Shown here in pieces: positions 1 through 60,630 of a DNA stretch of 60,630 bases. Source of the stretch: Vicingaceae bacterium (GTDB lineage Bacteria; Bacteroidota; Bacteroidia; Flavobacteriales_E; Vicingaceae); the NCBI GenBank assembly GCA_026003395.1, contig BPHE01000001.1:1-60630 (forward strand), read 5' to 3'. Position 1 is the stretch's first letter, and every line of letters begins with the position of its first letter. The position numbers were made by a program, and so were the translations under genes. The notes beneath the pieces are model-generated. The model had not been told where the DNA came from, did not search any database, and saw only the letters and a program-made list of their open reading frames with translations.

Positions 1-67
1 CTATTTTATTTTCATTTCAATTTTTATCTCAATTTTGCATCTCGCTAATCGCATAAATTCGTCGTTT

Positions 68-682
68 ATGCACGATTTTTTCGAACAAATTATCCGGGAC
101 CTTGCCGATAAGGGATTTTGCATCTCTTCTTTTCCCGACACCGATCTGTGCAACGACCTTAAAAACGAAGCTCTGCTACGCTATGATGAAGGATCTTTCC
201 ATCTAGCCTCTATAGGCAAATCTTTCAGAAACACTACCGACTTGTCTGTTCGCTCCGACAAAATCATCTGGATCGAACAAAATGCCCAAAAATTCTCCTC
301 TGCCCTTCGATACTTGCATTTTCTCAATGAATTTGCAGTATACCTCAATCGTACTTGCTTTACAAACATCGGTGTCATTGAATGTTTTTATGCCTGCTAC
401 GCTCCGGGCAGTTTCTATAAAAAACATTTAGACCGATTCAAAAACAGCGACAACCGTCTTTTTACCGTCATTCTCTATCTCAATGATCATATCCTATCGT
501 GCAACCAAGGCGGTCAACTTAGATTATACACAAATGATACAAATCATCTCGATATCATCCCTTCATTAGGAACTTGGGTAATTTTTGACTCTGGGCGTTT
601 TTATCATGAAGTACTGACCTCCAATACCCATCGTTTTTCAATTACTGCTTTTATGAGAAGAAACAACCCCATGTCTTTTTGA
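68..682 (+). CDS. 2-oxoglutarate/Fe(II)-dependent oxygenase, prolyl 4-hydroxylase-like (copy 1)
   Basis: A 204-residue protein of the 2OG-Fe(II) oxygenase superfamily (P4Hc-like). The iron ligands are visible as HxD in KKHLDRF (H120, D122) and a later His in FYHEV (H180), followed by the 2-oxoglutarate-binding Arg in THRFSITAF (R189). SDKIIWIE near residue 63 is also typical of this group. It probably hydroxylates a protein side chain; the substrate is unknown. The reading frame extends back to a TTG at 35, but the ATG at 68 gives a better start. No signal peptide is seen, so it should be cytosolic. The MORN gene follows after 60 bases. An identical protein is encoded at 5335-5949. Confidence 0.85.
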   Translation: MHDFFEQIIRDLADKGFCISSFPDTDLCNDLKNEALLRYDEGSFHLASIGKSFRNTTDLSVRSDKIIWIEQNAQKFSSALRYLHFLNEFAVYLNRTCFTNIGVIECFYACYAPGSFYKKHLDRFKNSDNRLFTVILYLNDHILSCNQGGQLRLYTNDTNHLDIIPSLGTWVIFDSGRFYHEVLTSNTHRFSITAFMRRNNPMSF

Positions 683-742
683 ATGTTCAATCTGAATTTT
701 CTGATTTCATTTTTTTTTTTCGAAATTTGATAAAAAAATTTT

Positions 743-1417
743 ATGTATTTCATACGGAATTTAGTCACATTGACTCTGGTATGCCTGGGTTCTACATTAA
801 TAGCCCAACAGCAAGCCGAACCATATGATTATGAGATTTCTGCTTCTAATGGCAATGAAACGTATTTAGGCAAAGGCAAAGTCATTGACAAACCTTTTTT
901 TGCCTTCTTGCAAGACAGCGCTACCTACAGTCAATTTATTCTTGAAATGAACCGTCAATTGTTCGACCAACAAAAAACTCCCGTCGGATGGTGGAAGTAT
1001 TTCGATACCGATGGTTCTATTATCATGGAAGGCGAATATGACAATGAAGGACACCGCACGGGTGAATGGAAATGGTATTACCGTAATGGCGCCCTTTTTG
1101 GTACCAAATATTATACCGACGGGCAACATACAGGCAAATGTGTATATTACTATCCCAATGGCAAAAAGTCAGAAGAGGGCACTTGCATCAACGATCTTAA
1201 AAAAACCCGGAGACATTACGACAAAAAAGAAAGATTGACCCAAAACGACGAATTTGATGAAACCGGTCAATCCATCTATAGCAAACTTTATTATCCCAAT
1301 GGAAATTTGATGGCCGAAGGACGTTATGTTATGACGCAGCAACTCAACAAAAACGGTTTGCCTGTTTTTGTAAGGGATGGAGAATGGAGAATTTACAACA
1401 GAAAAGGGAAAGCTTAA
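743..1417 (+). CDS. MORN-repeat secreted protein, probably frameshifted near its C-terminus (copy 1)
   Basis: A 224-residue protein with an N-terminal signal peptide (cleavage near residue 21, after LIA) and several MORN_2-type repeats between about residues 70 and 200, recognisable as GEWKWYYRNG, GKCVYYYPNG and KLYYPNGNLMAEG. Such YwqK-like proteins are common in Bacteroidota and mostly of unknown role. The last repeat starts as DGEWRIYN and then stops. In the +1 frame from about 1407 the sequence reads GKLKKRIVYQNGNVISKNKS and ends at 1469, which is the expected rest of a MORN repeat. The shift lies in an AAAAGGG run. It is also present in copy 2, so it is either fixed or a consistent sequence error. 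Confidence 0.85.
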   Translation: MYFIRNLVTLTLVCLGSTLIAQQQAEPYDYEISASNGNETYLGKGKVIDKPFFAFLQDSATYSQFILEMNRQLFDQQKTPVGWWKYFDTDGSIIMEGEYDNEGHRTGEWKWYYRNGALFGTKYYTDGQHTGKCVYYYPNGKKSEEGTCINDLKKTRRHYDKKERLTQNDEFDETGQSIYSKLYYPNGNLMAEGRYVMTQQLNKNGLPVFVRDGEWRIYNRKGKA

Positions 1418-1558
1418 AAAACGTATCGTTTATCAAAACGGAAATGTAATATCCAAAAACAAATCTTAAACCTGCAAATCTATTTTTTATTCACAAGCCC
1501 TTAACCGGAATTTAATTTTTTGAAAAAATACGGATCCAAAAATTATTGAAACTTTGCC

Positions 1559-1566
1559 TAAATTTG
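1559..1566 (+). promoter_or_regulatory. Bacteroidota-type -7 promoter box
   Basis: TAAATTTG fits the Bacteroidota -7 consensus TAnnTTTG and lies 20 bases before the ATG of the surface-protein gene at 1586. No convincing -33 element is seen at the usual spacing. The same box occurs in copy 2 at 6826-6833. Confidence 0.4.
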
Positions 1567-1585
1567 TTAATTGATACCTTTACTG

Positions 1586-3448
1586 ATGAGATGGCTGTTA
1601 ATAATCTGTTTTTTAATATTCCAAATTTGGAATGTCTTTGCCCAGACACCAACTTCTTGTTTTGAGATAGAAAGCATCTTGGTAGATGCCTGCGTTCCGG
1701 GTACAGGTTGCACCAATGCCTCCTCGCCGGCATGCAGTTGCGAAGGAAAAAACGAAATGGTCCGGTTTAAAGTGGGGCCCAATCCTCTTTTCACAAGCAA
1801 CATGACAGTGAATTGGCCGAACAACAACTGGTTGGGCCTGTGTCAAAACGCAACCACCGCTGCCCATACTGCTGCTCTCAACAGCACCATTCAATCTTGC
1901 GGATGGTTGTTGGAACCTACCAATGGAATTTTACCCGCAGGGGCCGAAGTCATTTTGATTACGTCTACCGATTTTTGCACCGTTGGCAACAGCTTTGCCA
2001 ATCTTGCCGATACTGTATACATTCTTTTTCAATGTGCCGGTAATTATGCCGGACACTTTGCCAATTATGGCACAGGATTACGGACATTAATCATCAGCTT
2101 TGGGCCGGGATGTGCCGATACCGTCACATACGACCGGTCTCAATTGGTCAATCAGAATGGCATACCCGGTGCAAGCAATGCCGACGGTTCAACGGTATCG
2201 TTTGATTGGCCCGGCAATCCTACATATGTCAATTATGGCTGCCAGGCACCGGTCAATACTGTCAGTGTCAATGCCTCTATCAACAGTTCGCCTCCGTTTT
2301 GCAAGAATGACACGATAATGCTTACCGGAACTTATTCCGGCACCGTGTATGGAGTGAACTGGTCGGGCGGTAACGGATACTTTACTCAACCAAATAACGA
2401 CACCACTCTCTATATCATCAGTCCAAATGATATCAGCCCAACAGCCATTTATTTTTCGGTATACAGTTGCAATGACACCATCACCGACACATTATGGCTT
2501 AACGTTACCCCATCTTTAAATGCCAATGTTACCGCCTCTCCCAACGATACAATATGTCAGGGCGATACGATTACTCTGACTGCTTCCGGTGGAACATTTT
2601 ATTATTGGAATACCGGCCTGCAAACTCCTTCAATAAAAGTTTATTGGGAAAGCACCTTTGCCGTTACCATAGGCAATGGTTGCGAACAAACCACCATAAC
2701 GGTACCGGTCAAAGTACTGTCTCAGCCGGCTCCTATGATATATACCAGTGGGCCGCCGGTGATTTGTCCCAATGGTGAACCATTATATTTAATTGCCGTT
2801 GGCGGTTCATCATTTTATTGGTCTACCGGCGATACCTCTCAAATGATTGCCGTGAACCAAGGTGGAACATATTACTTGGTTGCAAAAAACCAATGTGGCG
2901 AAGACACCGCTTATATCACCATTCCTCAATCAAATGTCTATGCAGATTTCACTCCTCTCCCACCTTCAGGTCCTTTGCCTCTTAATGTTACATTTTATAA
3001 TAACAGCACGAACTCTACGCAATATTTTTGGAATTTTGGCGACGGAGAAATTTCCAATCAATTGCAACCTATCCATACATTTACATCTCCGGAAGAATAT
3101 AATGTCATGCTAATCGCCTATGACGATTTTGGTTGTAGCGATACTGCTTATCATACTGTTTATGTTAGCGACGAAACATTTCTTTTGATTCCCAACGTGA
3201 TGACTCCAAACAATGACGGCAATAATGATTTTTTCACTATAAAAAGCCTTGGTGCGGTTGATTTGCAATGTAAAATTTTTAATCGTTGGGGAGAAGAAAT
3301 TGCAGGATGGACAGGCATTGACGGTAAATGGGACGGCACTATAGACAAGAAAGATGCTACTGAAGGCACATATTTTTATATTGTTGAAATTGAGTGGTAT
3401 AATGGGAAAAAAGAAAGCAAAACCGGTTTTTTCACTCTTCTTAGGTAA
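1586..3448 (+). CDS. T9SS type B cell-surface protein with PKD domain and gliding-motility-associated C-terminal domain (copy 1)
   Basis: About 620 residues from the ATG at 1586; the frame extends to a TTG at 1571, but the ATG starts a clean signal peptide ending WNVFAQ at residue 20. The Cys-rich N-terminal part (EIESILVDAC, CEGKNEMVRF) resembles a lamin-tail-like domain, which I infer from the pattern only. A PKD domain lies near residues 451-530 (YFWNFGDG). The last ~85 residues (NVMTPNNDGNNDFF, KIFNRWGEEI, GKWDG, GTYFYIVEI) form the gliding-motility-associated C-terminal domain (CHU_C), which directs export by type IX secretion and attachment outside. It differs from copy 2 by Ile to Leu at the codon containing 2432. 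No PorP/SprF gene sits next to it. Confidence 0.9.
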   Translation: MRWLLIICFLIFQIWNVFAQTPTSCFEIESILVDACVPGTGCTNASSPACSCEGKNEMVRFKVGPNPLFTSNMTVNWPNNNWLGLCQNATTAAHTAALNSTIQSCGWLLEPTNGILPAGAEVILITSTDFCTVGNSFANLADTVYILFQCAGNYAGHFANYGTGLRTLIISFGPGCADTVTYDRSQLVNQNGIPGASNADGSTVSFDWPGNPTYVNYGCQAPVNTVSVNASINSSPPFCKNDTIMLTGTYSGTVYGVNWSGGNGYFTQPNNDTTLYIISPNDISPTAIYFSVYSCNDTITDTLWLNVTPSLNANVTASPNDTICQGDTITLTASGGTFYYWNTGLQTPSIKVYWESTFAVTIGNGCEQTTITVPVKVLSQPAPMIYTSGPPVICPNGEPLYLIAVGGSSFYWSTGDTSQMIAVNQGGTYYLVAKNQCGEDTAYITIPQSNVYADFTPLPPSGPLPLNVTFYNNSTNSTQYFWNFGDGEISNQLQPIHTFTSPEEYNVMLIAYDDFGCSDTAYHTVYVSDETFLLIPNVMTPNNDGNNDFFTIKSLGAVDLQCKIFNRWGEEIAGWTGIDGKWDGTIDKKDATEGTYFYIVEIEWYNGKKESKTGFFTLLR

Positions 3449-3555
3449 TTACATTATATTTCTTTGATGTATTTATCTGATCCTAAAAAAGAATGAAGTT
3501 AGGTTATTAAAATATTTTCACCTTCTTGATTTTTGTGGTTTTAATAAAAAATCTC

Positions 3556-4178
3556 ACCACGGAGTGCACGGAGAAAAATAAAAACTCTCCGTGAAAATCT
3601 CCGTGTCTCGTGGCCTTGACACTTCAGAATGTCAATTTATTGATAATCTGAAATATAAATTTTTTGTAGTGGACTACATTTCTTTTTAAATGATAATTTT
3701 TCATTTCTATTCCGTCTATTATATCTTTCTCTGTCTTTTATTGCAAATGTTTATGGTTTCTTGATTTCTTTTTCGCTTTTCTGCTCTCTTGTCTGCTACA
3801 AGTTCTCAATTCTTATTAGTGTTAAGGAAAACGCAAAATGACGTAAAAACTATAATTTAAAGAATTGAAAAGCGAAAAAAGACCGCTCCCAAGCCCCTCT
3901 CCTTGCGAAGGAGAGGGGTCCCGCAAGGGCGGGGTGAGGTTTCAAATCCCTGACAATCAGATTTTGTTGCAAATAAGAATTGTAGAAATGCTATTTGCAC
4001 GGTAGGCAAGCATTTTTGCAATTGAGAATTTAAGACCTCTCCCCATGCCCCTCTCCTTAAGAAGGAGAGGGGCGCCCATAAGGGCGGGGTGAGGTTTTCA
4101 AAAACTCTTCATTTATATTTTGCAGCAAATATTAATCGATAAAACGCAGACAATAAAATCTCCGTACCTCTCTGTGGT
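3556..4178. repeat. MITE-like intergenic element with imperfect terminal inverted repeats (copy A)
   Basis: The 744-base gap between the convergent surface-protein and TPR genes is filled mainly by this element. Its left end (ACCACGGAGTGCACGGAG) is an imperfect inverted match of its right end, whose reverse complement starts ACCACAGAGAGGTACGGAG. Inside are two related modules (3881-3942 and 4034-4098), each with a strong hairpin (CCCCTCTCC ... GGAGAGGGG) followed by GGGCGGGGTGAGG. Related copies are at 8823-9446 (part of the large duplication) and 12307-12678 (independent). There is no coding potential, so it would be non-autonomous. Confidence 0.75.
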
Positions 4179-4192
4179 TTTAAAAAAGAAAA

Positions 4193-4721
4193 TTAACGGT
4201 ATTTTTCATTGCCCTCCAAAATACGACCGAGTCCCATGGCCGCCAGGTCATAATCGGGCTTAATTTGCAGGGCTTTCCGAAAATCTTTTTCTGCATTTAT
4301 CACATCTCCCAATAATTCATAACACCTTCCACGATTGTAATATGCGGCATAATAAGTACTATCGGCCTTTATAGCCATAGTAAAATACTTAATAGCCTCA
4401 TTATACATATTCAAATTCTCCATGTGAATATATCCCATATTGAAATATGACTCACGGAACTTTGGATACATTTCCGACAATTGTTGATACATCCTGAGTG
4501 CCTCGTTCAATTTCAAGTTATCCTGATATAACAAACCAAGGTTATACATTACTTCTATACTACCCGGTTTGATATCCAAGGCATTTTTAAAATATTGTTC
4601 AGCCAGCACCGGATTTCGTTTAAAATTTAAAATTCCCAATTGCACATATGCATCGTAGTTTTCCGGATTTACCTCTACAGCGGTTTGAAACGAAGAAACG
4701 GCCTTTGCCGTATCGCCTAAC
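4193..4721 (-). pseudogene. 5'-truncated TPR lipoprotein gene, cut by the CRISPR array (copy 1)
   Basis: This is the 3' portion of the TPR gene that is complete at 9461-10512. It starts inside the sequence LGDTAKAVSS and keeps the last ~175 residues, which are identical to copy 2. Upstream of 4721 the normal sequence is replaced by CRISPR repeat DNA. The frame stays open into the array (to an ATG at 4756), adding about twelve residues that are only translated repeat sequence. Signal peptide and N-terminal TPRs are missing, so it is unlikely to make a working lipoprotein. Confidence 0.85.
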
Positions 4722-5168
4722 GACCCACTTCCATTAAAACAAGGATTAAGACCCATTATCTTAACTTATAGGATTTCCAGATCCTGTGGGCGACCCACTT
4801 CCATTAAAACAAGGATTAAGACTGTATATTTTCTTTTGCCCAGACACCGCTGTGGGCGACCCACTTCCATTAAAACAAGGATTAAGACAGTCCAGTACAG
4901 AAATAATTCAACCCTGCCAGTGGGCGACCCACTTCCATTAAAACAAGGATTAAGACTATAACTTCATGCCCAATACACTCGAAATTCTGTGGGCGACCCA
5001 CTTCCATTAAAACAAGGATTAAGACTATCCCACTTATCGATTTCTCCAGGCGACGCGTGGGCGACCCACTTCCATTAAAACAAGGATTAAGACTGTAAAT
5101 TTTACACCGGCTACACTTCGGCCGCACACGGGTGGGCGACCCACTTCCATTAAAACAAGGTTTAAGAA
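4722..5168 (+). CRISPR. CRISPR array, 37-bp repeat, six spacers, leader-proximal repeat truncated
   Basis: The repeat starts GTGGGCGACCCAC (a GTGGG/CCCAC stem with a 3-base loop) and ends GGATTAAGAC. Repeats lie at 4722-4752 (lacks the first six bases), 4786-4822, 4852-4888, 4920-4956, 4989-5025, 5057-5093 and 5132-5168. The five middle ones are identical. The last ends TTTAAGAA instead of ATTAAGAC, as expected at the trailer end. Spacers are 33, 29, 31, 32, 31 and 38 bases, all unique. The 3' end ATTAAGAC looks like an 8-base crRNA handle as in type I-B/III systems, so transcription is probably on the plus strand with the leader to the left. That leader is missing: the truncated TPR gene abuts the first repeat. 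No cas gene is in the window. Confidence 0.95.
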
Positions 5169-5210
5169 TTTTGTGCCATTATATTGACTGCCGAGATTAC
5201 TTGCATAGAA

Positions 5211-5233
5211 GCCCTACTTCCTCTAAAACAATG
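5211..5233 (+). repeat. Decayed CRISPR repeat beyond the array end
   Basis: About 42 bases after the last recognisable repeat, this stretch (GCCCTACTTCCTCTAAAACA and three more bases) matches the core of the CRISPR repeat at 18 of 23 positions. Its distance fits one more spacer, so it is probably an eroded oldest repeat. It supports 5168 as the trailer side of the array. Confidence 0.55.
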
Positions 5234-5334
5234 CCCTCTTACTTTTGCCTTCCTAACCAAGTATATTCTATTTTATTTTCATTTCAATTTTTATCTCAAT
5301 TTTGCATCTCGCTAATCGCATAAATTCGTCGTTT

Positions 5335-5949
5335 ATGCACGATTTTTTCGAACAAATTATCCGGGACCTTGCCGATAAGGGATTTTGCATCTCTTCTTTT
5401 CCCGACACCGATCTGTGCAACGACCTTAAAAACGAAGCTCTGCTACGCTATGATGAAGGATCTTTCCATCTAGCCTCTATAGGCAAATCTTTCAGAAACA
5501 CTACCGACTTGTCTGTTCGCTCCGACAAAATCATCTGGATCGAACAAAATGCCCAAAAATTCTCCTCTGCCCTTCGATACTTGCATTTTCTCAATGAATT
5601 TGCAGTATACCTCAATCGTACTTGCTTTACAAACATCGGTGTCATTGAATGTTTTTATGCCTGCTACGCTCCGGGCAGTTTCTATAAAAAACATTTAGAC
5701 CGATTCAAAAACAGCGACAACCGTCTTTTTACCGTCATTCTCTATCTCAATGATCATATCCTATCGTGCAACCAAGGCGGTCAACTTAGATTATACACAA
5801 ATGATACAAATCATCTCGATATCATCCCTTCATTAGGAACTTGGGTAATTTTTGACTCTGGGCGTTTTTATCATGAAGTACTGACCTCCAATACCCATCG
5901 TTTTTCAATTACTGCTTTTATGAGAAGAAACAACCCCATGTCTTTTTGA
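5335..5949 (+). CDS. 2-oxoglutarate/Fe(II)-dependent oxygenase, prolyl 4-hydroxylase-like (copy 2)
   Basis: Identical in protein sequence to the gene at 68-682, with H120/D122, H180 and R189 all present. The ATG at 5335 is again preferred over an upstream TTG at 5302. Here the upstream side is the CRISPR trailer: the gene starts 167 bases after the last array repeat, so its promoter must lie in the short stretch between about 5234 and 5334. Function as an iron-dependent hydroxylase is inferred from the family; the substrate is unknown. Confidence 0.85.
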   Translation: MHDFFEQIIRDLADKGFCISSFPDTDLCNDLKNEALLRYDEGSFHLASIGKSFRNTTDLSVRSDKIIWIEQNAQKFSSALRYLHFLNEFAVYLNRTCFTNIGVIECFYACYAPGSFYKKHLDRFKNSDNRLFTVILYLNDHILSCNQGGQLRLYTNDTNHLDIIPSLGTWVIFDSGRFYHEVLTSNTHRFSITAFMRRNNPMSF

Positions 5950-6009
5950 ATGTTCAATCTGAATTTTCTGATTTCATTTTTTTTTTTCGAAATTTGATAA
6001 AAAAATTTT

Positions 6010-6684
6010 ATGTATTTCATACGGAATTTAGTCACATTGACTCTGGTATGCCTGGGTTCTACATTAATAGCCCAACAGCAAGCCGAACCATATGATTATG
6101 AGATTTCTGCTTCTAATGGCAATGAAACGTATTTAGGCAAAGGCAAAGTCATTGACAAACCTTTTTTTGCCTTCTTGCAAGACAGCGCTACCTACAGTCA
6201 ATTTATTCTTGAAATGAACCGTCAATTGTTCGACCAACAAAAAACTCCCGTCGGATGGTGGAAGTATTTCGATACCGATGGTTCTATTATCATGGAAGGC
6301 GAATATGACAATGAAGGACACCGCACGGGTGAATGGAAATGGTATTACCGTAATGGCGCCCTTTTTGGTACCAAATATTATACCGACGGGCAACATACAG
6401 GCAAATGTGTATATTACTATCCCAATGGCAAAAAGTCAGAAGAGGGCACTTGCATCAACGATCTTAAAAAAACCCGGAGACATTACGACAAAAAAGAAAG
6501 ATTGACCCAAAACGACGAATTTGATGAAACCGGTCAATCCATCTATAGCAAACTTTATTATCCCAATGGAAATTTGATGGCCGAAGGACGTTATGTTATG
6601 ACGCAGCAACTCAACAAAAACGGTTTGCCTGTTTTTGTAAGGGATGGAGAATGGAGAATTTACAACAGAAAAGGGAAAGCTTAA
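6010..6684 (+). CDS. MORN-repeat secreted protein, probably frameshifted near its C-terminus (copy 2)
   Basis: Identical to the copy at 743-1417: signal peptide, then MORN_2-type repeats. The same apparent +1 frameshift is present in the AAAAGGG run; the alternative frame continues the repeat and ends at 6736. It lies between the oxygenase and the T9SS surface-protein genes, all on the plus strand, with 60 bases before it and 168 after it. Confidence 0.85.
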   Translation: MYFIRNLVTLTLVCLGSTLIAQQQAEPYDYEISASNGNETYLGKGKVIDKPFFAFLQDSATYSQFILEMNRQLFDQQKTPVGWWKYFDTDGSIIMEGEYDNEGHRTGEWKWYYRNGALFGTKYYTDGQHTGKCVYYYPNGKKSEEGTCINDLKKTRRHYDKKERLTQNDEFDETGQSIYSKLYYPNGNLMAEGRYVMTQQLNKNGLPVFVRDGEWRIYNRKGKA

Positions 6685-6852
6685 AAAACGTATCGTTTAT
6701 CAAAACGGAAATGTAATATCCAAAAACAAATCTTAAACCTGCAAATCTATTTTTTATTCACAAGCCCTTAACCGGAATTTAATTTTTTGAAAAAATACGG
6801 ATCCAAAAATTATTGAAACTTTGCCTAAATTTGTTAATTGATACCTTTACTG

Positions 6853-8715
6853 ATGAGATGGCTGTTAATAATCTGTTTTTTAATATTCCAAATTTGGAAT
6901 GTCTTTGCCCAGACACCAACTTCTTGTTTTGAGATAGAAAGCATCTTGGTAGATGCCTGCGTTCCGGGTACAGGTTGCACCAATGCCTCCTCGCCGGCAT
7001 GCAGTTGCGAAGGAAAAAACGAAATGGTCCGGTTTAAAGTGGGGCCCAATCCTCTTTTCACAAGCAACATGACAGTGAATTGGCCGAACAACAACTGGTT
7101 GGGCCTGTGTCAAAACGCAACCACCGCTGCCCATACTGCTGCTCTCAACAGCACCATTCAATCTTGCGGATGGTTGTTGGAACCTACCAATGGAATTTTA
7201 CCCGCAGGGGCCGAAGTCATTTTGATTACGTCTACCGATTTTTGCACCGTTGGCAACAGCTTTGCCAATCTTGCCGATACTGTATACATTCTTTTTCAAT
7301 GTGCCGGTAATTATGCCGGTCACTTTGCCAATTATGGCACAGGATTACGGACATTAATCATCAGCTTTGGGCCGGGATGTGCCGATACCGTCACATACGA
7401 CCGGTCTCAATTGGTCAATCAGAATGGCATACCCGGTGCAAGCAATGCCGACGGTTCAACGGTATCGTTTGATTGGCCCGGCAATCCTACATATGTCAAT
7501 TATGGCTGCCAGGCACCGGTCAATACTGTCAGTGTCAATGCCTCTATCAACAGTTCGCCTCCGTTTTGCAAGAATGACACGATAATGCTTACCGGAACTT
7601 ATTCCGGCACCGTGTATGGAGTGAACTGGTCGGGCGGTAACGGATACTTTACTCAACCAAATAACGACACCACTCTCTATATCATCAGTCCAAATGATCT
7701 CAGCCCAACAGCCATTTATTTTTCGGTATACAGTTGCAATGACACCATCACCGACACATTATGGCTTAACGTTACCCCATCTTTAAATGCCAATGTTACC
7801 GCCTCTCCCAACGATACAATATGTCAGGGCGATACGATTACTCTGACTGCTTCCGGTGGAACATTTTATTATTGGAATACCGGCCTGCAAACTCCTTCAA
7901 TAAAAGTTTATTGGGAAAGCACCTTTGCCGTTACCATAGGCAATGGTTGCGAACAAACCACCATAACGGTACCGGTCAAAGTACTGTCTCAGCCGGCTCC
8001 TATGATATATACCAGTGGGCCGCCGGTGATTTGTCCCAATGGTGAACCATTATATTTAATTGCCGTTGGCGGTTCATCATTTTATTGGTCTACCGGCGAT
8101 ACCTCTCAAATGATTGCCGTGAACCAAGGTGGAACATATTACTTGGTTGCAAAAAACCAATGTGGCGAAGACACCGCTTATATCACCATTCCTCAATCAA
8201 ATGTCTATGCAGATTTCACTCCTCTCCCACCTTCAGGTCCTTTGCCTCTTAATGTTACATTTTATAATAACAGCACGAACTCTACGCAATATTTTTGGAA
8301 TTTTGGCGACGGAGAAATTTCCAATCAATTGCAACCTATCCATACATTTACATCTCCGGAAGAATATAATGTCATGCTAATCGCCTATGACGATTTTGGT
8401 TGTAGCGATACTGCTTATCATACTGTTTATGTTAGCGACGAAACATTTCTTTTGATTCCCAACGTGATGACTCCAAACAATGACGGCAATAATGATTTTT
8501 TCACTATAAAAAGCCTTGGTGCGGTTGATTTGCAATGTAAAATTTTTAATCGTTGGGGAGAAGAAATTGCAGGATGGACAGGCATTGACGGCAAATGGGA
8601 CGGCACTATAGACAAGAAAGATGCTACTGAAGGCACATATTTTTATATTGTTGAAATTGAGTGGTATAATGGGAAAAAAGAAAGCAAAACCGGTTTTTTC
8701 ACTCTTCTTAGGTAA
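6853..8715 (+). CDS. T9SS type B cell-surface protein with PKD domain and gliding-motility-associated C-terminal domain (copy 2)
   Basis: About 620 residues, the same as 1586-3448 apart from Leu instead of Ile (base 7699) and two silent changes (7320, 8592). It has a signal peptide (1-20), a Cys-rich N-terminal region, Asn/Thr-rich beta-sandwich-like stretches, a PKD domain near 451-530 and a CHU_C-type C-terminal domain near 535-620 that directs type IX export. The role is probably an adhesin or surface structural protein; the ligand is unknown. Start at the ATG 6853, 19 bases after a TAAATTTG box. Confidence 0.9.
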   Translation: MRWLLIICFLIFQIWNVFAQTPTSCFEIESILVDACVPGTGCTNASSPACSCEGKNEMVRFKVGPNPLFTSNMTVNWPNNNWLGLCQNATTAAHTAALNSTIQSCGWLLEPTNGILPAGAEVILITSTDFCTVGNSFANLADTVYILFQCAGNYAGHFANYGTGLRTLIISFGPGCADTVTYDRSQLVNQNGIPGASNADGSTVSFDWPGNPTYVNYGCQAPVNTVSVNASINSSPPFCKNDTIMLTGTYSGTVYGVNWSGGNGYFTQPNNDTTLYIISPNDLSPTAIYFSVYSCNDTITDTLWLNVTPSLNANVTASPNDTICQGDTITLTASGGTFYYWNTGLQTPSIKVYWESTFAVTIGNGCEQTTITVPVKVLSQPAPMIYTSGPPVICPNGEPLYLIAVGGSSFYWSTGDTSQMIAVNQGGTYYLVAKNQCGEDTAYITIPQSNVYADFTPLPPSGPLPLNVTFYNNSTNSTQYFWNFGDGEISNQLQPIHTFTSPEEYNVMLIAYDDFGCSDTAYHTVYVSDETFLLIPNVMTPNNDGNNDFFTIKSLGAVDLQCKIFNRWGEEIAGWTGIDGKWDGTIDKKDATEGTYFYIVEIEWYNGKKESKTGFFTLLR

Positions 8716-8822
8716 TTACATTATATTTCTTTGATGTATTTATCTGATCCTAAAAAAGAATGAAGTTAGGTTATTAAAATATTTTCACCTTCTTGATTTT
8801 TGTGGTTTTAATAAAAAATCTC

Positions 8823-9446
8823 ACCACGGAGTGCACGGAGAAAAATAAAAACTCTCCGTGAAAATCTCCGTGTCTCGTGGCCTTGACACTTCAGAATGTC
8901 AATTTATTGTTAATCTGAAATATAAATTTTTTGTAGTGGACTACATTTCTTTTTAAATGATAATTTTTCATTTCTATTCCGTCTATTATATCTTTCTCTG
9001 TCTTTTATTGCAAATGTTTATGGTTTCTTGATTTCTTTTTCGCTTTTCTGCTCTCTTGTCTGCTACAAGTTCTCAATTCTTATTAGTGTTAAGGAAAACG
9101 CAAAACGACGTAAAAACTATAATTTAAAGAATTGAAAAGTGAAAAAAGACCTCTCCCAAGCCCCTCTCCTTGCGAAGGAGAGGGGTCCCGCAAGGGCGGG
9201 GTGAGGTTTCAAATCCCTGCACAATCAGATTTTGTTGCAAATAAGAATTGTAGAAATGCTATTTGCACGGTAGGCAAGCATTTTTGCAATTGAGAATTTA
9301 AGACCTCTCCCCATGCCCCTCTCCTTAAGAAGGAGAGGGGCGCCCATAAGGGCGGGGTGAGGTTTTCAAAAACTCTTCATTTATATTTTGCAGCAAATAT
9401 TAATCGATAAAACGCAGACAATAAAATCTCCGTACCTCTCTGTGGT
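8823..9446. repeat. MITE-like intergenic element (copy B, inside the duplication)
   Basis: Same element as 3556-4178 and part of duplication copy 2, filling the gap between the surface-protein gene and the TPR gene. Of the eight differences seen between the large copies, five fall in this noncoding element, including the extra C near 9219. Both internal hairpin modules (about 9148-9209 and 9302-9366) are intact. Confidence 0.75.
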
Positions 9447-9460
9447 TTTAAAAAAGAAAA

Positions 9461-10512
9461 TTAACGGTATTTTTCATTGCCCTCCAAAATACGACCGAGT
9501 CCCATGGCCGCCAGGTCATAATCGGGCTTAATTTGCAGGGCTTTCCGAAAATCTTTTTCTGCATTTATCACATCTCCCAATAATTCATAACACCTTCCAC
9601 GATTGTAATATGCGGCATAATAAGTACTATCGGCCTTTATAGCCATAGTAAAATACTTAATAGCCTCATTATACATATTCAAATTCTCCATGTGAATATA
9701 TCCCATATTGAAATATGACTCACGGAACTTTGGATACATTTCCGACAATTGTTGATACATCCTGAGTGCCTCGTTCAATTTCAAGTTATCCTGATATAAC
9801 AAACCAAGGTTATACATTACTTCTATACTACCCGGTTTGATATCCAAGGCATTTTTAAAATATTGTTCAGCCAGCACCGGATTTCGTTTAAAATTTAAAA
9901 TTCCCAATTGCACATATGCATCGTAGTTTTCCGGATTTACCTCTACAGCGGTTTGAAACGAAGAAACGGCCTTTGCCGTATCGCCTAACTCCAAAAAATT
10001 GATACCCTTAAAAAAATAGGCCTTATCGAGATACATATTGATTTTTAAGGCCTCATCAGCCATCTTGATCGACTCTTTGTTTTCTCTTAGAAACAAATAA
10101 TACTCCGACAGTTTTAAATAAATTTCCGACTTATCTTTTATATCTTTTTTTAAAGCATCTTGCAATACCTGCATAGCTTTCCGGATATCTCCCTCCCCTT
10201 TTCGGAATATCAACTCGGCTTTAGCAATATGGTATTTGGGAGACAAGCTGTCAAGAAGCAATGATTTATCAATATCTGCCATAGCCGATTCAAAATCATT
10301 TTTCTCCATATAAAGCAATGAACGCTCAAAATAAAGCTCCGGATTGTTAATATCTCCACGAAGCTTTTGATTTATCGCCAAAAGGCAGAATCTTCGATTT
10401 GGGTTTGTGGCGATGCCGTTTGAAGGTTCTCTCTTTCTTTATCCGGTTGACACGAAGAAACACACAAAAAAATCGAAAACGCTATGGCAAATACATTAAA
10501 ATATACCTTCAT
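9461..10512 (-). CDS. TPR-repeat lipoprotein with an apparent frameshift after the signal peptide
   Basis: The main frame (10381 to 9461) encodes about eight tetratricopeptide repeats (for example AYYNRGRCYELLGDVINAEK), which form a protein-interaction solenoid. Its apparent start is a TTG without a signal sequence. In another frame an ATG at 10512 begins MKVYFNVFAIAFSIFLC followed by VSSCQPDK, a lipoprotein signal with Cys as the lipidated residue. That frame runs through SPQTQIEDSAF and then stops at 10377-10375. One extra T in the TTTT run near 10382 would join the two. I read this as a single outer-membrane-anchored or periplasmic TPR lipoprotein of ~350 residues carrying a one-base deletion or a sequence error. 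It begins 14 bases after recA and is likely cotranscribed with it. Confidence 0.8.
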
Positions 10513-10526
10513 CCGGTTGCAATTTT

Positions 10527-11534
10527 TTATTGCATGGCTTGTCTGACTTGAGCTTCTATCTCTTCTAAAAGTTCGGGATTATCTTTTAAAAGTTGTTTGA
10601 CATTTTCACGACCTTGCCCCAATTTAGTATCCCCATAACTTATCCAACTACCGGATTTTTTCAACACACCTTTTTCAATTCCGATATCAATAATCTCACC
10701 GATTTTGCTAATTCCTTCACCGTATAAAATATCAAATTCGGCACTCTTGAATGGAGGCGCTACTTTATTTTTCACAATTTTCACTTTTGTACGATTACCC
10801 AAAACATTTTCACCGTCTTTGATAGCCCCGGTGCGTCGTATATCCATTCTTATCGAGGCATAAAACTTGAGAGCATTTCCTCCTGTGGTGGTTTCGGGAT
10901 TACCAAACATCACACCTATTTTTTCTCGCAATTGATTGATAAAAATACATACCGTACCGGCTTTGTTGATCGTAGAAGTGAGTTTACGCAATGCTTTTGA
11001 CATCAAACGCGCCTGCAATCCCATTTGAGAATCCCCCATCTCTCCTTCAATTTCTGCTTGTGGTGTTAATGCTGCCACAGAGTCAATTACGATAATATCT
11101 ATGGCTCCGGAACGTATTAAATTATCTGCAATTTCCAATGCTTGTTCTCCATTGTCCGGTTGAGATATTAAAAGATTATTGATATCAACACCCAGTTTTT
11201 CGGCATAAAATCTGTCAAAAGCATGTTCGGCATCGATAAAAGCAGCAATACCCCCACGTTTTTGTGCTTCGGCAATGGCGTGTATAGCCAGTGTGGTTTT
11301 ACCTGAAGATTCAGGTCCAAAAATCTCAATAATTCTGCCTTTGGGATACCCTCCTACTCCTAAAGCCATATCCAATGTAAGCGATCCGGTGGGAATCACA
11401 TCCAATCCTTTCTCAATGGCATCATCTCCCAAACGCATGATGGTGCCTTTACCGTATGTTTTTTCTAATTTATCAAGGGTCAGTTGCAACGCCTTGAGTT
11501 TCTCTTTGTTAACTTCTTTTGCTTCTGTAGCCAT
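10527..11534 (-). CDS. recA: Recombinase RecA
   Basis: A 335-residue RecA. It forms ATP-dependent filaments on single-stranded DNA for homologous recombination and triggers the SOS response. The Walker A motif GPESSGKT lies at residues 73-80, with the family stretches [17 protein letters not shown] and [10 protein letters not shown] also present. Length is slightly short of the usual ~345-350, as the C-terminal tail is brief. The ATG is preceded by TTTTTACT, a spacing also seen before the ferredoxin gene. No LexA box is apparent in the 86-base gap to the peroxidase gene. The TPR lipoprotein gene follows 14 bases downstream. Confidence 0.98.
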
Positions 11535-11620
11535 AGTAAAAATAATTTGATGTTGTAAAATTAACCAATTTACCTAAAAAAAGCAGTTTGATATCTTTTT
11601 AATTTTTTTGTTCCGGTTGT

Positions 11621-12082
11621 TCAAAATTTTTTCTGCAAAATCTCTTCTGCATGCTCTTTCACTTTTGGTTTGTCGATAATATCTGATATAATTCCGTCTT
11701 CGTTTATAATAAAAGTCGTGCGGTGTATGCCTTCATAGGTGCGTCCCATAAATTTCTTTGGCCCCCAAACTCCGTATGCATTTGCTGCCTCTTTGTTTTC
11801 GTCTGACAAAAGCAAAAAGCCAAGATGATGTTTCTCTATGAACTTTTTATGACTTTTCACAGAATCAGGACTGATTCCCACTACTGTATAACCTTCTTTT
11901 GTCAACCTGCTGAGATTTTCATTCAAATTACAAGCCTGCGTAGTGCATCCGGGGGTCATATCTTTAGGATAAAAATACAAAATCAATTTTTTTCCCCTAA
12001 AATCATTTAATGAATAGATCTTGCCGTCGCTACCCGGCAGATTAAAATCCGGAGCTTTATCTCCCACTTTTAGTTTTTTCAT
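11621..12082 (-). CDS. bcp: Thioredoxin-dependent peroxiredoxin, PrxQ/BCP type
   Basis: A 153-residue peroxiredoxin that reduces hydrogen peroxide and organic peroxides using thioredoxin. The peroxidatic Cys is C46 in PGCTTQAC, with the resolving Cys C51 five residues later, the arrangement of PrxQ enzymes. The fold markers [10 protein letters not shown] and [11 protein letters not shown] are present and the length is normal. There is no signal peptide, so it is cytosolic. It is transcribed in the same direction as recA, 86 bases upstream of it. Confidence 0.95.
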
Positions 12083-12306
12083 TGACTAAGAGTTTTTGCA
12101 ATATTAATGATAATACAAGAATTTTTCTTTGATGTGTTTAAACATTTATCAACACAATTTGATCTTAACCATGAAAGCATAAGTTTCGACCAAAAACTGA
12201 TCAATGAATTGAAAATTAACTCTGACTCATTAATGACTATCAGCGGATTATAAAATCCTCCGTTCATTTCTTTGTAATTCATTGGTTAAAAAACTCGCCA
12301 TGGAGA

Positions 12307-12678
12307 GCACGAGAAACACATAGAAAATAAAAAACTACTTGTAAAAACTATGATTTAAAGAATTGAAAAGTTAAAAAAAGACCTCTCCCCAAGCCCCTCT
12401 CCTTAAGAAGGAGAGGGGGGCCCGCAAGGGCGGGGTGAGGTTTCAAATCCCTGACAATCAGATTTTGCTGCAATTACAAATTATAGAAACGTAATTTGCC
12501 CGGAAGGCAGGAATTATAGCAATTGAGAAGTTAAGACCTCGCCCCAAGCGCCTCTCCTTACAAAGTAGAGGGGGGCCCGCAAGGGCGGGGTGAGGTTTTC
12601 AAATCCCCGACATTTATATTTTGCAGTATAAATCAATCGATAAAACGCAGAAAATAAAATCTCCGTGTCCTCTGTGGT
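12307..12678. repeat. MITE-like intergenic element (copy C, independent insertion)
   Basis: The gap between the peroxidase gene and the histidine kinase gene (12083-12704) contains this shorter, diverged relative of the elements at 3556 and 8823. It keeps the left end (GCCATGGAGAGCACGAG), both hairpin modules (about 12380-12443 and 12535-12600), shared linker sequence (ATCAGATTTTGCTGCA) and the right end (CTCCGTGTCCTCTGTGGT). About 120 bases of the left linker seen in copies A and B are missing. I see no gene in the gap. Confidence 0.7.
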
Positions 12679-12704
12679 TTTTAAAAAACGATTTCGGGAC
12701 CGCT

Positions 12705-14693
12705 TTATTCATTTAAAGGTATCAAAATACGTAAGGTAGTACCATTGCTGCCATCTATCCACAACTCGCCTTCTAATTGGAATGTCAATGTATGAATTAG
12801 TTCCAAACCCAAAGATTCTTTTCTAATGGCACCTGTGTCAAATCCCTTTCCATTATCCTTGATTGTAAGTTCCAAATTTTTATCTTTTTTCTTAAGTGAA
12901 ATGGATATTTCAGGTTGTAGGGTATTTTCAAAAGCATATTTCACAGCATTGGTAATTGCTTCGTTAATTATCAAACCAATAGCAATGGTAGTAGATACCG
13001 GCAACTCAATATTTTCGTCAATGTCAAAAATGCATTGTATTTTTTTTCCTTTTTGATTGTGAAATTGCAACAATTGATTGCATAAATCAATGATATACTC
13101 TTTTGTAGACAAAGTAAGTTTTTCTCCGGTTTGATACAAACGTTCGTGAATAAATGCAAGTGCATGTATTTTGGACGCAATTTCCTCAAGTTCTTTTTTT
13201 GCTTCATCATTGTCAAGTTTTGACAATTTCAAGCGGATTATCGACAAGATAAGTTGAAAATTGTTTTTCACACGATGATGCAACTCTTTAAACAACCATT
13301 CGGCTCTTTCCTTTTGTCTTACTATTTCTCGGTTTTTGGCAAGTATCTGTTGGTTGATTTTATGGCGGGACCGATTCACACTCCACAAAATGACAATCAA
13401 AATTGCAAATAGGAATAACAAAACCAACAACAACCATTGAATAACCTTTTGAGATTTGAGATATTTGTTTTGTTGCTCCAACATCTTTTGATGTTGATGC
13501 GTAAAAGCTTTCAATTGTTTATATTCTCTCTCTTTTCTTAATATCTCTTGTTGGAATTGAAGTTCCATGGCTCTCTTCACATTTTCTATTTTTCTGATTT
13601 TTTGAAGCAAAACATTAAAATCATTTAGATAATCATAAGCTTTTTTAAAATCACCTTGTAAATAATGAATTTCGGCCAGATTTTTCAGAATTTTGATTTT
13701 CTTGCTTTGATCATTTATTGAGGTTGCATATTTCAATGCAAGCAGATATGCCTCTTTGGCTTTTTTCAATTGTTTGATAGTAAGGTAATATTTTCCCAGC
13801 AATAAATGACAATCAGACATTCCGGCGATATCGGAATTTTTTTCAAAATTTTCACATGACCATTTAATATACTTAAAACAATTTTCATCATCGCCCTTTT
13901 GAAAATTATATTTTGCATGAATAAGGTATACATAAGGCAGGAATTTTGACGGTAAGTTCTTTTCAACCAATGCCGTTGCAGAATCAATGATCTTGCCGGC
14001 CTTTTCAAGATTTCTTATATTCAAATAAAATTGAGCAAATTCAATCAAAATTTTTGTTTCAAGTTCGTGATCATTTTTATTTTTAGCATATTGCAGTGCG
14101 CCGGCAAATGACAATTCGGCGGTTTTGATATTGTTTTGCAAAGAATATACTTTCGCCAGCTCAGTCAAACTTTCAGCTATAGCCGAGGTATCCTTGGCTT
14201 TCATGGCATATTGATGAGCTTTTTTCAGATATTCAATGGCCGATGTATAATTCCCTGCCTCTACAAAATATTTTGACAGTATTATTGATACCAAATTAGA
14301 AAGAGAATAATCTCCCAACGATTCTGACTTTAAAAACAAAGAATATGCTAAATTTATCCCTTCGTAAAATTCATCGGTTTGCAATAAAATTTTTGCCTGC
14401 TCGGCTTGCAATCTCAAAACCGGTTTTAATTCTTTTTCTTGTTTGTAATATTCTTGCCATTCTTTACATAAATGCAATGCCGTAGCAGGATCATAATTTG
14501 AAAGATACTCCAGCAAACGTATTTGCTCTATTACACGAATACTGTCATTTGGAGATTGCAATATTCTTTTTTGGAGAGAATCAAGCGATTGACCCAATGC
14601 AAAGTGAGAAAGAAAAAGAAACAAAATCGATTGTATTGTTTTAAAATACAAGGCAAATAAACCACACCCGATGCGCACTTTCCCTTTCTTCAC
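12705..14693 (-). CDS. TPR-containing membrane histidine kinase, HisKA_2 class
   Basis: A 662-residue sensor kinase. An N-terminal signal anchor (SILFLFLSHFALGQS) is followed by a periplasmic TPR array (about 60-370), a coiled coil, one transmembrane helix near 418-440 (WLLLVLLFLFAILIVILW), then the kinase core. The phosphoacceptor His is in ELHHRVKNNFQ (about residue 472-473), the HisKA_2 type; the ATPase domain has the N box NEAITNAVKYAF (about 577) and the G box DNGKGF (about 615). It should phosphorylate a response regulator, which is not encoded in the window. It is the last gene of the operon with rny, 34 bases after the acetyltransferase-like gene. A MITE-like element lies just downstream. 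Confidence 0.92.
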   Translation of the reverse strand: MKKGKVRIGCGLFALYFKTIQSILFLFLSHFALGQSLDSLQKRILQSPNDSIRVIEQIRLLEYLSNYDPATALHLCKEWQEYYKQEKELKPVLRLQAEQAKILLQTDEFYEGINLAYSLFLKSESLGDYSLSNLVSIILSKYFVEAGNYTSAIEYLKKAHQYAMKAKDTSAIAESLTELAKVYSLQNNIKTAELSFAGALQYAKNKNDHELETKILIEFAQFYLNIRNLEKAGKIIDSATALVEKNLPSKFLPYVYLIHAKYNFQKGDDENCFKYIKWSCENFEKNSDIAGMSDCHLLLGKYYLTIKQLKKAKEAYLLALKYATSINDQSKKIKILKNLAEIHYLQGDFKKAYDYLNDFNVLLQKIRKIENVKRAMELQFQQEILRKEREYKQLKAFTHQHQKMLEQQNKYLKSQKVIQWLLLVLLFLFAILIVILWSVNRSRHKINQQILAKNREIVRQKERAEWLFKELHHRVKNNFQLILSIIRLKLSKLDNDEAKKELEEIASKIHALAFIHERLYQTGEKLTLSTKEYIIDLCNQLLQFHNQKGKKIQCIFDIDENIELPVSTTIAIGLIINEAITNAVKYAFENTLQPEISISLKKKDKNLELTIKDNGKGFDTGAIRKESLGLELIHTLTFQLEGELWIDGSNGTTLRILIPLNE

Positions 14694-14727
14694 GTAAATA
14701 AAATCAGATTCTAATTCACCTGCGATA

Positions 14728-15852
14728 TTAAGAAATTTTTTTCACATAACATCTGCGCCGGCGATGTTGTATATGGTCATAATTCTTCCAGTTGCTGATG
14801 GCGTTAGTATTGGTTTCGAATATACCTGTAGTTTCAATGTATTTCAAACCGTTTTTCAACATTGTATCTTGCATGGCTGCCTGCATAATCACGGCGGCAC
14901 CCGTGTTTTGTTTATCTTTTTTTACTCCTGTGAGAATTTGATCAAGTGTATCGACTCCTTTCCCTTTTTTGGCTTTCAGGATATGAAAAATTCCAAATGG
15001 CAACAACCTTCCTTTGGCCTTTTGCATTGCTTTTGAAACACTTGGCATGGAAATAAGAAATCCTATGGGTTCTCCGTCCACGAAAGTCATCTTTATATAT
15101 TCCGGATTGAGCAGGGCAATATATTTTTTGGCGTAAAACTCCATCAATTCTTTTGTCAACGGTGTCACATAAGGCAATACATCAAAAGAATCATTGAGAA
15201 TTTCAAATATTTGATCTTTGTAATGCAATACTTCTTTGATGGATGAAAATTCTCTTAATTCAACTCCAAACCTCTTTTTCAATAATTCTGCACCACGGTT
15301 TGCTTTATTAACGGCAGCTTCCCCCAATGTCAAACGAAATTCCACCCAATCATTTTCTTTTTCAAACCCTTGATTTTCAAAAAAATCTTTATAATATGCA
15401 TGATGATACACAGATGCAATGGGAGGCAAATAATTAAACCCCTCGATCAACAACCCTTGCAAGTCAAGATTAGTAAAACCCAAAGGGCCGTGCACAACTG
15501 TCAGATTTCTTTTCAAGGCCCATTCAAATACTGTTTCGAATAATGCTTTAGCCACTTTCTCGTCATCAATACACTCAAAACGTGTTATTCTAACGTAAGG
15601 GATACCCGTTTTCTCATTGTAGGGATTATGCTTGATAGCGCCAATCCTGCCAATTGTTCTATTATGATCATCAGTAGCAATCCAAAAAGCGGCTTCACAG
15701 AACTTTAACGCCGGATTGGTTTTCTCTTGAAAAATATTGTATTCCTGTGATTTAATGGGAGGTACCCAATATTCATTTCCTTTGTACAATTGAAAAGGAA
15801 GTTCGACAAATTTTTTTTGTCCCGATGTATCTTTTACTTCAATTATTTTCAT
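14728..15852 (-). CDS. GNAT-like acetyltransferase-fold protein, conserved hypothetical
   Basis: A 374-residue protein without signal or membrane segments. Stretches such as RIGAIKHNPYNE, VVHGPLGFTNLDLQGLLIEG and MTFVDGEPIGFLISMP, and a C-terminal ETNTNAISNWKN, match the large conserved bacterial family of N-acetyltransferase-fold proteins whose substrate is unknown. Possible mix-ups in databases with other enzyme names make the function uncertain. It lies 12 bases downstream of rny and 34 upstream of the histidine kinase, so the genes are probably cotranscribed. Confidence 0.75.
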   Translation of the reverse strand: MKIIEVKDTSGQKKFVELPFQLYKGNEYWVPPIKSQEYNIFQEKTNPALKFCEAAFWIATDDHNRTIGRIGAIKHNPYNEKTGIPYVRITRFECIDDEKVAKALFETVFEWALKRNLTVVHGPLGFTNLDLQGLLIEGFNYLPPIASVYHHAYYKDFFENQGFEKENDWVEFRLTLGEAAVNKANRGAELLKKRFGVELREFSSIKEVLHYKDQIFEILNDSFDVLPYVTPLTKELMEFYAKKYIALLNPEYIKMTFVDGEPIGFLISMPSVSKAMQKAKGRLLPFGIFHILKAKKGKGVDTLDQILTGVKKDKQNTGAAVIMQAAMQDTMLKNGLKYIETTGIFETNTNAISNWKNYDHIQHRRRRCYVKKIS

Positions 15853-15864
15853 TATACTACGTTG

Positions 15865-17406
15865 TTATTTAGCTATTCCGATAGAACGTTTTTCACGGAT
15901 TACCGTAACTTTTATTTGTCCGGGATAAGTCATTTCGGTTTCTATTTTATGGGCGATTTGAAATGCCAATTCATCGGCTTCTTTATCACTTACCTTATCG
16001 CTTTCAACCATCACGCGAAGTTCCCTACCGGCTTGGATGGCATAAGATTTTTGCACACCGGGATAGGTCAAAGCAAGATTCTCAAGATCTTTTATCCGTT
16101 GTATGTATTGTTCCATCACTTCTCTACGTGCACCCGGACGTGCTCCCGATATGGCATCGCATACCTGCACGATAGGAGCATACAGTGTGGTCATTTCGAT
16201 TTCGTCGTGATGTGCTCCTATGGCATTGCACACTTCGGGTTTTTCGTTATATTTTTCGGCTAATTTCATACCAAGGATTGCATGTGGCAATTCCGGTTCG
16301 TCATCGGGTACTTTTCCTATGTCATGCAACAATCCGGCTCTTTTGGCAATTTTTGGATTTAAACCCAACTCCGATGCCATGATGGCACACAAATTGGCCA
16401 CCTCCCGTGAGTGCTGCAACAAGTTTTGTCCATAAGAAGAACGGTATTTCATTCGTCCAACCATACGAATCAACTCCGGATGCAATCCATGAATACCCAG
16501 GTCAATACAGGTGCGTTTGCCGGTTTCGATAATTTCTTCTTCAAGTTGTTTTTGAACTTTTGCCACAACCTCTTCGATACGTGCCGGGTGGATGCGGCCA
16601 TCGGCCACTAATTGATGTAGTGCAAGGCGCGCAACTTCCCTTCTTACCGGATCAAAACAAGAAATGATGATGGCTTCGGGTGTGTCGTCAACAATGATTT
16701 CAACACCGGTAGCTGCTTCCAAGGCACGTATGTTTCTGCCTTCACGCCCAATGATTCTGCCTTTAAGTTCATCAGATTCAAGGTTAAACACCGAAACGGA
16801 ATTTTCAATGGCGGCCTCGGTAGCCACTCTTTGAATGGTTTGTATTACGATGCGTTTGGCTTCTTTATTTGCTGTAAGTTTTGCTTCTTCCACAATTTCC
16901 TGAATCTGACTCATGGCTTTGGTTTTTGCCTCGGCTTTTAAGGCCTCAATGAGTTGATTCCGGGCATCCTCGGCTTTCATGCCCGAAATGATCTCAAGTT
17001 GCTCAACTTGCTTCTTGTGGAGTGCTTCCAGTTCTTCTTTTTGCATCTGCACTGCTTCTAAATGCAATTGTAATTTTGACTCCAGTTCTTCCAGCTGTTT
17101 TGACTTTTTGTTTACTTCTTCAATTTTTTGAGAAATCTCCTTTTCTTTTTCTTTGATTTTAATTTCTCTTTCAGAGAGTTTTTTGTCCTTTTCAAGCACA
17201 CTTTTTTCGTGTGCCTCTTTCATTTGAAGAAATTTTTCTTTGGCCTGTATTAGTTTTTCTTTCTTAATGTTTTCGGCCTCTACTTCTGCTTTTTCTATCA
17301 ATAATTGAGCTTTTTTTTCTGCCGATTTTAACAAAATCATTCTCCCGGCTATGTATGCAACAATAGCGCCTAACACCAGCCCGACAATTAAATAAATCCA
17401 TTCCAT
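15865..17406 (-). CDS. rny: Ribonuclease Y
   Basis: A 513-residue membrane-anchored endoribonuclease that starts mRNA decay. Order of parts: an N-terminal transmembrane helix (about 4-21), a long Lys/Glu-rich coiled coil (about 30-190), a KH RNA-binding domain with [13 protein letters not shown] (about 218-230), and an HD hydrolase domain with H332 (LQHSREVA) and H361-D362 (LLHDIGKV) as metal ligands. Length is as expected for the family. It lies 36 bases after zapA and 12 before the acetyltransferase-like gene, a cell-division/RNA-decay arrangement common in Bacteroidota. Confidence 0.98.
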
Positions 17407-17442
17407 AATCTTAAGTTTTTAAGGGCTTCTTGGCGAGAAAAT

Positions 17443-17718
17443 TCAAAGAAGAGAAAGCTGTTGCAATGTGGAATCTATTTTTTCGATGGTACTTGCAGGT
17501 ATTTCCGGACTTGACTTATGCCGGACAAGATCTACCATCGAACGGATGGAAGCCATCAAAATTTGCGATTCATATCCTATTGCCGGCTTGGAAGATTTGA
17601 TGTATTCAAAATTTAAATTAAAATTCCTGACTGCTTCTAATATCAATTTCTTTTCCTCAGCCGTGCAATTTATCCGGAATTGCCTTCCGGCAACCTCTAT
17701 ATCAATGACCTCCTTCAA
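17443..17718 (-). CDS. zapA: Cell division protein ZapA
   Basis: A 91-residue ZapA-family protein. Members bind FtsZ and bundle its filaments at the division site. The N-terminal beta strand region (IDIEVAGRQFRINCTAEEKK) and the C-terminal helix (SQILMASIRSMVDLV) match the family pattern. It overlaps the preceding coiled-coil gene by 17 bases, indicating translational coupling, and is followed by rny 36 bases later. Confidence 0.9.
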   Translation of the reverse strand: MKEVIDIEVAGRQFRINCTAEEKKLILEAVRNFNLNFEYIKSSKPAIGYESQILMASIRSMVDLVRHKSSPEIPASTIEKIDSTLQQLSLL

Positions 17719-18007
17719 TTTGCAATTCGTTTTTTATTTCTTCCAAACACTCGTCTATCCCAGCTATGGCTTTATTTAACCTTTCCAGGATACTTGCTTT
17801 CTCTTCATTTATTTTATTCTCGCTTTCGATTGCCCTATGTATTTTATTATTTAAATTTTCAATTATTTCGTTTTTTTCGTTTATTTCATTTTTTAATTTT
17901 TCATTCTCCTGTTTCAAAGCTTCACAAACTGCCTGCAAAGATTTGTATTTCTCAATCAACACATTGGTTTTTTCAACAAACTCATTGATTTTACGATCAA
18001 TATCCAT
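17702..18007 (-). CDS. Small coiled-coil protein, ZapB-like
   Basis: A 101-residue, highly charged protein predicted to be almost entirely coiled coil (LKQENEKLKNEINEKNEI). In Bacteroidota a protein of this kind often precedes zapA, and ZapB is the coiled-coil partner of ZapA in E. coli; the name here rests on position and composition, not on a clear sequence match. It is the first gene of the minus-strand operon that runs through zapA, rny and the histidine kinase. Confidence 0.7.
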   Translation of the reverse strand: MDIDRKINEFVEKTNVLIEKYKSLQAVCEALKQENEKLKNEINEKNEIIENLNNKIHRAIESENKINEEKASILERLNKAIAGIDECLEEIKNELQIEGGH

Positions 18008-18030
18008 TTAATTGTAAATTTTCCTTTTTG

Positions 18031-18038
18031 CAAATTTA
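18031..18038 (-). promoter_or_regulatory. -7 promoter box for the zapA-rny operon
   Basis: On the minus strand this reads TAAATTTG, a perfect TAnnTTTG box, followed by a C as is usual. It lies 23 bases before the start codon of the coiled-coil gene. No clear -33 element is seen upstream. Confidence 0.5.
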
Positions 18039-18127
18039 ATCTTTTTTACATATTCTTTTTAATAAAATTTTCTTAATGCTTGATTTTAACGTGTATGTAA
18101 AACGTATTATTGCCGAAACAATATCGG

Positions 18128-19846
18128 ATGAAAAATTGGATTTTTACGACAGTTTTTTTACTGCTTGATGTTTTTGAAGCATATGCACAAAAATCCTATG
18201 ATTTTCATTCTCCTGTAGATCCTCCTCTTTTGCTTGCCGGCAATTTTGGAGAGTTAAGAAGCAATCATTTTCATACAGGGTTGGATATCCGCACAAATGG
18301 CGAAGAAGGTTGGAGTGTATATGCAATAGATGATGGATATGTAGAACGGATCGCCGTTTCGCCTTGGGGGTATGGCAACGTTTTGTACATCCGTCATCCA
18401 CAGTATAATTTAACTTCTGTTTATGCTCATCTAAAAGAATTTTCACCCAAAATTGAAAAGTATGTAAAAAATTATCAGTACAACCAACAATCATGGATAG
18501 TAGATTTCAAACCAAATCCTGAAGATCTGCCGATCAAAAAAGGTGAAATCATTGCCTTGTCCGGAAACACCGGTGCCTCTGCCGGCCCCCATCTTCATTT
18601 TGAAATCAGAAATGCCTATACCGAAACGGCTTTAAATCCTTTGCTTTTCGGTTTTAACATTCCGGATAATACTCCTCCTACGCCCGAACAAATTTATTTT
18701 TTCCCATTGGACGAACAAACCTCTATCAATGGTAAAAATACAACTACTTTTTACAACCTCAAAAAAAACAATGAATCATACACACTCTCCATAGGCGATA
18801 TTGTTTATTTCAAAGGGAGAATAGGTATTGGATTTAAAGGTTATGACATTCAAAACTCCCCATCAAATCGCAATGGAATCTATCAAGTAGACCTTTATAT
18901 AGACGGAGTTTTGCGCTATCAACGCAAAAGCGATTCTGTCGATTTTTATGACAATCGCGGATTAAATGCTTTGATTGATTACCCTACTTATATTATGCAC
19001 AGAAAAATGGTTGAAAAATGTTTTATTTCCAAATGCAATCCTTTGCAATTATATACCTATGAAACAGATGCACGGGTAAATTCAGAGCTCAAAGATAAAT
19101 ATGAAATAAAACTAATTATGAAGGATTTTGCAGGAAATCAGACAGAAGTGAAGTTTTACTTGGTGTCGAAAGATGATTTGCCTGTACCCGAGAAAATAGA
19201 AGAACCCTATGAAAAATATTTCAATTGTTTTGAAAAAAATGTTTTTGTCAAAGATCGGTTTATTCTGACCATGCAACCCTACTCGCTTTATGAAAACATT
19301 AAATTTCAATTTAAAATAAAAGAGAAGACCCCTCTCACCATCACTCCGGTATATTTTGCTCACAACCCAACGGTTCCCTTGCATTTTCCATTGAATGTTG
19401 CCATTCTTTGCGATCAATTGCCCGAAAATTTAAAAGATAAAGCCATCATGATAAGGTATGATGAAAATATGCGCTGGAGTATATTACCCGATAAAGAATG
19501 GAAAGGCAATTATCTCATTTCAAAAAGTAAATACTTTGGCGGGTTTTCGGTTGCCCTCGATACCGTGAGTCCAACTATCGAACCCAAAAATATCAGCCAA
19601 GGCAGAAATATGGACAATTTTCAGACCATCTGGTTAAAAATTAGCGATAATTTATCCGGTATAAAAAAATACGATGGTTTTATCAATGGACAATGGGTTT
19701 TGATGGAATACAATCCTCGCAATGGATCGGTGATCTATCGTTTTAGTGAAGGTAAAACCCGGCCCGGTAAAAATCATTTTTTGTTTAAAGTTTATGATTA
19801 TGCGGGGAATGAGAGTATATTTGAAGCAGAATTTTACAGAAATTGA
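18128..19846 (+). CDS. M23 family metallopeptidase (peptidoglycan hydrolase-like), secreted
   Basis: About 572 residues from the ATG at 18128; a TTG at 18110 would add six residues ahead of a good signal peptide ending EAYAQ. The LytM/M23 domain occupies roughly residues 25-165: zinc ligands in NHFHTGLDIRT (HxxxD) and in the HLHFEIR motif, with SGNTGASAGPHLHF typical of active members. The long C-terminal part (about 170-570) looks beta-rich with an Ig-like end and is not recognised. It probably cleaves peptidoglycan cross-links in the periplasm. dapB follows after 6 bases. Confidence 0.93.
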   Translation: MKNWIFTTVFLLLDVFEAYAQKSYDFHSPVDPPLLLAGNFGELRSNHFHTGLDIRTNGEEGWSVYAIDDGYVERIAVSPWGYGNVLYIRHPQYNLTSVYAHLKEFSPKIEKYVKNYQYNQQSWIVDFKPNPEDLPIKKGEIIALSGNTGASAGPHLHFEIRNAYTETALNPLLFGFNIPDNTPPTPEQIYFFPLDEQTSINGKNTTTFYNLKKNNESYTLSIGDIVYFKGRIGIGFKGYDIQNSPSNRNGIYQVDLYIDGVLRYQRKSDSVDFYDNRGLNALIDYPTYIMHRKMVEKCFISKCNPLQLYTYETDARVNSELKDKYEIKLIMKDFAGNQTEVKFYLVSKDDLPVPEKIEEPYEKYFNCFEKNVFVKDRFILTMQPYSLYENIKFQFKIKEKTPLTITPVYFAHNPTVPLHFPLNVAILCDQLPENLKDKAIMIRYDENMRWSILPDKEWKGNYLISKSKYFGGFSVALDTVSPTIEPKNISQGRNMDNFQTIWLKISDNLSGIKKYDGFINGQWVLMEYNPRNGSVIYRFSEGKTRPGKNHFLFKVYDYAGNESIFEAEFYRN

Positions 19847-19852
19847 CAGAAT

Positions 19853-20566
19853 ATGATGAAAATCGCCTTGATTGGATACGGCAAAATGGGAAAAATGATC
19901 GATTTGCTTGCTTCCGGACGAAATCACCGAGTGATTGCACGGTTCGACTCTAAAAACTTGCCTTCACCGGATTTGTTAAAACAATGTGACATTGCCATTG
20001 AATTTACCAATCCCGAAGCAGCCCCCGAAAACATAAAATTGTGTTTGGAAGCGGGTATACCTGTGGTAACAGGCAGCACCGGATGGTATCAACATTTGGA
20101 TGCCATACGATCTCTTGTCAATAAAACACAAGGACGGTTGTTGTATGCCTCAAACTTCAGCATCGGCGTGAATATATTTTTTAAACTCAACGAATGGGCA
20201 GCAAAGTATCTGAATAATTATGATTATCATTGTGAAATATTGGAAAAACACCACACAGAAAAAAAGGATTCACCCAGTGGAACAGCCATAACAACAGCCG
20301 AGATGATTATTGCAGGTAATAAGAAATGGAAAAGTTGGACCAATCATGCAACTAATGATGAAAATATTATACCCATAATGTCCGAACGCATTTCCGGAGA
20401 AACCGGAACACACATCGTCAGGTTTTTTAATGATATTGACGAATTGCAAATATCTCACAAAGCATTTAACCGAAAAGGATTTGCAGAAGGTGCTTTAATT
20501 GCCGCCGAATGGCTGATTAATCAACCTTCCGGAGTTTATCAAATGTCTGATGTTTTAAAATTTTAA
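19853..20566 (+). CDS. dapB: 4-hydroxy-tetrahydrodipicolinate reductase
   Basis: A 237-residue DapB, which reduces the dihydropicolinate intermediate with NAD(P)H in the lysine/diaminopimelate pathway and so supplies peptidoglycan precursors. The nucleotide-binding motif GYGKMGKM lies near the start, and the family signature EKHHTEKKDSPSGTA holds the catalytic His and Lys. Two adjacent ATGs (19853, 19856) are equally possible. It sits between the M23 peptidase and lepB with gaps of 6 and 3 bases, an envelope-related operon. Confidence 0.96.
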   Translation: MMKIALIGYGKMGKMIDLLASGRNHRVIARFDSKNLPSPDLLKQCDIAIEFTNPEAAPENIKLCLEAGIPVVTGSTGWYQHLDAIRSLVNKTQGRLLYASNFSIGVNIFFKLNEWAAKYLNNYDYHCEILEKHHTEKKDSPSGTAITTAEMIIAGNKKWKSWTNHATNDENIIPIMSERISGETGTHIVRFFNDIDELQISHKAFNRKGFAEGALIAAEWLINQPSGVYQMSDVLKF

Positions 20567-20569
20567 CCT

Positions 20570-22111
20570 ATGACAATACCATACAGTTTTTTGATAATTT
20601 TCTTTGTCCTGCAATTTGTACTGACACACTGGGCCATTTATAAATGGTTTCCCAAAATGGGTTATGATGCATGGAAATCACTCATTCCATTCTATTCTAC
20701 ATGGCTATTTTTAAAATACTTTAAACGGCCATGGTATTGGTGGGTCAATTATTATATACCATTTACCGGTTATGTTTCGTGGATGGGTATGATGGTAGAC
20801 ATGGCAAGGTGGATAAAAAAAGAGTCCCTTAAAGACCATTTCTTTGCTTCATTCTTTCCTGGTTTTTATTTTCCTTATCTGATCTTAAAAGAAAACCCTC
20901 AACCGATATCTTTTGAAGAATGGAGAAAATATCAAAAACCACAATGGCGCGAATGGGTTGATTCCATAACATTTGCTGTGGTTTTGGCCACCCTTGCACG
21001 TACATTCTATTTTGAAGCTTTTACCATTCCGACCTCCTCCATGGAAAGAACACTTCTTCGCGGCGACTTTTTGTTTGTCAGCAAATTGGCCTATGGACCA
21101 AGAATTCCAATGACTCCACTGGCCGTGCCTTTCACTCATCACACATTGCCGACCACACAATTTACAAAATCCTACTCCGAAATCGTCAGACTCCCCTATC
21201 ATCGTTTGCCCGGCCTTGGAAAAGTAAAACGCTACGATCCTGTGGTTTTTAACTTTCCTGCCGGTGATACCGTGGTTTTAGAACACCAGGACCAAGTGTA
21301 TTATCAATTGGTCAGAGATTTGGGAAGGGATTATATTTATAGAAATTTTCACGTAACACACCGTCCTATAGATAAAAGAGAAAATTACATCAAACGTTGT
21401 GTAGGAATGCCGGGCGACACCCTCGAAATCATCAACACTGAATTGTATATCAATGGTAAACCGGCATTTAAACCCAAAGGGCTGCAATATGCCTACACTG
21501 TGAAAGTAAAAGATGTAGGTCTTAACGAAAGAAAGTTATTCAAAGAAGACATAACACACGAAAAGTTTCAAAATCAACCTTCTGCCATCAATGGAGAATA
21601 CACCATAATTATGACGGAAGAAGGTGTGAAAAAGTTAAAGAAATACCCGAATGTAGTTTCTATTACAAGGCAGAACAAACCAAAAGGTTATAAATATTTT
21701 GTAAAAACTCCCATCTTTCCCAATCATCCCGATTATGATTGGACCGAAGACAATTTTGGTCCTCTCTGGGTTCCTCAAAAAGGGGCTACTGTAAAACTTA
21801 CTTTGAAAAATTTGCCACTGTATGAACGTATCATTACTGCTTATGAACACAACAAGCTGGAATTGAAAGGAGATGAAATTTATATCAATGGACAGAAAAC
21901 CGATTCCTATACCTTTCGTCAAAATTATTACTTTATGATGGGAGACAACCGCCATAACTCCCAGGATTCACGTTTTTGGGGGTTTGTTCCTGAAGATCAC
22001 GTGGTAGGTAAAGCAGTTTTCATTTGGTTGTCGTTAGACCCCGACTTCGGATTGTTTGACGGAAAAATTCGTTGGAACCGTTTGTTTAAAGTAGTCAAAA
22101 GTGACGAATAA
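20570..22111 (+). CDS. lepB: Signal peptidase I
   Basis: A 513-residue S26 signal peptidase that removes signal peptides from exported proteins. There are several membrane segments in the first 110 residues, one more near 130-150, then the catalytic Ser157 in PTSSMERTLL, catalytic Lys275 in YIKRCVGMPGD, and the C-terminal box GDNRHNSQDSRFWG. It is longer than typical enzymes because of N-terminal membrane helices and an insertion between the Lys box and the last box, which is usual in Bacteroidota. It overlaps the WbqC-family gene by 11 bases. Confidence 0.96.
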   Translation: MTIPYSFLIIFFVLQFVLTHWAIYKWFPKMGYDAWKSLIPFYSTWLFLKYFKRPWYWWVNYYIPFTGYVSWMGMMVDMARWIKKESLKDHFFASFFPGFYFPYLILKENPQPISFEEWRKYQKPQWREWVDSITFAVVLATLARTFYFEAFTIPTSSMERTLLRGDFLFVSKLAYGPRIPMTPLAVPFTHHTLPTTQFTKSYSEIVRLPYHRLPGLGKVKRYDPVVFNFPAGDTVVLEHQDQVYYQLVRDLGRDYIYRNFHVTHRPIDKRENYIKRCVGMPGDTLEIINTELYINGKPAFKPKGLQYAYTVKVKDVGLNERKLFKEDITHEKFQNQPSAINGEYTIIMTEEGVKKLKKYPNVVSITRQNKPKGYKYFVKTPIFPNHPDYDWTEDNFGPLWVPQKGATVKLTLKNLPLYERIITAYEHNKLELKGDEIYINGQKTDSYTFRQNYYFMMGDNRHNSQDSRFWGFVPEDHVVGKAVFIWLSLDPDFGLFDGKIRWNRLFKVVKSDE

Positions 22112-22745
22112 TAACCCGTTTCTTTTATCACCCGTTCCTTTTGGCCCGCTGGATTATTGGGCTGCCATCATCAACTTTCCTCATTTGGTAGACCTGAATG
22201 ATCATTATTTAAAACAAAGTTTAAGAAACCGGATAAATATAGCCACTTCCCAAGGCCTGCTTTCACTCACCATTCCCATTGAAAAACCCAAGCCCACCTC
22301 TTTTACAAAAGATATTAAAATAGATTATCGTCAACCCTGGATAAGGCAACATTTGAGATCGCTCAAAACGGCTTATAATCAGGCACCTTATTTTTCATAT
22401 TACTTTGAATTTATTGAGGGAATTTATTTTGCCTCCTTCAAATTTTTGATTGATTTTAATCTGGCATCTATGGACTTTATTGCCAATCACTGTGACGTAA
22501 AACTTGTAACCAACCGCGATGAGATCGATCATACGCATGATTTTATAGATATTCGACCAAATCCACCTTTCAGGAAAAAAATGCAACTTTTCTCCATTCC
22601 TGCATATTATCAATGTTTCATAGACAAAACCGGTTTTATGAGAGATGTCTCTGTTCTTGACCTGTTGTTTTTGAAAGGTCCCGAAACAAGAGTTTTTCTT
22701 AAAAATCTGAATCTTTTACCAAACAATTGTCGATGTATAGGATAA
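22101..22745 (+). CDS. WbqC family protein
   Basis: A 214-residue WbqC-like protein (PF08889). The family marker is FGPLDYWAAIINFPHLVDLNDHY at the N-terminus, followed by the usual RNRINIAT and PWIRQHLRSLKTAYNQAPYF. Members are linked to O-antigen or sugar biosynthesis, but the reaction is not established. Translation probably starts at the GTG 22101, which overlaps the 3' end of lepB by 11 bases. It converges with the PhnP-like gene, with 33 bases between them. Confidence 0.88.
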   Translation: MTNNNPFLLSPVPFGPLDYWAAIINFPHLVDLNDHYLKQSLRNRINIATSQGLLSLTIPIEKPKPTSFTKDIKIDYRQPWIRQHLRSLKTAYNQAPYFSYYFEFIEGIYFASFKFLIDFNLASMDFIANHCDVKLVTNRDEIDHTHDFIDIRPNPPFRKKMQLFSIPAYYQCFIDKTGFMRDVSVLDLLFLKGPETRVFLKNLNLLPNNCRCIG

Positions 22746-22778
22746 AATTATGTGCTTTCGACATATTCAATAATTTCA

Positions 22779-23540
22779 TCAAATTTCCAGAGTCAATCCA
22801 TCATAAGCCAAAGACATATTTTCGGGCAAAAGGGCATTAACCTCTTCGTGCATGCCCATTAAATGACTTATGTGTGTGAAAAAAGTTTTTTTGGCACCAA
22901 TTTGTTGAGCCATTTTCACTGCGGCCTCCAAATGAAAATGCGATAGGTGCGGTTCTTTCCTTAAAGCATTCAAAACCAACACTTCCAACGAACGAAGTTT
23001 TTTCAATTCTTTGACAGGAATCATGTTGGCATCAGTGATGTATGCAAAATTTTTAATCCTAAACCCCAATACCGGCAATTTATGGTGAAATACTTCAACC
23101 GGAGTAACTTCCAAAGATTTAACTTTAAACTTCCGGGTTTTGCCGACCGGATGAATCTTGATTTGTGGGATACCCGGATATGGATCTTCCGAAAAAATAT
23201 ATTGATACTCACGCTTTAAAGCTTTAATCACTCTGGGTGTCGCAAATACATCGATCTCTTTTTTTTTCAAATAATTGATAGGTCTAATATCATCCAACCC
23301 GGCAATATGATCTTTATGTTCATGGGTAAATAAAACAGCATCCAGATCTTCGATTTTTTCTCTTAATAACTGTTGTCTGAAATCAGGACCTGCATCTATC
23401 ACAATTTTAGTTTCATCTTCTTCCAAAAATACCGAAGACCTCAACCGATTGTCTTTCGGATTGTCCGAAGAACAAACACTGCAATGACAACCGATCACAG
23501 GAACTCCTTGAGAAGTGCCGGTACCTAAAAACTTAATGAT
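22779..23540 (-). CDS. MBL-fold metallo-hydrolase, PhnP-like
   Basis: About 253 residues from the ATG at 23540, which overlaps the stop of the cysteine desulfurase gene; an upstream start at 23564 is possible but would lie deeper in that gene. The beta-lactamase metal motif is HEHKDHIAGLDD, with further ligands in FHHKLP and the final THISHL. The N-terminal TGTSQGVPVIGCHCSVC fits the PhnP/cyclic-phosphodiesterase branch. Substrate unknown. It is the last gene of the glmM-desulfurase cluster. Confidence 0.9.
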   Translation of the reverse strand: MIKFLGTGTSQGVPVIGCHCSVCSSDNPKDNRLRSSVFLEEDETKIVIDAGPDFRQQLLREKIEDLDAVLFTHEHKDHIAGLDDIRPINYLKKKEIDVFATPRVIKALKREYQYIFSEDPYPGIPQIKIHPVGKTRKFKVKSLEVTPVEVFHHKLPVLGFRIKNFAYITDANMIPVKELKKLRSLEVLVLNALRKEPHLSHFHLEAAVKMAQQIGAKKTFFTHISHLMGMHEEVNALLPENMSLAYDGLTLEI

Positions 23541-24678
23541 CATACATATCTTTGACTGTTGCAAAAATAATTTCTATGGCATTTTGCAGTTCTTCCAAAG
23601 TCGTATGATGGCTGAAAGAAAATCTTACAGAAGGACACGCCGGGTCAACCCCAATTGCTTTCAAAACATGCGATTGAGATTGTGACCCTGAAGAACAAGC
23701 CGATCCACCGGAAGCACATACGCCATTCATATCCAAACGATAGATCATTGCATCCGGGAAAGGATGTTTTGGAAACCTCACATTGACGACTTGCGGCAGG
23801 GATTTACCTTCAACATCTCCGTTAAATGCTATCTCAAATGGCAATTTTTGAATTTCATTCACAAAATATTTTTTCAATGTTTTCAAATGTTCTAAATGCT
23901 TATCACGATTTGCCTGTGATATTTCAAATGCTTTAGCCAATGCCGCAATTCCGATCACATTCTCGGTTCCTGAACGCATGCCTCTCTCCTGGGCGCCTCC
24001 AAGAATCATGGGTGGAATCAATGCCTCATTGTTTACATAAAGAAATCCGATTCCTTTCGGACCATGGATTTTATGTGCTGCACAGGTGATATAATCAACA
24101 GGTAAATCATTTAACTCAAAATAAAAATGCCCGATGGTTTGAACAGTATCAGAATGGAAAAAAGCCCCATATTTTTTGCATAACTCTCCGGTTTTTTTGA
24201 TGGATGTGATATTTCCTATTTCATTATTTCCATGCATCAATGACACGAAGGCCGGTGCATTTTTCTTCAACAAATCTTCCAAATGATCAAGATCAACATG
24301 TCCATCGGGCAATAAGTTTACAAAATATAATGGGATTTTCTTTTCTTGTGCCCAATATTCCACAGTGTGCAATACGGCATGATGCTCAATGGGTGAAGTG
24401 ATAATGGCTTTTATGGGATATTTATGCAACACTCCAAATATTGCCCAATTATCGGCTTCTGTCCCTCCTGATGTAAAAAAAATTTCGCCGGGACTGCAAT
24501 GCAAAAAAGACGCAATTTTTTTTCTGCTTTCTTCAATAATCGTTCTTGCTTTACGACCGGCCTGATGAATAGATGACGGATTTCCAAATATTTGAGCGGT
24601 TTCTTCGATTACCTTCAAAACTTCAGGATCCAAAGCGGTTGTTGCTGCATTATCCAGATATATCATCTCTTTTTGCAT
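23533..24678 (-). CDS. Cysteine desulfurase (NifS/IscS family)
   Basis: A 381-residue PLP-dependent enzyme that takes sulfur from cysteine for iron-sulfur clusters and thio-modified tRNA. The PLP lysine is in CAAHKIHGPKG, the persulfide Cys in ASGGSACSSGSQ, and TSGGTEADNWAIFG and YLDNAATT are the usual N-terminal motifs. It follows glmM by 10 bases and overlaps the hydrolase gene by 8 bases. It could serve as IscS, NifS or the tRNA-specific type; no isc or suf genes are nearby to decide. Confidence 0.95.
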   Translation of the reverse strand: MQKEMIYLDNAATTALDPEVLKVIEETAQIFGNPSSIHQAGRKARTIIEESRKKIASFLHCSPGEIFFTSGGTEADNWAIFGVLHKYPIKAIITSPIEHHAVLHTVEYWAQEKKIPLYFVNLLPDGHVDLDHLEDLLKKNAPAFVSLMHGNNEIGNITSIKKTGELCKKYGAFFHSDTVQTIGHFYFELNDLPVDYITCAAHKIHGPKGIGFLYVNNEALIPPMILGGAQERGMRSGTENVIGIAALAKAFEISQANRDKHLEHLKTLKKYFVNEIQKLPFEIAFNGDVEGKSLPQVVNVRFPKHPFPDAMIYRLDMNGVCASGGSACSSGSQSQSHVLKAIGVDPACPSVRFSFSHHTTLEELQNAIEIIFATVKDMYDH

Positions 24679-24688
24679 CTTTATGAGT

Positions 24689-26074
24689 TTATGTATTCAA
24701 CAAATTTTTAAATTCATCCAACAATTTCTTTAAAGACATCTCATCCGGGCCTTCTGCATAAATCCGCAAAATTGGCTCAGTATTGGAAGGGCGGATATGT
24801 ATCCATTGTTTGCTATTTTCCAAAATTATTTTCAATCCGTCTTCTTCATTAAAAGTTGCTTGTGAAAAAGAATTTTTTATTTTATCTTTTAAAATGCCAT
24901 CAAATGATAAAGACCCCAACGGTATTTTATCTTTTATCATTACGTATGACGGATAAGAGTTTTTTAGTTCAATCATACTTCTAGACGGTAATTTGGCAAG
25001 GTATGACAGAAATAATGCGATACCTGCCAATGCATCCCTACCATAATGCAAATCGGGCAAAATCACTCCCCCGTTGCCTTCTCCACCAATCACCGCTCCG
25101 GTTTCTTTCATTTTTTTGACCACATTTACCTCACCTACTGCGGCAGAATAATATTCACAACCGTGTTTTAATGCTATATCTTTCAATGCTTGAGAAGACG
25201 ACAAATTTGAAACTGCCGGCCCTTTGCGGTGCTGCAATACATAATCTGCCACCGCTACCAATGTATATTCTTCGCCAAACATACTGCCATCTTCACATAC
25301 CAATGCCAAACGATCTACATCCGGATCCACGCTTATTCCCAAATGTGCTTTATGTTGTTTCACAGCCATGCTTAAATCTTTAAGATGTTCTGGCAAAGGT
25401 TCCGGATTATGGTTAAATCTTCCATTTGGCTCACCATTGATCATAATCACCTCCTTCACACCTAAACTTTCAAGCAATGCCGGCACTGCAATGGATCCAA
25501 CCGAATTTACAGGATCAACCACTATTCTAAATCCGGATTGTTCAATGGCCTTTTTATCTACTAAAGAATGATTGACAATGCTGTTGATATGATATTCGAG
25601 AAAATCTTGTCCGCTGATATTGCCCAAATCATTCACTCCGGGAAAAAGAAATGTTTTTTGTTCGATCAACTGCAATAACCTGTTTCCGTCTTCAGCCGAA
25701 ATAAATTCTCCTCTTTCATTAAGCAGTTTTAGCGCATTCCACTCTGCAGGATTGTGACTGGCCGTTAGTATGATGCCGCCATCCGATTGCGAAGCAGTAA
25801 CAGCCATTTCCACAGTAGGTGTAGTGGCCAGGCCGGCATCAACCACATCTATTCCACATAGTGCCAGGATACCTTTGACCATCGATGCCAAAGCTTCACC
25901 GGACACCCTCGCATCCCTGCCGATAACCACCTTTAACTTTTTTCCCGGAAATTTTTCTTTGATCATGGCAGTATAGGCAACCACCAATTGTGTGATATCC
26001 GGTGGTGTAAGATTTTCACCCGTATTGCCACCGATGGTTCCACGAATGCCCGAAATTGATTTTATCAACGTCAT
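24689..26074 (-). CDS. glmM: Phosphoglucosamine mutase (phosphohexomutase superfamily)
   Basis: A 461-residue phosphohexomutase. The phosphoserine is S106 in TASHNPAEWNALKL, the metal site is DPDVDRLALV, sugar binding is GEGNGGVILP, and phosphate binding is RPSNTEPILRIYAEG. In Bacteroidota this type is usually assigned to conversion of glucosamine-6-phosphate to glucosamine-1-phosphate for peptidoglycan and lipid A, though phosphomannomutase activity cannot be excluded from sequence. It is the first gene of a three-gene minus-strand cluster. Confidence 0.88.
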   Translation of the reverse strand: MTLIKSISGIRGTIGGNTGENLTPPDITQLVVAYTAMIKEKFPGKKLKVVIGRDARVSGEALASMVKGILALCGIDVVDAGLATTPTVEMAVTASQSDGGIILTASHNPAEWNALKLLNERGEFISAEDGNRLLQLIEQKTFLFPGVNDLGNISGQDFLEYHINSIVNHSLVDKKAIEQSGFRIVVDPVNSVGSIAVPALLESLGVKEVIMINGEPNGRFNHNPEPLPEHLKDLSMAVKQHKAHLGISVDPDVDRLALVCEDGSMFGEEYTLVAVADYVLQHRKGPAVSNLSSSQALKDIALKHGCEYYSAAVGEVNVVKKMKETGAVIGGEGNGGVILPDLHYGRDALAGIALFLSYLAKLPSRSMIELKNSYPSYVMIKDKIPLGSLSFDGILKDKIKNSFSQATFNEEDGLKIILENSKQWIHIRPSNTEPILRIYAEGPDEMSLKKLLDEFKNLLNT

Positions 26075-26091
26075 GTTACAAATTTGGGCTT

Positions 26092-26099
26092 CAAAGGTA
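26092..26099 (-). promoter_or_regulatory. -7 promoter box for glmM
   Basis: On the minus strand this reads TACCTTTG, a perfect TAnnTTTG box, 17 bases before the glmM ATG. The predicted transcript start would be about 7 bases downstream, giving a very short leader. Confidence 0.5.
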
Positions 26100-26225
26100 A
26101 TTTTTTTCCGTTAATTGTTTTCCCATAAATTTAGTCAAGGTTTTGACCTTTGGCTTGCTTAAATTTTCTTATTCCAAAAATTGAAGTATTTATTTTTTCG
26201 TTTTTTTGCAATAAATAAATTGATT

Positions 26226-26720
26226 ATGCCGTCTTTTGACATTGAAGCGAAACCCGATTTGCAAAAAATTGACAATCTTATCAATACCGTAAAACGTGAA
26301 ATAGATAACCGTTATGACTTCCGTGCTTACCATACATCTATCGAACTGGATAAAAAACAAAAGTTGGTAAAGATTGAAACCGATTATGCGTTAGGTATCG
26401 AACAAATCGAAGAATTATTACTCACACGCGCATCAAAGCAAGGAGTCAACATCTATGCGTTTGACCGGACAATGGAACCATATCCCTCCGGAAAAATGAT
26501 GAAAAAAGAAATCAAAATAGTGGAAGGCATTGCCAAAGAAAAAGCTAAAAAAATAGTGGAATTGGTAAAGAAATCGGGGTTGAAATTACAAGCTCAAATT
26601 ATGGGCGATTCTGTCAGAGTTTCGGGTAAAAATATCGATGATTTGCAAAAAGTGATGCAACTGATCAAACAAGATACCGAAATTAAATTGCCACTTGAAT
26701 TTACTAATTTTAAACGATAA
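26226..26720 (+). CDS. YajQ family nucleotide-binding protein
   Basis: 164 residues from the ATG at 26226, the usual length of YajQ proteins; an earlier start at 26181 would add 15 hydrophobic residues not found in the family. Signature stretches are MPSFDIEAKPDLQKIDN at the start and FRAYHTSIELDKK. Members bind nucleotides, and some bind cyclic di-GMP and act as effectors; the role here is not known. It is the first gene of a tight plus-strand cluster with the lyase, the TlpA-like lipoprotein and nth. Confidence 0.93.
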   Translation: MPSFDIEAKPDLQKIDNLINTVKREIDNRYDFRAYHTSIELDKKQKLVKIETDYALGIEQIEELLLTRASKQGVNIYAFDRTMEPYPSGKMMKKEIKIVEGIAKEKAKKIVELVKKSGLKLQAQIMGDSVRVSGKNIDDLQKVMQLIKQDTEIKLPLEFTNFKR

Positions 26721-26725
26721 TTTTC

Positions 26726-27595
26726 ATGAATGACCGTATATACATCACCGAATGTCCACGGGATGCCATGCAAGGAATAAAGCAAATGATACCGACTGAA
26801 TTAAAGGCAAAATATCTCAATCGTTTGCTTAAATGTGGTTTTGACCGTTTGGATTTCGGCAGTTTCGTCTCTCCAAAAGCCATTCCACAAATGGCTGATA
26901 CGGTAGAAGTGTTAAAGAAGCTTGATTTGGACGGCACCAACACAAAATTGCTTGCCATCGTCGCAAATAAACGTGGTGCCGAAGATGCCACACAGTTTGA
27001 CGAAATTAGTTTTCTGGGCTACCCTTTTTCTGTTTCCCCTACTTTTCAAAAACGAAATGTGAATCAAACATTGGAAGAATCGCTGTCTTTGGTGGAAGAA
27101 ATGCAAAACCTGACAGAAAAAAAAGGAAAAAAACTTTTGGTTTATCTTTCCATGGCATTTGGCAATCCTTATGGTGATCGTTGGTCTCCGGAATTGGTTG
27201 TTGAATGGGCTCTCAAAATATCGTCATTGGGTGTGAAGCATCTTGCACTAGCCGACACAGTGGGTTGTTCTGATAAAGAAAATATTTCTCCTTTGTTTAG
27301 ATTGGTATCAAACGAATTGCCTTCTGTTACAGTGAGCGCCCATTTACATTCCACTCCACAAACTGCCAAAGAAAAAATTTTGGCAGCCATAGACAGTGGC
27401 TGTCGCTTTTTTGATGGAGCTTTAAAAGGTTATGGCGGATGTCCAATGGCAAAAGATACTCTTACCGGAAACATAGCCACAGAAACCATTCTGAAATGTG
27501 CTACAGAAAAAAACTTAAAACATGGCGTGAATTTTGACGAACTTTCAAACGCTTTAGAATTGACCAATGAAATTTTTAACCAATACCATTCCTGA
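26726..27595 (+). CDS. mvaB: Hydroxymethylglutaryl-CoA lyase
   Basis: A 289-residue TIM-barrel enzyme that splits HMG-CoA into acetoacetate and acetyl-CoA in leucine breakdown. It has ECPRDAMQG (substrate-binding Arg and metal Asp), FGSFVSPKAIPQMAD, SAHLHSTPQTA with the metal His residues, and the catalytic Cys in KGYGGCPMAKD. Together these match HMG-CoA lyase rather than isopropylmalate synthase. Gaps to its neighbours are 5 and 2 bases. Confidence 0.93.
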   Translation: MNDRIYITECPRDAMQGIKQMIPTELKAKYLNRLLKCGFDRLDFGSFVSPKAIPQMADTVEVLKKLDLDGTNTKLLAIVANKRGAEDATQFDEISFLGYPFSVSPTFQKRNVNQTLEESLSLVEEMQNLTEKKGKKLLVYLSMAFGNPYGDRWSPELVVEWALKISSLGVKHLALADTVGCSDKENISPLFRLVSNELPSVTVSAHLHSTPQTAKEKILAAIDSGCRFFDGALKGYGGCPMAKDTLTGNIATETILKCATEKNLKHGVNFDELSNALELTNEIFNQYHS

Positions 27596-27597
27596 TA

Positions 27598-28248
27598 ATG
27601 ATGAATACCAAATTAACCTTGCTTTTTTCGACTTTGTTTTTGGCAATATGTATGTCTTGTGGTGTTTTCAAAACTAAATCAAAAAAAAACAAAGAATCAC
27701 AAAATACCACACAAGAAAATTCTTCGCCTCACACCCAAATATCGCCTGAAAAAGATTTGTCAACACCTTCTACCATCGAACAAAATGTAAAAACCCCCCC
27801 GGTAATTGACACCTCCCAATCATACACACTTGCCGATTATTCATTTACATTTTATGATTTAGACGGCAATAAAGTAAAATTAAGCCAATTTAAAGGAAAG
27901 GTGATTTTTTTAAACTTCTGGGCTACCTGGTGTGGTCCTTGCATTAAAGAGTTGCCCAATATCAAAAATCTTTGGGAGGACTATAAAGATGAGGTTGTGT
28001 TTTTATTGATTAGCAATGAGAAACCGGATCGCATCAAACGGTTTGAAAAAGATAAGAATACCGGTCTGCCTTTTTATTACTACAATTCCGGGGATATTCC
28101 GGATGTATACAAACATTCGCTCATCCCCACTACTTTTATTTTGTCCAAAAACGGAAAAATTGTAAAAAAAACAAGTGGTAGCGAGCCATGGGACAATGAC
28201 ACCAATCGTCAATTAATAGAAAATTTATTGTTGGATTATGACCGCTAA
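27598..28248 (+). CDS. TlpA/ResA-like thioredoxin-fold lipoprotein
   Basis: A 216-residue lipoprotein: signal ending LFLAICMSC with Cys21 lipidated, a low-complexity polar linker (about 25-75), then a thioredoxin fold with the redox motif WATWCGPC and the cis-Pro region SLIPTTFIL. It should act in the periplasm as a thiol-disulfide reductase, for example in cytochrome or protein maturation; the partner is not visible. It overlaps nth by 11 bases. Confidence 0.92.
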   Translation: MMNTKLTLLFSTLFLAICMSCGVFKTKSKKNKESQNTTQENSSPHTQISPEKDLSTPSTIEQNVKTPPVIDTSQSYTLADYSFTFYDLDGNKVKLSQFKGKVIFLNFWATWCGPCIKELPNIKNLWEDYKDEVVFLLISNEKPDRIKRFEKDKNTGLPFYYYNSGDIPDVYKHSLIPTTFILSKNGKIVKKTSGSEPWDNDTNRQLIENLLLDYDR

Positions 28249-28891
28249 AGAAAAAGCAAAGTTTATCATAGAATATTTTTCGGCCAAAATGCCCCATCCA
28301 AAAACCGAACTAAACTACAGAAACGAATATGAGCTCACGGTGGCCGTTATTTTATCGGCACAATGCACCGATAAACGTGTCAATCAAACCACCCCCGCCT
28401 TCTTTCAAAAATTTCCCGACTTTGCATCTCTGGCCAAAGCAAGTGAACAAGAAATTTTCGAACTGATCAAAAGCATTTCATATCCCAACAGCAAAGCAAA
28501 AAACTTGAAAAAACTGGCGGAGATTATTGTAGATAAATATAATGGCAAATTGCCTCAAACAGTTGAAGAACTGGTAAAACTCCCCGGTATCGGACGCAAA
28601 ACTGCCAATGTGCTTACTTCTGTTTTGTTTCACCAACCCAATATGCCTGTTGACACACATGTTTTCCGTGTGTCAAACAGAATCGGTTTTGGTAAACCAA
28701 CCAAAACACCGGTTGAGACCGAAAAACGTCTTGTCAAAATATTCCCTCCCGATTATATCCATAATGTTCATCATTGGTTGATTTTACACGGACGCTATGT
28801 TTGTAAAGCACGTAATCCTCTCTGCAGTGAATGCGGATTGACAGTTATTTGCAATTATTATCGCAAAAAAAAACAAATCAAAAAAAATTAA
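28238..28891 (+). CDS. nth: Endonuclease III (DNA glycosylase/AP lyase)
   Basis: A 217-residue base-excision repair enzyme that removes oxidised pyrimidines. It has the helix-hairpin-helix LPGIGRKTANV with catalytic Lys, the catalytic Asp in VDTHVFRVSNRIG, and a C-terminal [4Fe-4S] site with spacing C-x6-C-x2-C-x5-C (CKARNPLCSECGLTVIC). Full length. A 114-base gap without an evident gene separates it from the convergent gene at 29006. Confidence 0.97.
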   Translation: MTAKEKAKFIIEYFSAKMPHPKTELNYRNEYELTVAVILSAQCTDKRVNQTTPAFFQKFPDFASLAKASEQEIFELIKSISYPNSKAKNLKKLAEIIVDKYNGKLPQTVEELVKLPGIGRKTANVLTSVLFHQPNMPVDTHVFRVSNRIGFGKPTKTPVETEKRLVKIFPPDYIHNVHHWLILHGRYVCKARNPLCSECGLTVICNYYRKKKQIKKN

Positions 28892-29005
28892 CGCTTCTCA
28901 AGAAAAGTGAACGAATCGATATTTCTTTGAACGAAAAAACAAGATCATAAGAAAATCTATACGATGAAATATACATTAAAATTGAAGATCCTTCTCTCAA
29001 ACGGA

Positions 29006-29848
29006 CTATTTCCTGGGATCTTTATATAGCTTGTCTTTCGAATCTTTTGGATTTAATGCATCATATTTTGGTGTGTAAATATATCTTTTTTTCTTTTTGT
29101 CGTAAACAAAAGCATCATAAGAGCCATCCGGCACCATAAAAGCTTCCGGATGAGATTGACTGTTTTGTAATGCAATCAGATGATCGAAAATAATATGTTT
29201 TTGTTTGTGATCTATTTTCAAAGTAAATATTGATTCTTCTGCAAATTTAAATACCTTACGTGAAATCATTTTACCGTTTTCCATCAACAACGGAATTCCA
29301 AACTCCACTTGATTTTTTCTGATAGATAACGTTTCAATCAACTTGACATTGTAGAACATGTTACCTGCATTCCATCCAACCAAAACCCATTGATTTTTCC
29401 CTGCCGGCAAGAGATCATAATACACTGCTCCCGGCCATCGCTTTTGAGAAACCTTATCGGAATAAGTAAAACTATTTGAAGATGTTGTATCGATAAAGTA
29501 AAAGGTTTTGATTTTATTCTTTTTTCCATATAAAATCAAAACGAAATAATCTACAAAAAAATCATCCGGTATGGCCCATGAGAAAATTGTCAAGCGGCCA
29601 TCTTCACTTTTTATCATTTTTAAATAAGGATGTTTGTGAAATGCCTCAGGTTGTAATACTCCGGAATTTTTTATCAAACAATCTCTGATCGAATCCGAAA
29701 CTGCTATTTTTTTTTCCGGACCGGCATGCCGGACTTGTTCGATCCATCCTGTAACTTTTTGCTCGCACTGGGCAAAACAAAAAAAAGGTGCCCATAACAA
29801 AGTCACCAAAGTCATGGGCACACCTAAACGATGTATAATTTTAGACAA
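29006..29848 (-). CDS. Secreted hypothetical protein
   Basis: About 280 residues, not recognised. The frame is open far upstream through the ferredoxin gene, but that part is a shadow. The best start is the TTG at 29848, giving a signal peptide with a basic n-region (SKIIHRLG) and the hydrophobic core TLVTLLWAPFFCFAQ; an ATG at 29815 gives only the core. The mature part has beta-rich aromatic stretches (VYYDLLPAGKNQWVLVGWNAGN) and a Lys/Tyr-rich C-terminus. It starts 10 bases after the ferredoxin stop, so the two are probably cotranscribed. Confidence 0.75.
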   Translation of the reverse strand: MSKIIHRLGVPMTLVTLLWAPFFCFAQCEQKVTGWIEQVRHAGPEKKIAVSDSIRDCLIKNSGVLQPEAFHKHPYLKMIKSEDGRLTIFSWAIPDDFFVDYFVLILYGKKNKIKTFYFIDTTSSNSFTYSDKVSQKRWPGAVYYDLLPAGKNQWVLVGWNAGNMFYNVKLIETLSIRKNQVEFGIPLLMENGKMISRKVFKFAEESIFTLKIDHKQKHIIFDHLIALQNSQSHPEAFMVPDGSYDAFVYDKKKKRYIYTPKYDALNPKDSKDKLYKDPRK

Positions 29849-29858
29849 AAAATTTGAA

Positions 29859-30206
29859 TTATAAGTGCAAACGTTCTTTTTTGGCCAATAGCTCTTCTTT
29901 TGACTCCACATGATTTTCATCAGGGACACAACAATCGACCGGACATACGGCCGCACATTGCGGTTCATCATGAAAACCAACACATTCGGTGCATTTATCC
30001 GGAACAATATAATAATAATCCAAACTGATAGGTTCTTGTTCTTCATCTGCATCAATTGTTCTTCCGTCATGCAGGGTATATTGGCCTTTTAAATTTGTAC
30101 CATCAGATAAACGCCAGGTTTGCCCTCCTTCGTATATTGCATTGTTGGGGCATTCCGGTTCACATGCACCACAATTGATGCATTCATCTGTTATTTTAAT
30201 AGCCAT
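29859..30206 (-). CDS. Dicluster 4Fe-4S ferredoxin
   Basis: A 115-residue ferredoxin with two cluster sites: C-x2-C-x2-C-x3-C ([12 protein letters not shown], residues 9-20) and a second C-x2-C-x8-C-x3-C site ([17 protein letters not shown]). A ~45-residue insertion lies between them and a charged C-terminal tail follows. It carries electrons in the cytosol; the partner is unknown. It is transcribed divergently from the acyl-CoA reductase gene, an arrangement often seen in Bacteroidota, so the two may be functionally linked. Confidence 0.95.
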
Positions 30207-30222
30207 AGTAAAACTTAATTTT

Positions 30223-30241
30223 TAACTTTGACGCAAAGATA
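30223..30241. promoter_or_regulatory. Face-to-face divergent -7 boxes between ferredoxin and acyl-CoA reductase
   Basis: The 43-base gap contains TAACTTTGACGCAAAGATA. The plus strand has TAACTTTG (30223-30230) for the reductase; the minus strand has TATCTTTG (30241-30234) for the ferredoxin. Both match TAnnTTTG exactly and are three bases apart, so the two promoters overlap and polymerase could probably occupy only one at a time. Confidence 0.6.
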
Positions 30242-30249
30242 AATATAAT

Positions 30250-31308
30250 ATGGTTACTACCGATAATTTTGTTAAAGAGATTTCCGCTTTATCCCATCTT
30301 GGCGATTTTTTTGATGAAATAGTAAAATTTCATCAAAATCCTGAAGGAACTTATTCTTCGGAAGTAAAACAATTCTACGAACTCATTCTTAAAGAAAAGC
30401 ATTTCAACGGCTGGTTTGATCCCGAACAAGTTATCAATGCTATCTCTAATATTGCTTCATGGCTAAACAAAAGCACATTAGAAAATTTCTTAAATCGTTA
30501 TCACTCGAAACCAAGATCGCAAAAACGCGTTGGAATCATCATGGCGGGAAATATTCCATTGGTGGGGTTTCACGATTATCTGATGGCATATTTGAGCGGT
30601 CATGAAGTTTTAGTCAAATGCTCATCAGACGACAACCGATTATTGCCGGAAATACACAAAATTCTTATGCAGTTTGACCCTTCTGCCGAAAGAATTTCCT
30701 TTGTCGAAAGAATTCGGCAGGCAGATGCCATCATTGCCACAGGAAGCAACAATACATACCGCTATTTCGAGTATTACTTCGGAAATTTGCCCCATATTTT
30801 CCGCAAAAACAGAAATTCATTGTGTATCATTACAGGCCGTGAAACCGCAAAAGAATTAAAAGAGCTTGCCAAAGATGTTTTTTTATATTATGGTTTGGGA
30901 TGCCGTAATGTGAATTATTTAATCTTCCCCCTTGATATTGATCTAAAAGATTGGTTGAAAAATTTTACCGAATTATGTAATGTGAAAATTGAAAACAATA
31001 AGTATATCAACAATTACATGTATTACAGAAGTGTGTTTGCCATGAACAGAATTCCATATGAAGACAACGGTTTGTTTTTGCTGCGAAAAGAACAACAATT
31101 ACACAGTCCGGTCAGCGTAATTCATTATGGATTTTATAAAAACAACGATCAGCTGGCCAATTTTATTTTAGACCACAAAGACGATATTCAATGCATTGTC
31201 GGCAAACATGAATTTTGCAATGTCGCATTTGGCAAATCCCAATTCCCTGCGATAGATGAATTTGCCGATAATGTTGACACATTGTCATTTTTAATGGATG
31301 AGTTGTAA
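30250..31308 (+). CDS. Acyl-CoA reductase, LuxC family
   Basis: A 352-residue member of the LuxC/acyl-CoA reductase family (PF05893), which makes fatty aldehydes from acyl-CoA with NADPH. An NAD(P)-binding region shows RVGIIMAGNIPLVGFHD and IATGSNNTYRYFEYYF, and the likely catalytic Cys is in YGLGCRNVNY. There is no LuxE or luciferase nearby, so bioluminescence is not implied. Homologues of this kind are widespread in Bacteroidota, and their physiological role is unclear. Confidence 0.88.
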   Translation: MVTTDNFVKEISALSHLGDFFDEIVKFHQNPEGTYSSEVKQFYELILKEKHFNGWFDPEQVINAISNIASWLNKSTLENFLNRYHSKPRSQKRVGIIMAGNIPLVGFHDYLMAYLSGHEVLVKCSSDDNRLLPEIHKILMQFDPSAERISFVERIRQADAIIATGSNNTYRYFEYYFGNLPHIFRKNRNSLCIITGRETAKELKELAKDVFLYYGLGCRNVNYLIFPLDIDLKDWLKNFTELCNVKIENNKYINNYMYYRSVFAMNRIPYEDNGLFLLRKEQQLHSPVSVIHYGFYKNNDQLANFILDHKDDIQCIVGKHEFCNVAFGKSQFPAIDEFADNVDTLSFLMDEL

Positions 31309-31338
31309 AAATTTATTAAATTAGCCAAAAAAATCAAC

Positions 31339-33858
31339 ATGAATAAATCCATATTTTTTCTCATTGGGTTTTTAATAGTTTTTCCTACATACAGTCAAGT
31401 ATTTTGGACTGAGGACTTTGGAACAGGCTGCTCTCAAGGTCAATCTGCCAATGGTTTTGTCAGTGCCAATGGTACGTGGACGGTTACCAATACAGGTACC
31501 AACGACCCATATGCAAACTTGTGGTTTGTAAGTGCCATGGAAGCCGGAATGGGGTCCGGCAATTGCGGCGACGGGTGTGGCAACAACGCTTCTCTTACCA
31601 ACAGAACCCTCCATGTGGGTAATGCTGCCGTGACATCCTTCTCTATACCTGCTGACCTTGGTGCCACTTATAATGCCGGTGGATTCTGTTCAAATTTCAG
31701 CATTTGTGTAATCACCGACAAAAGGGTTGAATCACCTACCATCAATTGTACAGGGCAAAGCAATATCACACTAAGTTTTGAATACATGGAAGAAGGCGAA
31801 GGTACAGACGATGATGCCACTCTTTGGTATTTTGACGGCACCAATTGGACACAAATTAGCAGTTTGCCAAAATCAAACAATGCTTCTTGCAATCCACAAG
31901 GTAAATGGACAGCTTTTACCATTACTTTACCGGCTTCGGCCAACAATAATCCCAATGTTAAAATCGGTTTTCGCTGGGTTAATGATGATGACGGCAATGG
32001 TGCAGATCCATCATTTGCCGTTGACAATATAACACTTTTTTCCGCTGCGCCATCAGGCCCTACAGCCATTATCAATGCTTCGCAAACTTCTATCTGTGCC
32101 GGTCAATGCATCACTTTTGCCGATGCCAGCACCGGTAACCCAACCTCATGGAACTGGACTTTTAATGGCGGCACTCCATCCTCCTCTACCCTGCAAAACC
32201 CCGGAAGTGTTTGCTTTAACTCCCCGGGAACCTATAATGTAACGCTGCAGGTTTCTGACGGGTCAAATACCGACGACACAACTATCGTCATCACCGTGAA
32301 CAGTTGCGCCGGTCCAACAGCCATTATCAATGCTTCGCAAACTTCTATCTGTGCCGGTCAATGCATCACTTTTGCCGATGCCAGCACCGGTAACCCAACC
32401 TCATGGAACTGGACTTTCAATGGCGGTACTCCCTCTTCCTCTACTCAACAAAACCCGGGAAGTGTTTGCTTTAACTCCCCGGGAACCTATAATGTGACGC
32501 TGCAGGTTTCTGACGGGTCAAATACCGACGACACAACTATCGTCATCACCGTGAACAATTGTTCATCCGGACCGGTGGCAAATTTTTCTGCATCACAAAC
32601 CACTATTTGTGCATCCACTTGCATTAATTTTACCGATCAATCAACCGGAAATCCAACTTCCTGGCAATGGTTATTCCCGGGCGGCACACCATCTTCGTCC
32701 ACGGCTCAAAACCCTGCCTCGATTTGCTATTACACTCCGGGCTCTTATGATGTTACGTTAATTGTCTCAGACGGTACAAATTACGATACATTGACATTGG
32801 TTAATTACATACAGGTGAACGATTGCCGTCCACAACCAAATTTTTCGGCAGACAAAAATTATATCTGTAAAGATTCTTGCATCAACTTCACCGATTTATC
32901 CACCAATAACCCCACCGGTTGGCAATGGCTGTTTCCCGGTGCCACGCCAAATGTATCCACTTCACAAAACCCAACCAATATCTGCTATAACGACACAGGT
33001 TATTTTCCGGTTACCTTGATAGCTACCAACAGTTATGGTTCTGATACCTTGACCATCGATAGTTTTATCTATGTAAGTGCATGCAAACCTCCCATTGCAA
33101 ATTTTGAAATTCCGAAAGTTTGTTTCTATAACGGTTGTGTGAAATTTGTGAGTACAAGCGCCAATCAACCTACCGGCTGGTTATGGGTATTTCAAGGCGC
33201 CAATCCCGATACATTTACAACTCCGGTTGCCGATTCGCCTTGTTGGTTAAATGACACCACAGGCACGTTTACTATTAAATTATTCGTATCCAATAGCTTT
33301 GGAGTTGATTCCATGATCAAAACCATCACCATAGACACTTTGCCAACTGTCAAAGGATTCTCAGATACGACCATTTATGCAGGTGCAACCAATCCTGTCA
33401 ATCTTTATGCCGTAGCAGATTTTCAAGGGGGACAATATTTTTGGTCGCCCAAAGATTTGGTAGATTGTTACTATTGCCGGTCGGTTTATACTCAACCGGA
33501 AGACACTACAATGTATATAGTTAAATATATCAACCCATACTATTGTGAAGCATATGACACTGTTTGGGTGTATGTTGTCAAATCTTATGCAATAGGTGTG
33601 CCTTCTGCTTTTTCTCCTAACGGAGACGGAAATAATGATGTCTTGTATGTAAGGGGATATGGCATCACTTCGATGAATTTTAAAATTTTCAACCGCTATG
33701 GGCAGAAAATTTTCGAATCATCCAATCAAGAATACGGTTGGGATGGAACTGTAAATGGCGTACCTGAAGACCCGGGCGTGTTTGTTTGGATGCTCGATGC
33801 AAGAACTGCCGACGGTAAAAGACATGTTCTTAAAGGAAATGTAACATTAATACGTTAA
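31339..33858 (+). CDS. PKD-repeat T9SS type B surface protein
   Basis: An 839-residue exported protein: signal peptide 1-20 (ending PTYSQ), an N-terminal Gly/Cys-rich jelly-roll-like region (about 21-235), then five PKD-type domains from about 240 to 670 (repeating CITFADASTGNPTSWNW and FNSPGTYNVTL), and a gliding-motility-associated C-terminal domain (about 755-839: VPSAFSPNGDGNNDVLYV, KIFNRYGQKIFES, GYGWDG-like). It should be a large adhesin exported by T9SS. The first two PKD units are almost identical. The PorP/SprF gene follows after 4 bases, the classic pairing with such adhesins. Confidence 0.93.
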   Translation: MNKSIFFLIGFLIVFPTYSQVFWTEDFGTGCSQGQSANGFVSANGTWTVTNTGTNDPYANLWFVSAMEAGMGSGNCGDGCGNNASLTNRTLHVGNAAVTSFSIPADLGATYNAGGFCSNFSICVITDKRVESPTINCTGQSNITLSFEYMEEGEGTDDDATLWYFDGTNWTQISSLPKSNNASCNPQGKWTAFTITLPASANNNPNVKIGFRWVNDDDGNGADPSFAVDNITLFSAAPSGPTAIINASQTSICAGQCITFADASTGNPTSWNWTFNGGTPSSSTLQNPGSVCFNSPGTYNVTLQVSDGSNTDDTTIVITVNSCAGPTAIINASQTSICAGQCITFADASTGNPTSWNWTFNGGTPSSSTQQNPGSVCFNSPGTYNVTLQVSDGSNTDDTTIVITVNNCSSGPVANFSASQTTICASTCINFTDQSTGNPTSWQWLFPGGTPSSSTAQNPASICYYTPGSYDVTLIVSDGTNYDTLTLVNYIQVNDCRPQPNFSADKNYICKDSCINFTDLSTNNPTGWQWLFPGATPNVSTSQNPTNICYNDTGYFPVTLIATNSYGSDTLTIDSFIYVSACKPPIANFEIPKVCFYNGCVKFVSTSANQPTGWLWVFQGANPDTFTTPVADSPCWLNDTTGTFTIKLFVSNSFGVDSMIKTITIDTLPTVKGFSDTTIYAGATNPVNLYAVADFQGGQYFWSPKDLVDCYYCRSVYTQPEDTTMYIVKYINPYYCEAYDTVWVYVVKSYAIGVPSAFSPNGDGNNDVLYVRGYGITSMNFKIFNRYGQKIFESSNQEYGWDGTVNGVPEDPGVFVWMLDARTADGKRHVLKGNVTLIR
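32059..32568 (+). repeat. Two near-identical 255-bp tandem repeats inside the adhesin gene
   Basis: Two adjacent 255-base units (85 codons each), boundaries approximate, each encode one PKD domain beginning INASQTSICAGQCITFADA. They differ by only a few bases, for example TTTAATGGCGGCACTCCATC against TTCAATGGCGGTACTCCCTC. The following PKD domains are much more diverged, so this pair comes from a recent in-frame duplication or gene conversion. Confidence 0.85.
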
Positions 33859-33862
33859 AGAT

Positions 33863-34900
33863 ATGAACCGGAAAAATATCAACATAATCCTATTTTTATT
33901 TTCCTTGCAGATTGGATTATTTGCCCAACAAGACATTCACCACACACAATACCTCAACATGCCTGTGGCATTCAATCCGGCCACCAATGGCTTGTTCAAT
34001 GGAGCTTTCAGATTTTTGGGCAACTATCGTACCCAATGGAATGCATTTGGCGATCCATTCACCAGTATGTATTTTAGTGCCGACGGTTCATTTTTTAAAG
34101 GTAAAATTTCCAATGGCTTTATGGGTGGTGGATTGCAATTTTTCAACGATATAACCGGCGATTCGCGTTTTCGGTCAACAGGAAGCTATGCATCGTTTGC
34201 TTATCATTTTGATCTTACCGGCGGAAGCGAATTAAGCCATTTGAGTATAGGTTTTCAAGCCGGTACCATTCAAAGAAGCTTATCTTTTTTAAACTTAACC
34301 TGGGACAATCAATGGAATGGCAATAATTTTAACCAAAATATAGACCCTAACGAAGCACTGCCTACTGCCAGCAAAACCTTGTTTGATTTGAATGCAGGCA
34401 TTAATTGGTCTTATCAAACATCCGACGAATTGCATATTTTTTCTGCAGGAATCGCCACGCATCATATCAACACAGGCGATATTTCCATGCGTTCCATTCA
34501 AGAAAACATGGACAGGCGCTGGTTATTTCATGCCAATGCCGAAATTGGGTTTAAACAATCCATTGCAGCCATAGTGCCTTCTTTTATTTATTCGTTACAG
34601 GGTCCAAACAAATACTTCAATTTTGGTACAGAATTAAAATTAAAAATACAGGAAAGAACCCGCATCACCAACTATCGCAACGAATTTTCCATATCATTCG
34701 GCCCTTACTACAGAAGTAATGATGCTCTGCTTGCCATGTTAAGAATTCACTGGGCAGGATTAGTTTTTGGATTTTCATATGATTACAATGTTTCTGCTTT
34801 AAAAGCTGTAACCAATGGCTATGGTGCCATGGAATTCACGCTTGGTTTTAAAACTGCCTTCGGTGCTAACAAACGGCCTCATAAAGTGAAGTTTTTATAA
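33863..34900 (+). CDS. PorP/SprF family type IX secretion system membrane protein
   Basis: A 345-residue outer membrane protein with a signal peptide ending IGLFAQ, then the family start QDIHHTQYLNMPVAFNPATNG and FRFLGNYRTQW, and a beta-barrel-like body ending in a PorP-type C-terminus. In Flavobacterium, SprF is needed to export the adhesin encoded by its neighbour; by that analogy this protein should serve the PKD adhesin 4 bases upstream. No core T9SS gene (gldK-N, sprA, porV) is in the window. Confidence 0.93.
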   Translation: MNRKNINIILFLFSLQIGLFAQQDIHHTQYLNMPVAFNPATNGLFNGAFRFLGNYRTQWNAFGDPFTSMYFSADGSFFKGKISNGFMGGGLQFFNDITGDSRFRSTGSYASFAYHFDLTGGSELSHLSIGFQAGTIQRSLSFLNLTWDNQWNGNNFNQNIDPNEALPTASKTLFDLNAGINWSYQTSDELHIFSAGIATHHINTGDISMRSIQENMDRRWLFHANAEIGFKQSIAAIVPSFIYSLQGPNKYFNFGTELKLKIQERTRITNYRNEFSISFGPYYRSNDALLAMLRIHWAGLVFGFSYDYNVSALKAVTNGYGAMEFTLGFKTAFGANKRPHKVKFL

Positions 34901-34912
34901 GCTGCTCCATCT

Positions 34913-35377
34913 ATGAAATTAAAGATCATTTATGTAGAATCGGGAAGTGATTCTGCCATAGAAAAAATTTGTGAAGAATACATCAAAAGAATCAAACTTT
35001 ATTCCTCCCCCGAAATAATAAAAATACCTGCGGCAAAAAACGAAAGAAATATCCAAAATATTATTCGTAAAGAAGGTGAAAAGATTCTAAAAAAATTACA
35101 GAACAAAGATTATTTAATCGGTCTCGATGAAAATGGCAAAGAATATTCCTCTGTAAAATTTTCCCAAAAATTATCTCAATGGCAAATGTTGTCTATTCCT
35201 GTTGTCTTTGTGATTGGTGGAAGTTATGGTTTGGACGATACCGTCAAAAGTCAATGCAAAGAGTTGATTGCTCTCTCTAAAATGACATTACCCCACCGCC
35301 TGGCAAGAATATTATTGTTGGAGCAAATTTACAGGGGATTCAGCATTATGAAAGGCGAAAAATATCATCACGTATAG
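34913..35377 (+). CDS. rlmH: 23S rRNA (pseudouridine1915-N3)-methyltransferase
   Basis: A 154-residue SPOUT methyltransferase that modifies helix 69 of 23S rRNA. VVFVIGGSYGLDD forms the SAM-binding knot, and the C-terminal LPHRLARILLLEQIYRGFSI then KGEKYHH is the family signature. The length is normal. It starts 12 bases after the PorP/SprF gene, although the functions are unrelated. Confidence 0.96.
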   Translation: MKLKIIYVESGSDSAIEKICEEYIKRIKLYSSPEIIKIPAAKNERNIQNIIRKEGEKILKKLQNKDYLIGLDENGKEYSSVKFSQKLSQWQMLSIPVVFVIGGSYGLDDTVKSQCKELIALSKMTLPHRLARILLLEQIYRGFSIMKGEKYHHV

Positions 35378-35469
35378 GAAATCGTACGATTTATAAAATA
35401 TCCGGAAAACCATGTAACGCAAAAAATTTATTCATTTCTATTGCATAATTTAGCCCGGCATTTCAAATT

Positions 35470-36819
35470 ATGTCTTTCAAAAAACATACGGCCCAAACTC
35501 TTTTTTCCAACATACTTGTAGTTGGGCTCAGTGTGGCAAATTCTGTATTGCTGGCACGCTTGCTGGGCCCGGAGGGAAGAGGACATTTTGCCATCTATCA
35601 GGCCTCTGTGAATTTACTTACTATCTGGTTGAGTTTTGGTCTCCAATCTTCTCTAGTTTATTTTCTTAGCAAAGATGAACGGATTTTAAAACCCTCCTTT
35701 AATTTTTTGGCTGTATTTTTTCTTGTTATCGACATTCTTTTTTTCACGATTTATTTTTTCTTTCAAGACCGGCTCCCTGTAGGGCTGCTTCCCAAAACAA
35801 AGGATGATTTGGAAGGAATCGTATTATTATGCATCTCTATTTATGCTTTTCAAATGTTTAGTGTCTTAATCAGCATTTATACCTCTTTTTTTCAGTTTAA
35901 CAAAGCCAACATTACAAGAATTCTTCTTCCTGCTTTGATGTTTTCTGCATTTATATTGTTTTATCTGCCAATTTTTAAACCCTATTTGTCGGTTGAAAAT
36001 TTTATGCGTTTGAATACGCTTGCGTATGTATTAAATTTTGTGGCTATGTGGATTCCCATCCGATCCAAAATGCAATTAAGTCCCGGTTTTGCAGAGTTAA
36101 GAAACAAACCCGGGATTCTGACCGCAGATTTTAAAGGTTTAAAAACTTTTTTTGCCTGGGGTCTGTTGGCATATTTAGCCAATGCTGCTCAATTTTTAAA
36201 TTATCGGTTGGACTATTGGCTGGTAGAATATTTTAAGGGACCAAAAGATTTGGGTTATTACTCCATAGCATCCGGACTTGCTCAAATGATTTGGATTATA
36301 CCCGGTTCTGTCTCCGGTGTATTATTTCCTTATATTGCCAAAAATTCCGGAGATAATCAAGCAATAAAATCGGTCAACATAGCCCGTATCATATTTTATA
36401 TTTGCTTGTTGCTGGGCGGCAGCGGGTTTATAATTTCGGATTTTGTCATTCCTCTTATTTATGGAAAAGAATTTATTCCTTCTGCCCTGGCATTTAAAAT
36501 TATTTTGGTGGGAGCCATACCTTTTACCATAACGAATATTTTGGCCGGTCATCTTGCAGGGGTAAACCTGGTAAAAATTAATCTGATGGGTTCGGTTATT
36601 GGCCTAGTTGTCACGATTCTTTTGGATTTGTTACTTATTCCGGATTTTGGCATTACCGGTGCGGCCGCTGCCAGTGCGGCTTCTTATTTTATTACCACTT
36701 TAGTCGTTATTTTTTATTTCGCAAACAAATACAATATCCCTTTAAGAAATTTTGTTTTGTTAAATAAAAATGATTTGAATATACTTCACAGTATCATCAA
36801 AAAATATAGAGCTTCATGA
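35470..36819 (+). CDS. Polysaccharide flippase (MATE/Wzx-like)
   Basis: A 449-residue integral membrane protein with about 12-14 hydrophobic helices. The N-terminal NILVVGLSVANSVLLARLLGPEGRGHFAI is typical of the oligosaccharide flippase (RfbX/Wzx) family. It would move lipid-linked sugar units across the inner membrane. It overlaps the methyltransferase gene by 4 bases, which suggests one surface-polysaccharide unit. Confidence 0.88.
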   Translation: MSFKKHTAQTLFSNILVVGLSVANSVLLARLLGPEGRGHFAIYQASVNLLTIWLSFGLQSSLVYFLSKDERILKPSFNFLAVFFLVIDILFFTIYFFFQDRLPVGLLPKTKDDLEGIVLLCISIYAFQMFSVLISIYTSFFQFNKANITRILLPALMFSAFILFYLPIFKPYLSVENFMRLNTLAYVLNFVAMWIPIRSKMQLSPGFAELRNKPGILTADFKGLKTFFAWGLLAYLANAAQFLNYRLDYWLVEYFKGPKDLGYYSIASGLAQMIWIIPGSVSGVLFPYIAKNSGDNQAIKSVNIARIIFYICLLLGGSGFIISDFVIPLIYGKEFIPSALAFKIILVGAIPFTITNILAGHLAGVNLVKINLMGSVIGLVVTILLDLLLIPDFGITGAAAASAASYFITTLVVIFYFANKYNIPLRNFVLLNKNDLNILHSIIKKYRAS

Positions 36820-37535
36820 CCGATTCTGTTAATTTTTACGATAATTGGGTTGAAAGACAATTTAAAACCGGCATCAATGAAAGGCATCTTGCAATTTTGG
36901 AGCACCTCAAAAGATTTATCTACCGTCAAGAAAGTTCTGATATACTAGAAATTGGTTGTGGCATAGGTACACTTACTTTTTTATTGGCAAGGCATTTTCC
37001 AAATGCTTCTTTGACAGGTCTTGATATTAGCCCTCAAAGTATCAATCTGGCTAAACAATTATTGCAAAAATTTAAACAAATAAACTTTGAAACAGCAGAT
37101 TTCATCAATTTTAAAACTCATCAAAAATTTGATTACATTATTTTTCCCGATGTTTTGGAACATATCCCGTTAGAACAACATGAAGCCATTTTTGAAAAAT
37201 GCAAAAACATACTAAAAACTGACGGAAAAATCTTTATCCATATACCTGACCCGGCGTTTTTACACTTTCTAAATCAAAACAATGATGAAAATCTACAACC
37301 TGTTGACCAACCTCTTTTTTTAGACACCTGGCTGCCTGTCATTTTACAACATTTCGACATCCTGTATTTGAAACGATATGCTATCTGGGATCTTCCTTAT
37401 GATTATCTTTTTTTGGTGTTGCATCACAAAAAAATCAAATATGCATATCAATCCAAAAAATTCACCTTTCTTCAAAAAGTGAAAACACGCCTTCAATTAA
37501 TCTTCATTAACCGAAGTTTTCGTAAAAGTTGTTGA
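36816..37535 (+). CDS. Class I SAM-dependent methyltransferase
   Basis: A 239-residue methyltransferase. Motif I is ILEIGCGIGTLTFLLARHFP, motif II GLDISPQSI, followed by FDYIIFPDVLEHIPL, typical of small-molecule or sugar methyltransferases (Methyltransf_11/23). The ATG overlaps the flippase stop by 4 bases, so it probably modifies the same glycan. The 236 bases after it contain no gene I can support. Confidence 0.88.
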   Translation: MTDSVNFYDNWVERQFKTGINERHLAILEHLKRFIYRQESSDILEIGCGIGTLTFLLARHFPNASLTGLDISPQSINLAKQLLQKFKQINFETADFINFKTHQKFDYIIFPDVLEHIPLEQHEAIFEKCKNILKTDGKIFIHIPDPAFLHFLNQNNDENLQPVDQPLFLDTWLPVILQHFDILYLKRYAIWDLPYDYLFLVLHHKKIKYAYQSKKFTFLQKVKTRLQLIFINRSFRKSC

Positions 37536-37771
37536 TTTTTCCACGATCCAAGGTTAAATTTTACCGTTATGATATCTCCGTTCAATTTATTGTCGGAAGA
37601 TAAAATCAAATCATTATGCCGTATCTTTATGTTTGCCTTCAGCGGCAACTATTCTGTTCAAATTCAAGCAGATTTTAAAAAAACCAAAGAACGAAATAAA
37701 CTATTGTTTTGAAAAGTTTTAAAAAATTTCCCATAGTTTTCCTTTAATTTGTAGCATAAAACCGACAACTG

Positions 37772-38500
37772 ATGTTTCCATTGTATGATACCATTCCGTC
37801 GAGATCTTATCCATTTGTCAATTATTTATTGATTTTTCTCAATATAGTTGTTTTCCTGTTTCAGATGCAACTCAACGAATTGGAATTGGATTGGTTTTTT
37901 CATCATTTCGGTTTAGTTCCGGCCCGTTATACAAGTGAATATTTTGCAATGGAAACAGGTCTTTCTCCCGATAACTATTGGCCTTTTTTCACTAATATGT
38001 TTTTACATGGCGGGGGCGCTCACCTTATTGGAAATATGTGGACACTTTACATATTTGGCGACAATGTGGAAGACCGTATGGGGCATGTCCGTTACTTATT
38101 TTTTTATTTGTTATGTGGTGTTATTGCCTCCTATACACATTTTCTTATCAACTCCCATTCAACCATCCCGGCTGTAGGTGCGTCGGGAGCCATTTCCGGC
38201 GTGATGGGGGCATACATGCTTTTGTTTCCTCACTCCAGAATCGTGTTTCTTTTAATCATTTTCTTTTTCATAGATTTTATTCAGATTCCTGCTTTTATCT
38301 ATTTATTGTTTTGGTTTGCCGGACAGTTGTTCAGCGGACTGGTCAATTTGTCTATTGCTGCTTTGTCGCCGGGCGAGAGCGTTGGGGGCATTGCTTTTTG
38401 GGCTCATATTGGCGGTTTTGTAGCCGGCATGCTCCTTTATAGAATATTTCTGAAGAAAGAAAAAGAATACGATGATGAGTATTATGAATTGATTGAATAA
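37772..38500 (+). CDS. Rhomboid family intramembrane serine protease
   Basis: A 242-residue membrane protein with about six helices. The catalytic Ser is in GASGAISGVMG and the His in FWAHIGGFVAGM; the oxyanion-loop region HGGGAHLIGNMWTL is present. It cleaves transmembrane substrates within the inner membrane. It is followed 8 bases later by the BatA-like gene. Confidence 0.94.
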   Translation: MFPLYDTIPSRSYPFVNYLLIFLNIVVFLFQMQLNELELDWFFHHFGLVPARYTSEYFAMETGLSPDNYWPFFTNMFLHGGGAHLIGNMWTLYIFGDNVEDRMGHVRYLFFYLLCGVIASYTHFLINSHSTIPAVGASGAISGVMGAYMLLFPHSRIVFLLIIFFFIDFIQIPAFIYLLFWFAGQLFSGLVNLSIAALSPGESVGGIAFWAHIGGFVAGMLLYRIFLKKEKEYDDEYYELIE

Positions 38501-38508
38501 AAGTTATC

Positions 38509-40530
38509 ATGCATTTTTATCATCCTTCCATATTGTATTTATTGTTATTACTGGCTATTCCTGTCATCATCCACTTGTTGAATTTCCACAGGTTTGTGCC
38601 GGTATATTTTAGCAATAATAAATTGTTGCGTTCGATTCTGTCTGAAAAACAAGCTGTCAACAAAATAAAAAAGAGATTGCTCCTGGCCGCAAGAATATTG
38701 TTTTGGTCTGCATTAATTTTTGCGTTTGCCGGGCCCTATGTCAAAAAGAATGACAGTTCTTCAAAAGCTGCTTATGTGGATATATTTATAGACAATTCCT
38801 TTAGCATGGAATGGAATGGCGATGATGGCAGATTGTTTGACAAATCCATCGTTCTCGCCAACGATATCATTGAAGCATACAAGGGGCAGGATGTTTTGTT
38901 CAGGACATTGTATTTCACCACAGGTGTTCAACCTGATGTGTATTTGCCCGCCGACCGAGCCCGTGAAGTAATTGAAGAAATCAAAATATCTCCTTTTTCT
39001 CAACCTTTTGAACAATTAGCACAGAAAATTGTTGCAAAACACCCGGATACCCTTTCATATAGAGACATTTACATCATTAGCGACTTTCAAAAATCATTCA
39101 TACGTGATACAACTGTATTCAACCTTCTTGGTAAAAACAAAAACCGTATTCATCTTATACCGTTACAATACCGCCAACCGGCCAACCTAAGCATCGATAC
39201 GGTTTGGTTCGACAAACCATACAGACAATTTCTTTCGCAAGACAAAATAAACATTAAAATTGTCAATTTTTCGAAGGAATTCTACACAGACCTTCCTTTA
39301 AAAATAAAAATAAATGAAAATCTTTATCCCATGACCTTTTCAATTGGCCCCGTAAGTTCTACGGTTGTTCAAATAGATTACCAAGAAACCCAAGCAGGCA
39401 ATGTGGAGATGATGATGGAAATAGAAGACAATCCTGTGGTGTTTGACGATAGCTATTATCTTGCATATCTCGTAAAATCCAACATCAATGTATTGCTGAT
39501 TTCCAACCGGAAAAACGACAACACGCCTATGAAAGCCGTATTTTTAAGTGATTCCGTATTTCAATCGAAAACCGTCTCATTGTCTGAGCCTGACTTTAAA
39601 AATCTTACGGCATACGATTGCGTGGTATTAGACAATATTGACCAACCACAAGTTTTTTGGGGAGACCTTTTCAAGAACCTGCTTAAGCAAGGAAAAAACA
39701 TTATTTTATCTCCTTCTGAAAAAGCTGATCACATGGCTTTTGAAGAATTTTTGAAACAATTCTCGGCCATTACGGTAGGACCAATGGATACGTCCAACCA
39801 AACAATTCATGATATCAATTGGCAACACCCTTTGTTGCAGCAAATTTTTGACGCTAAACCCGGAAAAATTTTCATGCCACAAACAGACCATTATTTGCCG
39901 GTTTCCGGACTTTCTCCAAGGTCCCAAAAAATAATGACCTTTTTGAATGATCGCCCCTTTTTAATAGAAATTCCTTATGAAAATGGCCATATTTATTTTT
40001 TCACTTCTCCTCTCGATAAAAATAATCCCTTTGTATATCATGCCTTGTTTGCTCCCATCATTCACAACATTGCTTTGCAATCCTCATCTTCTGTCATCAA
40101 CAATATTACGATCGGAAGCAATGATGCATTGACACTCCCCGACAATATTGACACTAGAAAAAAAATTTACCTCAAAGTAGAAAACAATGAGATTATTCCC
40201 GAAATTTTGAGAAAAGGAAACAAAACATTGGCCGTATTCCATTATTTCCCTGACCAACCGGGCATCTATCCTTTAAAATCTGAAGACACTACTTTGGTTT
40301 ATTGTGCCTTCAACTACCAACGATCCGAATCAAACCCTGAAGCCATCTCCCTCCACGAACTTGAAAAATTTTGCGACCAACACGACAATTTTATATTGTT
40401 TGCCAATAATCAAAACAATTTGCAAAACACTATCAAAGAGCTTAAATCGGGCTTGTCAATTGCCAATTATTTTTTAATATTGGCATTGATTTTTGTAATG
40501 GCCGAATTATTAATTTTAAAATTTCTTTAA
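38509..40530 (+). CDS. BatA/VWA-domain membrane protein
   Basis: A 673-residue protein: N-terminal BatA-type segment with two helices (YLLLLLAIPVIIHLL and a second near 55-75), a von Willebrand A-like domain with a MIDAS-type DNSFSM (about residue 95-100), a long periplasmic part, and a final transmembrane helix (IANYFLILALIFVMAELLIL). Proteins of this type are common in Bacteroidota, linked to envelope stress or Bat aerotolerance systems, but this one stands alone. Its stop abuts the start of the dihydroorotase-like gene. Confidence 0.85.
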   Translation: MHFYHPSILYLLLLLAIPVIIHLLNFHRFVPVYFSNNKLLRSILSEKQAVNKIKKRLLLAARILFWSALIFAFAGPYVKKNDSSSKAAYVDIFIDNSFSMEWNGDDGRLFDKSIVLANDIIEAYKGQDVLFRTLYFTTGVQPDVYLPADRAREVIEEIKISPFSQPFEQLAQKIVAKHPDTLSYRDIYIISDFQKSFIRDTTVFNLLGKNKNRIHLIPLQYRQPANLSIDTVWFDKPYRQFLSQDKINIKIVNFSKEFYTDLPLKIKINENLYPMTFSIGPVSSTVVQIDYQETQAGNVEMMMEIEDNPVVFDDSYYLAYLVKSNINVLLISNRKNDNTPMKAVFLSDSVFQSKTVSLSEPDFKNLTAYDCVVLDNIDQPQVFWGDLFKNLLKQGKNIILSPSEKADHMAFEEFLKQFSAITVGPMDTSNQTIHDINWQHPLLQQIFDAKPGKIFMPQTDHYLPVSGLSPRSQKIMTFLNDRPFLIEIPYENGHIYFFTSPLDKNNPFVYHALFAPIIHNIALQSSSSVINNITIGSNDALTLPDNIDTRKKIYLKVENNEIIPEILRKGNKTLAVFHYFPDQPGIYPLKSEDTTLVYCAFNYQRSESNPEAISLHELEKFCDQHDNFILFANNQNNLQNTIKELKSGLSIANYFLILALIFVMAELLILKFL

Positions 40531-41799
40531 ATGGGTTTTTTATTTCAAAACATTAAAATTTTCGATAAACATTCTCCATTTCATTTAACTACTTGCGATA
40601 TTTTGATTGAACAAGGTAAAATCTCTAAAATATCCAAAAAAATTATCCCGGCCAAAGAACACAAAGTCATTAAATTGCCCAATGCTTGTGTGTCGCCCGG
40701 CTGGATTGATGCTCATGTAAATATCAGCGATCCGGGTTTTGAGTTTAAGGAAACTCTTCAAGAAACTTGTTCTTATGCCATCCGTGGCGGATTTACTACT
40801 GTTGTTGTATTTCCTGAAACAACCCCACAGGCCCATGACAAAACTTTGATCGAATATATCTTACAAAATACCAAAAGTTTTCCTGTGAAAGTGCTGCCTT
40901 TTGGACTTTTATCTTTCGAAAGACAAGGCCGTCAAATGAATCCATACTATGAAATGACAAAAGCCGGGGCTATTGGATTCTCAGACAACAAAAAGCCAAT
41001 CAACGATTGGGGGTTTTTATTCCGTGTATTGCAATATACTTCTACTTTCAAACCATTGTTTTCGTTTTATCCCATAGAAGAATCGCTAACATTCAAACAA
41101 AATGTATGGGAATCGCCTTTTACATTGAAACTTGGCTTTAAAGGAATTCCGGCTTTGGCTCAAATACAAGCCGTTTCCAACCTTCTTAGGTTTGCCGGTC
41201 TTTTTGACAACCACATAGAGTTATACGGTGTAGTGCATCCGGAAGCTCTCGATTTGGTAAAAAAGGCCAAGCTCTCAAATGTCTTTGTATCTATCCCTTC
41301 TTATATTCTTTCGTTTGATGAAACTTACCTTCAAACATTTGATCCGGTATTTAAAACTCTTCCTGCTTTGATTTCCAACGACCTTATCAAAAACTTGAAA
41401 AAATACATTAATGAAGGTATTGTAAGAATGGTGGTAAGTGACCATTACGCCCACAATCCTGAAGCAAAAGTATGTGAATGGAATTTTGCTGCTTACGGTA
41501 TGCATAATTTACTGACTTCATTCAGTTATCTTATCATGTCGCTGGGTGATGACACTCACTCGATCGAAAAGATTCTCGACCTTATTGTGTATCAACCTGC
41601 TGCTTATCTTCAACTTGCTCCTGCCTCTATAACCGAAGGAGCAGAAGCTGATTTAACTTTTTTCGCCCCCTCAGCCACCTACCATTTGAGTGAAGAACAT
41701 TTTACGGGCGAATCACGCAACAACCCTTCATTTGGAAAAATTTTGCAAGGAAAAGTTCTTGGTGTCTTTACCCGAAAACAATGGCATCCGAATATATAG
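40531..41799 (+). CDS. Dihydroorotase-like protein, probably catalytically inactive
   Basis: A 422-residue amidohydrolase of the dihydroorotase family. The family start is clear (SPGWIDAHVNISDPGFEFKE), but the metal-binding HxH is HxN (H62, N64). Asp152 in GAIGFSDNKKP and the late SDHYAHNPEAK are kept, while the central His sites are replaced (SFYPIEESL where HcE is usual). It probably does not bind the normal zinc centre. Inactive paralogues can serve as structural partners of aspartate carbamoyltransferase; no pyrB is in the window. It starts right after the BatA-like gene. Confidence 0.85.
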   Translation: MGFLFQNIKIFDKHSPFHLTTCDILIEQGKISKISKKIIPAKEHKVIKLPNACVSPGWIDAHVNISDPGFEFKETLQETCSYAIRGGFTTVVVFPETTPQAHDKTLIEYILQNTKSFPVKVLPFGLLSFERQGRQMNPYYEMTKAGAIGFSDNKKPINDWGFLFRVLQYTSTFKPLFSFYPIEESLTFKQNVWESPFTLKLGFKGIPALAQIQAVSNLLRFAGLFDNHIELYGVVHPEALDLVKKAKLSNVFVSIPSYILSFDETYLQTFDPVFKTLPALISNDLIKNLKKYINEGIVRMVVSDHYAHNPEAKVCEWNFAAYGMHNLLTSFSYLIMSLGDDTHSIEKILDLIVYQPAAYLQLAPASITEGAEADLTFFAPSATYHLSEEHFTGESRNNPSFGKILQGKVLGVFTRKQWHPNI

Positions 41800-41803
41800 A
41801 CAA

Positions 41804-43246
41804 ATGAAAATTAGCTTGTCTTCTCCGGCATTGGCCGGTTGGATTTTTTCTGTTGCAGTCGTAACCATATTTTGCCTGCCATTGCTTTTTATGGACGGCA
41901 TGTTTATGGATGCCATGCTTTATACTGCTGTAGCTCATAATCTAAGCGAAGGCATCGGCACATTCTGGTTCCCTCAATTTAGTTTATACAATGTGGCTAA
42001 CCTGCCTTCATTTCACGAACAACCCCCATTGGCTTTTGGTATTCAAGCCATGTTTTTTAAAATTTTTGGCAGTAGTATGTATGTAGAAAGATTGTATGTG
42101 CTCTTTACCCTTATCCTTTCGGTTTATGGGATCTATCTTGTTTGGTCTGCTACTGTCAAACAGTATTTCCCGGAATGGACCAAAACAGCTTGGATTGTTC
42201 CGATTTTCTGGGTGACCATGCCTCTTACTTTTTGGTCATACTCCAATAATATGCACGAAAACACATTGACTGTTTTTACACTTTTTGCAACTTACTTTTT
42301 CATAAAATCATACACGGCACAAAAACGGCGATTGATTTTTCTCGCTTTGGGTTCATCTGCCACTGTAGCAGCATTTCTCACCAAAGGTTTTCCGGGTCTT
42401 TTTCCTCTTGCTGTTCCCTTTTGGTATATACTGTTTTTCAAAAGGTTCAACCTGAAAAAAATTTTCTCCGACTACATAGTCATTTTTTTTGTAATGGCTT
42501 TGTTTGCCCTGATTTTTTACCTGCACCAACCGGCACGCGAGAGTTTGTCAATCTATCTTTTTAAACGTGCATTATACAGAATTTCAACTATGCCCACCAC
42601 CGACACTCGTTGGTTTACTCTTTACCGGCTTGCCATGGAGCTGATATCCCCCATTTTATTGGCTATTGTAATCATAATTTTTTTAAGAAAAAAATATCCT
42701 GTTCAATTTACCTCCGAGCATAAGAAAGTAACCGGATTTTTTGTTGCCGTAGGATTTTCGGCATCTCTACCACTGATGGCCACAATGGTGCAAAAAGGGT
42801 TTTACATGGTACCTTCTTTTCCATATTTTGCCATGGCCATAGCGGCGGTAATCAGCGACCCTGTTAAAAATTTCCAACAAAACATGTCTTTGTCACAGTT
42901 GCGGGTTTTCCGCAATATATCCATTTTTTTACTTGCAACCGGAATTTTGGCTACCATCTTTTTAGCCGGTAAATTCAAACGTGATAAAGTATTGTTGGAG
43001 GATGTTTATGTCATCACCCGGATCGTCCCAAAACACTCGGTGGTTTCAGTATCACCGAAAAGATGGAACGAATGGTCCTTGCAATGTTATCTGATACGGT
43101 TTGGTCATATTAGCCTGGAAGGAGGCTTCAATAGAGATTATTATTTACATTTTAAAGAAGATTCTTTAAACATTCCCCCTAATTATCAACCGGTTGACGT
43201 ATCTTTGCAAATGTTTGAATTATATAAAAAAAATGACGGCAATTAA
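41804..43246 (+). CDS. GT39/ArnT-like membrane glycosyltransferase
   Basis: About 480 residues from the ATG at 41804; an upstream start would overlap the dihydroorotase-like gene. It has many transmembrane helices and the early MFMDAMLYTAVAHNLSEGIGTFW, with the acidic residue in the first loop expected of dolichyl-phosphate-mannose/ArnT type (PMT_2) glycosyltransferases. It would transfer sugars from a polyprenyl carrier in the periplasm, for example to lipid A or proteins. It starts 4 bases after the previous gene and overlaps msrA by 14 bases. Confidence 0.85.
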   Translation: MKISLSSPALAGWIFSVAVVTIFCLPLLFMDGMFMDAMLYTAVAHNLSEGIGTFWFPQFSLYNVANLPSFHEQPPLAFGIQAMFFKIFGSSMYVERLYVLFTLILSVYGIYLVWSATVKQYFPEWTKTAWIVPIFWVTMPLTFWSYSNNMHENTLTVFTLFATYFFIKSYTAQKRRLIFLALGSSATVAAFLTKGFPGLFPLAVPFWYILFFKRFNLKKIFSDYIVIFFVMALFALIFYLHQPARESLSIYLFKRALYRISTMPTTDTRWFTLYRLAMELISPILLAIVIIIFLRKKYPVQFTSEHKKVTGFFVAVGFSASLPLMATMVQKGFYMVPSFPYFAMAIAAVISDPVKNFQQNMSLSQLRVFRNISIFLLATGILATIFLAGKFKRDKVLLEDVYVITRIVPKHSVVSVSPKRWNEWSLQCYLIRFGHISLEGGFNRDYYLHFKEDSLNIPPNYQPVDVSLQMFELYKKNDGN

Positions 43247-43886
43247 ATACGCCATTTTATGTCCTGTTTTATGGGCCTTTTTGTTTGGTTGTAAAAATGT
43301 GAATTCTATGAAAAATCAGACCGGCAATGTGACAATCGATAGCACAGAAACAGTCCTTCTTGGGGGAGGTTGCTTTTGGTGTATAGAAGCAGTTTTTTTG
43401 GGAATCAAAGGAGTAGTGGCTGCCGAACCCGGCTATGCAGGCGGACATGTGGAAAATCCTACTTATCAACAAGTATGCACAGGTACTACCGGACATGCCG
43501 AGGTGGTTAAGGTGACGTACGATCCTCAAGTGATTTCATTGAAAGAAATACTTGAGATTTTTTTTGCAGCTCACGATCCCACCACCTTTAACCGACAGGG
43601 TAATGACATCGGTCCTCAATATCGTTCGGCTATTTATTGCACCACACCGGAACAAGAAAAAATTGCCCGTGAAATGATTGAAACACTAAATCGTTCCGGC
43701 ATCTTTAAAAATCCCATTGTCACCGAAGTGAAATCCGGTCAAAAATTTTTCCCTGCCGAAGAATATCACAGGAATTATTATTTCAATAATACAAACCAAC
43801 CTTATTGCAGCTTGGTGATTAAACCCAAACTCGAGAAAATCAAAAAACTTTTTTCCACTTACCTGAAAGACGAAAAGAACCATTGA
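43233..43886 (+). CDS. msrA: Peptide-methionine (S)-S-oxide reductase MsrA, lipoprotein form
   Basis: About 217 residues from the ATG at 43233, which begins a lipoprotein signal ending WAFLFGC. The MsrA domain follows with the catalytic Cys in GGGCFWCIEAVF, GYAGGHVENPTYQQV, and GPQYRSAIY. It repairs oxidised methionine, here in the periplasm or at a membrane. It overlaps the glycosyltransferase gene by 14 bases. Confidence 0.93.
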   Translation: MTAIKYAILCPVLWAFLFGCKNVNSMKNQTGNVTIDSTETVLLGGGCFWCIEAVFLGIKGVVAAEPGYAGGHVENPTYQQVCTGTTGHAEVVKVTYDPQVISLKEILEIFFAAHDPTTFNRQGNDIGPQYRSAIYCTTPEQEKIAREMIETLNRSGIFKNPIVTEVKSGQKFFPAEEYHRNYYFNNTNQPYCSLVIKPKLEKIKKLFSTYLKDEKNH

Positions 43887-43927
43887 GACCAACCCATGTA
43901 TTTTATTTATATTAAGAAGAAAAAATA

Positions 43928-44440
43928 ATGGCTAAATCTAGGATGACAAACATCAAGCAATTCAGGAAATTTTTCTATAAAAGTTATGTTAATTTGTCAA
44001 TTCTGCTTATTTTGTCTGTTATGACAAGCTGCCTGTTGCCTTCATTCATTCATCATCCTCTAAAAGCTAAAAATTCTTATAAGAAATTGACTAAATACAT
44101 TTGGTTGTCTGACATGATCGTACCTGCAGACAGCACCGTTAAAGCATTCAGACTTACTGTGTATGACAAAAATCTGCATACTTCGGGATATTTAAACAAA
44201 TTTCATAAAGATGGTTCTTTTCAAAGTTATTTTTTTGCAAAATGCGGCAACGATATTTTTACAAGTCTGTATGGCCGTTACCGGATTAACGGAAAAGGTC
44301 AAATGATTATTTTTGTTGATTCTATTCTTATAAAAGAAAATAATCAACTGCAGGACAAATATTCCACCCCGGAACAACATCTGTTCACATGGCATATTTG
44401 CGGAGACACTTTATACATGTCAACCAAAAAATTGCCTTAA
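43928..44440 (+). CDS. Small lipoprotein of unknown function
   Basis: 170 residues, not recognised. The N-terminus has a basic stretch and then ILLILSVMTSC, a lipoprotein signal with Cys near residue 35; the ATG used is the first, but the one at 43943 is also possible. The rest (FHKDGSFQSYFF, YGRYRINGKGQMIIFVD) looks like a small beta-barrel of the lipocalin type, by pattern only. A terminator hairpin follows 10 bases after the stop. Confidence 0.65.
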   Translation: MAKSRMTNIKQFRKFFYKSYVNLSILLILSVMTSCLLPSFIHHPLKAKNSYKKLTKYIWLSDMIVPADSTVKAFRLTVYDKNLHTSGYLNKFHKDGSFQSYFFAKCGNDIFTSLYGRYRINGKGQMIIFVDSILIKENNQLQDKYSTPEQHLFTWHICGDTLYMSTKKLP

Positions 44441-44450
44441 AAATTCTTTG

Positions 44451-44473
44451 AAAAGAGGTTCAAACCTCTTTTT
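44451..44473 (+). terminator. Intrinsic terminator after the small lipoprotein gene
   Basis: AAAGAGGT and ACCTCTTT form an 8-base stem around a TCAA loop, followed by further T residues. It ends the plus-strand run that starts near the rhomboid gene. Confidence 0.7.
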
Positions 44474-44600
44474 AGTAATGCGAATCATATTCATTTTCTA
44501 ACATTTCGGAAAATATCCAATAGAATAAAGAAAAGGCATATAGATAGTAAAGAGACATTACTCAGAAATTCCTTAACGAATGCTACTCTTCATAAGATAG

Positions 44601-44822
44601 AATATTCCTGTCGTAATAAAAACGGATAAAAGCAAAGATATTTTCTCGGCCAATTTTGAACTCATTACACAACAAAGTTTAAAAAATATTGAGATTATTT
44701 CTTACCCGGAAAAATTTCTTAATCAAAAAGATACTTTCAGAACAACGCATATCATTACGGTCTATGCCTCTTTTTCAAAAGTTTTTAGATGTTTTGGAAT
44801 AATACCATCAAATGAATTTTAA
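44601..44822 (+). pseudogene. Possible gene remnant before tRNA-Gly
   Basis: The 461-base stretch 44441-44901 has no intact gene apart from the terminator and promoter box noted. Here 73 sense codons in a row, without a start codon, read as protein-like sequence (IPVVIKTDKSKDIFSANFEL, then SLKNIEIISYPEKFL and RTTHIITVYASF) and end in TAA. It may be the 3' end of a decayed gene; the family is not recognised. Chance cannot be excluded. Confidence 0.3.
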
Positions 44823-44878
44823 ACTTCATATAAAAATTTATACATTCATGATCTTTCCCAACAAATTGAATAATTTTC

Positions 44879-44886
44879 TAAATTTG
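44879..44886 (+). promoter_or_regulatory. -7 promoter box for tRNA-Gly
   Basis: TAAATTTG followed by C, a perfect TAnnTTTG box, 15 bases before the mature tRNA start. This is the spacing expected for a tRNA transcribed with a short leader. Confidence 0.6.
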
Positions 44887-44901
44887 CATGAAAAGATCTT
44901 T

Positions 44902-44974
44902 GCGGCAATAGCTCAGCCGGTAGAGCATCAGTTTCCCAAACTGAAGGTCGCGGGTTCGAGTCCCGTTTGCCGCT
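44902..44974 (+). tRNA. tRNA-Gly (anticodon CCC)
   Basis: A full cloverleaf: acceptor GCGGCAA/TTGCCGC with discriminator T, D arm GCTC AGCCGGTA GAGC, anticodon stem TCAGT/ACTGA with loop TTCCCAA (anticodon CCC at 44935-44937), and T arm CGGGTTCGAGTCCCG. CCA is not encoded. It reads GGG glycine codons. Confidence 0.97.
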
Positions 44975-45021
44975 CATTTTATTTTAAATTTTATTTCAAT
45001 TTTTGTTTTGATCAAATAAAA

Positions 45022-45048
45022 AAACAGCAAGGAATTTCCTTGCTGTTT
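45022..45048. terminator. Bidirectional terminator between tRNA-Gly and the convergent gene
   Basis: AAACAGCAAGG pairs with CCTTGCTGTTT around a short AATTT loop, with A-rich and T-containing flanks on both sides. It lies between the plus-strand tRNA and the minus-strand gene ending at 45076. Confidence 0.75.
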
Positions 45049-45075
45049 CTTACTTCGATATTTTCTATGCTACAA

Positions 45076-45597
45076 TTATTTTTCAGGAGCTTTGTAGTTT
45101 TCTTTTGGCATCTCGAGCACTTCCAAATCCGAGAGGTCTTCTTCCAAAGCTTTTTTATCATCAAATTCAATATTGCCCAATTCTTGATGAATGTCATTTT
45201 CAAGATCTGACAGGTTGGGCATGCCTTTCAATTCATTTATTTCTTCAGGGGTTTCTTCCCATTCTTTAAAATATTCTTGCTTGTTGACCGTGATCACTCT
45301 TTTTGCAAGATCTCTGGCCATTTTTGAATGATATAAGGCACGGCGTGTCTGATGTTTTTGAAAAAGACGTATTGCTGTTCTTTGATGGGCTAATGCTCTT
45401 GCATAAACACCGGTATATACCCCCCCTTTGATCAACGATTTTTTGGCATGAGCAATCACCCGGTTGGTCTTTAAGATGTAATGATGCACACGTTGTGTGA
45501 AATCCTTTTGATTAGGTCTTTGATGCCGGTGAGGCGCTTGAGCCAATAAAATTGCCGGCAAAAATAAAAATGTCATGAATGTTACGATTGTTTTCAT
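45076..45597 (-). CDS. Secreted hypothetical protein
   Basis: 173 residues, not recognised. The signal peptide is MKTIVTFMTFLFLPAILLAQ. The mature part has a His/Arg-rich helical middle (HYILKTNRVIAHAKKSLIKG, then ARALAHQRTAIRLFQKHQTR) and an acidic C-terminal tail (EELNELKGMP-like, EEDLSDLEVLEMP). It may be a small periplasmic helical protein. It lies 52 bases from the end of the S9 peptidase gene, which is transcribed in the same direction from upstream. Confidence 0.7.
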   Translation of the reverse strand: MKTIVTFMTFLFLPAILLAQAPHRHQRPNQKDFTQRVHHYILKTNRVIAHAKKSLIKGGVYTGVYARALAHQRTAIRLFQKHQTRRALYHSKMARDLAKRVITVNKQEYFKEWEETPEEINELKGMPNLSDLENDIHQELGNIEFDDKKALEEDLSDLEVLEMPKENYKAPEK

Positions 45598-45649
45598 AGT
45601 ATTAAAATTTTAAGAAGTTTGTTTTTGCACTTCAAATACCATTCCAAAT

Positions 45650-48523
45650 TTAATCATTTTTTGGATACAAAACATTCAATAATTTGAGACCATCCGTAAA
45701 ATCTTGATCAAAAGGAGAATTTCCATGCAACATCCATTCGGGCATGGGGCACTTTTTCAAGTAATAATCGAAAAACTGCTTCATACGAATGCTTAAATCA
45801 ATTTTATTGGGCAATTTGGTCAAATTATGTTTATCTCCGCTGTAGTTCAACATCCATACAGGTTTTCCCAACCTCTTCAAAGCTAAGAATAACTCTATAC
45901 CCTGATACCATGGCACAGCACCATCTTTGTCATTGGCCATGATCAAAAGAGGGGTTTTTACTTTATCGGCAAAAAACAGAGGAGAGTTACGGATATAGGC
46001 CTCTCTGTCCTGCCAGAGCGTTTTACCGATACGGCTTTGTGTATTTTCATATTGAAACATTCGGCTCATTCCCGACTCCCAGCGTATACCTCCATAAGCG
46101 CTGGTCATATTAGATACGGGCGCGCCTGCCATAGCTGCTTTAAAAAGGGGAGTCTGCGTAACCAGATAAGCAGTCTGATAACCTCCCCAAGATTGCCCCT
46201 GAATGCCCAGAGCTGCGGAATCAATCCATTTATGCATGCGGATCATTTCCAAAGTACCACTGACAATATAATCATAAGCACTTTTGCCGGGATCACCGGT
46301 CTTGTATGCAATATCGGGAACAAACACTACATAGTCGTTCCCGGCATATTCCGTAAAGTTAATAATCGAAGCCGAAGGTACGGGCTGATAATAACGATGC
46401 AAATTTTGACTGTTTTTTTCATAAAAATACACGATCATGGGATATTTATTGTTGGTATCCAAATCTTCCGGAAAATAAAGTAATCCGTCGGCGTTTTGTC
46501 CGGAGAAAGTTTTCCAATGTACCAATTTGACCTTCCCCCACTTATATTCCGGAATATGCGGATTTATCGAAGAAATTTTTACAAAATTTTGAAAATCACG
46601 GCTCATCCACAAATCGGGATATTCGTCAAAACGCATTTTTCTCAAAAATAAAGTTTCATTTTTTTCCGGCTGAAACACACTTAAAAAACTGCAAGCACAT
46701 TCTATCAAAGTGTCCGGCATCCGTGCCCCGGGAAGTTTCATCAATACTGCTTCATTTTTTGTATTGAAATCTTGTTTTTTGAAAAACATTGTGTCCTGAA
46801 AAGAGAAGACATAACGGCGGGGCTTAGTATGTAAAACCCTATACACTGCCGGAGCAGATTGTTTTTGCAGGTGACAAGTGATGCAATCCACCCCTTGTTG
46901 GTGAAAATAATATACATCATGATGTGAATACAATAAAAGTCCCCGACCATCTGCCGACCACCGGTCATGTCCGGCAGGCAATGGTTCGATGGGCAAATCA
47001 TGATCAAGATCGGAAAAATCTATACCAACGGTTTGATGCAACATCTGTCCGGTAATAATATTCTTCATCTTCCATGAACGCTCCTTTGCATCATACCAAG
47101 CTATCTTATCTCCTTCGGGGCCAATCGTATATTCGTAGGTGAAAGTACCGGCCGGCGTTAATGTCCATTTATCTATGTCGATAACATTGACTTCTTTGGG
47201 ATAGGGATAACTCCATTGCAATTGGTGCAAATACTTTTCACTGTTTTCATCCATAAATATGGAGGCATGCGGTCCATAAGGCATCAAAAACCTGTGATAA
47301 AGCTCGTTTCCAACATAAATAGGCAAGTTCCGATTATTTTTCAACGAAAACAACACCATATAACGGCGTTCTTTCAATTTACCATGTTCTACTTCTTCCA
47401 TTGTGTAGAGAATGGTATCCCGCCAGGTCCATATTTGCACTCCACATTTTTCGTCTTCCGAAAGTGTGTCATCTGGCACTTTTTTATCGGTGAAATATAC
47501 CAAGATAGCCCTGTTTTGACCGAGAAATTTTGCACCGGCATTGATTGACACATATTTAAATTCTCCCACGTCGTTTTTAAAATAGAGAGTGTCAATGAGA
47601 TTTTGTTGCCATTGTAGTATAACCGGGAGAAAATTTTTGTTTTTGGCCGTATCGTTGCTAAATGCAAAAAATAACCATTGTCCGGTGCTGTCTGTTGTCA
47701 GTTTTTTTACAACTCCCTGACCGGCCCAGACCGTTTCTGTTTGAAAACTATTGGGACTCCATCTGTGTATATAAACCGAATCGATAGAATCTCCGGCTAA
47801 TCTAACAAAAAAAAGATTCAAACCATCATCAGACCAACAAACCTCCGAAACATTGTTCCAAGTAGCCATGTTATCCGATTTCTGCCATAACTTAAGTTCA
47901 AACAATTTTTCCTCTTTCTTGAATTCTTTTAAAACGAATTTATTTGGCATTACCTTCTCATTCATTTTTTTTCCATGGAAAAAACACTTTTTTTTCTTGC
48001 CTGAATTTTTTGGTTTATCGGATATTTCATGAGTTGGGACATATTTCTTTTTTAACAATGTCGTAAAATAATAACTTCCATAAACAGGCAACTGATAATC
48101 ATCAATGGCTGTTAAACGGATCCAATGTAAACTGTCGTCGGTAATCATCCATAAAGTGTCTTTGGGCCAATCATCGGGTTTTTTCTTATTTTTTTTCAAT
48201 TTCCTTTGTTCTTCAAACGACAATGTTTTTCTCACCAAGACAATTGATTCGTCATTAGCAATTTTAAAATCTTTGATCATAGCAAGTGAATCCCTATAAG
48301 ATTTTGCCGGATTTGTCAAATAAAGCCAATCATCATCCCTCAAAAATACTTTTTTGTATGCCACCCATTGGCCGGTTTGGCTAACGGTTTCATTTTTCAT
48401 GCTGCCAAATGTAAAATACTCTGCCGGAGTGATGATTTTCTTGTTTTGTGCTTGATAATTTGCAGTAAAACAAAACAACAACAATGTAAGTATTGATACA
48501 AAAAATAAATTCTTTCGCATCAT
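45650..48523 (-). CDS. S9 family prolyl oligopeptidase-like peptidase, secreted
   Basis: About 957 residues from the ATG at 48523 (MMRKNLFFV); the frame is open to 48613, but the longer N-terminus is unlike a signal peptide. Signal peptide ends NYQAQ. A long beta-propeller region is followed by a C-terminal alpha/beta-hydrolase with the nucleophile in GIQGQSWGGYQTAY, the Asp in MANDKDGAVPW and the His in YSGDKHNL. This is the S9 (dipeptidyl/acylaminoacyl peptidase) class. A CxxC (CITC) lies in the propeller. It probably degrades peptides in the periplasm. Confidence 0.93.
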   Translation of the reverse strand: MMRKNLFFVSILTLLLFCFTANYQAQNKKIITPAEYFTFGSMKNETVSQTGQWVAYKKVFLRDDDWLYLTNPAKSYRDSLAMIKDFKIANDESIVLVRKTLSFEEQRKLKKNKKKPDDWPKDTLWMITDDSLHWIRLTAIDDYQLPVYGSYYFTTLLKKKYVPTHEISDKPKNSGKKKKCFFHGKKMNEKVMPNKFVLKEFKKEEKLFELKLWQKSDNMATWNNVSEVCWSDDGLNLFFVRLAGDSIDSVYIHRWSPNSFQTETVWAGQGVVKKLTTDSTGQWLFFAFSNDTAKNKNFLPVILQWQQNLIDTLYFKNDVGEFKYVSINAGAKFLGQNRAILVYFTDKKVPDDTLSEDEKCGVQIWTWRDTILYTMEEVEHGKLKERRYMVLFSLKNNRNLPIYVGNELYHRFLMPYGPHASIFMDENSEKYLHQLQWSYPYPKEVNVIDIDKWTLTPAGTFTYEYTIGPEGDKIAWYDAKERSWKMKNIITGQMLHQTVGIDFSDLDHDLPIEPLPAGHDRWSADGRGLLLYSHHDVYYFHQQGVDCITCHLQKQSAPAVYRVLHTKPRRYVFSFQDTMFFKKQDFNTKNEAVLMKLPGARMPDTLIECACSFLSVFQPEKNETLFLRKMRFDEYPDLWMSRDFQNFVKISSINPHIPEYKWGKVKLVHWKTFSGQNADGLLYFPEDLDTNNKYPMIVYFYEKNSQNLHRYYQPVPSASIINFTEYAGNDYVVFVPDIAYKTGDPGKSAYDYIVSGTLEMIRMHKWIDSAALGIQGQSWGGYQTAYLVTQTPLFKAAMAGAPVSNMTSAYGGIRWESGMSRMFQYENTQSRIGKTLWQDREAYIRNSPLFFADKVKTPLLIMANDKDGAVPWYQGIELFLALKRLGKPVWMLNYSGDKHNLTKLPNKIDLSIRMKQFFDYYLKKCPMPEWMLHGNSPFDQDFTDGLKLLNVLYPKND

Positions 48524-48669
48524 AAATTTTTTCTTAAAGGTATAACAAATTTTAAAAAAAATGAAACAACAAAAAAAAATTTGCGTATTATTGTAATGAA
48601 TTTTAAAAATCATTTGCCTATAGCATAATAACTACTCGCTTAAAATATTAATTGTCAAACATCCAAAGC

Positions 48670-48675
48670 GGGAGG
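48670..48675 (+). promoter_or_regulatory. Strong Shine-Dalgarno sequence before the sigma factor gene
   Basis: GGGAGG lies 5 bases before the ATG at 48681. I see no comparably purine-rich site before the other genes here, whose leaders are AT-rich as is normal in Bacteroidota. It fixes the start and suggests unusually efficient or regulated translation of the sigma factor. Confidence 0.6.
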
Positions 48676-48680
48676 TTATT

Positions 48681-49289
48681 ATGCAAACTTTAAAACAACT
48701 TACCGATGAAGTTCTGATTGAACTTTATCTTCAAGGCAACACTAAAGCTTTTGAGGTTTTATTAAAACGTCACAAAAACAAAGTATTTGGTAGAATCTTC
48801 CATTTGGTCAAAGACAGAGATCTGGCAGAAGATCTGTTTCAGGAAACCTTTTTCAAAGTAATTCGTGAGTTGAAAAAGAAAAAATATACCGAAGAGGGTA
48901 AATTTTTGCCTTGGGTAATGAGAATTGCCAATAATTTAGTGATCGATTATTTCAGAAAAAGTGCCAAAATGCCTATGGTGAGGGACAGATCTCATGAAGA
49001 AGGCGAAGAAGCTACTGTGTCTGTTTTACAAAACCTTGTTTCTGACGAGATTTTGCCTTCAGATAAAATGAAAAGAAAACAAACTGTTTATTGGATCAAA
49101 AAAGCCATCGAAGAACTCCCCTCAGACCAGAAGCTGGTATTAAAACTTCGTGTTTATGAAGAACTAAGTTTTAAAGAAATTGCCGAGATTACCAATGTCT
49201 CTATCAATACTGCACTAGGTCGTATGCGATATGCATTGATTAATCTAAAGAAAATTTTGGAAAAAAATAATGCTGAGATTATACAATAA
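48681..49289 (+). CDS. RNA polymerase sigma factor, sigma-70 ECF type
   Basis: A 202-residue ECF sigma factor. Region 2 carries DRDLAEDLFQETFFKVI (core and -10 binding) and region 4 carries the helix-turn-helix LSFKEIAEITNVSINTALGRMRYAL. There is no region 3, as is typical. No anti-sigma membrane protein follows; instead a small soluble protein gene lies 35 bases downstream. Its regulon is not visible from this window. Confidence 0.95.
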   Translation: MQTLKQLTDEVLIELYLQGNTKAFEVLLKRHKNKVFGRIFHLVKDRDLAEDLFQETFFKVIRELKKKKYTEEGKFLPWVMRIANNLVIDYFRKSAKMPMVRDRSHEEGEEATVSVLQNLVSDEILPSDKMKRKQTVYWIKKAIEELPSDQKLVLKLRVYEELSFKEIAEITNVSINTALGRMRYALINLKKILEKNNAEIIQ

Positions 49290-49324
49290 AGTTGAAGAAT
49301 GAGCGTTTCCATAGAAAAAAATCT

Positions 49325-49489
49325 ATGGAACATAATTACGATCTTTCAGATTTGGAAGAAATAACCGAAGAGAGTATCCAATTAGAGGCAGAACCATCCG
49401 AATTTTCATTGAAAATAATTTTGGGGTATGCTGCCTCAATGCAGGTTTTGGATTCGGACCCGGTTAACGAAGAATATAATATCAATTAA
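49325..49489 (+). CDS. Small acidic protein encoded after the ECF sigma factor
   Basis: A 54-residue acidic protein without signal peptide (MEHNYDLSDLEEITEESIQ and a C-terminal LKIILGYAASMQVLDSD). The frame extends back to a TTG at 49292, but the ATG is better. Short proteins with an ILxYSxSLQV-like segment commonly follow sigma genes of this kind in Bacteroidota. A regulatory role is an inference from position only. Confidence 0.65.
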   Translation: MEHNYDLSDLEEITEESIQLEAEPSEFSLKIILGYAASMQVLDSDPVNEEYNIN

Positions 49490-49636
49490 TAAAACAGGTT
49501 TAAAAAAATTGTGTCTTCTTTGTATATTGTATTAAATGGATGAAAAATTTTAAAACGTTTTCTTCAACTCTCGGGCATCAAAAATAAAAGGGGTACAAAA
49601 TTATCCGGAACCTGAAAATCTTCATGCTATTCAAAT

Positions 49637-49975
49637 TTAATACATAATATGCATTTTTGATTTGTTTTTCCATCCGGCTTTATAATCGGCATTTACAAAA
49701 TAAATTTTAAGATCTGCCTTGTATTCTGCATCTGTAAAGTAAATTTTTTTCTTAGCTTTATATTCGGCATCCGTAAAATACCATTTTCCATCATTGTTGC
49801 CTGCTTTATATTCTGCATCCACTTTATATACCAATAAATCTGCTTTGTATTCGGCATCAACCACAAATACTTTGACGTCTGCCTTATAAGGTGCATCTAC
49901 AGAATAAACCTTTTGCGCCTTTAAAGAAAAAATTGTCAGGAAAAATAATGAAAATAAAGTTAAAATCTGCTTCAT
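49637..49975 (-). CDS. DUF6150-like repeat protein, secreted
   Basis: About 112 residues from the ATG at 49975; an earlier start at 49996 would add residues ahead of the signal peptide ending FSLKAQ. The mature protein is six copies of a ~13-residue unit with core xDAxYKA (VDAPYKA, VDAEYKA twice, TDAEYKA twice, VNADYKA), one unit lengthened to 16 residues (GNNDGKWYF). This fits the DUF6150 family of short beta repeats. Function unknown. It is alone on the minus strand, between a 147-base gap and the PseM-like gene. Confidence 0.8.
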   Translation of the reverse strand: MKQILTLFSLFFLTIFSLKAQKVYSVDAPYKADVKVFVVDAEYKADLLVYKVDAEYKAGNNDGKWYFTDAEYKAKKKIYFTDAEYKADLKIYFVNADYKAGWKNKSKMHIMY

Positions 49976-50029
49976 AAGGCAAATCATTATATACAAAATT
50001 ATGAAAATAAATGGTTTAAAAAATTTTCA

Positions 50030-50656
50030 TTATGTCTTTTTCAATACAAACCAGGAAATATCATCCTGAGGGAAAGCCGGATCACGACGGTAAGAAAAAC
50101 CATATTTTATCAACTCAAGTTCCGGATACTTTTCCATCATTTCACCTGCAAAGTCCCTCTTGAACAATTTATCTTCATGTCCGCGATAACTAATGCTTAC
50201 AGGAGTAGGATTGAAATATTCTGCAATGATGATAAATTTTGTAGCTGCTTTAAAGAGTTTTTCGTATACAACCGGTAGGTATCCTGGATTAATATGAATC
50301 AAAACCCCTTTGATTAGAGCCACTTCACATGGTTGTTCAATCTTAACATCCAGTATACTTTCATTGAATACATGATCGTCTCCAATAGTTTCTCCCAAAA
50401 TTTTAGCCGCTTTTTCATTGATTTCTATCCCATACAATTGTATTCCGGGGAATAACAATTTCATAGCTTTTAAGTTCATGCCTATATTGGCACCAAATTC
50501 TATGATCGAACGGGGCGCCGGCAATTGGTCAAAAATTTTTGCAAAAAAATGCAGATTCGACGCCAGTAATTGATCACTCTGATTTCGTAATATGTATTCT
50601 TCTCCAAATCTACCCGTCCAAAACTCCTCTTGATCGGTTTTAAATTTTTTATTCAT
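50030..50656 (-). CDS. Pseudaminic acid biosynthesis-associated methylase-like methyltransferase
   Basis: A 208-residue SAM-dependent methyltransferase. Motif I is IIEFGANIGMNLKAMKLLFP, then YGIEINEKAAKIL, VALIKGVLIHINPGYLPVVY and a C-terminal EYFNPTPVSISYRGHEDKLFKRDFA. This combination matches the methylase found in pseudaminic acid gene sets (TIGR03587 type). No pseB/C/F/G/H/I genes are in the window, so its substrate sugar is uncertain. Confidence 0.85.
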   Translation of the reverse strand: MNKKFKTDQEEFWTGRFGEEYILRNQSDQLLASNLHFFAKIFDQLPAPRSIIEFGANIGMNLKAMKLLFPGIQLYGIEINEKAAKILGETIGDDHVFNESILDVKIEQPCEVALIKGVLIHINPGYLPVVYEKLFKAATKFIIIAEYFNPTPVSISYRGHEDKLFKRDFAGEMMEKYPELELIKYGFSYRRDPAFPQDDISWFVLKKT

Positions 50657-50693
50657 AGGTTAAAATGTTTCAGGGGTAAAATTATAAATTTGG

Positions 50694-51347
50694 TCAGTTA
50701 TTCTCACGAGATATTTTATTTTGATTTTCTTCTTCTATTATTTGTATGGCTCTTTCTATCATATTATCTTCGATATTGTTGACGGGATCGTATCCCTCTT
50801 TTAAATTAATGTCGAACAAACGCCCTATTTGTTGCCAAAAAAATGCTTGCACACTTCCTCTTAATTCTTTAATTAAATCGTAAGAAGTATTTCCCGTTTC
50901 CCTGTCTATAAGTTTCAATAAAATCACTCCTTGCGTATAAGTCATACTTTCAATATCGTCTCTGAATTCGGCAATGAGTTGTTTTTCGGCCTTTTTCAGA
51001 TAGGCCTTTCTGTCTTTGGGAGATAAATGCATCAATGTATCATTATAAGCACGCATAAGCTCTCCTGCCAGTTTAGCATAAGGATATACTTTCCGGACAT
51101 GATAGAGTATCCTGCGGAATTTTTTATCCAATTTTTTGTTGTTGTAGGGCAAATAGTCAACTACCCTGAAAGGTTCTAACACAACTACCGGCAACGTGTC
51201 TGAATCGGAAACTACTGCTTTGACAGGCACGCCGTTAATTTCAATGCTCTTGATTTCCTGAGCTATACTTAAAAACGGCTCACAAAACATTACAATCAAA
51301 GGCCACCAAAAAAATGCCATGGGAAAATTAAAATAGTGAGGATGCAT
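50694..51347 (-). CDS. DUF4294 family secreted protein
   Basis: A 217-residue protein of the Bacteroidota-restricted DUF4294 family, recognised by RRILYHVRKVYPYAKLAGELM and FRDDIESMTYTQGVILLKLIDRETG. A hydrophobic N-terminus ends in a likely signal cleavage (FLSIAQ). The ATG at 51347 overlaps the upstream transferase gene by 20 bases; the ATG at 51320 avoids the overlap and is equally possible. Function unknown, probably periplasmic. Confidence 0.85.
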   Translation of the reverse strand: MHPHYFNFPMAFFWWPLIVMFCEPFLSIAQEIKSIEINGVPVKAVVSDSDTLPVVVLEPFRVVDYLPYNNKKLDKKFRRILYHVRKVYPYAKLAGELMRAYNDTLMHLSPKDRKAYLKKAEKQLIAEFRDDIESMTYTQGVILLKLIDRETGNTSYDLIKELRGSVQAFFWQQIGRLFDINLKEGYDPVNNIEDNMIERAIQIIEEENQNKISRENN

Positions 51348-52029
51348 ACTTTTCCATAAATTTTTCGATATCCAACATTAAAGAACGGTTTTCGTGGATC
51401 CATTGTATATCTTTGTTCCACCATTGAAACTGTTGTAAAAAATTTATTTGCTCAGGAGAAAAACGGTAGCGAATTATTTTAGCCGGCACACCTGCCACGA
51501 CAGCATATGGCGGAACGTCTTTTGTAACAACCGATGCAGCTCCGACAATGGCTCCATTGCCTATTTTCACATCATCTCTGACAATTGACCTTGCACCTAT
51601 CCAAACGTCATGACCTATCTCAATTGTACCAAACTCTTCAAACAAATTTTCTTCCACCCATTGCATGGGAATTTGTTTTCTTGCAGCATAAAATATAGGA
51701 TGAGTAGATACCAAACGCGACACAGGATGCTTACCAAGCCCAATCCAAACTTGCGGACCTATAGAACAAAATTTCCCGATATTAGCATGAAAAATATGCG
51801 ACTCCTTAGCCACATAGCTATAATCGCCTATCATGCTGTTTACAACGCGTGTGTGTTTATAAAGCGCCACTTTTTTACCCAATGTAGAGTTTTTCACATG
51901 AACCATATAATCAATCCAGGGTCTTGAGTCAGCAGGAATAAAAGACATGCGCAATTTCAAAATAATCCACCTCAAATAGAGTGTAAAGCTATTGATCAAC
52001 AAAGGATTAATCATACAACAGATATTCAT
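51328..52029 (-). CDS. Hexapeptide-repeat acetyltransferase (LbH fold)
   Basis: About 233 residues from the ATG at 52029 (alternatives: TTG 52065 overlapping the upstream stop, ATG 52014). The left-handed beta-helix repeats are visible as IGHDVWIGARSIVRDDVKIGNGAIVGAASVVTKDVPPYAVVAGVPAK, the CatB/WbbJ signature. It acetylates a sugar, as in O-antigen or capsule modification. It sits between a DUF115-like gene and DUF4294. Confidence 0.9.
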   Translation of the reverse strand: MNICCMINPLLINSFTLYLRWIILKLRMSFIPADSRPWIDYMVHVKNSTLGKKVALYKHTRVVNSMIGDYSYVAKESHIFHANIGKFCSIGPQVWIGLGKHPVSRLVSTHPIFYAARKQIPMQWVEENLFEEFGTIEIGHDVWIGARSIVRDDVKIGNGAIVGAASVVTKDVPPYAVVAGVPAKIIRYRFSPEQINFLQQFQWWNKDIQWIHENRSLMLDIEKFMEKYASSLF

Positions 52030-52061
52030 TGCGAAAATAAGAAAATAAATGGTGGGACAAT

Positions 52062-52970
52062 TCAAGGTTCGAGTTTTGTTCTTTCGAAAGCATCAATGAA
52101 CGAATGAGGAGTGGCATTATAAATTTTGGCATCAAATGTTTGGGCAAGTTTTGCAATGTTTTGATAACCTTTAAAAACTTTATGCCAGGCCAAAAATAAC
52201 TCTGCCATGGTGAATGGAATTTTTTCCTGAGGGTTCTGATACATAACTATTTCTTTTCCTTCATCTTTGTCATAAAAATGCTCTTCCCTCACTACCACCA
52301 AATTTTTTTGATTTACATAAATCGTTTTATGCCAGGAATGGTCAGCGCCAAGCAAATATATTTTTTTAAAACCCATGATTAGCCCTAAAAATAAAGCTGC
52401 CACACCAACATTTTGCGACTGAACCATGCCTTTACCTCTGCGGTAAAAAGGATAAATAACCTTTGGCCACCCATCCATCACCACATAATTATAATAGACC
52501 AATTTTACATTTTCCGCTTTTAAAAGTTCGGGACGGTATTGTTCAATATTTTTTTTGTATTGATAAGGAATCAGCAGATACATTGGCCAGGATGTGTGAT
52601 GTATGATAGCCTGAAACATGGCTAGTATATCCTCACGAAGCGAAGGAGGTTTTAATTGATCTAAATCTACAAAGAAAAAAGGATCATGCAATAAATAAAA
52701 TTTTGGTTGTATGCGTGGGTATAATTCACTTAAAGCAAAATTATTGACACATAATGTCTTTCTTTCTTTCCAGACATCACCTCCGCTTTCTATGCTTTTA
52801 GTCAAAGAGGGGCCATTGACCAAAACCCAAAGCTCTCCCTCAAATTGATTCAACAATTCAAATTTTGTTGAAGGCAAAACTGCCCATTTTATCAAGCTGG
52901 CAAGGGTCAGTGCACCATTCTCCAAAAAATTCTTCAACTTTAATAAATCTTCTACCATTTTATTTTTCAA
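52062..52970 (-). CDS. DUF115/MptE-like family protein
   Basis: A 302-residue protein without signal peptide. LWVLVNGPSLTKSIE (a phosphate-binding-like Gly-Pro-Ser loop), VNNFALSELY, LLHDPFFF and KKIYLLGADHSWHKTI match the DUF115 family, which is related to MptE and to the Maf-type motility accessory factors that glycosylate flagellin. In this context a nonulosonic acid or other glycan transfer role is plausible. Its stop overlaps the upstream TTG of the next gene, so they are likely cotranscribed. Confidence 0.8.
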   Translation of the reverse strand: MKNKMVEDLLKLKNFLENGALTLASLIKWAVLPSTKFELLNQFEGELWVLVNGPSLTKSIESGGDVWKERKTLCVNNFALSELYPRIQPKFYLLHDPFFFVDLDQLKPPSLREDILAMFQAIIHHTSWPMYLLIPYQYKKNIEQYRPELLKAENVKLVYYNYVVMDGWPKVIYPFYRRGKGMVQSQNVGVAALFLGLIMGFKKIYLLGADHSWHKTIYVNQKNLVVVREEHFYDKDEGKEIVMYQNPQEKIPFTMAELFLAWHKVFKGYQNIAKLAQTFDAKIYNATPHSFIDAFERTKLEP

Positions 52971-53235
52971 GTATTTGAAAAAGTATTTAAATTTTGCCGT
53001 AAATTTACGAAAAGGGCCTACTTAACAAAATGCATCCATTATTTTACGTTATCCTTTATTGTTAAAATACCTATTCACTCCGAATCTCTTCTAATAATCT
53101 ATATTGAAACACCGAATAATTCATAACAGCATAATGAAATTATTCGGCTATTATCTTTTTTTTTGAAATTTCACGCAGATAATATAATTTTCCAAGTAGT
53201 TTAAAATTTCCTTTATTTTGGGCTTGATAAAAGGT

Positions 53236-53988
53236 ATGATGAAACCCAAAATTTCGATTATCACTGTTTGCCTTAATGCTGAACTTGAAATAAAAGACAC
53301 CATAAATTCATTGGCAAGTCAAACTTTTAAGGATTTTGAATGGATTGTTATAGATGGAATGTCAAAGGACAATACCGTAAAATACGCCAAACAAGCTCCC
53401 ATTGAAAAGAAAATTGTTGTTTCGGAAAAAGATGAAGGATTGTATGATGCCATGAATAAAGGCATAAAACTCGCCAACGGAGAATTCCTTATTTTTCTAA
53501 ATGCCGGAGATTATTTTTACGATAAAGATACTCTGAAAGACCTTATGGAAAGTTGTCAACATGCAGACATTATCTACGGTGAAACATACATTGTGGACCA
53601 GAAAACCGGGAAACCTTTGGGACGAAGGCGTTTAAAAGCACCCGAAAATTTAACCTACCGAAAATTGCTTTGGGGAATGTTGGTCAGTCATCAATCTGTG
53701 TTGATTAGAAAAGAGATAGTTGAATTTTATGATACAAAATATAAAATCAGTGCCGACATCGATTGGTTGATACGTTGTTTGAAAAAAACCCGGAAAATTT
53801 GCAATGCACGCCGATATGTCACTTGTTTTAAAACCGGCGGGCTGTCCGGCAAAAATGTTATTCCTGCATTGATAGAACGATTTAAAATTCAAGTGAAGCA
53901 TTTTGGTTGGATACGGGTGATTCTGGCTCATTTGTGGATCATGTTCAGATTTCCGGTTCAATATATCATCTACCGGAGAAAGGTCTAA
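53236..53988 (+). CDS. Glycosyltransferase family 2
   Basis: About 250 residues from the ATG at 53236 (or 53239). The GT-A fold is clear: KISIITVCLNAELEIKDTINSLASQTF, WIVIDGMSKDNT, the DxD-like region ANGEFLIFLNAGDYFYD, and MLVSHQSVLIRKEI. It transfers a sugar from a nucleotide donor to a growing surface glycan. Its end overlaps the convergent terC gene by 4 bases. The 265 bases before it hold no gene I can support. Confidence 0.93.
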   Translation: MMKPKISIITVCLNAELEIKDTINSLASQTFKDFEWIVIDGMSKDNTVKYAKQAPIEKKIVVSEKDEGLYDAMNKGIKLANGEFLIFLNAGDYFYDKDTLKDLMESCQHADIIYGETYIVDQKTGKPLGRRRLKAPENLTYRKLLWGMLVSHQSVLIRKEIVEFYDTKYKISADIDWLIRCLKKTRKICNARRYVTCFKTGGLSGKNVIPALIERFKIQVKHFGWIRVILAHLWIMFRFPVQYIIYRRKV

Positions 53989-54674
53989 GTTCTTGAGCGT
54001 ATTTTCAAATTTAAATATTCTACAAATAACGAAAATGTCAAAGAGAAATAAATATACCCTCTTGGCACATGAATATGGAATGCTTCTAATACCAGTAAGG
54101 TACCAATCATCAGCAAAAACGACAAAGCCAACATTTTGACAGTGGGATATTTTTCAATAAATTTTGCCACATATTCCGAAAATAAAATCATGATGATCAT
54201 GGAGATGATTACGGCAGTAACCATAATCCAGATTTCATTGGCAAGACCGACGGCAGTCAATATTGAATCAAAAGAAAATACCAGATCGATTAGTGCTATT
54301 TGAAAAATAACCTGTGAAAATGTCAGCAATTTTTTACCATTTGACTGATTTTCTTCTTCACCCGTAATTTTACCATGAATTTCCGTGGTGCTTTTGGCTA
54401 TCAAAAACAAGCCTCCGGCGAACATGATAATATCCCTTATCGAAACATCAAATGAATAAACCGAGAACAAAGGTTTGGCCAAATGGGCCAAATAAGCGAC
54501 CAAGCTAAGCAAAATAATTCTTAAAACCAAAGCCATTGTCAACCCTAGAAACCTTCCTTTCTTCTGTTGATGTTGAGGCAGGCGATTGGTTATTATTGAA
54601 ACAAAAATAATATTGTCGATTCCCAAAACTATTTCTAAAAAAGTCAAAGTGGCTAAACTCAAAAATATCTCCAT
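53985..54674 (-). CDS. TerC family membrane protein
   Basis: A 229-residue protein with about seven helices. The family markers are EIVLGIDNIIFVSIITNRLP near the N-terminus and DLVFSFDSILTAVGLA in the middle, whose Asp residues are likely metal ligands. TerC proteins are linked to metal (manganese) export to secreted proteins or to tellurite resistance. It lies 9 bases after the T9SS sorting-domain frame. Confidence 0.92.
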   Translation of the reverse strand: MEIFLSLATLTFLEIVLGIDNIIFVSIITNRLPQHQQKKGRFLGLTMALVLRIILLSLVAYLAHLAKPLFSVYSFDVSIRDIIMFAGGLFLIAKSTTEIHGKITGEEENQSNGKKLLTFSQVIFQIALIDLVFSFDSILTAVGLANEIWIMVTAVIISMIIMILFSEYVAKFIEKYPTVKMLALSFLLMIGTLLVLEAFHIHVPRGYIYFSLTFSLFVEYLNLKIRSRT

Positions 54675-54683
54675 AAGATTATT

Positions 54684-54929
54684 TTATTGACCGATTAAAA
54701 ATTTTAAAGTATGATTTTGTTTTCCGTCATTGAGTTTCAATAAATAAAACCCGTAGTCAAGTTCACCGACATTTATGTGCAATATTTCTGAATTATTGTT
54801 TATGCCTTGCAGGACAACTTTTCCATCCAGCGTCAATATCTCCCAAGAAATATTGTGTAAGTTTAGATTTCCTTGTACATACAGATTTTTTTCAGCAGGA
54901 TTGGGATAAACTACTAATTTCCGCTGCAT
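54684..54929 (-). CDS. T9SS type A sorting domain, split from the upstream gene by a frameshift
   Basis: 81 residues that are just a T9SS type A C-terminal sorting domain (RKLVVYPNPAEKNLYVQG and a final YLLKLNDGKQNHTLKFLIGQ). It has no signal peptide and cannot act alone. The preceding frame ends in the usual spacer (YESTPTKNITF) and stops after 5 more codons. A single extra A in the AAA run near 54912 would join the two, so this is the end of the same protein. Confidence 0.85.
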   Translation of the reverse strand: MQRKLVVYPNPAEKNLYVQGNLNLHNISWEILTLDGKVVLQGINNNSEILHINVGELDYGFYLLKLNDGKQNHTLKFLIGQ

Positions 54930-57049
54930 CGGAAGGTGATGTTTTTCGTAGGAGTGCTCTCATAAATTCTGAAATAGTCGAATGCCGCTTCTACAATATG
55001 TCCGGGATTGGCATCCATAGTTTTAACTTTCACGACCATATTATTGGTAAGCGGTATTTGAATGGCATGAGCCGATTGTTTCCATTGAGAAGATGATTGT
55101 GTATGAGTTAATAAATCCAGAATTTGTGTTTGAGAACCGTTGCTTATTTCAATAATCAAAGAATCATTGGGCGTATTAAAACCACCGCTATTGTAAAACC
55201 AGTAAGAATATGACACCACCGGTGTAATATAACTGCTGAGATCCATGGAAGGAGAAGTTAAAACAGTATATCCACCGTCCACATCATCATCTCCGGCCGC
55301 TCCGCCCCCATTGCCGGTCACAAAAGCCATATTTCCACAATCGGCAGAAACATCACTGCTGGGGTTGACTTCATTATTGTTGTTATCATAAGTTGCCGCA
55401 GGTTTTGATCTTTCCCAAATTCCTGTGGTGGCAGTAGAATTTACTTGCCATCCGAAATCGAAAATAAAATCATCATAATACCCTTTTGATAATTGTTGGA
55501 CATAATAATTGTTTTGAGTAGTCACCGAAATTGTGGTACATGCCGTTACGTACCCCCATTTTCCTGAAACAAGGTCATAATTGCCGGCATAAATATTTTG
55601 AAAAAAGAAATTTCCATTTGCATCTGTGGTATCATAATATGCATAATTTCCACCGTTAATATACACAATTGCACCGGGTATGGGATTATTGGTATTTTGT
55701 TCCACAATCATTCCACTGAAATTAAAGGGTGTTTGTGGCACCAATTGAACATTGACAATGGTAGTAGAATCATTTTGCAATTTAACATTAAAAACAGTAT
55801 CATTAAAAAATCCGGGAGCAGAAAATACAAGGTCATAAAATCCGGCGACAGCATATCCGGTAAGATATTCCCCATTAAGATTGGTGGTTGTATTGGCTGA
55901 ATTGGCATTGATAACTTCCACCTGGGCATTGGAAATGGGTTGACCGTTGTTTATGTCGGTAACAAGTCCTTTTAAATAACATCCTCTCACATAATTGGGA
56001 GCAAGAATATACAAACCTTCTTCTATATCCGAAGCTATAATATTTCCGGATGGCAACCATGGATAAACTCCCCAGCAACCATTAAACCCGTTGCCACTAT
56101 ATAAAGGCGATGTATCAAAAAATCCCACTTCTATCATATTGTTTGGATATTTCACATCGTGAATAGTCACCCCGTCGCGGTAATATGAGGTAACCAGATA
56201 GCCGTTTTTGTAATGCGTGTTATGAGGAATTACATTTTGTCCTGGCGATGATTGTATTCTGTCTACTTCCGTAATGTTAGACAGATTGGTCACATCATAA
56301 GCAGTAATATAACCATTGGCCACTTCATCGGTAGTGAAGACATATTGTCCGTCATCCGAAAACCATACATTATGGGTTAAATTTCCGGGTGTGGCTTTAG
56401 TTCCTATAATTTGAGGGTTTGATTTATTGGAAACATCTATTACCACCAATAAACCTTGATATACAGCCCCTCCCCATAATGTATCTCCCCTTGCTACGCC
56501 ATCGTGCAAATAATAAGTATTGAAAACGCCCAACTCAACCGGTGACCATGGATTTTGCGTGAGGTCGAGCATGATGGCTCCTCCATTTTGATAATTGGAC
56601 CCAAAAATATAACAAACCCCATTTTCATCAATATACAAATTATGCGCAGTAGTAAAGGGATAATTATTTCCTGTGTAATATTGATAGGTTATGCCGGAAG
56701 TATTGGGCAATGAAGACAAATTTATGATTAACAACCCGCTTCCACCCTCATTTGTTACATAAGCAAACTTGCCCCAGGTTTTTATATCCCTCCAGATGGT
56801 GGTAGGACCGGGTATCCAAAAAACTTCTACAGGATTGGAAGGATTCGACACATCTACAATAGAAACCCCTTTTTGTAATCCCACAATGGCATATTCTTTA
56901 CCGGTGGTATCGACATACCCCCATATATCGCTCAAATTTCCTTTGGCGGCCGGATAGGTCAATTTGCCCAATTGTGTAAGATTCAATTGGGCGTGCAACA
57001 GGGGTGTAGTTATGATCAGAGAGTAAATAAAGTAAAAAAGTTTTCTCAT
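54914..57049 (-). CDS. Choice-of-anchor B surface protein, 3' end frameshifted
   Basis: A 711-residue exported protein: signal peptide (ending LLHAQ), a LVIVD/choice-of-anchor B beta-propeller region (about 25-350; GVSIVDVSNPSNPVEVFWIP), two carboxypeptidase-regulatory-like domains (about 355-520; GLVTDINNGQPISNAQVEV and GMIVEQNTNNPIPGAIVY), and a C-terminal jelly-roll-like region. It stops just before the T9SS sorting domain, which continues in the next frame. Without that domain it would be secreted to the periplasm but not exported. It follows the outer membrane protein gene by 10 bases. Confidence 0.88.
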   Translation of the reverse strand: MRKLFYFIYSLIITTPLLHAQLNLTQLGKLTYPAAKGNLSDIWGYVDTTGKEYAIVGLQKGVSIVDVSNPSNPVEVFWIPGPTTIWRDIKTWGKFAYVTNEGGSGLLIINLSSLPNTSGITYQYYTGNNYPFTTAHNLYIDENGVCYIFGSNYQNGGAIMLDLTQNPWSPVELGVFNTYYLHDGVARGDTLWGGAVYQGLLVVIDVSNKSNPQIIGTKATPGNLTHNVWFSDDGQYVFTTDEVANGYITAYDVTNLSNITEVDRIQSSPGQNVIPHNTHYKNGYLVTSYYRDGVTIHDVKYPNNMIEVGFFDTSPLYSGNGFNGCWGVYPWLPSGNIIASDIEEGLYILAPNYVRGCYLKGLVTDINNGQPISNAQVEVINANSANTTTNLNGEYLTGYAVAGFYDLVFSAPGFFNDTVFNVKLQNDSTTIVNVQLVPQTPFNFSGMIVEQNTNNPIPGAIVYINGGNYAYYDTTDANGNFFFQNIYAGNYDLVSGKWGYVTACTTISVTTQNNYYVQQLSKGYYDDFIFDFGWQVNSTATTGIWERSKPAATYDNNNNEVNPSSDVSADCGNMAFVTGNGGGAAGDDDVDGGYTVLTSPSMDLSSYITPVVSYSYWFYNSGGFNTPNDSLIIEISNGSQTQILDLLTHTQSSSQWKQSAHAIQIPLTNNMVVKVKTMDANPGHIVEAAFDYFRIYESTPTKNITFRCSGN

Positions 57050-57059
57050 AATATTTATT

Positions 57060-57791
57060 TTAAAAATAATAACTTAATAAAAATGCGAAATTCAACCTTG
57101 TCTTTAAACCCCGATCGGCACTTTGATCAAAACGGGTAGTGAAATTGGATGTGGTTTGACCACTCACAGGAGTGTTAATAATCGTTTCGGCCACATTTCC
57201 GCCTGTAATTATCCAAAAATAACCAAGACCACCTTCTGCTCCTATGGAAAATTTATCGGCAATAAAAAAATTAAATCCGGTAAATAAATAAATGCCATAG
57301 GCCTGGCCTCCATCACGTTGCACAATGTTTTGAATGGTTGCAGTTCCAGTAATATCCGAAACTTGTGTTTTGGCGTCTGACTTAGATCTACCTATAAACG
57401 CCAGTTGTAATTCGGAACCAATATAAGGATCCAATCTGCGGGTTTGTCTTAAATGTTTCTCAAAACCAATGGCAAAGGATATATCTGTACGCTTAAAAGT
57501 AGAATCAAACTTAACCAATTGAGAAGCAATGCTGTCGGATGTATTCACCTTATTGGAAATACTGTTAATTCCGGTACTTAATCTCAATACTTTATCATTA
57601 TTGAGATAATACCGTGCAAATACAATATTATTGCCCCATTCGTTAGATGGCATTTTCAATTGTGTATTTGCCAAAAATCCTGTTAAATTAAACCCGATAC
57701 CGATGTATCCTTTAGAAGGCATCAAAGTATCTTGAGATCTAAGATTTAAAAATCCCAATGTCAACCATAACAACCAGAATATTTTTTTCAT
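57060..57791 (-). CDS. Outer membrane beta-barrel protein
   Basis: 243 residues with a signal peptide ending NLRSQ and alternating beta-strand pattern (GYIGIGFNLTGF, ISFAIGFEKHL, FSIGAEGGLGYF) ending in FAFLLSYYF, an aromatic C-terminus as in outer membrane barrels. The family is not identified beyond porin-like outer membrane protein. It is between pcm and the choice-of-anchor B gene, with 10-base gaps on both sides. Confidence 0.8.
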   Translation of the reverse strand: MKKIFWLLWLTLGFLNLRSQDTLMPSKGYIGIGFNLTGFLANTQLKMPSNEWGNNIVFARYYLNNDKVLRLSTGINSISNKVNTSDSIASQLVKFDSTFKRTDISFAIGFEKHLRQTRRLDPYIGSELQLAFIGRSKSDAKTQVSDITGTATIQNIVQRDGGQAYGIYLFTGFNFFIADKFSIGAEGGLGYFWIITGGNVAETIINTPVSGQTTSNFTTRFDQSADRGLKTRLNFAFLLSYYF

Positions 57792-57801
57792 TTTATGGAT
57801 T

Positions 57802-58467
57802 TTAAAATTTAGCTTTATCGGAAATCATTGGCACAAAACGAAATTCCCCATGATCAGATACTGAAATTTTACCATCATTTCCTTTTATAATCTTTGTCAT
57901 CACCTGCACTTCGCCTCCTCCCAGAGGTATAACCATTATCCCTCCGGGTTTTAATTGATCCACAAGTTCACCAGGGATATCCGGTGCCCCACATGTAACC
58001 AAAATTCTTTCAAATGGCGCAAATGCAGGCAAACCTTTATATCCGTCCCCAAAAAAATATTTTATTCTTGTTTTATAACTTGGTAAAGCAGTGTGCATCA
58101 ATTTGAATTTTTCGTATAACAACCGTTGGCGTTCGATGGTAAATACCTTACAACCCAATGCGGCTAAAACTACCGCTTGATATCCCGAACCGGTTCCAAT
58201 TTCCAAAACTTTACATCCGGGAAATGTTTCCAGCAAGGTTGTTTGAAACGCCACTGTATAAGGTTGAGAAATAGTTTGCCCTGCACCAATTTCAAATGCC
58301 CGGTCTTGATAGGCATATTTATAAAAAGCCGATTCAAAAAACCAATGCCGCGGCACTTCCATCATAGCATCCAACACCTCTTCATTCAACATTTTTTTCT
58401 CCCTTAGTTCATCAATCAATTTTTTTCGTTGTCCTTTCAAATAGGGTGTATCCTCTGCCGGTTTCAT
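57802..58467 (-). CDS. pcm: Protein-L-isoaspartate O-methyltransferase
   Basis: About 221 residues from the ATG at 58467; a start at 58536 would add an atypical N-terminus. SAM motif I is VLEIGTGSGYQAVVLA, with the family's IGAGQTISQPYTVAFQTTLLE and GDGYKGLPAFAPFERILVTC. It repairs isoaspartyl residues in damaged proteins. It precedes the outer membrane protein gene by 10 bases. Confidence 0.95.
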   Translation of the reverse strand: MKPAEDTPYLKGQRKKLIDELREKKMLNEEVLDAMMEVPRHWFFESAFYKYAYQDRAFEIGAGQTISQPYTVAFQTTLLETFPGCKVLEIGTGSGYQAVVLAALGCKVFTIERQRLLYEKFKLMHTALPSYKTRIKYFFGDGYKGLPAFAPFERILVTCGAPDIPGELVDQLKPGGIMVIPLGGGEVQVMTKIIKGNDGKISVSDHGEFRFVPMISDKAKF

Positions 58468-58712
58468 CTTATTACAAATGGTTTGTAAAATTAAGCAGAG
58501 TTTTTTATTTAATTCAACCGTCCATAAAATTTTCATTCAATTTATGTGATTTGAAGAAATTTTCTTTTAAACTTAAATGTGCTTTCGAATGATCTTATTC
58601 GCAAAATGTAAATTGAAAAATCAGAAAAGAAGTATAACAGATAGTTATACAAGAAATTTAAAAAAGCCGTCTGCAAAAATAGATATTTCACAATTGAAAT
58701 ACTTCAAAACTT

Positions 58713-58862
58713 ATGGGATATAAAACATTCACAAAATTTGATAATATCTTTAATTACACTCTTCAAGATTCGGTGCCAGGCAACAAACACCGGTTAAATT
58801 TTGTCATTATCAACCGCGATGGTTTGAGCAAGGAAAAATCTTTGACGATTACCGTTCAATAA
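58713..58862 (+). pseudogene. Short C-terminal gene remnant
   Basis: Between pcm and icd (58468-58915) there is only this frame on the plus strand. It reads 49 residues ending in HRLNFVIINRDGLSKEKSLT and ITVQ, which looks like the last strands of a beta-sandwich (Ig-like) domain, and it stops right before a terminator. The upstream part has stops in all frames I checked. I read it as the surviving 3' end of a deleted or decayed gene. Confidence 0.45.
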
Positions 58863-58865
58863 AAG

Positions 58866-58896
58866 AAAAAAGCGGAACAAAATGTTCCGCTTTTTT
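58866..58896. terminator. Bidirectional terminator between the remnant and icd
   Basis: AAAAAAGCGGAACA pairs with TGTTCCGCTTTTTT around an AAA loop, a 14-base perfect stem with A and T tracts. It serves the minus-strand icd gene and the plus-strand remnant. Confidence 0.85.
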
Positions 58897-58915
58897 CTTT
58901 TAAATTGCTATATCT

Positions 58916-60154
58916 CTAAACATTCACCTTTGCTTTTAATTTTTCTTTAAATGTTTCTTCAATTGCATTCAAAAAATCTTCTGTATTCAGATAATCGCTT
59001 TCTTTAACCTTGTTTCCGTGAATACACAAGGCCAAATCTTTGGTCATTTTACCTTTTTCAACAGTTTCGATACAGGCATCTTCGAGCGTTTGAGCAAAAT
59101 CAATCAATGCCTGATTATTGTCAAACTTGCCGCGATATGCCAATCCACGGGTCCATGCAAAAATAGAAGCAATTGGATTGGTTGAGGTGGGCTTACCCTG
59201 TTGATATTGACGATAGTGACGTGTTACGGTACCATGAGCAGCTTCAGCCTCTACAGTTTTACCATCCGGCGTTATCAAAATAGAAGTCATCAATCCCAGC
59301 GAACCATACCCTTGAGCCACCGTATCGGATTGCACATCACCGTCGTAATTCTTACAGGCCCATACAAAACCGCCATTGGATTTTAAGGCAAATGCGACCA
59401 TATCATCTATCAAACGGTGTTCGTAGGTGATGTTTTTTGCTTCAAATTTATTTTTAAACTCCTTTTCATATACCTCTTGAAAAATATCTTTGAACCTTCC
59501 GTCATATGCTTTCAAAATTGTGTTTTTTGTAGATAGATACAATGGCCATCCTTTGTCTAGTGCCATGTTGAAGCATGAACGTGCAAAACCGTATATCGAA
59601 TCGTCTGTATTGTACATAGCCAAGGCCACGCCATTGCCTTTGAAATCGTAAACTTCCCAGGTTTGAGTTTGTCCGTTTTCATCAGTAAAACAAAGTGTAA
59701 GCTTACCTTTTCCCTTTATCACCACATCGGTTGCTTTGTATTGATCGGCGTGTGCATGACGACCTATGACAATAGGTTGGGTCCAATGGGGCACCAAACG
59801 GGGTATATTTTTTATGACAATGGGTTCTCTAAAAACCGTCCCTCCAAGTATATTTCTGATGGTTCCATTGGGCGATTTCCACATCTTTTTCAGATTATAC
59901 TCTTTAACACGTGCTTCATCAGGAGTGATCGTGGCACATTTGATGCCTACGCCATATTTTTTAATTGCCTCGGCTGCCTCTACAGTTACTTTATCGTCTG
60001 TTTTATCCCGATTTTCGATGCCAAGATCAAAATATTTGATATCAATGTCTAAAAATGGATAAATAAATTTGTCTTTGATCATTTTCCATATGATGCGGGT
60101 CATTTCGTCCCCGTCCATTTCTACCACAGGATTTTGTACTTTAATCTTTTCCAT
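58916..60154 (-). CDS. icd: NADP-dependent isocitrate dehydrogenase
   Basis: A 412-residue enzyme that decarboxylates isocitrate to 2-oxoglutarate in the TCA cycle. It is of the eukaryote-like homodimeric type ([39 protein letters not shown], and [20 protein letters not shown]), with metal-binding Asp residues in YDGDVQSD. The length matches the family. The ATG is preceded by an AT-rich leader without a Shine-Dalgarno sequence. A terminator follows 20 bases after the stop. Confidence 0.97.
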
Positions 60155-60188
60155 AATATTTACATTTTTTTTGCAAAAAAATAAATTT

Positions 60189-60630
60189 TTAGCGTATTTT
60201 TAATTGAAGTTTTTCTATCAAATCTTCCAGATATGGATTTTCTTCACTCCATTGTTTGATGATTTCATCTTTTGTCAATCTTTTGGCAGTTTCGGGCACC
60301 TCTGTTTTTTCCACATCTATCAACAAAGTGGAATTTTGCAAATAATCGGCCAACCACCTGCCTATTTCAAGCCGGTGCGATTCAAATGCTTCTATCTGAC
60401 TCGGATTGATGGCACCAAAAATCACCTTATTTCCTTCTACCCGACAAAACTCTTTTTTAAACATAACCCTTAATACGGGCGAATGATCAAATTTATTGGC
60501 AAGTTCGGGTAAACATTGATATAGTTTTTCTTGATCCACCGGCAATGGTTCTATTATGTCATTGTTGATTGCCGGTTTATTTTCATCGGGTTTTGGTTCG
60601 ATTATTTGCGTTTTATTCACCGAAAATAAA
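60189..60630 (-). CDS. dnaX: DNA polymerase III subunit gamma/tau, C-terminal part (runs off the window)
   Basis: The frame is open to the right edge, so only the last ~147 residues are seen and the start is outside. The stretch [38 protein letters not shown] and the end [26 protein letters not shown] match the C-terminal domain of Bacteroidota DnaX, which contacts the polymerase. The apparent GTG at 60620 is not the real start. The icd gene begins 34 bases downstream. Confidence 0.75.

Follow-up and report, generated by a model that had tools for sequence, protein, structure and literature searches.

A near-identical tandem block joined to a truncated CRISPR array at a contig end, probably an assembly or strain-redundancy artefact

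False duplications that stem from divergent haplotypes have been documented in vertebrate assemblies (PMC9516828) and, in the case of MAGs, non-unique scaffold ends, local assembly errors and strain-caused fragmentation are likewise on record (PMC7111523). Tandem duplications that actually arise in bacterial chromosomes are expected to be lost by recombination, at 0.01-0.15 per generation according to figures cited in PMC4432121. Our search of the open-access literature yielded no relevant account of CRISPR repeats serving as duplication breakpoints. Here we analysed a locus at which precisely such a repeat forms the junction within a tandemly duplicated block, and we propose, with a probability of roughly 60%, that the first copy of the block is a redundant version of the locus, probably that of a second strain, which was attached where the assembly broke in a CRISPR array, i.e., an artefact.

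The window, by which we mean the whole stretch of DNA analysed, covers positions 1-60,630 of contig C1. At 333,507 bp, C1 is the longest contig in a 33-contig draft genome of 2.54 Mb, which has a completeness of 97.7% and a contamination of 3.3%. Position 1 of the window is base 1 of this contig, and the assembly holds no left flank. The relevant features, in window coordinates except for the last, are:

1-4721, plus strand: copy 1 of the block (2OG-Fe(II) oxygenase, MORN-repeat protein, PKD protein, 3' part of the TPR gene)
4193-4721, minus strand: truncated TPR gene, corresponding to residues 131-306 of the intact protein
4721/4722: junction of TPR gene and CRISPR repeat, with one base (C) of microhomology
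4722-5168, plus strand: CRISPR array of 7 repeats of 37 nt (first truncated, last degenerate) and 6 spacers
5169-5267, plus strand: trailer of 99 nt, ending CCTAACCAAGTATATT, single copy in the genome
5268-9989, plus strand: copy 2 of the block, continuous with the intact locus (TPR gene, then recA)
9461-10381, minus strand: intact TPR gene, adjoining recA
10527-11534, minus strand: recA, the anchor of the ancestral locus
C24, 1-13831: type III-A CRISPR operon, unlinked to the window array

The duplication begins at the first base of the contig and ends 10 kb in. Alignment of 1-4721 with 5268-9989 gives a direct repeat of 99.83% identity, with 7 substitutions and one 1-nt indel, in agreement with the first-pass annotation, which had described a duplicated 5.27-kb block with a first copy ending at 4721 inside the TPR gene. 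As a sequence match, 4.7 kb at 99.8% is far beyond chance; the feature is present in the record, and it is its biological reality that is doubtful. All 8 differences between the copies are confined to positions 2053-3952 (P = 0.009 if uniform), 3 of them in coding sequence (2 synonymous, 1 I/L), and, judging from the two sequences, they look like population polymorphism between strains. The PKD protein in each copy carries a type IX secretion signal. Several of the differences are close to a dispersed intergenic repeat (CCCCTCTCCTT...GGGGTGAGGTTT), which occurs in the window at 3879-3942, 4031-4102, 9146-9206, 9299-9370 and 12341-12687, and is present, too, at the ends of C3 and C12. A further pair of tandem sequences, of ~250 bp and 95% identity, lies at 32056-32991, inside a longer 75% match.

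The gene order bcp-recA-TPR is kept in seven relatives, two of which, both from one genus, also have a T9SS-signal gene facing the TPR gene in convergent orientation, as in copy 2, its similarity being weak (32-34% identity). No counterpart of the oxygenase gene or of the MORN gene turned up there. Given that the relatives share the arrangement of copy 2, this copy represents the ordinary locus and copy 1 is the addition. The closest named matches of RecA itself are mostly uncultured Bacteroidota and Flavobacteriales genomes.

At the junction, the sequence reads ...GCCGTATCGCCTAA / CGACCCACTTCC..., and the intact TPR gene reads ...GCCGTATCGCCTAACTCCAAAAAATTG... at 9989. The CRISPR repeat is GTGGGCGACCCACTTCCATTAAAACAAGGATTAAGAC, and the first repeat is without its first five or six bases, cut at the loop of the GTGGG-CGA-CCCAC hairpin; the latter folds at -4 kcal/mol, a modest value, with 21 of 200 shuffles doing as well. 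The open frame of the truncated TPR gene continues into the antisense strand of this first repeat, up to 4756. The earlier description of copy 1 can be read directly at 4721/4722: it abuts a CRISPR repeat that is six bases short at its start, and the microhomology amounts to a single base. Also confirmed are the truncation of the TPR gene and of the first repeat and the lack of a leader, for which a single junction had been proposed to account jointly. With just one base in common, the join cannot be due to short-read k-mer overlap alone. CRISPR repeats make up about 259 of the 5268 nt of the unit (5%), so that a random breakpoint falling inside a repeat would be no more than mildly surprising.

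The array runs 5' to 3' on the plus strand, given that the degenerate repeat stands on the right, at the trailer end. Its six spacers are all different and 29-38 nt long. In the place of a leader, the TPR coding sequence directly abuts the truncated first repeat, a situation to be expected were the array's true 5' end absent from the assembly. Allowing up to 3 mismatches, the repeat was found in this genome only on C1 and at positions 1-37 of C23, with no second array of the kind predicted by the first-pass annotation for the left side of the contig; it is also absent from 45 other genomes of the family, from the GTDB r220 contigs (among which the record itself may be excluded) and from IMG/VR. 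A comparison of the exact cores of spacers 5 and 6 with phage sequences gave no match, and none of the spacers has a self-target in 362 kb of the genome's own sequence, with up to 6 mismatches allowed.

The first 103 positions of C23 hold the same CRISPR repeat, starting exactly at its base 1, then a single spacer and a decayed terminal repeat; next to them is a gene that we take, from its sequence and not from a family search, to be gatB. Considered as a candidate for the predicted second copy, this fragment was rejected: the trailer beside gatB differs from that in the window, and the fragment represents another array's 3' end. For neither array does the assembly contain the leader side.

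That C23 begins at the very first base of the repeat demonstrates that this CRISPR repeat does interrupt assembly in this genome, and a contig break is itself expected to land in such a repeat. Moreover, our duplication survey, which covered the contig ends and some single contigs of the draft, revealed abundant redundancy. The right ends of C3 and C22 have 8564 bp in common, with 5 differences (3 synonymous); the right end of C4 and the left end of C20 are 100% identical over 5977 bp; the left ends of C5 and C28 match over 2044 bp at 99.4%; the right end of C6 and the left end of C17 are 100% identical over 777 bp; and three further pairs of contig ends overlap by 113, 86 and 55 bp. Because these lengths do not correspond to one fixed k-mer, they suggest a read-overlap or merged assembly with strain variants. 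For several regions, the draft contains at least two near-identical versions, which is most simply explained by two or more strains. The block at the start of C1 combines the same traits: strain- or allele-level differences between the copies, a position at a contig end and similar redundancy elsewhere in the assembly.

The redundancy, the location at a contig end and the array-associated break on C23 are observed; the wrong join itself and the step responsible for it are what we infer. Assembly of C1 would have arrived at the CRISPR array from the right and failed to pass through it, as on C23; a chimeric read, gap closing or a graph walk would then have joined the redundant neighbouring 4.7 kb, with its 8 strain-level variants, to the broken end. 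Several observations weigh against such an artefact. With an overlap of one base, a chimeric read, a scaffold gap fill or a similar step has to be assumed in place of k-mer or overlap merging, and, as detailed below, tandem blocks elsewhere in the draft could be genuine. Nevertheless, because several contig ends are redundant and C23 breaks at the same repeat, the artefact is likelier than the chromosomal duplication with a CRISPR repeat as breakpoint that the first-pass annotation had put forward: its description of block and junction stands, whereas its duplication reading has become the less likely one.

The next reading in order of plausibility, which we regard as unlikely but deserving serious attention, is that of a real tandem duplication, fixed or present in part of the population, in which the CRISPR system was passive. 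The duplicated unit would comprise the end of the array, the trailer, three genes and part of the TPR gene, having arisen by non-homologous repair or template switching, and the left breakpoint would have fallen in the repeat by proximity, perhaps aided by the hairpin. The two direct copies with a novel junction are indeed there, a single event would cover the truncated gene, the truncated repeat and the absent leader, the breakpoint coincides with the hairpin loop, and the near-blunt join is atypical of overlap-based assembly errors. Other tandem blocks are also found in the draft: those on C2 have abnormal junctions, and that on C17 is older. At its left end, C2 contains two X-R-X blocks in which R is an insertion sequence, R on C1 being the CRISPR array. 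In the first (4578-9637), an rpsP-rimM block is tandemly duplicated at 99.7%, the first copy including a truncated transposase and a tRNA methyltransferase gene that an insertion sequence truncates at 6917. In the second (9700-13150), 743 bp at 100% identity flank an IS-like element (10443-12407) with CTTGACTTTGACACTTTC inverted ends, and this pair either was duplicated along with the element or results from two neighbouring insertion sites having been misjoined. True insertion-sequence-mediated duplication is possible for the C2 blocks, in which case the genome would be rich in young duplications. On C17, positions 5074-16391 hold ~2.5 tandem copies of a 4.5-kb unit (98% and 96% identity) that encodes long secreted-type proteins; this family looks like a genuine older duplication and indicates that such blocks can persist.

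Against a real duplication on C1 speak its position at a contig end, given that many such ends are redundant in this draft, and the lack, anywhere else in the bin, of the trailer and array expected on the left, no second trailer copy having been found there. Furthermore, the divergence of 0.17% between the copies would mean that an unstable structure survived for long, which is unlikely without selection because a true 5-kb tandem duplication is normally lost quickly, although the older C17 family shows that such divergence can be reached.

Less probable again, and counted within the artefact that we favour, is a chimera produced during library preparation, by ligation or by template switching at the repeat hairpin, which would constitute the terminal read of the contig. 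The contig-end position, the near-blunt junction and the breakpoint at the hairpin loop all fit; however, given the 8 sites at which the copies differ, such a chimera must have joined molecules of two variants of one locus. The hairpin loop at the breakpoint could favour template switching in library preparation or in vivo. The corresponding biological scenario, a genuine duplication whose breakpoint was set by the repeat hairpin, with CRISPR arrays acting as fragile sites for replication template switching that duplicates neighbouring genes, appears quite improbable to us.

The genome does encode CRISPR effectors. The operon on C24 consists of genes for Cas6b, Cas10/Csm1, a Fic-like protein (between Cas10 and Csm2), Csm2, Csm3, Csm4, Csm5, Csx1, a CARF-adenosine deaminase, a NUDIX protein and a second Csx1. 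There is no array beside this operon on C24, the operon is without adaptation genes, and no Cas1 was found in the genome. Cas6 cleaves RNA, and type III effectors target RNA and transcribed DNA. A duplication driven by the CRISPR system itself, with Cas-dependent cleavage or integration at the repeat causing the break, can draw on this type III-A operon with Cas6b, but the absence of any sign of an integrase and of spacers matching the 362 kb of own sequence searched, together with these activities of Cas6 and the effectors, makes it the least credible of all, with hardly any probability left to it. The CARF-adenosine deaminase is Cad1-like (PADLOC CARF_ADA, E = 2.8e-172), and its gene overlaps that of the NUDIX protein; Cad1 deaminates ATP to ITP (PMC11645235). 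The NUDIX partner of the deaminase on C24 may be of interest.

Taken as it stands, the C1 block is weak evidence for CRISPR repeats causing duplications. Were the structure true, it would be a rare case of a CRISPR array as a rearrangement breakpoint, together with a partially duplicated leaderless array. Its main value is that of a warning: draft contigs break at CRISPR arrays, and redundant strain sequence can be misjoined there, so gene duplications beside an array at a contig end call for a check of the reads before they are interpreted biologically.

Compared with known systems, the CRISPR components conform to type III-A in Cas10/Csm1, Csm2-5, Cas6b, Csx1, the 37-nt repeats and the degenerate terminal repeat; the window array differs in being leaderless as assembled and unlinked to the cas operon, and no Cas1 was found. 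With the unstable bacterial tandem duplications exemplified by patAB (PMC4432121), the C1 block shares a direct duplication of a few kb and a novel junction, but the patAB duplication was demonstrated experimentally, whereas on C1 there are 8 differences between the copies and no assembled left side. The resemblance to the assembly errors described for MAGs (PMC7111523) extends to redundant contig ends, fragmentation by strain variation and repeat-associated breaks, although scaffold-end overlaps in MAGs are usually one k-mer long and those in this draft range from 55 to 8564 bp. Finally, the false (heterotype) duplications described by PMC9516828 are similar in that near-identical copies with allele-level variants are kept as paralogues, some of them on one scaffold; these were described for diploid vertebrates, whereas the variants at the present locus would be those of co-existing bacterial strains.
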